A DNA stretch of 35,804 bases from Syntrophobacterales bacterium (GTDB taxonomy: Bacteria > Desulfobacterota > Syntrophobacteria > Syntrophobacterales > Thermodesulforhabdaceae), in contig JALXAE010000295.1 of the NCBI GenBank assembly GCA_026992355.1, forward strand, positions 1 to 35,804. Reading direction: 5' to 3'. The notes beneath the pieces are model-generated. The model did not search any database. It worked only from the letters and a program-made list of their open reading frames with translations, and was not told the DNA's origin. Shown piece after piece: positions 1 through 35,804 of the stretch (position 1 is its first letter; each line of letters opens with the position of its first letter). Position numbers and translations under genes: made by a program.

Positions 1-319
1 GAACATACCTGCGAACCGTGGATTCAGAACCTTGATAACCATGCTCCTCCACCAACCGGTGGTAAACACGTCTTGCCGTATGCCGTTGCTTGATAGGGCG
101 TTCTTTGTCCTCCTCAAGCCATGAGTCAATGATATCCATGAAAGGATCAAGGACAGGAAACCACTGCGCTGCTCGCCTCGAATATCCAGTATATTCACCC
201 CTCAGAACCTTGCGGATCGTATTCCGAGAATGGCCAGTCTCCCGCGCAAGTTCCTTGATCGATTTGCCGTATACCCTGTGCGCTATCCGTATGTATTCAT
301 ATTGATCCACCTTCAGCAT
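1..319 (-). CDS. istA: IS21-family transposase IstA, N-terminal part (continues beyond window start)
   Basis: Minus-strand translation MLKVDQYEYIRIAHRVYGKSIKELARETGHSRNTIRKVLRGEYTGYSRRAAQWFPVLDPFMDIIDSWLEEDKERPIKQRHTARRVYHRLVEEHGYQGSESTVRRYV: HTH plus IstA-like N-terminus. Confidence 0.88.
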   Translation of the reverse strand, partial: MLKVDQYEYIRIAHRVYGKSIKELARETGHSRNTIRKVLRGEYTGYSRRAAQWFPVLDPFMDIIDSWLEEDKERPIKQRHTARRVYHRLVEEHGYQGSESTVRRYV

Positions 320-381
320 CCTCCTTACCTCCATACCAGGTGTTTATCTCACACCCAATATGGAGTCTCTCCTGAGGGGGG

Positions 382-434
382 TCAATTTTACGTTATCACA
401 ACCCCCTAAAAGGGGTCAGTTTTACGTTATCACA
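382..434. repeat. IS21 terminal repeats (two copies, one mismatch)
   Basis: TCAATTTTACGTTATCACA (382-400) and TCAGTTTTACGTTATCACA (416-434). Confidence 0.8.
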
Positions 435-958
435 ATCAATGGGAGGGGGATTAGAAGTCGTTTCAACTTTTGCGCATTGAAGTTGGGCTTGGCAGCGCCT
501 CTTGTTATGATTTGATCCCAATAAGAGGAAGAATAAAAGAAATACTCCAGGTATTGTGTCAAAACGTATGTGATGTTTGGAATAATCCTTATAAGATATG
601 ATGCAAAAACAACTTCATTATCAGGCAGGTCTTTAATTCTAAATGTTTTCCCTGTAGTTGAACCTGTTCGTGCAAAAACAAGATCATTGATCCCGACTTC
701 GAAGTCCTTTAATCTAGATTTATCTATAGTCACATAAGGCACTGTATCCCATTTCACTTCATTGTTTTGTATATCAGTAATTCTCAAAAACTTCACGCCT
801 GTGCGTGTTTTCGTTGCACTCGCAGTGTATCCATACTGAGGATTTTTCGATAATAACTTCCCCAACCTAACCCAATTCCAGCCCTTTGGGAGTTTATAGG
901 GGCCTTCCTCCTGTGGCAGGGATTTCCAATCAGTCTCGGGGTGAGTTTTTTGGGCCAT
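422..958 (-). pseudogene. hsdS: Type I restriction-modification specificity subunit HsdS, truncated after the first target recognition domain by the IS21 end
   Basis: LPKGWNWVRLGKLL...GVKFLRITDIQNNEVKWDTVPYVT...INDLVFARTGSTTGKTFRI...GAAKPNFNAQKLKRLLIPLPL is a TRD plus conserved-region pattern; reading frame ends inside the IS terminal sequence. Confidence 0.85.
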
Positions 959-980
959 TGATTGCCTCTCTTTTCTGTTT

Positions 981-2537
981 TCACAAAACCTCTTTGATCG
1001 ATTTTATGAGCTTGCCGATCTCATAATCAATTACTTCAATTTCATTGAGGAGTTCCCTGGGGTCTATGAACTGAAATTCTTCCTTCTTGTTCGGGTTCTT
1101 GGGAGTGAGGTCATAGTTATTCTCAATAATCTCTTCAACAGGCACAACCCAGCTGTTGTCTGATATCTCTCTATCCTTAATCTTCTTCAATGCATCTTCA
1201 AAGTGTTTGTCCTTTATTGTTTTCTTCTTCGTAAACTTTCCCCCCAGTTCATAGAACCATATCTCTTTCGTTTTGCTTCCGTCTTTCTGGAAAAACAGCA
1301 GACAGGTTTTTACACCCGCCCCCATCGAGGTAAATACTCCCTGCGGGAGGGAAACAATTGCAGTGACATTAAACTTCTCTAGGAGTTCTTTCCTGATCTC
1401 CATGAATTTCCCGCCCCCGAACAATATCTGTCCTTCAGGCAGCACCATACCGACCTTTCCGTCGTCGGCGAGTTTTCTCATAATGTATTGCAGGGCGAGC
1501 GCTTCAGTCGCCTGGATGGGATAGGGAAAGTTGTTCTGAACACTCTTGTTTTCCTCTCCACCGAACGGCGGGTTTGTGAGTATCACTGAATATTTGCTTT
1601 CCTCGGGAACATTGTGCACATCCTCCTCTAGCGTATTCGTTCTGATAGTATTAGGTCTTGATAGCCCGTGAAGTATGAGGTTCATCGTGCCCATTAGGTA
1701 GGGCAGCGGTTTCTTTTCAATTCCGAAGAAGGTCGAGTTCTGGAGCTTTTCAGACTGCTTTTTGGTCGGAGCACCTCCGAGCTTTTCAAGTATGTGTTTA
1801 TAGGATTCTATCAGGAATCCGCCAGATCCTAAGAAGGGGTCAAGGATTTTGTCGTCAATATCAGGATCCACAGCCCTGACGATAAATCTTACAACAGGTC
1901 TTGGGGTGTAAAATTCTCCTGTCCACCCTGCCTCATTGCCCATGTTGAGAAGCAGTTCCTCATAAAACTGGGACAGAATATGGGTGTCTTCATAATTTTC
2001 AGGGTCAATTTTTGTTATCCTATCGATAACATCCATCAGATTATAGGGAGATCGTACCTTGTTACCCGGGATTTCAGCAAAAAGCTGGGCAATTCTTTCC
2101 TTCTCAACAGAACCTCTCAGGCCTCTCAAATAGGGGAAGAGAATGTTATCTATAAAGTAGATAAGAGCGTTGTCCTGCTTCCCAAGAACTTTCAGAATGT
2201 TGTCAACGTCCTCCCCTTCGTCTACAAATTCTTTTAGCGATTCCCGGGGCTTTCCAATCCAGTCTTTAGTAGTCCAGTTACTCCAGTGAAACTTGGGTTC
2301 AATAACAGGGTCATACTTCTCCCCCATTAATAGCGCTATTTCCTCCTGCTGTTTTTCGATACCTTCAAACATTTTTAGGAACAGTAGCCAGGACAACTGT
2401 TCCATGTAGTCATTTGCAGAAGAGGTTCCGTCATCCCTCCTTAAAATGTCGCAGGCTGTCTTGACCTCAGACTTGACATTGACGGTTTTGGCCTCATTTT
2501 TCTTTTTCTGCTTTCCCTTAGCTTTCCCCATACTCAC
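981..2537 (-). CDS. hsdM: Type I restriction-modification DNA methyltransferase subunit HsdM
   Basis: 518 aa; HsdM_N-like start, GEFYTPRPVVRFIV, DPFLGSGGFLIES, ILTNPPFGG motifs. Confidence 0.95.
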   Translation of the reverse strand: MSMGKAKGKQKKKNEAKTVNVKSEVKTACDILRRDDGTSSANDYMEQLSWLLFLKMFEGIEKQQEEIALLMGEKYDPVIEPKFHWSNWTTKDWIGKPRESLKEFVDEGEDVDNILKVLGKQDNALIYFIDNILFPYLRGLRGSVEKERIAQLFAEIPGNKVRSPYNLMDVIDRITKIDPENYEDTHILSQFYEELLLNMGNEAGWTGEFYTPRPVVRFIVRAVDPDIDDKILDPFLGSGGFLIESYKHILEKLGGAPTKKQSEKLQNSTFFGIEKKPLPYLMGTMNLILHGLSRPNTIRTNTLEEDVHNVPEESKYSVILTNPPFGGEENKSVQNNFPYPIQATEALALQYIMRKLADDGKVGMVLPEGQILFGGGKFMEIRKELLEKFNVTAIVSLPQGVFTSMGAGVKTCLLFFQKDGSKTKEIWFYELGGKFTKKKTIKDKHFEDALKKIKDREISDNSWVVPVEEIIENNYDLTPKNPNKKEEFQFIDPRELLNEIEVIDYEIGKLIKSIKEVL

Positions 2538-2687
2538 ACCTGCTCATTATCAATGATTTTCATGCCAGCAACACTGTGGTTCAAGGTTGGAATTTAAACA
2601 ATATAATGTTAACGCCAAGTGGTCAGAGCACGGAGGTCTTGCATCAATTCTGATAGGCCTAACAGGACATCCTCTATGCTCGAAAAC

Positions 2688-3908
2688 CTATTTGTTCTGT
2701 TCGGGCCAAGCAGGGTCTAATCCTAAGAACTCGTTTGCACTCTTACCTTCAAGGTGGACAAGTCCCTTTTTAGCATCGATCATCTTCTGGGGCAAAGGTA
2801 AAACATCATGTCCCAGGGGCTTGTAAGCCCAGGGGTTATGCCATAGTAGTGGTGTCTGATCTTCCCTAGCCATGTTCCAGGGATCTAAATTTCGTACAAT
2901 TAAAGCAGCGCTCACCTTTCTGTTACGAGGACCATTCGGGCCAAAGAATGCAGATTCAAGACGAACTGGGGATTCGTTAAACTCGATATTCCCATCAGGA
3001 AGTTTAGCATAATTTTCAATAACTATCTTCCCTCCGAATAACACATCTCTGATTTCTACATCCCTTATGGGGAACTCGTTCACCACATTTATGCCAACTA
3101 TGTAAGGAAGGCCAAGGTTACCATATGCTCTGTTTTTCTCATGGATTGAGGTTACAATCCCTTTCGGATGTCCTAGCCACTCCCACTCGGAGGAAATGAT
3201 CCCGAGGGGACGCCTGTTGTGTCTTCCTCTCGCTTCAAGTTTTTTTGGTATAGCGGAAAAAGTGATTTTCCAGCCATTATATTCCCACTCCCAATTAGGA
3301 AAGGATTTAAAACCATCTTCTTTGCTTTCTTCATATTGATTTGTTACTAAATCAGGGTCCAGTTTAGATACCTTGTTTTCCAAGAACTTAAGGACTTTGC
3401 GTCCTGAGGGACTGGCTGATGATACCTCGTGAACTTGAAGGTCAATGAAGAAATTGGGCGTATGCAGCTTGTTCAAAGTGTCATAAAATTGATTGACTCT
3501 GGCTTTCGATCCTGCCTCTTGATCAGAGATAGCAGATAATGTCAACTCCAGATAAAACAAGGGTGTATCATCCTTAAGCACTTTGAAATCCGGATGTCGT
3601 GAGGAGTCTTCCACTTTTGGATGTAACTCCACGATAAAACCCATGCCAGTAAGGAGGTGGTACATATATATTTCAAAAAAAGCGCTCAGGTGTTGCCTTG
3701 AGTCTCTGGATCGAAAGCGTTTGCGAACGTCTGCTTTACCTTCGGGTGGGTAGTTTTGAAACCAGCTTTCTAAACGATTTCGGATTGCCTCAACTGAAGG
3801 GCGAGCAGAGCGGTTGAGGTACTCAAATTTGGACTCTCCATAAGTTTTGGGTCCCATATAATCGCGCTTTCTTATATCAAAAAGTCTGCCCCTTCTTCCC
3901 ATGTTCAA
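2688..3908 (-). CDS. Hypothetical protein with PD-(D/E)XK-like nuclease motif
   Basis: 406 aa; HLSAFFEIYMYHLLTGMGFIVELHPKVEDSSRHPDFKVLKDDTPLFYLELTLSA gives an E...PD...ExT pattern; same strand as and downstream of SIR2/Ago. Confidence 0.55.
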   Translation of the reverse strand: MNMGRRGRLFDIRKRDYMGPKTYGESKFEYLNRSARPSVEAIRNRLESWFQNYPPEGKADVRKRFRSRDSRQHLSAFFEIYMYHLLTGMGFIVELHPKVEDSSRHPDFKVLKDDTPLFYLELTLSAISDQEAGSKARVNQFYDTLNKLHTPNFFIDLQVHEVSSASPSGRKVLKFLENKVSKLDPDLVTNQYEESKEDGFKSFPNWEWEYNGWKITFSAIPKKLEARGRHNRRPLGIISSEWEWLGHPKGIVTSIHEKNRAYGNLGLPYIVGINVVNEFPIRDVEIRDVLFGGKIVIENYAKLPDGNIEFNESPVRLESAFFGPNGPRNRKVSAALIVRNLDPWNMAREDQTPLLWHNPWAYKPLGHDVLPLPQKMIDAKKGLVHLEGKSANEFLGLDPAWPEQNK

Positions 3909-4070
3909 ACCCTCTATTGCTTTGTTGAAAAGAGTTCAATAAAAAGTCGTGTTGAAGTTTCTTGAAAACACAGAATTTATTCATCCAGATCTAACAAAGT
4001 TCTGACAGTATTATGTTCCGTAAGCATTTTCCCTAGGAAGTATAGTTTTTAATTGCGCCGATACTGGATG

Positions 4071-5117
4071 TTATATGTATATGTCGTCATTGTCTGTTCT
4101 TCCAAGCTGGTCCCATAAAGTGGAAACAGAAAACTGTTCAAAGAATTCTTTGGCACCTTTATTCAAAGCAATGACCTGCTGTTTATGACAAGATAGTGCT
4201 TTGTGAATCGCCTCTGCTTGCTTTTCTGCCTTTGGAGAAACTACAACTACTTTTTTGTCGCGTTCCTTTTGAAGTGCCTGCTCAATGATTCCATTTATGT
4301 GTTCATCTCTGAAGCTGTAGCCAATGGTGAGAATGACACCCGCTTCCAGAGAGTATCTACGGAGTTCATACGCATAAAAGAGGTAGGGATCGACATATTG
4401 CAACTTGTAGTTGGTGCCGAATATCAGATCTGGATTTTTGGATGGATGAGCAGTCTGTCTGATTATATTGGTTTTTCTGGGGTCCCTTTCCCAATCGATT
4501 GATCCATGCATTTTATACAAGTAAACATCTGGCTCGAACGCCTCCTTACGCTGAAAGCGTTTCCAGTCCCAGGCCTTTGTTTTTTCGTCAAATCCTATTT
4601 CCAGGTTCTTGTCTTCGGGCTTATTTCTCTCCACGCAGAGGTCATAGTTCAAAGTGAAAACCCTGAGGGAAAAGTTATACTCGGTCTGGAATTTATATAA
4701 TCCTTTGTAGTAGGCTGATTTATCGTAATCCTGTATAGTGACCCAAGATAGGAGCTGTGTAAGAATATCTTGTTTGAACTTTTTAATAATATCAAAATCA
4801 TAACCAGCAAGTTCAATGAGTCTTTGGTTCCAACTGCCTATGAACGGATACAATTCAGCGGTTTCTCTTTTTTCAAGCTCACTCAATATGTTGACTAAAC
4901 GCTCAATGTCAAAGTTATTTTCGAATTTCCCCAAGATGCCATCTGCATAGAGTATGGAACTCTTCATAAAATAATACAGGTCTTCATAATCATTCCAAGT
5001 CTTCTCATGCCTGAGAAGGGACTCCAGTTCCTCTATCATTTTCTTGGAATGAGGTATCCCGGCTTGTACACTGCTTCCCGCACCAAGCAAGACAATGACT
5101 TCATCTTCTCGGAACAT
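4071..5117 (-). CDS. SIR2-family protein (predicted NADase effector)
   Basis: 348 aa; VIVLLGAGSSVQAGIP, FTLNYD, YKMHGSIDW, ILTIGYSFRDEHINGII motifs of standalone defense SIR2 proteins. Confidence 0.85.
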   Translation of the reverse strand: MFREDEVIVLLGAGSSVQAGIPHSKKMIEELESLLRHEKTWNDYEDLYYFMKSSILYADGILGKFENNFDIERLVNILSELEKRETAELYPFIGSWNQRLIELAGYDFDIIKKFKQDILTQLLSWVTIQDYDKSAYYKGLYKFQTEYNFSLRVFTLNYDLCVERNKPEDKNLEIGFDEKTKAWDWKRFQRKEAFEPDVYLYKMHGSIDWERDPRKTNIIRQTAHPSKNPDLIFGTNYKLQYVDPYLFYAYELRRYSLEAGVILTIGYSFRDEHINGIIEQALQKERDKKVVVVSPKAEKQAEAIHKALSCHKQQVIALNKGAKEFFEQFSVSTLWDQLGRTDNDDIYI

Positions 5118-5138
5118 TTTGCAACACTCTCTTTTAGT

Positions 5139-7061
5139 TTATAGGAACCAGGGGTTTGAAATATCATCAAGATTTTCGAGTTCCCCCGGAAATTCTTTTA
5201 AAAATCTTGCAATAAGCTGACAGTAATATATAGATATCGGAAGATTCTTGGCGTTGAATCCTCGCCAGTTCGCTCCTGAAAGGTTTAGAACATCTTGGAG
5301 ATATTTTATCCTCTCCTCCTTGTTTAAACTCCTGTTTGCCCAATAAAACTCAACCAGTATGGGACCGGGAATCCTTTTGTAGATCGCACCTCTGTGATAC
5401 TGGAGACCTTCAAACCATATTAGATAAGAGAAAGTTGGCGTAGCCGTAAGCGTCAGGTAGGTGCTCTCAAAGGGAATTAGACTGTTTGTGTGGGCATATC
5501 CGAAATACTTGTTATCCGGTTCAACCCGTATTACTACAAAGTCTGTGTTTCCACTGCCAGCATCGGAGGATAGTTGTTTTATTGCCTCGTTGATCTCTCT
5601 GAGCTCTGCACGTTTTAATCTGAAAGGGATATGAAGGACATATTTATTGTAGCCATTATCGAGATGTTCGCTAATCGTAGCGAGGATGTTTTTCCTCAAC
5701 TGCTTCAGATAGAGTTTTTCATTGTCAGATTTGCCAAGCACAGATATTTTCTTGTAGAGACCGCTGGAATCAGTGCAGACCGAATATGCAAAGTATTTCT
5801 CTATGTGCCCATCGACTTTTTGATGAGCTTGACCAATGCCGAAAATAATGCTTTTTTCATGGCTTGGCACGACTTTCCAAGGCTTCCCTCCCAGCTTGGC
5901 CAATAGCGCAAGGGCTATATTTGAAACTGCCCACTTAAAGTAGTTCCTACTCATAATTAACTGGCGAGTCACATTTTGAAGAGGAATGTTCTCTTTGAGG
6001 AGCTGGTATTTCATGTAATAATAGGTTTCACTATCATCTTTGTCACAAATAAGGATGGGCATAATCTTAGAAGTGGGATATTTTTTGACAAGAGATTTGA
6101 CCTGCTTAATGACTTTTTCACGCTCTCTCTCAGAAAAATGTTTGACACGGATCTTTTCAGGCTTCTTAACTCTGAGTTTCATGACGTGTTCAATGCCCTT
6201 AAACATAACATCCCTGAAATTGCCTTGTAGCGCCTGGAAGAGATTAGATGCATGATATCTATCTTCTTCAGTATATATAAATACAAGCACAACCTCTTCC
6301 TTCACTGGTTCTAGAGGGCCATTATCAGATAAGCCACGGAATTGGGATGTATCCGTTCTGTCTCCGTGGAAAACATACGTTTTCGTACGCAGGTGGGCTG
6401 TTGGAACTTCCTGTAGTTCACTCTCAATGGACAGGCTCACGGATCCGCTTAGGGGGAAAATCTTATTCTTATATTGTTTTAAAAATACCCTGAGTTTGTC
6501 ATATTTATCAAGGTAGTAATTCCTGTTGCTCCTATATTTGCTATCCAAGCTGAGGCTCAATCGTTGAACCTCTTTCGTGAATGGTACTTCAGGATCTTTG
6601 ATGAATTTGAAGTCTGCTAAAAAACCGAATTTTCCTCCGGTTTGGAGTTGCAAATAGTATGGTTCAAGCCACACGGTTTCTTTACCTTCTTTATGATCCT
6701 TTAAAACAAAAAAGAGCCGCCTTCGAAATTCCCTCCTTGTAAATACACAATCATCGTGATTGCTTTGGGAAATCTTCATTACAGCGTTCTGGAGGAGATG
6801 ATATAGATAGGTCACTGCTAACTTGTGGTTCGAATCCTGTTTGCACAGGTATTCGTCAAACCCTTTACGGGGCTCAAAGGAAATCCAATAGCCTTGTCGG
6901 TCTTCTGGGTCTTGATCAACGGGGAGGGTGTAGCGATAGAGATCGCTAAAGGGGCCTTCCTTTCTCTCACCTCGGTATTCCTTTCTCCATACCCTGAATC
7001 TGAATTCCTGAGGCACAAGTGGGTAGAAATTCAGGCGAATGAGTTCGCGTTGTTCGTTCAT
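5139..7061 (-). CDS. Prokaryotic Argonaute (N/L-like region + MID + PIWI), predicted catalytically inactive
   Basis: 640 aa; N/L2-like FLADFKFI...VQRLSLSLDSKYRSNRNYYLDKYDKLRVFLK; MID YYYMKYQLLKENIPLQNVTRQ; PIWI NIALALLAKLGGKPWKV; first catalytic Asp position reads IIFGIGQAH, RDG-type motif reads LHIPFRLKRAELREI. Confidence 0.85.
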   Translation of the reverse strand: MNEQRELIRLNFYPLVPQEFRFRVWRKEYRGERKEGPFSDLYRYTLPVDQDPEDRQGYWISFEPRKGFDEYLCKQDSNHKLAVTYLYHLLQNAVMKISQSNHDDCVFTRREFRRRLFFVLKDHKEGKETVWLEPYYLQLQTGGKFGFLADFKFIKDPEVPFTKEVQRLSLSLDSKYRSNRNYYLDKYDKLRVFLKQYKNKIFPLSGSVSLSIESELQEVPTAHLRTKTYVFHGDRTDTSQFRGLSDNGPLEPVKEEVVLVFIYTEEDRYHASNLFQALQGNFRDVMFKGIEHVMKLRVKKPEKIRVKHFSEREREKVIKQVKSLVKKYPTSKIMPILICDKDDSETYYYMKYQLLKENIPLQNVTRQLIMSRNYFKWAVSNIALALLAKLGGKPWKVVPSHEKSIIFGIGQAHQKVDGHIEKYFAYSVCTDSSGLYKKISVLGKSDNEKLYLKQLRKNILATISEHLDNGYNKYVLHIPFRLKRAELREINEAIKQLSSDAGSGNTDFVVIRVEPDNKYFGYAHTNSLIPFESTYLTLTATPTFSYLIWFEGLQYHRGAIYKRIPGPILVEFYWANRSLNKEERIKYLQDVLNLSGANWRGFNAKNLPISIYYCQLIARFLKEFPGELENLDDISNPWFL

Positions 7062-7591
7062 ATTTCTCAGCCCTTGAATTCTGGGGTTACGTGCATCTTG
7101 GAGCGCACTTTGATTTATCTCTACATAACATATTCGTATTCTATATGATCATTCTATATGATCATATTCTACGTATTCCACGTATCTCGTATTTCGGGTT
7201 GTGTCAGGTTCTGCACTGATTGTTTAGAATAATACAGAAACAATTAAAAAGGCAAAGGTAAACATTTTGGCCTTCAGAACATGAATATCAAAAAAGCAAG
7301 CGGATGCTAAGGTAAAGTATGGGATTAATGCCCATAGAGATTCTATGGGTGGTGACAAGTGTCGTTTTGGTTAACGGTTAACAGCACAATCGATTAACGG
7401 CTCATCGGCGATAATGGGGGAAGAATAGGGATTATGGCCAGCGAGAATTGATTATGTTTTATTTTATGGCCATAATTGAGTATTTGTGGAGGCTGGCGAT
7501 TTAATTCTTTTATTTATGGAGTTGAGCGATAATAAATAAGGTCAGAAAAACAGCATTTAAAACCTTAATCCATAATATACCCAGTGATTTC
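7062..7591. promoter_or_regulatory. AT-rich divergent intergenic region with direct and inverted repeats
   Basis: ATTCTATATGATC x2 (7138-7163), CCCATAGAgatTCTATGGG (7331-7349), GGTTAACGGTTAAC (7369-7382), GATTAACGG (7392-7400); no convincing ORF. Confidence 0.5.
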
Positions 7592-7903
7592 ATGGCAGGA
7601 GGCAACCTCGGCAGGAAAGGCGAAATGATTCTGGAATGCCCGTTCTGTCACAAAGGGAAGATCAGGGTTTTCCATAAGGAAGGCTATCTGCAGCCAAAAG
7701 TATCGAGGATATCAGCAGGCGCAAAGACGACGTACCACAGGGTCCCGGACACCTATCAGGTCCTTGAGGACTGCCCGAATTGCGGGAAAAGCAAGAAAGA
7801 CATAGAGCTGAAGTTTGAAGGCAAGTACGTGGACAAGGAGAAACTCAAAAAGCGCATGGAACAGCTGAAAAAGCAGGGCATACCCACGAAGATAGAGTTT
7901 TAA
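7592..7903 (+). CDS. Small zinc-ribbon protein of archaeal type
   Basis: 103 aa; CPFCHKGKI...SRISAGAKTTYHRVPDTYQVLEDCPNCGKSKKDIE (two CPxC motifs). Confidence 0.75.
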   Translation: MAGGNLGRKGEMILECPFCHKGKIRVFHKEGYLQPKVSRISAGAKTTYHRVPDTYQVLEDCPNCGKSKKDIELKFEGKYVDKEKLKKRMEQLKKQGIPTKIEF

Positions 7904-7934
7904 GGCAGATTCAGGTGTTCAAAAGGTATGACTG

Positions 7935-8208
7935 TTAAAGGGCCAAATTCCTTTTAACATCATAGGGAATGTACGCCCCGCATTTTTTGCATATGGAGCC
8001 GATACTCTTGTTTACTAACGACTTAAGTGGTTTCCTACATACAGGGCACAAATATGGATTTGTATTGAAGCGCCTATGCATCTGGGCCTTTTTCTTCGCA
8101 GGCATGGCCGTGATTTTTTGAGCACATTTGCCACTATGTGTAGAAATTTTCGTGCCTTTGCGGGTCTCTGCCCCGCATACCGGGCATTTAGTATATTCAA
8201 CTCTTCTG
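7935..8208 (-). CDS. Small zinc-finger protein or fragment, absent from the ATG ORF track
   Basis: Minus-strand frame without ATG: ..VEYTKCPVCGAETRKGTKISTHSGKCAQKITAMPAKKKAQMHRRFNTNPYLCPVCRKPLKSLVNKSIGSICKKCGAYIPYDVKRNLAL*; three CxxC pairs; start codon uncertain. Confidence 0.45.
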
Positions 8209-8442
8209 GCTGCAATTAGATCTAATACATAACATATGCTCCTCCACAGTAACTCTAGGGCACTGATACTTCCACCGATTTGATATTATTTTCTTTATTC
8301 TTCAGCGTTTGCCGAGGCCATGATGTAGGAAACAGGTACCCGAAAACAAATTCTTGAATATTACTATGAAAGTCCACATAATAAGGGGATGAATACCCCA
8401 ACCATTAAATGCTTTCCTTCCCACTACTAAGGAGGTGGTCTT

Positions 8443-10086
8443 GTGTTTATCGGTTCAATCACCGTACATAATTTCAGGTCAGTAGCCCACCAGACAGTAA
8501 AATTCCAAAAATACACAACTCTGATTGGCCCGAACAATTCGGGGAAGTCAAACATAATAGCAGCGCTCTTATTCTTCTATGACCAAATAAAGCTTAAGGA
8601 GAGTGACTTCTTCGAGTGCAGAGAGTGTAAAGAAAAGGAGCTTTACGTTGACGTGGAATTCAGAGAAATGCCAGAAGAGATATATAATTCCCTGCCAGAT
8701 CAGTACAAATTGCCGGGCAACCGCATGAAGGTGAGGAGATATGCCAAAATCGGAGAAAAAGCAGTGTATAGAGGATTCACTTTGAATAATGGTCAAGAAA
8801 TTCTCCATGAATCTGATTTCTTTGGAGCCAAGGGTGTTGGTAAGGGGAAACTCGGTGACGTGATTTACATCCCGGCGTTAAAAAATGTAACAGATGAATT
8901 GAAAACAACAGGGTATTCGACAATGTCAAAGCTCATTAAGGAAATCATTGGGCCAAGTATCCGTGACACCAAAGAGTATGGAGCTTTTTCTACTGCTGTA
9001 AGAAATCTATCGGACAAGATAAAAGGAACGCCCGTTGATAGCATTGACGATTGGGACTTCAAGAGTATGGCAGGTGTGGAAAGTTTTCTCGGAAAGGAAT
9101 TAGACTCATGGAACTGCAAAGTAAGAATAGACATGGAACCCTTGGATCCCGCAAAGCTTGCTCAACAGACAGTTAACGTGTTGATTGAGGAGAAAAATCA
9201 TGTCCCTTTTCCTGTTGAAAGTAAAGGACATGGGTTACAGAGGGCACTCGAAGTTGCACTGGTAAAGCTCTGGTCAGAGATGGAGCGTAAAAAGGCAAAG
9301 GCTAATCTTACAGGCAGAAAAAAGAAGCTGTTTCATCCGGAGTTTATCCTTTTGTTGATTGAAGAACCAGAGACTTTTCAGCATCCCCAACAACAGTATA
9401 AGTTTTATGAAGATCTGAAAGAAATCTCAGAAGGCGAACATCATCAAGTTATTGCGACTACACATTCCCCGTACTTCCTCACACCTCAAGCAGAGCATCT
9501 GGCGAGTATTATCAAAGTTGTTAAACATGATAACAGGACAAAAACTGTAACGGTATCTGATGATTTTCTCAAGAATCTGCCGACTGATATCGAGAGAAGG
9601 GGATTCTCCTTCCCTCTGTGGTTAAACCCTGACAGGAACGTTCTATTTTTTTCTGATCTCGTGGTCTTGGTGGAAGGCGCTACTGAAAAAGTGCTGTGCA
9701 ATTGGATTATTAATGACTATGCCGGGTTATCTCCTTCTCAGAGGGGGAAGTGCTTTGTGGTGGATTGTGGGGGAAAGTTTCAAATAGATAAATTTATGAA
9801 GCTGATGGAGCAATTTGAAATCCCACACATAGTGTTGCATGATAGAGACGATGAGAATAAAGAGAAGCATAGAAAGGCAAATAAAAATATTAAAGATTCT
9901 TCGAATGCTTTTACAAGGGAGATAAAAATTTTTGAACCGGATCTGGAACGCCATGTTGGGATTGAGCTTCCAAAAAGAGGGAGTGAGAAACCCGCTGCAA
10001 TGAAGGACTGGATTGATAATAAAAAATATGAAAAGAATAAAACAATCGACGAATTGTGCGAACTTATAAGACGGCATTTGGAATAG
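8443..10086 (+). CDS. OLD-family ATP-dependent endonuclease (AAA ATPase + TOPRIM)
   Basis: 547 aa; starts GTG after AAGGAGGTG; IGPNNSGKSNI Walker A, LLIEEPETFQHPQQQ, ATTHSPYFL, TOPRIM LVEGATEK and LHDRDDE. Confidence 0.9.
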   Translation: MFIGSITVHNFRSVAHQTVKFQKYTTLIGPNNSGKSNIIAALLFFYDQIKLKESDFFECRECKEKELYVDVEFREMPEEIYNSLPDQYKLPGNRMKVRRYAKIGEKAVYRGFTLNNGQEILHESDFFGAKGVGKGKLGDVIYIPALKNVTDELKTTGYSTMSKLIKEIIGPSIRDTKEYGAFSTAVRNLSDKIKGTPVDSIDDWDFKSMAGVESFLGKELDSWNCKVRIDMEPLDPAKLAQQTVNVLIEEKNHVPFPVESKGHGLQRALEVALVKLWSEMERKKAKANLTGRKKKLFHPEFILLLIEEPETFQHPQQQYKFYEDLKEISEGEHHQVIATTHSPYFLTPQAEHLASIIKVVKHDNRTKTVTVSDDFLKNLPTDIERRGFSFPLWLNPDRNVLFFSDLVVLVEGATEKVLCNWIINDYAGLSPSQRGKCFVVDCGGKFQIDKFMKLMEQFEIPHIVLHDRDDENKEKHRKANKNIKDSSNAFTREIKIFEPDLERHVGIELPKRGSEKPAAMKDWIDNKKYEKNKTIDELCELIRRHLE

Positions 10087-10114
10087 ACAAGCTAAAACGG
10101 CATAAGGTCATATG

Positions 10115-10528
10115 CTATTCCACCTCAACCCTGAACCCCCTCTCCCTGTACATCTCAAAATCCTCGCGGGAGATTGTACCAAGGCCTATCGAAACATGGA
10201 AGTCGCCGAGTTCGCCCTCAGGGCACGCCTCGCTGTAGTTTCTGGCGAACCTGAAATAGCGCATGTGCGGTTCGCGGTAAAGGTCAAGCAGGTACAGGCC
10301 TTCATCTTCATAAAGCTCTCCGTACTTCCTGATATTCTCCCCCACAATCTTCTCAACGTCCAGTATCTCGTGGAATACCGGGAAGCCATAGCCCGAATCG
10401 CTCACAACAATGTCCCCTGTTTTGTATCGGGCCTGCTCTGGTGTTACCCTGGCGTCAGCAGCTTCGCGCGCACGGCGCTCGGCTTCAAAAAGCTCTTCAA
10501 GGGAATCGTAAAATGTTATCTCCACCAT
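10115..10528 (-). CDS. Hypothetical protein
   Basis: ORF with internal start MVEITFYDSLEELFEAERRAREAADARVT...; compact co-directional cluster with neighbours. Confidence 0.6.
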   Translation of the reverse strand: MVEITFYDSLEELFEAERRAREAADARVTPEQARYKTGDIVVSDSGYGFPVFHEILDVEKIVGENIRKYGELYEDEGLYLLDLYREPHMRYFRFARNYSEACPEGELGDFHVSIGLGTISREDFEMYRERGFRVEVE

Positions 10529-10562
10529 TGGAATCACCTCATGTTTTCAGGAAAGGGAAAGA

Positions 10563-10883
10563 TCAGAACCACGAGGCAAAGAGGGGCTCTTCTTGGGTTT
10601 CGAGATAGCGGTCAACGATTTTCTTGGCGACCTTGTATTCGGCCATGTAGCCCTTGTGATAGTGTCTGTTTCTAATAGCATCCCTGAGGCATCGCCTGGC
10701 GTCGCCCTTGTAGCAGTGGTCAACCCACTCGCAGTAGTTTAGCCTGCCATCCCGGCCGTCGAGACCAATCTGCGCGGCCCTTGTGGGCGTGGCGTAGCCG
10801 AGGCTCTCGGCTATTATGTGGGCGGTCACGCGGGGGTAGCGCCTGATGAACTCGTCAGGTGTTTCCGGTCTTTTCCTTGCCAT
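10563..10883 (-). CDS. Hypothetical protein
   Basis: Start MARKRPETPDEFIRRYPRVTAHIIAESLGYATP...; overlaps the preceding gene end. Confidence 0.6.
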   Translation of the reverse strand: MARKRPETPDEFIRRYPRVTAHIIAESLGYATPTRAAQIGLDGRDGRLNYCEWVDHCYKGDARRCLRDAIRNRHYHKGYMAEYKVAKKIVDRYLETQEEPLFASWF

Positions 10884-11274
10884 AAGTATCGCCTCCCCCA
10901 TCTTCACCGGAGACGTACCTCTCGAATCTCCGGGCAATGTCCAGGGCTTTCTCTGCCTTTTCGTCCGGCTCAAAATAGAGGCCATGGAGGATCTCCGAGG
11001 CAGAGCGGAGGCATGACATGCGGATTATTTCCATGGACTTTCTGTCAGAGTGGTAGGGTTCGCTGCCCTGATTGTTGCCGATTCTCTGGAGGGAAGTGAT
11101 TTTCTTGAAGTTGCCCGATTTCTTCCAGTCGTACTCGACCTGCGAGCCTTCGGTGATCCCCTCCATCAACGTGCTGTCCCAAACCGAGTACTTCTCCCCG
11201 CCTATCTCCACGACATGATACCTCTTGTTGTTCTGGGTCTTGTTCTCCCATATCTTCTCAACAACGCCCTGCAT
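10855..11274 (-). CDS. Hypothetical protein, possibly OB-fold-like N-terminus
   Basis: Start MQGVVEKIWENKTQNNKRYHVVEIGGEKYSVWDSTLMEGITEGSQVEYDWKKSGNFKKITSLQ (compact beta-rich pattern). Confidence 0.55.
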   Translation of the reverse strand: MQGVVEKIWENKTQNNKRYHVVEIGGEKYSVWDSTLMEGITEGSQVEYDWKKSGNFKKITSLQRIGNNQGSEPYHSDRKSMEIIRMSCLRSASEILHGLYFEPDEKAEKALDIARRFERYVSGEDGGGDTYGKEKTGNT

Positions 11275-11391
11275 GATGTCACCGGGTGAGTTTTGGAGCA
11301 GGGGTTTATAGGCATGGTGTCCGTGGCTTGCAGACCTTGCGCTTAATCCGGGAAAAAAAGAAACAGAGAACAAGTGGTGCCCTGTTTGCCC

Positions 11392-11544
11392 TCATTTTTT
11401 CCTGTGCCTGAGCCGCACAAGGGCAACACCGCAGCGGAGACACACAGGTACGGAGTCGTTCAACTCGTCCTTGTAGAATTCATAGACCTGCATGCACTTC
11501 GGGCAGATATAGCGGCTCTTGCGGAGTCCGGCGTCCTTATCCAT
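11392..11544 (-). CDS. 50-aa zinc-ribbon protein
   Basis: MDKDAGLRKSRYICPKCMQVYEFYKDELNDSVPVCLRCGVALVRLRHRKK*; two CxxC motifs; GGTGA upstream. Confidence 0.6.
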   Translation of the reverse strand: MDKDAGLRKSRYICPKCMQVYEFYKDELNDSVPVCLRCGVALVRLRHRKK

Positions 11545-11574
11545 CAGCTCACCGGAAAGAAGTTAGTGCGGGAT

Positions 11575-12831
11575 TTATTGGGCCTTGCGAAGACGGTGTG
11601 CGAAGCTTGCTTCTGATGGTGCCGGTGGACTTAGCAGGTCGATGGGCTGGGTGGAGAGCCGACGGATCTTCATGGTCATGAAATCCCTGAACTCCTGATC
11701 CTCCATGAGCCTTTCCATAAGCCTGTCCATTCTCGTGCGCTCGTTCTCCCGCTGGATGACCTCGATGGCGGCCTCCTCGCTCAACGGAGCACCACAAAGA
11801 CCGCAGAATTTGAAGGTGGGCGGGTTATTCTGGCCGCACCTGGAGCATTGTAAGGGAGAGAAGCCGTCTTTCTCCTCGCCCCGTGGCTTTTCTATCCCAT
11901 AGACCTTGGTGAGCAGAGCGTTATCAACATCCCTGCCGCTCAGGTGGATGTAAACCGAGGCCATGTCAGAACCCTGAACCCAGCCGAAATACTCCTTCAT
12001 CTGGGCGTCCGTGAGGTGGTTGGCAAGGTGAGTGGCCCGCGCATGCCTGAAGGAGTGGGGATTCACTTTCTTCTTCACCTTCGCCCGCTTCGCCGTCTGT
12101 TGAAGCATTGACCGGACAGTGGTATAGCGAAGAACATCGCCCTTTTGCGACACCCACACATATGCGTCTGGTTCATCCTTGTGAGGGTGATAGTTGAGGG
12201 CCTCCTTCAGAAACGGTACAGATGTGATGAGCCTTACTCTCCGTGGTCCGGTCTTCCCATCAACCCTGACAAGGGCCCCATATTTGTCAAATTCTATGTG
12301 TTTCATTCGGATGAAAAGAATCTCCCCAATTCTGCACCCACTCTCATAGAGAACAGAAATGAAGGCCCTGTTTCTTGGATTCCTGGCATGGTCAATCATT
12401 CTCTTGATCTCCTCCTGCGTCAGGATTTCCTCGGGCATTTTCACTTTGTTATTGGACTGTCCAGCACGGGGCTTTAGCCATCTCACTATCTCGGGATATT
12501 CCTCGGAATCTTCCAGCCATTTGTAGAGCTTCTTAATGTAAATCTTGAGCTCTGCTTTCGTGTACGGAACATAATCACTCGCTTCGATGCGTGCCACAAG
12601 CCGCTTGATATCCTCTTTCTTTGCCTGATCAAAATCCTTGCCCAACCACTTTGCAAGCATGCCGAGATAGTACATATACTTTGCAATCCTTGCCTTGCTC
12701 ATCCCATTGGTGAAACACTCATCCCTAAATCTGAGAATAAATTGCTTATTTTTCTCAGTGATGTTAGAGTGCTTTATCTTGTTAATTGCTGCTTCAAGGC
12801 GCTTGCTGTAGTCATGGATTGTTTCTCTCAT
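11575..12831 (-). CDS. Tyrosine recombinase/integrase with C-terminal zinc ribbon (archaeal XerC/D-like)
   Basis: RNRAFISVLYESGCRIGEILFIRMKHI, HSFRHARATHLANH, VYIHLSG catalytic-box patterns; CSRCGQNNPPTFKFCGLCGAPL; likely start MRETIHDYSK. Confidence 0.85.
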   Translation of the reverse strand: MRETIHDYSKRLEAAINKIKHSNITEKNKQFILRFRDECFTNGMSKARIAKYMYYLGMLAKWLGKDFDQAKKEDIKRLVARIEASDYVPYTKAELKIYIKKLYKWLEDSEEYPEIVRWLKPRAGQSNNKVKMPEEILTQEEIKRMIDHARNPRNRAFISVLYESGCRIGEILFIRMKHIEFDKYGALVRVDGKTGPRRVRLITSVPFLKEALNYHPHKDEPDAYVWVSQKGDVLRYTTVRSMLQQTAKRAKVKKKVNPHSFRHARATHLANHLTDAQMKEYFGWVQGSDMASVYIHLSGRDVDNALLTKVYGIEKPRGEEKDGFSPLQCSRCGQNNPPTFKFCGLCGAPLSEEAAIEVIQRENERTRMDRLMERLMEDQEFRDFMTMKIRRLSTQPIDLLSPPAPSEASFAHRLRKAQ

Positions 12832-12862
12832 AGTACCAGGGTAGATTTGCAATTTATATCCC
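12831..12862 (-). promoter_or_regulatory. Archaeal-type TATA promoter of the recombinase (leaderless spacing)
   Basis: Minus strand GGGGATATAAATTGC; TATAAA begins 27 nt upstream of the ATG at 12831. Confidence 0.5.
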
Positions 12863-12867
12863 CTGGC

Positions 12868-12943
12868 ATTGCACTTTACACACTATGCTCCTGGCGAGAC
12901 AGGGGATGAAATAACAGTCCAGATGGACTTATATTGCACTTTA
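12868..12943. repeat. Two direct repeats ATTGCACTTTA
   Basis: Exact copies at 12868-12878 and 12933-12943, upstream of the recombinase gene. Confidence 0.55.
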
Positions 12944-13227
12944 TACTTTTGTTACTTATAAAATTAACCCCATGCCAACCGGGTAGAAACAAAGGACTTC
13001 GGGCCTCGATAGCTCACCGCTTATTCTGCCCGTCCCCATTGCAGGGCTTATCGCCGAATGGCTGAAAAGCACAAGACTCGCTGGGAAGCTCGTTCTTTGT
13101 CCTTTTCGCCCTCGAGCCCCGCACAGAACAACGAAGGCTTCGGGCACGCCACTGTGACGGACTCGTAACTCGAAAAACAGGATGGCTTCGGAAACGGAGT
13201 CAGACTAAAGTCATCGGAGGTGGAAAA

Positions 13228-13335
13228 ATGAACATCTGCCAGAGTTGCGGGGCTCCGATACAGGATTTCCGCGCTGTGTGCGAATCCTGCTATGAACGGG
13301 AGAGGGAACTGCTCTCCCCCGAGCTGGAGATATGA
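13228..13335 (+). CDS. 35-aa zinc-finger microprotein
   Basis: MNICQSCGAPIQDFRAVCESCYERERELLSPELEI* preceded by GGAGGTGG; two CxxC motifs. Confidence 0.5.
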   Translation: MNICQSCGAPIQDFRAVCESCYERERELLSPELEI

Positions 13336-13348
13336 AAAAGGTGAGACC

Positions 13349-13459
13349 ATGAACAGAAATCTTCCTACGGGCTGGGAAATCCTGGAGACGCTCAGAAAAT
13401 ACCTCGCTGGCGAAGACCTCAGCGACTGGGAGCTCTGGATTGTGCACAACTATTTCTAG
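13349..13459 (+). CDS. 36-aa small protein
   Basis: MNRNLPTGWEILETLRKYLAGEDLSDWELWIVHNYF*; follows the zinc-finger microprotein by 13 nt. Confidence 0.35.
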   Translation: MNRNLPTGWEILETLRKYLAGEDLSDWELWIVHNYF

Positions 13460-13688
13460 ATTTTTGGGGGCTGGATAAATAACAGCCCCTCTTTTAATAC
13501 TTGAAAAATATCATCTTCAGGAACTATAGAAGCCTAAATAATCAGTTCCCCATTCTAAACTCCCTGATGAATAAATTGACGAAACCTAAATATCCCGCTA
13601 AAAATGTTAACATTCGCAATTATATTTTTAAGTATGTTAAGTAATTTTTGATTAATATCGTGATTATACTTACTAATACGGAGTAAAG

Positions 13689-16600
13689 ATGAAAGAGAAA
13701 AATAGGAAGTTTGAGGTCGGGGATATTGTTGAACTGAAGGCGGACCCAACAAGGAAAGGTCCCGTTATCGAGATACTCCCTGAAGTCCATGGTCAGCACA
13801 GATACAAGGTCTTTCACGGCCAAAATAATATACAGGAGTACCTCGAGAATCAGCTTGTTCTATGTACAAAACCAAGTGATATGGTATACCCCAAGGAGCC
13901 AATTAAACCCGAAGAATTCATGGCTCGCCTCAATGCCCTCAGATTAAGCTATCCCCAAGTAGATTCGATATATTCACTGCACGCCGCCAGAATTCAGTTC
14001 ATACCCTTCCAGTTTAAACCCTTGATAAGGTTTCTCAGGTCTGAAGAACCAAGGCTACTGATTGCAGACGAGGTTGGTGTTGGAAAAACAATAGAGGCAG
14101 GGCTAATTCTAAGGGAACTGCAGAGTAGGCAAGAGCTCAAAAACGTATTGATAGTTTGCCCAAAGGCTTTGGTAACGAAATGGCGCGCTGAGATGAGACG
14201 CTTTGATGAAGATTTCCATCCCCTGACAGCTGAAACGCTCAGATATTGCTTGAAAGAGACATATCTAGACGGTGCATGGCCGAGCCAATACTCCAAAGCA
14301 ATTGTTCACCTTGAGATATTACGACGTGAGGACTACTTGGAGAGTCAACCAGAATTGAATAGATTTGGGTTACTGGATATCGACCCACCCCCGGAGTTTG
14401 ATCTAGTTATAGTGGATGAGGCCCACCACTTGAGAACTCCTGATACAAACACCAACAAACTGGCTAGATTTCTTTCTAACAATGCAGAGGCAATGCTATT
14501 CCTGACGGCTACTCCTATACAGTTAGGGTCCACAAATCTTTACACCTTGTTAAACCTTCTAAGGCCTGATCGTTTCATTGATGAGGCTTTATTTAATGAA
14601 ATGGTGGAACCAAACAAATACATAAATGAGGCAATCCGGAGTGTACGCACAAAGATGCCTGAGGAGTCATGGTTACCAAATGCTTTGGAAGCACTTGATA
14701 AGGCAAAGAACACTTCATGGGGATATAAAATCCTGAAAGACGATGCATTATTCATGAGGTGGTATAGTAAAATTCAAAGCTCCAGTGACCTCTCAGATGA
14801 AGAGCGCATTGAATTCATAAGAGATATGGAAGAGGTCAATACCCTATCACACGTAATGAACAGGACGAGACGGAGGGATATAGGCAATTTCACGATACGA
14901 GAACCTATCACTATTCAGGTAGATTTTACTCCCGAGCAAAAGAAATTTTATGAAAGCATTCTCTCATTTAGAAAGGAAATGCTGTTGTTGGAATATGATC
15001 CAATTGTCATTCGTTTGATAATGGATACACTTGAGAGACAGGCGGCGAGCTGTCTTCCTGGCTTGCTTCCACTCCTTGACACATTTATTCGGACTGGCAA
15101 ATTTTCTCCAGACGAGGTCACCGATATTGCCGAAGAAGAGGCTGAACAGAAGTTACCCAAGGTGATTAGTGAAAAAGCAAAAGCCCTAAAGGCAATGGCC
15201 AAATCCCTGCCCGAGACAGACCCCAAGCTTAACGAACTCCTAAAAATTGTTTCAGATACAATTGCTGACAAAAAAGGACCAGGGAAAGTTCTCGTTTTTT
15301 CCTATTTCCTGCATACGCTCTCGTATCTGCAGAAAAAATTGAAAGAAAATGGATTCCGCGTGGCAGTAGTCAGCGGAAAAGTACCGGACTATGAAAGAGA
15401 AATAATAAGAGAAAGATTCAGAAAGAAGAAGAGTGAAAAAGATGCAATAGATGTCCTGTTATCATCTGAAGTCGGATGTGAAGGCCTTGATTACGAATTT
15501 TGTAGCAGGCTTGTTAACTATGACTTGCCATGGAACCCAATGAGGATAGAACAGCGAATAGGCCGAATTGACCGATTTGGGCAGGTGAGTGAAAAAATTC
15601 AGATTTACAACTTCATCACACCCGGTACTGTAGAAGAGCGAATATTCTTCAGGTGTTTCGATAGAATCGGCATATTTAAACAGACAATAGGTGACATGGA
15701 AGAAATCCTCGGGGAATTAACGGAGGCATTAACTAAAACCGCACTAGATCCTTCACTAACACCCAGTCAGGCAGAGGAGAAAGCACGTCAGCTAACGGAC
15801 AACGCACTCCGAAAGGTCGAGGAACAGAGACGACTAGAAGAGCAAAGCACAGAATTGCTCGGCCTCGATGAACTCATCCAAGAGGAGATCGGTAAGATCG
15901 AGGCTGAGGGGCGTTTTGTTACCGCGGATGATTTATACCAGCTTATTGATCTTTACCTTAAGTCAAGGTTCAAGAACGCCCGTATCACTGTGGATAAAAA
16001 ATCAAAAATAGCAAAATTATACGCAAGTAAAGAGGATAAGGATTTGTTTTACAAGGATCTCAAAAAACTGAGGAGACAAGATAGACAAACTAAAGACTTA
16101 TCAACATGGATCAATGGAAGTTCAAAATCACTCACATTGACCTTCGATCAGGCAGTGGCATTGGAAGACAGAAGCATACCTTTCATTACGCCTGTTCATC
16201 CTTTAACAAAAATGGCTATTGCATTCTGGAATGCAGCACCGAAAGAACTGAGCACGCACGTGGAGGTCGAAAATGGAGATATCCCTGAAGGTACATATGT
16301 CTTCGGCTACTACTTATGGGAGACCATTGCATTAAGAGGGGGAATCCGTCTCATACCTGTACTGTGGCATGTAGAAAAAAATGCAGTTGAATGGGACATC
16401 TCAGTAAACCTGAACAAACTCTTGAGAAATGCAAGATTGTCAAGCAAACCTGTTGCATTGTCACAGGAAAATTTCGAAATGGCCTTGCACCGACTTGATG
16501 AGGCAATACAGGAAAAGCGTTTCTCTGAACTGAAGAAGATAAAAGAAGTTAACGACAAGATTGTGGAGCAGCGTTTGCTCAGTCTAGAGCGCCACTATCA

Positions 16601-16790
16601 GCGAAGATTGGCCAGGGTGGAAGAGGAATTAAGATCCGCTGTCGACGAACGAATACGGAGGATGAAAGAGTCACAAAGAGACAGGATAAAGCGTGAATGG
16701 GACTCAAAGAAATCATCAATAGAGAAACGCAGGAACAGTGACATAGTCAGCAAAAGGGTGGCCATTGGAATTATGGAGGTCAAAGCATGA
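13689..16790 (+). CDS. SNF2/SF2-type DEAH-box helicase
   Basis: 1033 aa; LIADEVGVGKTIEAGLIL, VIVDEAHHLR, FLTATPIQLG, VLVFSYFLHTLSYL, VGCEGLDYEFCSRLVNYDLPWNPMRIEQRIGRIDRFGQ. Confidence 0.93.
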   Translation: MKEKNRKFEVGDIVELKADPTRKGPVIEILPEVHGQHRYKVFHGQNNIQEYLENQLVLCTKPSDMVYPKEPIKPEEFMARLNALRLSYPQVDSIYSLHAARIQFIPFQFKPLIRFLRSEEPRLLIADEVGVGKTIEAGLILRELQSRQELKNVLIVCPKALVTKWRAEMRRFDEDFHPLTAETLRYCLKETYLDGAWPSQYSKAIVHLEILRREDYLESQPELNRFGLLDIDPPPEFDLVIVDEAHHLRTPDTNTNKLARFLSNNAEAMLFLTATPIQLGSTNLYTLLNLLRPDRFIDEALFNEMVEPNKYINEAIRSVRTKMPEESWLPNALEALDKAKNTSWGYKILKDDALFMRWYSKIQSSSDLSDEERIEFIRDMEEVNTLSHVMNRTRRRDIGNFTIREPITIQVDFTPEQKKFYESILSFRKEMLLLEYDPIVIRLIMDTLERQAASCLPGLLPLLDTFIRTGKFSPDEVTDIAEEEAEQKLPKVISEKAKALKAMAKSLPETDPKLNELLKIVSDTIADKKGPGKVLVFSYFLHTLSYLQKKLKENGFRVAVVSGKVPDYEREIIRERFRKKKSEKDAIDVLLSSEVGCEGLDYEFCSRLVNYDLPWNPMRIEQRIGRIDRFGQVSEKIQIYNFITPGTVEERIFFRCFDRIGIFKQTIGDMEEILGELTEALTKTALDPSLTPSQAEEKARQLTDNALRKVEEQRRLEEQSTELLGLDELIQEEIGKIEAEGRFVTADDLYQLIDLYLKSRFKNARITVDKKSKIAKLYASKEDKDLFYKDLKKLRRQDRQTKDLSTWINGSSKSLTLTFDQAVALEDRSIPFITPVHPLTKMAIAFWNAAPKELSTHVEVENGDIPEGTYVFGYYLWETIALRGGIRLIPVLWHVEKNAVEWDISVNLNKLLRNARLSSKPVALSQENFEMALHRLDEAIQEKRFSELKKIKEVNDKIVEQRLLSLERHYQRRLARVEEELRSAVDERIRRMKESQRDRIKREWDSKKSSIEKRRNSDIVSKRVAIGIMEVKA

Positions 16791-19700
16791 GCAAGAGGGC
16801 TCCCAAGATGACTGAAGAAGAACTCAGATACTTTGAAAAACTCAAAAAAGAGAGAGCAGGTGCTGCAACATATTTCAAGAAATCGTTTCTGAAGGGAATT
16901 TGGAGGAGTATTACAGAGAAGTACTCTGAGCAGGCACATTTTGTCTATGAACTTCTTCAGAACGCGGACGATGCCAAAGCCACTAAAGCCCGTTTTGTAT
17001 TGTCAGAAAGCGGACTAATTTTCGCTCATAATGGTAAAGTGCATTTTTCAATTACCAATCCTGATTCTGAGAGGGAGGAGAAAGACAGGATTAGGGGAAA
17101 GCTTGGACACATCAATTCCATAACATCAATCGGTAGCAGTTCGAAATCAGCGGATGAAATAGGGAAGTTTGGGATTGGTTTCAAGTCTGTGTTTCAATAT
17201 ACCGACACTCCTCATATCTATGATCCCCCATATACCTTCAAGATAAATGATTATATTGTTCCCCAGTTACTGGAAAAAGACCATCCGCTACGGAGAAAAG
17301 GGGAGACGTTATTCTGGCTCCCTTTTAATTCTGAGAACAAACTTCCTGAGAATGCTTTCAGCGAGACGAGAAATAGACTCCAGAAATTAGAAAATCCATT
17401 GTTGTTTCTTAGAAACTTACGCGAGATTGAATGGAATATTTCGACTGGAGACGAAGGTTTTTATATTAAAGAAAGTGACAAAAAAGGCGACACCTCACAA
17501 ATCAAATTACTGCATATGGTAAACGACTGGGAAAACGAGCAGTCGTTCAAGGTGTTCGAGAAGAAGATAGTACTTACTGAAAACAATAAAGAATTATACA
17601 TTCATATTGCCTTTAAGTTAGATGAAAAAGGCAAGATAGTATATATTGAAAAGCATCCTTGTTACTGCTTTTTCCCCACCAAAGAGCATACGGGTTTACG
17701 CTTTATCATACAAGCTCCCTTTATGCTTACAGACAGTAGAGACCTCCTCAAAGAAGAAGACCCTGTCAATAACAGATTAATTAAGCTTCTTGCCCAGTTC
17801 ATGGTAGAAGTCCTACCTAGACTCAAGGAAGATGGCAAACTAGATATTTCATTACTTAAAGCACTTCCTATATACGAGGAAACAGCGGAGAAGTTCAAGC
17901 CACTGTATGACAGTGTACTCGAAGAATTAAGGAACGGGGCTGAGCTTTTGCCTGCTGAAGATGGCAGTTACGTCGGCTGCACATCGGCTTTATTGGCAAG
18001 GGGTAGAGAGCTAGTGAAGTTATTAAACAGCGAACAACTCTCTCTCCTATTCGAAAAACCAGGTACAAAATGGATTTCTTCTGAGGTTACTGAAAACAGC
18101 GAGTTGTGGGATTATCTCAAGGACAAGTTGGGCATAGAAGTTATAAGGCCCGAAGACATCGTGGAGAGACTCTCCGAAAGTTTCTTAAAAGCTCAAACTG
18201 ATAATTGGCTTGTTGACCTGTATAAATTCCTGCGCAAGAGACGTGACTTGTGGAATAAGTTGAAAAAAAGACCTTTCATTAGACTCTCTGATAATTCACA
18301 TGTTACACCGTTCAACAGTGCTGGAGAACTACAAGCATTTCTGCCAACCGATAACGATTCACCCTATCCTACTGTAAAGAGAACTATTGTAGAAGACAAA
18401 GAAGTGAGAGCGTTTTTGGAAAATCTTGGTTTGCACCCGCCAGATGAAATCGCTGAAATTACAAAATTCATCCTTCCAAAGTACAGAGCTTCTCAAGATA
18501 TCCCAGAAGCCGAAAACCTCGAAGATGTCCGTAAGATAAATAAAACGCTCAAAAAAACCGACGATCACAGCTTCTTAGAGCAGCTAGCTGACACCCCCTT
18601 TTTGGCAGCAGATAACTGTGCAACCGGTAGAACCGAATACAAGAAACCCACTGAGATATATCTCACTCAAGATTTTACGAAAAACAAAGACATTGAAATC
18701 TATTTTGAAGGAAATCCTGATGCTTATCTTCTAAATAGAAGATATAGAGAATTTGATAGTAGCTTTTTTAGAAAGTTAGGATGCTCTGACAGGATCAAAG
18801 TATTCTGCCGCAAACCCAATTGGTCAGGTTACGTCCCCATCGTAGACTACCATTCCCACCATAAAAGGGGAAGAGAGGGTTTCGATCCTGGTTGCAATAT
18901 AGACGGGCTGGAACACGCGCTGAAAAACATTAATCTAGATAAGGCCCATATAATCTGGAATCTTCTACTGAAGTACTGGAAAAGCATTAAAGGGGAAGTC
19001 GAATTCAGTACGAGGCAGGATTATGTTGACTCTGAAATAGAAAACCAGCTTTCAACTATGGGTAGGCTTGTGCGAGAACACCGGTGGTTGCCTGACAAAG
19101 ACGGAAAATTCCATCACAGATTTGAAATCCGACTGGAGGATCTCCATGAAAAACTGGAGAAAAACAGCCTAGAAGCACAAATGGTAGCAAGGAATATTGG
19201 CCTCAAGACAGATATCGATGAGGAAGTCGTAAATAAATTGCCTTCCAACGTAAGAAGGATACTCGAGGTTTTTAAACCATTTGGACATTTGCTTGATGAG
19301 GAAGAGATCCTCGAAGAAATGAAGTCCCTGTTGGCAGATAAAGACAAGGCCTACAGAAAGACAGTGAAAGAAGAACCAGCTGATAGTTTTAGCTACCAAG
19401 AAGAGTTCAGAAAGGCATTTTCTAAACGACAGATAGGATCCTCGCGTGAGCATATTCCCCCTAGTGAACTCCCCAACCCTGAGAGAAGAATTGCGGGAAT
19501 TAAAGAGGAAATTAACATTAGCAAAACAAATGAACCACTGGTCATTGAGAGATTCAAGAGAGTACCTATAAAAAAATGGGAGCAAAAGAATTTTGAAGCA
19601 AGGACTTTTCTGAAAGAACAATATGGCGGCAGGTGTCAAATATGCAATTACTCTTTTGATAAGAGAGATGGAGAGCCCTATTTTGAAGGTGTTTACTTAG

Positions 19701-19969
19701 TCTCAAGAACAAAGGCAAGATGGATAGATAGACCGGGGAACATCCTCTGTTTATGCGCCAATTGCTGCGCAAAATTCACACATGGAACTGTGGAAGCACC
19801 TGATATTTTGGACCAGATAGAAAACATACGAATAGATCACGCAGAAGAAGATGAGTTATCTTTGAAAATAATACTTTGCGGAAAAGAAGAGACCATTAAA
19901 TTCACGAAGAGACATATGCTAGATCTACATGCTATAATTCAATCTGAAAACCAAGAAAGAGAAGCCTAA
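16787..19969 (+). CDS. Sacsin/Hsp90-like (GHKL) ATPase protein with C-terminal degenerate HNH-like zinc module
   Basis: 1060 aa; VYELLQNADDAKATKARFVL, FAHNGKVHF, GKFGIGFKSVFQY; C-terminus GRCQICNYSF...EPYFEGVYLVSRTKARWIDRPGNILCLCANCCAKF; ATGA overlap with helicase. Confidence 0.88.
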   Translation: MSKRAPKMTEEELRYFEKLKKERAGAATYFKKSFLKGIWRSITEKYSEQAHFVYELLQNADDAKATKARFVLSESGLIFAHNGKVHFSITNPDSEREEKDRIRGKLGHINSITSIGSSSKSADEIGKFGIGFKSVFQYTDTPHIYDPPYTFKINDYIVPQLLEKDHPLRRKGETLFWLPFNSENKLPENAFSETRNRLQKLENPLLFLRNLREIEWNISTGDEGFYIKESDKKGDTSQIKLLHMVNDWENEQSFKVFEKKIVLTENNKELYIHIAFKLDEKGKIVYIEKHPCYCFFPTKEHTGLRFIIQAPFMLTDSRDLLKEEDPVNNRLIKLLAQFMVEVLPRLKEDGKLDISLLKALPIYEETAEKFKPLYDSVLEELRNGAELLPAEDGSYVGCTSALLARGRELVKLLNSEQLSLLFEKPGTKWISSEVTENSELWDYLKDKLGIEVIRPEDIVERLSESFLKAQTDNWLVDLYKFLRKRRDLWNKLKKRPFIRLSDNSHVTPFNSAGELQAFLPTDNDSPYPTVKRTIVEDKEVRAFLENLGLHPPDEIAEITKFILPKYRASQDIPEAENLEDVRKINKTLKKTDDHSFLEQLADTPFLAADNCATGRTEYKKPTEIYLTQDFTKNKDIEIYFEGNPDAYLLNRRYREFDSSFFRKLGCSDRIKVFCRKPNWSGYVPIVDYHSHHKRGREGFDPGCNIDGLEHALKNINLDKAHIIWNLLLKYWKSIKGEVEFSTRQDYVDSEIENQLSTMGRLVREHRWLPDKDGKFHHRFEIRLEDLHEKLEKNSLEAQMVARNIGLKTDIDEEVVNKLPSNVRRILEVFKPFGHLLDEEEILEEMKSLLADKDKAYRKTVKEEPADSFSYQEEFRKAFSKRQIGSSREHIPPSELPNPERRIAGIKEEINISKTNEPLVIERFKRVPIKKWEQKNFEARTFLKEQYGGRCQICNYSFDKRDGEPYFEGVYLVSRTKARWIDRPGNILCLCANCCAKFTHGTVEAPDILDQIENIRIDHAEEDELSLKIILCGKEETIKFTKRHMLDLHAIIQSENQEREA

Positions 19970-19984
19970 TTTGAGTTACCAATT

Positions 19985-21028
19985 TTACTCCCAAACCCTG
20001 AAAGCATGCACCCTTCCCTTAACCCTCGCTCTCTCTGCCTTCACAAGCTTCAGCTCCGTCATCCTCTTCATGTATAAGGAATAGGTCCTGCTCGCTACAG
20101 GTTTCCAGTTGTTGGCCTCGCACCTCTGGAGATAGGCCTGATAAAGCTCGGGAGACGAAATCCCCGGGTTCTCTTCGATAATGCTGTACAGCAACCTGTG
20201 GTGCTCGGTGAGCCTTTTCAGCTCATACGTGCGCCGCAGCCCACCTGTGTCATTGTAGCCCTTCTCTATGTGCTCTGGCATAATCCTCTCACAGCCTTCG
20301 GACTGGGCATAAGAAGCCGCGTTCCTCAGCGTCTGGATAGCAACCCTCGCATCTCCCCCAGCAATCTCAGCCACGAGCTCAAGCGTTCTTTTGTCCCATG
20401 CTCTGGGGTGCAGCGCCCCCGCAGCCCTCTGGGTGAGTATCTCCACCAGCTCATCAACTGTGTAGGGCCTGAACTCAAGGGTGTAGGGGTTCAACCTCGA
20501 GCGCACCCGGTCCTCCAGAGCAAGTATGGGGTACCTGCTCTCACTTATCAGAATAAGCCCGACGTTCCCGACGTTTGAGAGATTGTATATCATGGTGTTT
20601 CTCTCCTTGAGGGGCACGACATCGATCTCATCGAGTATGATTATGAATGGCCTGTCTTTCACGAGCCGCTCAAATTGGACGAGTTTAACCCTCTTGTCCC
20701 TCGCATCTCCAAAACCCCTCCTCAGCTCGCCGAGTATGTACTCCAGCACAGCATAAAAGGTGTTGTGCTTCCAGCAGTTCACATACACGCCGGGGATGCC
20801 TTTCTCCCTGTTCAGCTCCCTGAGCATGTGGCTTGCAATAGTGGTCTTCCCGGTCCCTGGACATCCGTAGAGCCACACTGAACGTGGCTTTCTCCCTGAA
20901 AACACAGGGGCAAGACAGGTACTGAGCTCGTTCACATGCGTATTTCTGGCAGAAATTATATGCGGTATATGGGTCTCGCTCAAAATAGCGTCATCGAGAA
21001 TCAGGCCCGGGTCGTTTTGTTTATACAT
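19985..21028 (-). CDS. cdc6: Orc1/Cdc6-family replication initiator ATPase
   Basis: Likely start MYKQNDPGLILDD; VWLYGCPGTGKTTIASHML, IIILDEIDVV, LISESRYPILALEDRVRSRL, sensor-2-like GGDARVAIQTLRNAASYA, C-terminal winged-helix-like region. Confidence 0.9.
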   Translation of the reverse strand: MYKQNDPGLILDDAILSETHIPHIISARNTHVNELSTCLAPVFSGRKPRSVWLYGCPGTGKTTIASHMLRELNREKGIPGVYVNCWKHNTFYAVLEYILGELRRGFGDARDKRVKLVQFERLVKDRPFIIILDEIDVVPLKERNTMIYNLSNVGNVGLILISESRYPILALEDRVRSRLNPYTLEFRPYTVDELVEILTQRAAGALHPRAWDKRTLELVAEIAGGDARVAIQTLRNAASYAQSEGCERIMPEHIEKGYNDTGGLRRTYELKRLTEHHRLLYSIIEENPGISSPELYQAYLQRCEANNWKPVASRTYSLYMKRMTELKLVKAERARVKGRVHAFRVWE

Positions 21029-21060
21029 ATTTAGCGATAAGATATACGGGCTTAAAAAAC
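21028..21060 (-). promoter_or_regulatory. Candidate archaeal promoter of cdc6
   Basis: Minus strand GTTTTTTAAG with TTTAAG about 28 nt upstream of ATG. Confidence 0.4.
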
Positions 21061-21126
21061 CATATACGTGGGATTTGCGGTCTTTGCGGATAATGTCTAC
21101 GAAGAGAAACAAGGCGGAAGATCCCT

Positions 21127-21160
21127 CGAAATTTATAAGCCTCCGAAACAATTCAATACC
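21127..21160 (+). promoter_or_regulatory. Candidate archaeal BRE/TATA promoter
   Basis: CGAAATTTATAAGC with TTTATA about 28 nt upstream of ATG 21161. Confidence 0.5.
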
Positions 21161-21337
21161 ATGAGGGAACTAGAAAAGAGGCTTGTTCGCGGTCTCTTAT
21201 ATGCCGTGGCAGCGCTCTCGGCAGGTCTGCTGGTCTACACGACTTTATTGCACATAGATCCCCCGAATGCCGTGCCCATAGTTTTCTACTTCGCACTTTT
21301 CTCGATATGCCTTTATGTGCATGAACGTTATTTCTGA
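21161..21337 (+). CDS. Small membrane protein (two predicted TM segments)
   Basis: MRELEKRLVRGLLYAVAALSAGLLVYTTLLHIDPPNAVPIVFYFALFSICLYVHERYF. Confidence 0.55.
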   Translation: MRELEKRLVRGLLYAVAALSAGLLVYTTLLHIDPPNAVPIVFYFALFSICLYVHERYF

Positions 21338-21464
21338 GGGGATCGCTCGTGTCAAGAGAAACGAAAACGGAGCGAGGCGGCCGCAGACTCTGCACCCGGG
21401 GAGGGACGGGAGATAAACGGCGGGCGGCATGGCCTTCCTCAGGGATTCCCTCGCCACCCATGGC

Positions 21465-21994
21465 CTATCCAATCCTTGCAGGGCAGTTATCCTTGAAAGA
21501 GCAAGCCTCGCACTTCGCCCGGCTCTCATGATTTCTCTCAACAGGCCCTTCGGCTTGGATATCCATATCCCTCATCTCCTGCATGGTTTCCATCAACCTT
21601 TCCCGGAGCCTTTCATCAAACTCAATCCTGAACTGTTTCCTGTCTCCATACACAAGGTAACCGTAGGGGACCCGGGTACTGTATTTTTCTTCGACAAGGA
21701 GACAGTAAGCTGCAAGCTGGAGCACATGGTTCTCAAAGGGTGTGTCTGCAAGGGTGTTCTTTATCTCCACGGGGATAACATCACCGTTTTGCCTCACTAT
21801 GTAATCCGGCTTCCCGACAAGGCGATATCTGGAAGAAAACAGCGGCTTTTCCACTTTTTCAGGGTTCAGGTCGGAATACATGACATCTCCGTCCACAATC
21901 CCATGTGCCTGCACAGTCCGTGATGCCGCCTTCGACATCATCCATGCGACGACAATCAAAGCGATTCCCATTATGATGACAACGGTTATCATGC
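21465..21994 (-). CDS. Cas4-like PD-(D/E)XK exonuclease, C-terminal part, with N-terminal TM segment
   Basis: Start MITVVIIMGIALIVVAWMMSKAAS at ~21992; GKPDYIVRQNGDVIPVEIKNT, HVLQLAAYCLLVEEKY, KCEACSFKDNCPARIG. Confidence 0.8.
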
Positions 21995-22258
21995 CAACCA
22001 CATCACAACTCCTATAAGCGCAAGAAATATCATCAAAAGCCCGATCCATAGCAGAATTCTGGAAGTCCTTTTCATCCTCCCCGCCTTCTCAAGCCCATCT
22101 CCAATCTCCACGTGTCTCTTCCTCCCAGCGAGAATCAAGGGGCTTTCTGGGGTGTAACCTCTCTTTTGCAAAAACCACGCTACTGAACAGAACTTGTATT
22201 GTCCGATTTCAGACGCTTTTATTATTCCCTGCTTTCCTCTCCGTGCATCGTTGCTCAT
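21989..22258 (-). CDS. Cas4-like N-terminal part with C-terminal TM segment
   Basis: IIKASEIGQYKFCSVAWFLQKRGYTPESPLILAGRKRHVEIGDGLEKAGR... ILLWIGLLMIFLALIGVVMWLA*; ends in an ATGA overlap with the next gene. Confidence 0.75.
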   Translation of the reverse strand: MSNDARRGKQGIIKASEIGQYKFCSVAWFLQKRGYTPESPLILAGRKRHVEIGDGLEKAGRMKRTSRILLWIGLLMIFLALIGVVMWLA

Positions 22259-22327
22259 TATGGCACCCGCGGTGTTCCCAATGTTTAATACTTAACGTAC
22301 CAATTTTAATCTTTGTCAGGTTCCCTC

Positions 22328-24250
22328 TCAAACCCTGACCCCCCAAACCTCATCAAACCCCGCGTCCAGGCACTTCTTCATGTTGTAGGCCACATTGCTC
22401 TTCCCTGTCTCGATTTCCACAGCCACTTTCCTCCCGTCCCTGAACAAAGCCAGGTCAACTGTTCTGCCCCCGCCTATTGGATACTCCTCAACAACGCGCC
22501 AGCCCTCAGACCTATACTTCTCTGCGAGCCTTTTCTTCGCAAGCTCATGCTCCACGCCGCCGCCTCTGTGCGACTTTCCAGGCTGTACACCCATGCTTTT
22601 CAGGGCATCCCTGGCCTTCTCCGTCAATTCAAGTACCTTGAGCCTTGCCCTGCTGGCCTTGACATCCCTCACAGTCACATAGCCCCTGGAAATGAGACCC
22701 TCCTTCGCCTTGTTTCCCTGATAAACATTGAGCCCCAACCTCTCGTACCGCTCTGTGACAGGGGAAACCGGGTATTCATGGATGTCCCGAAGCAAAATCT
22801 CCTCGTTTTTCGTCAAGGTCACGGGACCTGATTCGGACATTTTCAGGACATTTTCAGGTCTTTTCAGGACATGGCCATATACCTTCTCCTTACCAAATGC
22901 CTTAAACCCCGCCCTCTCCATTCGCTCCGCTATGTCCTCATCCGTGACCTGACCTTTCCTGACCTTGACCAGCGGGAACTTCACAAGAAACGGCTCGAAC
23001 CAGCGGCCCTGCAGCTTGACCATCGCAAAGCCTGTCTCCAGCTTCCCAAGGTATCTGGCCTGCTTCGCCTCGATGAGCAAGGAATCAGCGATCATTGAGA
23101 TGTCGCTCCTGTGCTTCAGGTTCATCGCGATGGTGGTGTATGTGTTCCCGAGGGCCGGCTTGCTTATCAGGCTCGGGTGCTGGTCAATGAGAACCACTGC
23201 CTCGCCGAGCTCCCTGATCTCCCTCAAAATGATATCTGTGATGGCTTCCTCGCCCGAGGCTTCCTGCTTCTTCCTCAAAAGTATGTGGTGGGCTTCCTCA
23301 ATGATGAGGGCATGCCTAAACTCCTCCCTGCCCTGCTGACCAAGCCTGTAGTGGTGTATCCATAAAAGCAAGCTCTCGATGAGAAAGGTCTTGTCCGAAT
23401 TGGTGAGGCTGTCCAATTCCAGAACAACATTTCTCTCAAGGAGGCCTGCCAGATTCACAGCATCCCTGCGGTTGATTACACGCGACACCTCGCCGAAGCA
23501 AAGCACCCCCACGGCCCTGAGAGCAGACTCCATCCACGAAGCTTCCCTTCCCCGGGCTTTATATCTCTCCAGCCATTCCCTGACATCCATGAAGGTCGGC
23601 CACTCATGCTTGTTCCCGGAGTAAACGCCGAACTCCCTGTACACGCTGTCCATGGCCTTTTGCAGAAGATAGGCAACGCCCTCGCCAAGGAAATACGCAT
23701 GGCAGAGTATCTCTATCAGCTTTTTCAGCCACACCGCTGGCAGCGTTCCGTCAGGTGGTATGAGGGGGTTGAACGAGAATGGAGACACTGGCCTGCCAAC
23801 AGTGAAAACCAGTATCTCCCTGTCCGGTACCAAAGCGAGCAAATCCCTGTAGTTCCTCTTCCAGTCAAAAACAAGAAAGGGCTTCCCCCTGGCGAGGAGA
23901 TTCAGTACAATCAGAAAAGCGGTGTTCGTCTTGCCGGAACCCGAGCGGCCAAAGACCCCGACGTGCTGGACCCACTCCCTTTCTCTCAAACCGAACCAGC
24001 CGAAGATCTGCCTGCCGTAGACCACGAGCCCCAAAGGGTATTCTCCCGAAGCTATGTCCTCAGCAGGCGGTTCGAGCAGGACCTCCTTTTCCTCAAATGT
24101 TGCCTTAAGCCTCCGCGCAAGGCTTATGCGCAAGGAATTTTCGATGGCTTTTCTGCCGCCGCTGTCAGAAAGGATGTACTCAGCCCACAGCCTGGCCATG
24201 TCCATACCGGACACGGGTTTGAGCTTCCTGAAAACATCCTCGATTCTCAT
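22328..24250 (-). CDS. HerA/VirB4/TraG-like ATPase with winged-helix and C-terminal restriction-endonuclease-like domain
   Basis: 640 aa; HVGVFGRSGSGKTNTAF, PFLVFDWKRNYRDLL, HALIIEEAHHILL, VVLIDQHPSLIS; C-terminal EEYPIGGGRTVDLALFRDGRKVAVEIETGKS. Confidence 0.85.
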   Translation of the reverse strand: MRIEDVFRKLKPVSGMDMARLWAEYILSDSGGRKAIENSLRISLARRLKATFEEKEVLLEPPAEDIASGEYPLGLVVYGRQIFGWFGLREREWVQHVGVFGRSGSGKTNTAFLIVLNLLARGKPFLVFDWKRNYRDLLALVPDREILVFTVGRPVSPFSFNPLIPPDGTLPAVWLKKLIEILCHAYFLGEGVAYLLQKAMDSVYREFGVYSGNKHEWPTFMDVREWLERYKARGREASWMESALRAVGVLCFGEVSRVINRRDAVNLAGLLERNVVLELDSLTNSDKTFLIESLLLWIHHYRLGQQGREEFRHALIIEEAHHILLRKKQEASGEEAITDIILREIRELGEAVVLIDQHPSLISKPALGNTYTTIAMNLKHRSDISMIADSLLIEAKQARYLGKLETGFAMVKLQGRWFEPFLVKFPLVKVRKGQVTDEDIAERMERAGFKAFGKEKVYGHVLKRPENVLKMSESGPVTLTKNEEILLRDIHEYPVSPVTERYERLGLNVYQGNKAKEGLISRGYVTVRDVKASRARLKVLELTEKARDALKSMGVQPGKSHRGGGVEHELAKKRLAEKYRSEGWRVVEEYPIGGGRTVDLALFRDGRKVAVEIETGKSNVAYNMKKCLDAGFDEVWGVRV

Positions 24251-24313
24251 CCTCTCCCCTATTTATCTGAAGTCCGAATAGCCCTAAACACCTCCGGGAG
24301 GGCTTAAAAGCGC

Positions 24314-24820
24314 CTATTTCTTCTCCCCGCGGCCTAACACCCCGCTCTCAAGCACCTCAGCCGTCGCCTTCAGGGTTTTGTACTCCATCTCCAGTTTTCT
24401 CCGCTCCCTCTTCAAACTCAGAAGATCTGAGAAGGCTTGCCTTTTCTCTGCCCTCGCCTCGCGGTACAAAGACAAAAGCTCCCTCTCGAGCGCGGTCCTC
24501 CTGCTGTCCACTGATGGCCGATACCCCGGGGAAAAGTGTTCGATCTCCATCAAAAGCCGTGAGACCTCGCGCCTCAATTCCCTGAGCGAAATCTGGAAAA
24601 CCTCGCTGACAGCAGATCTCAGACCTATCTCAGTGTCTATCTCCTCGAGGGCGTCGCGCAACACCGAAAGTCTGGAACCGAGACTGCTAGCAAGCGTATC
24701 GCCTGTCTCCCCATGCTCTTCAGGTCCCAGCAAATCATTGAGGGAGAGACCGTCGTCTAGGAATTCCGCGAAATCTTCAGGCCACTCCTCGAACCCCGGC
24801 AGGCGCTTTTTCTCTTTCAT
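24314..24820 (-). CDS. Coiled-coil hypothetical protein
   Basis: 168 aa, Glu/Arg/Leu heptad-like; MKEKKRLPGFEEWPEDFAEFLDDGLSLNDLLG...; upstream of the ATPase gene on the same strand. Confidence 0.65.
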   Translation of the reverse strand: MKEKKRLPGFEEWPEDFAEFLDDGLSLNDLLGPEEHGETGDTLASSLGSRLSVLRDALEEIDTEIGLRSAVSEVFQISLRELRREVSRLLMEIEHFSPGYRPSVDSRRTALERELLSLYREARAEKRQAFSDLLSLKRERRKLEMEYKTLKATAEVLESGVLGRGEKK

Positions 24821-24936
24821 GTTCAGGGCTTGAGTCTATTGGGAAGGAAAAATAAACGCTCTCCAGAGAAGGGATGCGGATTTTACGGGAGAGCAAAGAC
24901 AAGAAAAAGCAGACGGGGCAACAGACCCCGCCTCAA

Positions 24937-25080
24937 TCAGTTGTTCTCGAAGTCGTACTGGTGCCTGAGTGTGTTTTTTCTGTGGTTCTTTATGGCCTGC
25001 ATCTGCAGCTCATACAGAGTGTTGAGAATTTCTATGGCCTTCTCGATTCTTTTTATTTCAGCTTGTTTCTTTTCGTCCAT
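24937..25080 (-). CDS. Small helical protein
   Basis: MDEKKQAEIKRIEKAIEILNTLYELQMQAIKNHRKNTLRHQYDFENN, preceded by AGGAGGT on the minus strand. Confidence 0.5.
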   Translation of the reverse strand: MDEKKQAEIKRIEKAIEILNTLYELQMQAIKNHRKNTLRHQYDFENN

Positions 25081-25456
25081 AGTTGGACCTCCTGTTTTTA
25101 GAAGAGAAAGTTTCCCGGGAAATTTCTCTCTACTATATGGCCGAAATTCTATCAAAAAAAATCTTTGTTTGGAACTTTGGATGCCCCTTTGCCCAGCACT
25201 TTCATCGCTTTAATTGCTTGATTATTCGCTTTGTTTGCTGACACCTTAAAACGCTTTCAATTTGCTTTGTCAGTTCACTGTGCAACTTCAATATTATGAA
25301 TCATACATAACTTTGCTGTGCTAAGCCTGTTGGCTTGCACAGTTTGCTTTACCAAAACATGTGAGAAAATCCCTTCTATTCCCGCACACATAGGCTGATT
25401 TTAATTTTTTTCTCAAATTTCTAATTTTTCCCCTTGACTTCCTGAAAAAATGTGTT

Positions 25457-25492
25457 ATTTAGTTAATCAAATAATTATTCGGATAACTAAAT
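25457..25492. promoter_or_regulatory. Candidate operator: 9-bp perfect inverted repeat upstream of the SorC-like gene
   Basis: ATTTAGTTA (25457-25465) / TAACTAAAT (25484-25492), 18-nt spacer. Confidence 0.5.
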
Positions 25493-25524
25493 TTTTATTC
25501 GCTGGTACGAGTTAAAGGTTGGCA

Positions 25525-26466
25525 ATGCGACGACGAGACATTTACTACGATCACAATACGATGTACATGGTCCTTCATTACAAATTCGTAGAAGACCTCA
25601 AGAATTATCAAATTGCAAAGGAGGTTGGCATCTCCCCCAGCACTGTAGCGGAATATCTGGACATTGCCAGGGAACTGGAGTTTTACAAAGTCTTTATAGA
25701 CTTTGCTCCAGAAAGCAAGGCAGCAAAAGAATTAATGCTGACTTTTGGCCTCAGAAATGTTGTTGTCTCTCCGTCAGAATTCGGCCTGCACGAACTGGCC
25801 CTGCTTGGAGCGCGGTTCCTCGTAAAAGAGGTTATCAGAGATGATATATCCATAACAGTGGGGGGTGGCACAAACATCTGGAAAATGGTGTGCTCCCTGC
25901 CAACGCTCGCCAAAGAAAGAGTCCAGATTTATTCCATGTGCGTCGGAGATCACTTCCTGGCTGAGATTTCATCCAGCATGGTGGCGAATGTCTTGTTTTA
26001 TCGCCTTTACGAATACGGTGGAAAGCTTCACGTATTCCCGGCTTTTGCCAATCTAAACGCTGATCCGCCAGACAGAAACTGCGAGGTGTACAGCAATGCC
26101 GCAAACGCGGATGTTTTCCTTGTTCCCTTCGGTAGCATCGAAGAGGGTACAGGCGGAAGAGTCGTCAAACAGGAGTTTCGTTTGGATATAGCCAATCTCA
26201 GGAAGAATAACGTTGTCGGCTTTTGCGGCTACCACCTCATCACTGGAGATGGAGAACACTATCCGTCCAAAGAGATTGAGGAAAGAGTGTTTAGCATTGA
26301 CCTTGAATCTCTCAGGAAGGCATCATTCACTGAAGGCAAGTATGTAATCGGTGTTGCGTTTGGAGAACAAAAGACGCACGTGGTCAAAGCAGCGCTTCGA
26401 AAAGGGTACATAAACACACTGTTCATCGATGACAAACTGGCCAGGGCCCTTCTCGAGGACGAGTGA
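25525..26466 (+). CDS. SorC/DeoR-like transcriptional regulator (HTH + sugar-binding-like domain)
   Basis: HTH DLKNYQIAKEVGISPSTVAEYLDIAREL; SorC-like core LRNVVVSPSEF...LGARFLVKEVIRDDISITVGGGTNIWKMV...ADVFLVPFGSIEEG. Confidence 0.75.
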   Translation: MRRRDIYYDHNTMYMVLHYKFVEDLKNYQIAKEVGISPSTVAEYLDIARELEFYKVFIDFAPESKAAKELMLTFGLRNVVVSPSEFGLHELALLGARFLVKEVIRDDISITVGGGTNIWKMVCSLPTLAKERVQIYSMCVGDHFLAEISSSMVANVLFYRLYEYGGKLHVFPAFANLNADPPDRNCEVYSNAANADVFLVPFGSIEEGTGGRVVKQEFRLDIANLRKNNVVGFCGYHLITGDGEHYPSKEIEERVFSIDLESLRKASFTEGKYVIGVAFGEQKTHVVKAALRKGYINTLFIDDKLARALLEDE

Positions 26467-26521
26467 ACCTCAAACAAAGGAGATGTCAGATGGAAAAGAC
26501 AACAAGATTGCTTTCCTCCCA

Positions 26522-26539
26522 AAGAGGCCTGAGCCTCTT
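26522..26539. other. Short hairpin (7-bp stem, 4-nt loop)
   Basis: AAGAGGC-CTGA-GCCTCTT. Confidence 0.4.
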
Positions 26540-26583
26540 CAGATATACCATAAGAAGTAGGTCTAATGAGAGAGGAGTACAGG

Positions 26584-26787
26584 ATGGGAAACAAAGGAAA
26601 GAAAAATGGCGGGTACCAAAGAAGGGAATGCCCTATCCTTAGAAAGAGGGTGTTTGACACCATGGGCAAAAAGGAGATGGTGTTCATCTGCAAGGGATGC
26701 AAGCTTAAATGCCCAATCCATGTTGTCGAATTCAAGGAAATCTACATCGAATGTAAAGTATGCCCGCATAAACTCAAAATAGCATAG
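26584..26787 (+). CDS. Small Cys-rich (zinc-binding) protein
   Basis: MGNKGKKNGGYQRRECPILRKRVFDTMGKKEMVFICKGCKLKCPIHVVEFKEIYIECKVCPHKLKIA. Confidence 0.6.
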   Translation: MGNKGKKNGGYQRRECPILRKRVFDTMGKKEMVFICKGCKLKCPIHVVEFKEIYIECKVCPHKLKIA

Positions 26788-26833
26788 ATTTTCAGCTTTA
26801 ATAGTTCAAGAGGCCAGAGGCCTAAGAGTCCAG

Positions 26834-26866
26834 AGCCCCGTTTCTTTAAGGAACGGGGCTTTTTTA
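26834..26866 (+). terminator. Bacterial-type intrinsic terminator
   Basis: AGCCCCGTT-tctttaagg-AACGGGGCT followed by TTTTT. Confidence 0.85.
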
Positions 26867-26957
26867 TTCACCGCAAAACCCATGGAGAGGAGGTGATGCC
26901 TATGATTGCCCAGAGTTGCATAGCCCGATCACAAAAAAATGAAAGGAGGGATGTCAA

Positions 26958-27659
26958 ATGCTTAGAGACAAAAAGTCAGGCGGCAATGGCGACGGATTCG
27001 CGGCTGAGGAGAGCAGTTTTTCCTCACTTCTTGACAGGGCATCGATCGATGACGATCCCGTGGTCAAGGAGGCCATGGATTTGGCCAAAAACATTGTGAG
27101 GGAAGTCTCGAAAATTGCAAGTCTTGTTGTTGGTGAGACTCTCGAGACAGTGAAACCCCATATTGAGAAGTACCGCCCAGAGCACATGTCGCAGGCAGAG
27201 ATCGCGAAGGAGAAAATCCGGAGCGATAGCGAGAAGCACAAAGCTGAACTTGAGTTTCAGGCGAAGATGAGACAATTGGAGATCGAGTTCATGAAAGCCA
27301 ACGCTGAACTGTCTCTCAAAGCGGTGAATGAGAAGATGAAGATAATTGATAAAGTCCTGATGACACCGTTGGAGAAGATGAAAATGCGCGAGAATATCAG
27401 GAAGGAAGCGCTGGAGAGAACCACGGATCTCATGAGGAACAGGTTCGGCTTTATAAGTAACGCCAAGAAGCAGCTCGCGAAGTTCTACGCTGATTTGGAA
27501 GTTGAGAACCATATGAGGAAACTCGAGGAGGAACAGCAGCGATATATCCACAACATCAGGGGCTTACTGAGCAGTGACTTGCTCACTTCATCTCCAGCGA
27601 AGCTTGCACGCCCAAAGACAAACCTGCTCCAGATTCTCGACAATGATGAGGAGGAGTGA
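26958..27659 (+). CDS. Coiled-coil hypothetical protein
   Basis: 233 aa; EKYRPEHMSQAEIAKEKIRSDSEKHKAELEFQAKMRQLEIEFMKANAEL...; preceded by AGGAGGG; coupled to the next gene. Confidence 0.7.
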   Translation: MLRDKKSGGNGDGFAAEESSFSSLLDRASIDDDPVVKEAMDLAKNIVREVSKIASLVVGETLETVKPHIEKYRPEHMSQAEIAKEKIRSDSEKHKAELEFQAKMRQLEIEFMKANAELSLKAVNEKMKIIDKVLMTPLEKMKMRENIRKEALERTTDLMRNRFGFISNAKKQLAKFYADLEVENHMRKLEEEQQRYIHNIRGLLSSDLLTSSPAKLARPKTNLLQILDNDEEE

Positions 27660-29684
27660 GTGAGAACAGGGCTGGCCTCATTGAGGAGAAAAGCGAATTG
27701 CATCGCGCGAAGATTTCCGAGATTTTCGTATCCGGAGGTCAAAAAGCTTCTCTACGATGAGATCCAGCCCCTCCTCCCAACCACAAGGTTCAGGCACTTT
27801 GAGACACTTCTCGCAAAGGCGAGGATCAACAGCAACCAGAGGCTGCTGAATTCCATAGGCGTGGAGCTCATGCTCATCAAACACAGCAACAGGGAAAAGC
27901 CGCCGTTTGAGAAGCTTGAGTACCCGACGCTGCACCCGTCATCGCACATTCTCAAGACAGGCACGACGGGCTCAGGGAAAACGAAGTCTTCAAACATAGA
28001 TGTCATAAGAACCGCCCTTGAATACCCGGAGACAACCCAGATCGTCATAGATGTTGAGGGCGACAGGGGGCCGGATATCATTTCAAAGCTCGAGGAGAAC
28101 GGCTACCACGACTGGTGGTACTTCGATCATACAAGCATCAGGGAATGCATGTTCGAGCTCCAGAGATGCAGCGAAATATGGTTTTCGTGGCTCGCAAGGG
28201 TGTTTCTTGAGGCCGCTATGTTTGGGGACATCGGAATGAAAACAATCCTTGACGGTTTCGAAGCCTCCAATTCCCCGGAATTGATGGCGAGGAGAGGAGG
28301 CTACCCCACATACGAGGAGTTCGTGGGTGATTTCTCAAAGATGAAGGCTAGAAAGGGCAGCAAAAGAGAGGGGTACAATGAAGTGGCCCATGAGAGGTTC
28401 AAGATGTTTCTCTACTCAATAGGTCCGCTTTTCAACTCCCGCAGAAGCTTCCCATGGGAAAAGCTGAGCGGCGTTGTGATATACGACCTGACAGCGGTTC
28501 CGCACGACGGACAGATTTTCTTCCAGAACTACATGGCCACAAAGATGCTGTTCATAAGAACCTTCCTGACGGATGACAGAGCGCCGATAATCTACGACCT
28601 CGATGAAATGAGCCAGTTCTGGTCAGCCGCGGACCTGTCATTGAGGCGGGGTTCCATAGAGATGCCCATAATAATCTTCCTCGCGAGGAGATCGAGAAAA
28701 AGAGGTATCTTCATATCCTACAAGGACCAGATGAGAAAGACAGTCCCTGAGGAGATATCGAGCCAGTGCGGAGCGCAGTTCATTTTCAGACACACCGGCC
28801 AAAGCGATTTGAGACAGATAGGCGACGAGCTTAACCTGAACACGGATCAGCTCAGGTTCATAGCGAGGATGCCTGACAGGCAGTGCGTTTTCATTCTCCC
28901 CGGGATGATTCAGCCAGCGGTGGCAGAGGTGCCGTATCTTGATACGAGCAGCAACATGTCACTTGATGAGATAAATGAAATCATGTGGGCGAAGCTCAAA
29001 ATCATGGAGCACGAGGAAAGCGGGTCACAGGAAAGGGTTCTGCTGGTCGATGACGAAGACGGGCAATCCCATGACAGGGAAGAGATAAGCGAGAGCGAAA
29101 AGCTGGCTGATATCCTCAACATCGTTGCCAGATATCAGGGCCACCCTCTGAGTAGGGCTGAGCAAAGCTCAGAGATGGATTACCACGAATTCTGGGCTGG
29201 AATCGAAAAACTCGAGCAGCTTGGCCTCATAAGAAAGGAAAAAATCAGCCTTGGGTTTCCCGGGAGACCTCCCTGGTTTGCAGAGATAACTGAGAAGGGA
29301 GCGGAGTTTCTTGGCGTCCCCCATGAAACCCTGAAAATGCAGGGTAAAAACAAAACACTCAAGGCAAAGGTCATGTGCTTCATGGTTGCCGAGAAACTGA
29401 AGGAAGGGGGATGCATCCCGGTGATGGAATTCAGCGGAGCCGACATTGCGGTTTGCGACAGCGGCGGCAGGATTGAGTGTTTCGAAATCGAGACATCGGC
29501 GAACCAGCACATCGCTGAAAACATAAGGCGGGATATCTGCGACATAGGGGCTGAGAGCTGCACAGTGATAATGACATCGAGAAACCTCGTGGATAAAGCG
29601 AGGAAGATGTGCGAGAGCGGGCTGGAATCCGAGGTCATGCAAAAAACCCGCTTTGTGACACTGAGGGGTTTCATTAACCCATAA
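27660..29684 (+). CDS. VirB4/TraG/HerA-like ATPase with C-terminal winged-helix and nuclease-like domain
   Basis: 674 aa, GTG start; HILKTGTTGSGKTKSSNIDVI, APIIYDLDEMSQFWSAADLSLRRG, FLARRSRKRGIFISYKDQ; C-terminal FSGADIAVCDSGGRIECFEIETSAN. Confidence 0.82.
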   Translation: MRTGLASLRRKANCIARRFPRFSYPEVKKLLYDEIQPLLPTTRFRHFETLLAKARINSNQRLLNSIGVELMLIKHSNREKPPFEKLEYPTLHPSSHILKTGTTGSGKTKSSNIDVIRTALEYPETTQIVIDVEGDRGPDIISKLEENGYHDWWYFDHTSIRECMFELQRCSEIWFSWLARVFLEAAMFGDIGMKTILDGFEASNSPELMARRGGYPTYEEFVGDFSKMKARKGSKREGYNEVAHERFKMFLYSIGPLFNSRRSFPWEKLSGVVIYDLTAVPHDGQIFFQNYMATKMLFIRTFLTDDRAPIIYDLDEMSQFWSAADLSLRRGSIEMPIIIFLARRSRKRGIFISYKDQMRKTVPEEISSQCGAQFIFRHTGQSDLRQIGDELNLNTDQLRFIARMPDRQCVFILPGMIQPAVAEVPYLDTSSNMSLDEINEIMWAKLKIMEHEESGSQERVLLVDDEDGQSHDREEISESEKLADILNIVARYQGHPLSRAEQSSEMDYHEFWAGIEKLEQLGLIRKEKISLGFPGRPPWFAEITEKGAEFLGVPHETLKMQGKNKTLKAKVMCFMVAEKLKEGGCIPVMEFSGADIAVCDSGGRIECFEIETSANQHIAENIRRDICDIGAESCTVIMTSRNLVDKARKMCESGLESEVMQKTRFVTLRGFINP

Positions 29685-29710
29685 ACCCAAAAAGAGAAGG
29701 AGGAACAGTC

Positions 29711-30334
29711 ATGCCAGATCCGGATACCTTTTTACAGCTATCAGCAGGGCACCATCAAAACACCGTGAATAAACCATCGCAGGGAGACATGCTTGACAGT
29801 CTTGAGCGCTCGATTGAATCGAACCCGCATCTTCCACATGTTCCGCCGCACGAGCCAAGGGAGTCAAGGATTCTGAGCGCTGTGGAAAACCACACAATGG
29901 GATACAACCCACAGTCTCCACTTGCTCCGAATCCAGTGGTCCCTGACCCTGTTTCCATTGATCCGAACCCATCGCCTCCGGGAGCCACGAAGTACAACCC
30001 ATTCCAGGAAAAGGTTTTCGTCGATCCCGCGGTGGCTGATGACAGGTTCAGACACGGTTCCTTCCCATCCCCAAAGGTCGAGGGCTACGCATGGAAGGAG
30101 CAAAGGATTTTCTACAGGGAACCGCCGGTCCCAAAGCCAAGGTTGGGGAGCACCCCGAAGATGAGGTTGTCGGACGACAAAAGCATGACATACTGCCCGA
30201 AGAGAAAAGAGCATGTGAAGATAGAAAAGGTCTGCAAGAAATGTCCGGAGTATGACCCGAACCTTGGCATCTACGACAACTGCAAGCTGAAAAAGAAGCA
30301 GGCAAACAAGCTTGCAAAAGCATCCAGAAAGTGA
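29711..30334 (+). CDS. Pro-rich protein with C-terminal four-Cys tail
   Basis: 207 aa; tail YCPKRKEHVKIEKVCKKCPEYDPNLGIYDNCKLKKKQANKLAKASRK; GGAGGA upstream. Confidence 0.7.
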   Translation: MPDPDTFLQLSAGHHQNTVNKPSQGDMLDSLERSIESNPHLPHVPPHEPRESRILSAVENHTMGYNPQSPLAPNPVVPDPVSIDPNPSPPGATKYNPFQEKVFVDPAVADDRFRHGSFPSPKVEGYAWKEQRIFYREPPVPKPRLGSTPKMRLSDDKSMTYCPKRKEHVKIEKVCKKCPEYDPNLGIYDNCKLKKKQANKLAKASRK

Positions 30335-30349
30335 TGGAGAGGTCGGAAG

Positions 30350-30574
30350 ATGAGTAGCCCGAGAAACACGTCAAAAAGGCCCATGAACATCCATCCGGGT
30401 ATGCTGAGGAGAAATATATCAGTCAGGGAGCCCGGGGACGTCTACTGCCCGGAAAGAGCTGATTATGTGGACTATAAGTCGGTCTGCAAGAAGTGCCCTG
30501 AATTTGACGAAGACCTCGTCATTTACTACAATTGCAGGCTGAAAAAGAAGGAGTCAAACAAGCTTTCCGCATAA
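30350..30574 (+). CDS. Small four-Cys protein paralogous to the tail of the preceding gene
   Basis: YCPERADYVDYKSVCKKCPEFDEDLVIYYNCRLKKKESNKLSA. Confidence 0.7.
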   Translation: MSSPRNTSKRPMNIHPGMLRRNISVREPGDVYCPERADYVDYKSVCKKCPEFDEDLVIYYNCRLKKKESNKLSA

Positions 30575-30599
30575 TCAGCACAGGGCAGGAGAGGAGCTT

Positions 30600-31271
30600 A
30601 TGGGTGGAAAAAAGGAGGAGAACCTTCAGCCAACATGGAAACCGACAAAATTTGCATGGGCGATGATCTTTTGTACTGCATTGGTGATGCTCTTTCTGGT
30701 CGTGTACTTCATAAACAGATACCGACCGGAGTGGTTACAGGGGAGCCATAAGCAGAGTAATATCCAAGTGGTCCGGGAAACTCCTGGAACGCATTATCCA
30801 GAGCCATCAAAGGAAGAAAACGAGAAATTAGAACTTCTGTCAAACCTTGCGAACGTGCCATTTGTGGTTGAGAAGTCTTTTATCGTTGAAAAATCTGATG
30901 AGAATGAAAGTGGTGACAGAAAATATATCAAACTTTTTCTTAAATCAAAAACAGCAGACTGCAGGGTGATTCTCACAATTGATGCATGGGATGAAATAGA
31001 CATGGGTAGAATTCAATATATGCAATGGAAGGATGAGCGTATCAAATCTTTTTTGAAAAGGTTAAAGGGATGTTGCATTTATTTTGCGAGAATTTCTATT
31101 AAACATATAAATCCGGAGCATGATGATTGTATGTGCAAAGCCATGTTTGAAGGCGCGTCTCCTTCTTTGGAGAGGGAAAACGGAAAGCTTATTGGCTATG
31201 CAAGCGGCCAAGCTGATGATTTCACATGGGTTTATCTAAAACCGATTGAGATTGAAAACCCAAAAAAATGA
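30600..31271 (+). CDS. Hypothetical membrane-anchored protein
   Basis: 223 aa; N-terminal TM FAWAMIFCTALVMLFLVVYFINRY; soluble remainder. Confidence 0.65.
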   Translation: MGGKKEENLQPTWKPTKFAWAMIFCTALVMLFLVVYFINRYRPEWLQGSHKQSNIQVVRETPGTHYPEPSKEENEKLELLSNLANVPFVVEKSFIVEKSDENESGDRKYIKLFLKSKTADCRVILTIDAWDEIDMGRIQYMQWKDERIKSFLKRLKGCCIYFARISIKHINPEHDDCMCKAMFEGASPSLERENGKLIGYASGQADDFTWVYLKPIEIENPKK

Positions 31272-31313
31272 CTAAACCATTTGCTCTTTACATCATGATT
31301 CGCAGAGGTTATT

Positions 31314-32510
31314 ATGCCGCCCGTAGCGATACCACTACAAGACAGGATAGGTTTCTGCATGAAGGGCGGCATCTATGCCTACAGAGAAAAGTGCCCGATC
31401 TGCGGCAGTTCTTTCAAAGACAACGGCCGAAACGCCTTAGTTTGTCCCAACCATCCGAATCAGAAAGCGACGAGATTTCAGGTCAAATTCGGCAAAATCT
31501 GCCACAGATTCAAAAGCTACGAAGCCGCGAGCAGGTTTCTCACAGGCCTGAGATACAAAACAGATGAGGGCTCTTTCGATGAAAGGGATTACAGGAAGGA
31601 CCTCCCCTTAAGCTTCCAGAACCTCGCCGAGAAATGGCTCAGGGTAAAAAAAGAGAGCGTCAGGCCGAAAACATACCGAAACCTCAGGAACGATATCGGC
31701 AAGGCAATAGCGTGCTGGGGCCACAGGAACATAAAGGAGATCGGGTACGCGGAGATAGAGGATTTCATCCTTGAGCAGAATGTCTCGCAAAAAACAAGGC
31801 ACAACATCTGCTCGTGCCTTCACGATTTCTGGACATGGCTCCTCAAGCGGAGGGTCATAAAGCTCCACGAGTTCCCGGAGTTCCCTGAGATAAAATACGA
31901 GCTCAGGTACCGGAGGGTCATAGACAAGGAAACCCAGGAAAGGGTTCTTGATGAGATATGGGGAATAAGCCACAAGGTTAATCCGAAGATATGGCTCGGC
32001 ATCAAGTGGCTCTGCACGTACATATCAATACGGCCGGGGGAGCTGATAAAGATCAACGAGGAGCACATAGACCTGAAAAACGGGTACCTCTTCATCCCCA
32101 CCCCGAAGGAAAAGAAAGCCAAAAATGTTCCGCTGTTAGAGGAAGACATAAAAATACTGGAAGCGCTGCCGAGGGGATTCCCAAAAATGCCATTTTTCAG
32201 GCACGAAAAGGGGAACGGAGCCGCAAAGCCGGGGAGCAGGTTTGGCAAGGACTATCTCTACAAATGGTGGAAAAGGGCCTGCAAAAACCTGGGAATCGAG
32301 GGGGTCGATCTCTACGGCGGAACAAGGCACAGCTCGGCAATGGCCCTGAGAAAATACAGAACGCCTGAGGAAATCAAGCGCGCGACAATGCACTCCACGA
32401 ACAAGGCATTCGAGAGATACTTCCAAATTGAGGGAGATGAGCTGAGGAAGGTCTACTCGGATTCAAAGCCCTCAAGATCTTCTGGGAAGATATTCAAGAT
32501 CCCCGGATAA
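31314..32510 (+). CDS. int: Tyrosine-type site-specific integrase with N-terminal zinc finger
   Basis: 398 aa; CPICGSSFKDNGRNALVCPNHP; IKWLCTYISIRPGELIKINEEHI, YGGTRHSSAMALRKYRTPEEIKRATMHSTNKAFERYFQ; ends 115 bp from the tRNA-Leu 3' end. Confidence 0.9.
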   Translation: MPPVAIPLQDRIGFCMKGGIYAYREKCPICGSSFKDNGRNALVCPNHPNQKATRFQVKFGKICHRFKSYEAASRFLTGLRYKTDEGSFDERDYRKDLPLSFQNLAEKWLRVKKESVRPKTYRNLRNDIGKAIACWGHRNIKEIGYAEIEDFILEQNVSQKTRHNICSCLHDFWTWLLKRRVIKLHEFPEFPEIKYELRYRRVIDKETQERVLDEIWGISHKVNPKIWLGIKWLCTYISIRPGELIKINEEHIDLKNGYLFIPTPKEKKAKNVPLLEEDIKILEALPRGFPKMPFFRHEKGNGAAKPGSRFGKDYLYKWWKRACKNLGIEGVDLYGGTRHSSAMALRKYRTPEEIKRATMHSTNKAFERYFQIEGDELRKVYSDSKPSRSSGKIFKIPG

Positions 32511-32547
32511 CACATCATCCAGCCAGCGAAATGAAGGCCTTTCACAC

Positions 32548-32573
32548 TGCTACAGTGCTACTCCAATGCTACT
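32548..32573. repeat. Three short TGCTAC direct repeats between int and tRNA-Leu
   Basis: TGCTAC at 32548, 32556 and 32567. Confidence 0.4.
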
Positions 32574-32577
32574 CTTT

Positions 32578-32609
32578 TCAGGGGTGCTTCAGATTCGCAA
32601 CCCCCTGAA
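32578..32609. other. Inverted repeat/hairpin between integrase and tRNA
   Basis: TTCAGGGG ... CCCCTGAA. Confidence 0.5.
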
Positions 32610-32624
32610 ATCAGGGCAAAAAAA

Positions 32625-32710
32625 TGGTGCCGAAGGCCGGACTCGAACCGGCACGGGTCTCCCCACCACCCCCTCAAGATGGCGTGTCTACCAGATTCCA
32701 CCACTTCGGC
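32625..32710 (-). tRNA. tRNA-Leu(GAG), CCA encoded
   Basis: Minus strand GCCGAAG..CCATC-TTGAGGG-GGTGG..GCCGGTTCGAGTCCGGC-CTTCGGC-A-CCA; long variable arm; anticodon GAG. Confidence 0.93.
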
Positions 32711-32718
32711 ACTCAAAT

Positions 32719-33195
32719 TTATTTTTTATGTGGTTCGGCTGCCTTGCCACCAGCCGATGCGTTCGCGCCGGCATGAACCGGAGCACTGTTTGTAGCTTTT
32801 GTTGCCGGCGATGAAGCCTGTTTTGCCTGCTGGTTTTCCTTTACTTCCCGGCCTTGAGCAGCCGGCGCTGTTTTTCCCGGTTCAGTGGCAGCCTGTTTCT
32901 GCTGCGTTTGCTGAACCGGTGCACTCTGGGTTGCCTTTGTTTTTTTCATGATGGACGTTGTTCCCGGCTTCGTTGAAAAATAGGCCAGGAGCAAACAGGT
33001 CATCATGAAAACCGTTGCAACGCCAATTGTTAACTTGTTAAAAAAGGTGTTGCCACCAGTGGAACCAAACAGAGTCTGGGTGGATGTACCACCAAAAGCT
33101 GCCCCGATATCAGCACCTTTTCCCGTCTGCAAAAGAACTATCAGGATCAAAAAGAAACAGACAATAACGTGTATTATTAAAATAGCACTAATCAT
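32719..33195 (-). CDS. secG: Preprotein translocase subunit SecG with extended Ala/Gln/Thr-rich tail
   Basis: LILIVLLQTGKGADIGAAFGGTSTQTLFGSTGGNTFFNKLT. Confidence 0.93.
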   Translation of the reverse strand: MISAILIIHVIVCFFLILIVLLQTGKGADIGAAFGGTSTQTLFGSTGGNTFFNKLTIGVATVFMMTCLLLAYFSTKPGTTSIMKKTKATQSAPVQQTQQKQAATEPGKTAPAAQGREVKENQQAKQASSPATKATNSAPVHAGANASAGGKAAEPHKK

Positions 33196-33211
33196 AAAAA
33201 AATCAACCCTC

Positions 33212-33973
33212 TTAAGCCTCGAATCGGACTATTCGCAAGAATGAATCGACTTCCAGACTTGCACCCCCTACCAGCGCACCATCAATATCATTTTCACTCA
33301 TCAACGAATCGGCATTATTCGGTTTTACACTTCCACCATACAAAATTCGAATTTCGTTTGCAACGCTTTTATTTGTCAACATTGCCAGGTGCTCTCTTAT
33401 AAAAGCGTGTACCTCCTGCGCCTGCTGCGGACTTGCCGTTTTACCGGTCCCGATAGCCCATACAGGTTCGTAAGCTATCACCACCTTGGCCACGTCCACG
33501 GAATCCAGGCCATCGAGTCCGCCGTCTATTTGGGACTTTATTACTTCGAACGTTTTTCCGGCCTCACGCTCTTCGAGCCTTTCTCCCACGCAGAAGATGG
33601 GTCTTATACCAACTTTTATCAAGGCTTTCAACTTTTTATTTATATCTTCGTTTTTTTCTCCGAAATATTGTCTGCGCTCCGAATGCCCGACAATTGTATA
33701 CGAACATCCGACGTCTTTCAACATCACAGGAGAAATTTCCCCCGTGTACGCGCCTTTTTCTTCCCAGAAGCAATTTTGAGCCGACAGAGAAAGCCACGAG
33801 GGACTCACAAGATCCTTTAAGGGATAAAGTGCCGTAAACGGTGGCGCAATAACAACTTCGCGATCTTCCAGGGTATCAATTTTTTCGGTTAGTCTTTTTA
33901 CAAATTCCACTGCTTCATCGACCGTTTTATACATCTTCCAGTTTGCGGCAATACAAGCAATCCTTGTTGACAT
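33212..33973 (-). CDS. tpiA: Triosephosphate isomerase
   Basis: AANWKMYKT, YTIVGHSERRQYFGE, VVIAYEPVWAIGTGKTA, ILYGGSVKPNNA. Confidence 0.97.
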   Translation of the reverse strand: MSTRIACIAANWKMYKTVDEAVEFVKRLTEKIDTLEDREVVIAPPFTALYPLKDLVSPSWLSLSAQNCFWEEKGAYTGEISPVMLKDVGCSYTIVGHSERRQYFGEKNEDINKKLKALIKVGIRPIFCVGERLEEREAGKTFEVIKSQIDGGLDGLDSVDVAKVVIAYEPVWAIGTGKTASPQQAQEVHAFIREHLAMLTNKSVANEIRILYGGSVKPNNADSLMSENDIDGALVGGASLEVDSFLRIVRFEA

Positions 33974-33990
33974 GGTTTCCTCCTCCGCCT

Positions 33991-35178
33991 TTATTTGCTG
34001 CAATTCTCAAGAGCCTCGAGCGCCGGCAACTTCTTCCCTTCGAGCAGTTTCAAGAAGGCACCGCCTCCCGTGGAAATGTAAGAGACTTTATCTTCAACTC
34101 CGGCGTGTTTCAAAGCAGCCGCAGTGTCCCCACCGCCCACCACCGTAAGTGAATCAAGATTCGCCAGGCACCTTGCTATCCCGACGGTGCCGCGATCAAA
34201 CGGACTGGTCTCAAAGGCTCCAAGTGGCCCATTCCAGATAATCGTAGCACATTCTTTAAGCTCATCCGAGTACTTTTCAACAGTTCCGGGACCCACATCC
34301 ACGATCTGCCATTCTTCCGGTACATTGTGAATGTCTACCTCTTTACATTCGGCACCCGTCTCCAGCCGTCGGGCAACGACCACATCCGTGGGCAAAAACA
34401 GGGAAACACCCCTTTTCTCAGCTTCCCTGATCAGTTTGCCGGCGGTATCGACCATATCTTCTTCAACCAGAGACTTACCCACGTTGTATCCCTGGCTGAC
34501 CAGAAACGTATTTGCCATGGCTCCACCAACAAAAAGCTTGTCAACTTTTTGAATCAAATTCTGCAACGCTCCCAGCTTGCTCGAAATCTTGACGCCTCCC
34601 ACGATAACACCCAGTGGATGCCTGGGAGATTCGAGGGCCTTTTCGTAGTAATGAAGCTCATTTTTTATGAGAAACCCCGCGCCACATTCCTCCACAAAAT
34701 CGGTAATGGCGTAAACGGACGCATTTTTTCTATGACAGACAGCGAAAGCATCATTTATGTACACATCTTCCAGTGCGGCCAGTTTCCTGGCAAATTCAGG
34801 CTCATTGTCCGTTTCTTCTTTATGGAAACGCAAATTTTCCAGCATAATAACGTCTCCGGGTTTCATGGCCGCCACCATTCTGGCAACTTCGGGACCAATA
34901 CAATCTGGAGCAAGCTTAACGTCTTTTTTTAACAATTCTTCCAATCTTCTTGCCACGGGTTTCATGCTGAACTTCGGGTTTCTCTGCCCTTTGGGTCTGC
35001 CGAGGTGCGATGCCAGTATCACGGACGCTCCTTTTTGAAGAGCGAACTCGATTGTGGGCAACGCAGCCCTGATCCTGTTATCGTCGGTAATATTTTGATC
35101 CTCATCCAGGGGTACGTTGAAATCCACCCTGATAAACAGCCTTTTCCCCGAAACATCAATTTCGTCTATATATCGCAT
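33991..35178 (-). CDS. pgk: Phosphoglycerate kinase
   Basis: RLFIRVDFNVPLDE, ILASHLGRPKG, MLENLRFHKEE, WNGPLGAFE, VVGGGDTAAAL, ISTGGGAFLKLLEGK. Confidence 0.97.
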   Translation of the reverse strand: MRYIDEIDVSGKRLFIRVDFNVPLDEDQNITDDNRIRAALPTIEFALQKGASVILASHLGRPKGQRNPKFSMKPVARRLEELLKKDVKLAPDCIGPEVARMVAAMKPGDVIMLENLRFHKEETDNEPEFARKLAALEDVYINDAFAVCHRKNASVYAITDFVEECGAGFLIKNELHYYEKALESPRHPLGVIVGGVKISSKLGALQNLIQKVDKLFVGGAMANTFLVSQGYNVGKSLVEEDMVDTAGKLIREAEKRGVSLFLPTDVVVARRLETGAECKEVDIHNVPEEWQIVDVGPGTVEKYSDELKECATIIWNGPLGAFETSPFDRGTVGIARCLANLDSLTVVGGGDTAAALKHAGVEDKVSYISTGGGAFLKLLEGKKLPALEALENCSK

Positions 35179-35479
35179 AGCACTCCCTCCCTTAAACCTC
35201 AGATAAACGCTTTACCTCTGCCTGCCTTTTTAAACTACCCTCGCCACCCACCGAACCTGTGTGGCACGAATCTGGCAAGTCCTTCTTAAAGGCAACCGGA
35301 AAAAACGAACATCGATGCGGAAAATTCCTGTGCCCCCGAGTGTTCAAAAAGACCCGGCAGCGAATTCTTCTGATCCGGACCTGCAAGGAGCAGGTCTCGG
35401 AAACGTTCCATGATCAGAATTATGGCTCTCGCTTTCGCGAACGAGCCTACAGCCCCGCTCGCTTAACATCCGGGAAAGG

Positions 35480-35508
35480 TTGCAGGGTACTAATGCTTTC
35501 CACCCTGC
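35480..35508 (-). terminator. Putative hairpin downstream of gap
   Basis: GCAGGGT ... ACCCTGC just after the gap stop; no clear U-tract. Confidence 0.4.
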
Positions 35509-35509
35509 A

Positions 35510-35804
35510 TCAAAAATGCTTGGCCATCAACAGCGCAAGGTCCGCGAGCCTGTTAGAATAACCGTACTCGTTATCGTACCAGGAAAGTACTTTTACCAGC
35601 CTTTTATCGACAACGGAAGTCAATGCGGCATCAACAATCGACGAATACGGACTGTGATTATAATCAACGGAAACGAGAGGTTCTGTGGAATAGTAAAGGA
35701 TTCCCTTGAGGCGTGTTTCAGAAGCTTCTTTCAAGGCAGCGTTAATTTCCTCTTCGGTAACATCCTTGTCCACCTGGCAAACGAAATCCACCAGGGATAC
35801 GTTC
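35510..35804 (-). CDS. gap: Glyceraldehyde-3-phosphate dehydrogenase, C-terminal part (continues beyond window end)
   Basis: VSLVDFVCQVDKDVTEEEINAALKEA...GILYYSTEPLVSVDYNHSPYSSIVDA...VKVLSWYDNEYGYSNRLADLALL. Confidence 0.97.
   Translation of the reverse strand, partial: NVSLVDFVCQVDKDVTEEEINAALKEASETRLKGILYYSTEPLVSVDYNHSPYSSIVDAALTSVVDKRLVKVLSWYDNEYGYSNRLADLALLMAKHF

Follow-up and report, generated by a model that had tools for sequence, protein, structure and literature searches.

The window, i.e., the whole stretch of 35,804 nucleotides that was analysed, contains a probable integrated element, a tRNA-Leu gene and a flank of host genes. The following features were recognised (coordinates in the window, strand in brackets):

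1-32650 (no strand): right-hand ~32.6 kb of the probable integrated element, judged by the att cores at both ends, an hsdS that is in frame across an IS21 and uniform trinucleotide usage
422-2537 (-): 5' half of hsdS, and hsdM; the IS21 cuts hsdS, whose 3' half is found with hsdR on another contig, C53
4071-7061 (-): SIR2 and class II prokaryotic Argonaute pair, defence cargo (PADLOC Aga_SIR2, 435 bits; pAgo_II, 671 bits)
8443-10086 (+): OLD-family ATPase/nuclease, defence cargo (PADLOC Old, 239 bits)
about 11575-12831 (-): second tyrosine recombinase, XerA-like, with a C-terminal zinc ribbon (PF00589, 87 bits; NF040815, 122.8 bits, below the cut-off of 220)
13689-19969 (+): pair of an SNF2 helicase (DrmD-like) and a TmtA-like ATPase, defence cargo
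19985-21028 (-): Orc1/Cdc6-family AAA+ initiator, frame open to 21151, likely start ATG 21028
21465-22049 (-): C-terminal part of a Cas4-like PD-(D/E)XK nuclease with one transmembrane segment (TIGR00372, 87.8 bits, cut-off 65)
21989-22258 (-): N-terminal Cys motif and transmembrane segment, overlapping the Cas4-like frame (21465-22049); read from the sequence as a piece of the Cas4-like gene, either split off or frameshifted
22328-24250 (-): HerA-like ATPase that has a winged helix and, at its C-terminus, a PD-(D/E)XK-like tail (Pfam DUF87; CedD-like, 85 bits)
24314-24820 (-): small coiled-coil-like protein ahead of herA, placed like the small ORFs that adjoin HerA in loci L114 and L115
25160-25518 (no strand): AT-rich gap, candidate origin or operator, with three TTYGCTTTR repeats and a palindrome (25457-25492)
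25519-26466 (+): SorC/DeoR-type sugar-binding regulator (PF04198)
26958-27659 (+): 233-aa protein of no family, just upstream of the second ATPase
27660-29684 (+): second ATPase of the HerA/VirD4 superfamily, divergent but again with this winged helix and nuclease-like tail (hhalign to the HerA alignment, 94.5%, 421 columns)
29711-30334 and 30350-30574 (+): two related small Cys-rich (zinc-ribbon-like) proteins, read from the sequence, with no Pfam match
31314-32510 (+): tyrosine integrase with an N-terminal zinc ribbon, start possibly at 31359 (Pfam and PHROG integrase; bacterial family that adjoins tRNA/tmRNA genes)
32623-32650 (+): att core of 28 bp, AATGGTGCCGAAGGCCGGACTCGAACCG, the tRNA-Leu 3' end, with an exact second copy on C53
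32625-32710 (-): tRNA-Leu(GAG), CCA encoded, the integration target
32719-35803 (-): host flank with secG, tpiA, pgk and gap (partial)

The presence of an Orc1/Cdc6-family ATPase, which was part of the original prediction, was borne out by the profile and structure comparisons. The ORF scored 192.1 bits against TIGR02928 (cut-off 181.3) and 57 bits against the Pfam Cdc6_lid (cut-off 27), its first 23 fold matches were all ORC/Cdc6 and its best PDB relative was the Aeropyrum pernix Cdc6/Orc (2v1u, E=5e-26). The Walker A (GCPGTGKT), Walker B (ILDEID) and GDAR motifs were intact in the alignment. Since homology is seen only from about residue 50 onwards, translation probably starts at the ATG at 21028. 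The C-terminal winged helix (PF09079) scored 23.2 bits, just under the cut-off of 25.1, and the predicted model, which was moderately confident (mean pLDDT 63), was weak at the C-terminus. No MCM match above 33 bits was found in the genomes G000, G375, G377 and G223, and the MCM model gives such a background in E. coli too; because these genomes have no MCM beyond background, an MCM-loading role of this Cdc6 appears unlikely, and it would rather function as a plasmid-type initiator without MCM.

Comparing the taxonomy of the Cdc6 side, as had been suggested, revealed an affinity to archaeal plasmids and viruses. The plasmid matches that were seen were archaeal (best, 35% identity), and the tree placed the protein with the Cdc6 of haloarchaeal plasmids and viruses with a support of 97/97; a scan of the genome contigs added one relative, a Woesearchaeota Cdc6 (29%). 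Since this protein and the other bacterial Cdc6s occupy two separate parts of the archaeal plasmid/virus tree, at least two transfers of Cdc6 into bacteria of the phylum are likely. A high-scoring Cdc6 of G060, which is on a 1480-bp contig, and a match in G010 (398 bp) were left out as probable contamination.

Together with its neighbours, cdc6 belongs to a gene set that was seen again in further bacteria of the phylum. Cdc6, the Cas4-like nuclease and HerA were found together in G375 (a single contig of 4.8 Mb) and G377, while HerA lies ~10 kb from Cdc6 in G223. Most carriers of the HerA module in the phylum have no Cdc6, which is therefore not essential to the module. The full-length relatives of the HerA-like ATPase in bacteria share 28-48% identity with it, including those from the same phylum (48%, 40% and 42%), and a relative of the second ATPase was found ~20 kb from HerA in G141. 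No CRISPR genes were recognised near the Cas4-like gene. As for the relaxase and mating-pair genes of an integrative conjugative element, two HerA/VirD4-type ATPases are present, but a scan of window proteins brought up no relaxase. The remaining cargo of the element was shown to be mostly defence systems.

The archaeal appearance of the sequence was also based on TATA boxes 27-28 nt before three start codons and on zinc ribbons. Two of the boxes stood, ATATAAAT at -28 relative to the start at 12831 and TTTTTTAA at -31 relative to that at 21028; the third, before 21161, precedes a frame of nine codons that is no gene. Across 16 element genes, TATA-like matches were more frequent than in composition shuffles (p=0.001). 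A Shine-Dalgarno match was rarer in these genes (62%) than in 16 genes of the integrase side, the restriction system and the flank (94%). With gene sets that were picked after looking, these archaeal-like promoter signals are suggestive only. The zinc ribbons do not serve as archaeal markers, as the bacterial relatives of the integrase have its N-terminal ribbon too. As for a candidate origin, only weak pairs of 10-16 nt were found when ORB-like repeats were sought next to cdc6, with no convincing origin repeats among them; all three copies of TTYGCTTTR in the window, a motif picked after the fact, fall in the gap at 25160-25518.

The right-hand end of the element corresponded well to what had been predicted: the tRNA-Leu(GAG) with its encoded CCA, the integrase, separated from the 3' end of the tRNA by 115 nt, and secG, tpiA and pgk were all confirmed, and a fragment of gap was visible. 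The flank is bacterial, but it probably does not come from the main organism of the bin. The integrase belongs to a bacterial family (41-57% identity), and 13 of its 20 closest relatives adjoin the 3' end of a tRNA or tmRNA gene at a distance of at most 170 nt, with the 3' ends facing. For the second, XerA-like recombinase, a search of 346 genomes of the phylum gave no strong relative. An uninterrupted tRNA-Leu-secG locus, which it had been suggested to look for in related genomes, was present on contig C159 of a different organism, where tpiA-secG-tRNA-Leu is followed by an EAL-domain gene.

A second copy of the att core was sought inside the window and none was found there; it lies at C53:6429-6456, exact over 28 bp and in the same orientation as the window copy, as expected for integration. 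The locus thus combines a tyrosine integrase at a tRNA 3' end, a direct repeat at the far boundary and an empty site in relatives, which characterise tRNA-targeting integrative elements. The end of C53 carries the C-terminus of IstB and the start of the window the N-terminus of IstA, as for one IS21 across both contigs, and joining the two across a 6-bp CCCATT duplication restores hsdS in frame (424 aa); C53 and the contig of the window (C295) are therefore adjacent. As the middle of the IS21 is unassembled, the evidence for the join comes from hsdS and from the two ends of the IS. Leftwards from the window, the element continues over the IS21 into C53:6429-26291, giving a total of ~54 kb, and beyond the far core there is another integrase and not host genes. 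The extent that was first assigned, 19985-32710, hence holds for the right-hand part, while the whole spans the entire window up to the core, the IS21 and C53 to the att copy. Composition on the two sides of 32.6 kb, a comparison that had been recommended, changes sharply and reverts at the second core ~54 kb away, the trinucleotide usage shifting exactly at both copies. The element pieces on both contigs mostly correlated at 0.8-0.95 among themselves and at 0.3-0.7 with the two outer flanks, which correlated at 0.86 with one another. A chimeric break was also considered at about 25 kb, at the onset of the Shine-Dalgarno-rich genes, and was discarded, as the composition runs on without a step (0.95).

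Taken together, it is likely that a ~54-kb integrative mobile element occupies the tRNA-Leu(GAG) gene of a bacterium and carries a Cdc6 from the archaeal plasmid/virus pool. Of the two readings that were originally offered, a cross-domain mobile element or an assembly chimera, the att cores, the tRNA-gene integrase and the composition favour the first, a cross-domain mobile element in a bacterium. The description as archaeal-looking suits Cdc6 and partly the promoter signals, but not the element as a whole, because the nearest known relatives of the integrase and the HerA-like ATPase are bacterial and of the same phylum.

The integrase would recombine the core of an excised circle with the identical sequence in tRNA-Leu, and the circle may replicate from a Cdc6-bound origin, possibly the repeat-bearing gap at 25.2-25.5 kb. 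Cdc6 would have been acquired from archaeal plasmids or viruses, and as these bacteria have no MCM, the hexamer that it loads would be a different one, the HerA-like ATPase of the element or the host DnaB. The two HerA-like ATPases and the Cas4-like nuclease may process or move DNA. We put forward, tentatively and with low confidence, that an archaeal-type Orc1/Cdc6 fires an origin in MCM-less bacteria by loading an element-encoded HerA-family hexamer (or DnaB), an arrangement that would have arisen on at least two occasions in a single bacterial phylum.

An unlikely alternative is that Cdc6, the Cas4-like nuclease and HerA form an anti-phage defence module in which a Cdc6-like ATPase senses and HerA and nucleases degrade. 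Defence genes surround the set, pairs of HerA and a nuclease are known from defence systems (PADLOC HerA and mad8 matches) and the HerA/Cas4-like pair of G141 lies near restriction-like genes with a non-Cdc6 AAA ATPase. However, the ATPase is a genuine member of the Orc1/Cdc6 family (TIGR02928), its clade is found on archaeal plasmids as annotated Cdc6/Cdc18 or Orc1 replication proteins and the neighbours in other bacterial loci are of plasmid type (ArdC, DUF6094, Replic_Relax, ScpA-like). It is more doubtful still that Cdc6 is a non-functional passenger from an archaeal plasmid, silent in the bacterium. The archaeal-like promoter signals with no Shine-Dalgarno upstream of cdc6, the absent MCM partner and the split Cas4-like frame would fit this, but the cdc6 frame is open with its motifs intact, and the separate bacterial Cdc6 clade has been kept at 70-77% identity across three families of the phylum, which implies its use there. 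Very improbable is a chimera of assembly or binning, in which DNA of an archaeal element was wrongly fused, at the tRNA, with a contig of bacterial origin: the bin is mixed, with a second tpiA-secG-tRNA-Leu locus whose TpiA is 60% identical where relatives have one, and the composition changes sharply at 32.6 kb, but the break falls exactly at the att core, the second core is where the composition reverts, the integrase touching the junction is a bacterial tRNA-gene integrase and the nearest relatives of HerA are bacterial. Because of this integrase, the far att copy on C53 and the composition change at both copies, the join at 32.6 kb is, judging from the sequence, genuine.

Replication is started by DnaA in bacteria and by Orc1/Cdc6 with MCM in archaea and eukaryotes, and this division is commonly regarded as holding throughout each domain. 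Because an Orc1/Cdc6 has been retained on bacterial mobile elements of two separate clades, its motifs intact and its neighbours conserved, it can be tested directly whether this initiator works in a bacterial cell and with which helicase. Such elements also document archaeal-bacterial gene flow between mobile elements. Among known systems, the CedD/HerA translocases share the HerA-like ATPase core, CedD being the best NCBIfam match (85 bits, far under the cut-off of 600), but the proteins described here have an extra winged helix and a C-terminal nuclease-like tail. Like bacterial tRNA-integrated islands, the element has a tyrosine integrase next to the 3' end of its tRNA, a core in direct repeat, defence genes as cargo, inserted IS elements and a second element in tandem; to our knowledge, such islands normally have no archaeal-type Orc1/Cdc6 initiator. 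In the literature that was searched, we found no report of a Cdc6-bearing integrated element in a bacterium. The integrated mobile elements of Thaumarchaeota have a tyrosine recombinase and some encode a Cdc6/Orc1 initiator (PMC6563490); they share these features and the integrative lifestyle with the present element and differ by their archaeal hosts. Closest in its initiator is the Cdc6/Cdc18 of haloarchaeal plasmids and viruses (Halolamina pCBA1230-01, Halobacterium GN101 megaplasmid 2 and virus LSV-48N), which belongs to the same clade at 30-35% identity, and on the GN101 megaplasmid 2 a PD-(D/E)XK nuclease gene follows the Cdc6 gene, much like the set in the window. These replicons, however, reside in archaeal hosts with MCM, whereas the present element uses a bacterial tRNA gene and a bacterial integrase.

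The join of the element to the bacterial flank at the tRNA is real, as was shown by three independent lines of evidence. The original prediction had left two readings of an Orc1/Cdc6-encoding element beside tRNA-Leu, a cross-domain mobile element in a bacterium or an assembly chimera; the mobile element was upheld, while a chimera is contradicted by the integrase family, by a far att core on another contig of the same bin (C53) and by the composition. Bacteria of the same phylum carry relatives of the integrase (31314-32510, + strand) that are 41-57% identical to it. At 13 of the 20 closest loci, the integrase 3' end is faced by a tRNA or tmRNA gene at a distance of no more than 170 nt, which is also the geometry in the window, and the position of the integrase beside the tRNA 3' end is, as proposed, the expected arrangement. 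Its N-terminal zinc ribbon is common to the bacterial relatives and, therefore, is no archaeal sign, contrary to what had been assumed. One further, partial copy of the tRNA 3'-end sequence was found in the bin, on C53, and the exact core that is common to it and the window is 28 bp long (AATGGTGCCGAAGGCCGGACTCGAACCG) and identically oriented. C53 terminates in the C-terminus of the IS21 IstB and the window starts with the N-terminus of IstA. Additionally, the type I specificity gene hsdS, which is cut by IS21, is divided between the two contigs:

Window 422-958: hsdS, 5' half
C53 25167-25880: hsdS, 3' half

When the halves are put together across a 6-bp CCCATT duplication, the reading frame continues and yields an HsdS of 424 residues. 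Because of this join and the IS21 ends on both contigs, the order is C53 - IS21 - C295 (the window contig), a single element of about 54 kb between direct att copies. IS21 broke hsdS with a 6-bp target duplication; hsdM and hsdR, the latter also on C53, are apparently intact. The left part of the element (C53 9228-17424) carries GtrA/GT2 and GT2 membrane glycosyltransferases and a secreted endonuclease/phosphatase. The sequence to the left of the far core encodes another integrase, unrelated to the first (C53 5228-6400), and so a second element seems to lie in tandem at the same tRNA site; a DUF3854/DUF3631 primase-helicase-like protein accompanies this integrase (C53 1353-6400).

Normalised trinucleotide usage was uniform along the element on both contigs and shifted exactly at both cores; the comparison proposed for the two sides of 32.6 kb thus revealed a change at the core and a return at the far one. 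The 3-kb pieces of the window element correlated at 0.80-0.95 with the element part of C53 and at 0.42-0.67 with its outer flank, a pattern that was reversed in the right flank beyond the tRNA (0.63 and 0.87, respectively). A hidden break near 25 kb was ruled out because the integrase-side and Cdc6/HerA segments correlated at 0.95. The flank itself is bacterial, with tRNA-Leu(GAG), secG, tpiA and pgk as originally described. The bin (3.2 Mb, 319 contigs, 99% completeness, 3.9% contamination) contains C295 as the window in full (35804 bases). It has two tpiA-secG-tRNA-Leu loci, on C295 and on contig C159 (L047, about 10260-11660), with 60% TpiA identity, compared to one tpiA in each of 24 relatives. 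In the TpiA tree, the C159 copy was nested within the family of the bin and the window copy was placed just outside it. C295 probably comes from another member of the same order, which was perhaps binned in because the composition of the element resembles that of the bin (correlation of 0.90 with C159).

The Orc1/Cdc6 identity of the ORF at 19985-21151 (- strand) was borne out by the family model (TIGR02928, 192.1 bits, cut-off 181.3), the Cdc6_lid match (57 bits) and the closest PDB relative, Aeropyrum Cdc6/Orc (2v1u, 5e-26). The first 23 structure matches of its predicted model (mean pLDDT 63) were all ORC/Cdc6, with poor superposition (TM 0.3-0.4). Since homology sets in only around residue 50, the protein probably starts at the ATG at 21028. 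In a search against 72,556 plasmids, every Cdc6 match listed (15 best, 60 spread) came from archaea, the best at about 35% identity. Besides the window, Cdc6 above the family cut-off was found in G375, G377, G223 (two near-identical copies) and on a 1.5-kb contig of G060, all bacterial genomes of the phylum. In the tree, the window protein grouped (97/97) with Cdc6/Cdc18 proteins from plasmids and viruses of haloarchaea, and those of G375, G377 and G223 formed their own clade (100/100) across a supported split, which points to Cdc6 having been transferred into bacterial elements at least twice; with a thin sample of 19 sequences and long branches, this number is provisional. The G060 gene (395 bits, 1480-bp contig C158, L003) is probably archaeal contamination. 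The two G223 loci, on separate contigs (C290 and C24; L059 and L060), encode proteins mostly 92-99% identical, which reads as recent mobility or duplication.

On the minus strand, a small coiled-coil-like protein is followed by a HerA-like ATPase with a winged helix and a nuclease-like tail (22328-24250), a Cas4-like nuclease that is split across two overlapping frames, and Cdc6. Strong HerA relatives (E below 1e-70) occur in seven other genomes among 396 of the phylum, those of G141 and G310 being 48% and 40% identical, respectively. Both in G375, a single-contig genome, and in G377, Cdc6 has a Cas4-like gene and a HerA gene within 8 kb of it, and this HerA gene matches that of the window along its entire length (28%, 241 bits); in G223, HerA and a Cas4-like gene are about 10 kb away from Cdc6. 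Among the neighbours in these three genomes are ArdC, DUF6094, Replic_Relax and ScpA-like proteins, as would fit plasmid-like elements. A second, divergent HerA-like ATPase with the same tail (27660-29684, + strand) has a counterpart in G141 about 20 kb from HerA, near a further integrase. Beside it in the window, two small, Cys-rich proteins that are related to each other but to no known family stand in tandem (29711-30574). Elsewhere, SIR2 is paired with a class II prokaryotic Argonaute (4071-7061), probably as one two-gene defence system, and another is possibly formed by a DrmD-like SNF2 helicase and the TmtA-like ATPase that it overlaps, which carries an HNH-like motif at its C-terminus (13689-19969).

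With the integration, boundaries and gene content of the element established, its integrase would recombine the 28-bp core and Cdc6 may act as the initiator of the excised circle. No MCM above background was found in the Cdc6-carrying bacteria (best 33 bits; the model gives such background in E. coli too), and, therefore, initiation of replication by Cdc6 would require the loading of a different hexamer, the candidates being the co-encoded HerA-like ATPase and the host DnaB. The AT-rich gap at 25.16-25.52 kb, which contains a palindrome and every one of the three TTYGCTTTR repeats in the window, is a weak candidate origin since the motif was chosen after looking. The expression signals of the element are mixed: cdc6, xer and several C53 genes have TATA-like boxes and no Shine-Dalgarno sites, whereas the integrase-side genes have strong Shine-Dalgarno sites.

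In the literature searched, which mostly lay outside subscription papers, bacterial elements with Cdc6 were not found to have been described. Archaeal integrated elements carrying Cdc6/Orc1 are known (PMC6563490), and Orc/Cdc6 relatives were listed among the virus-associated genes in archaeal islands (PMC4158269). The locus is a tRNA-integrated element and as such of a known kind, from which it differs in its unusual replication gene set.
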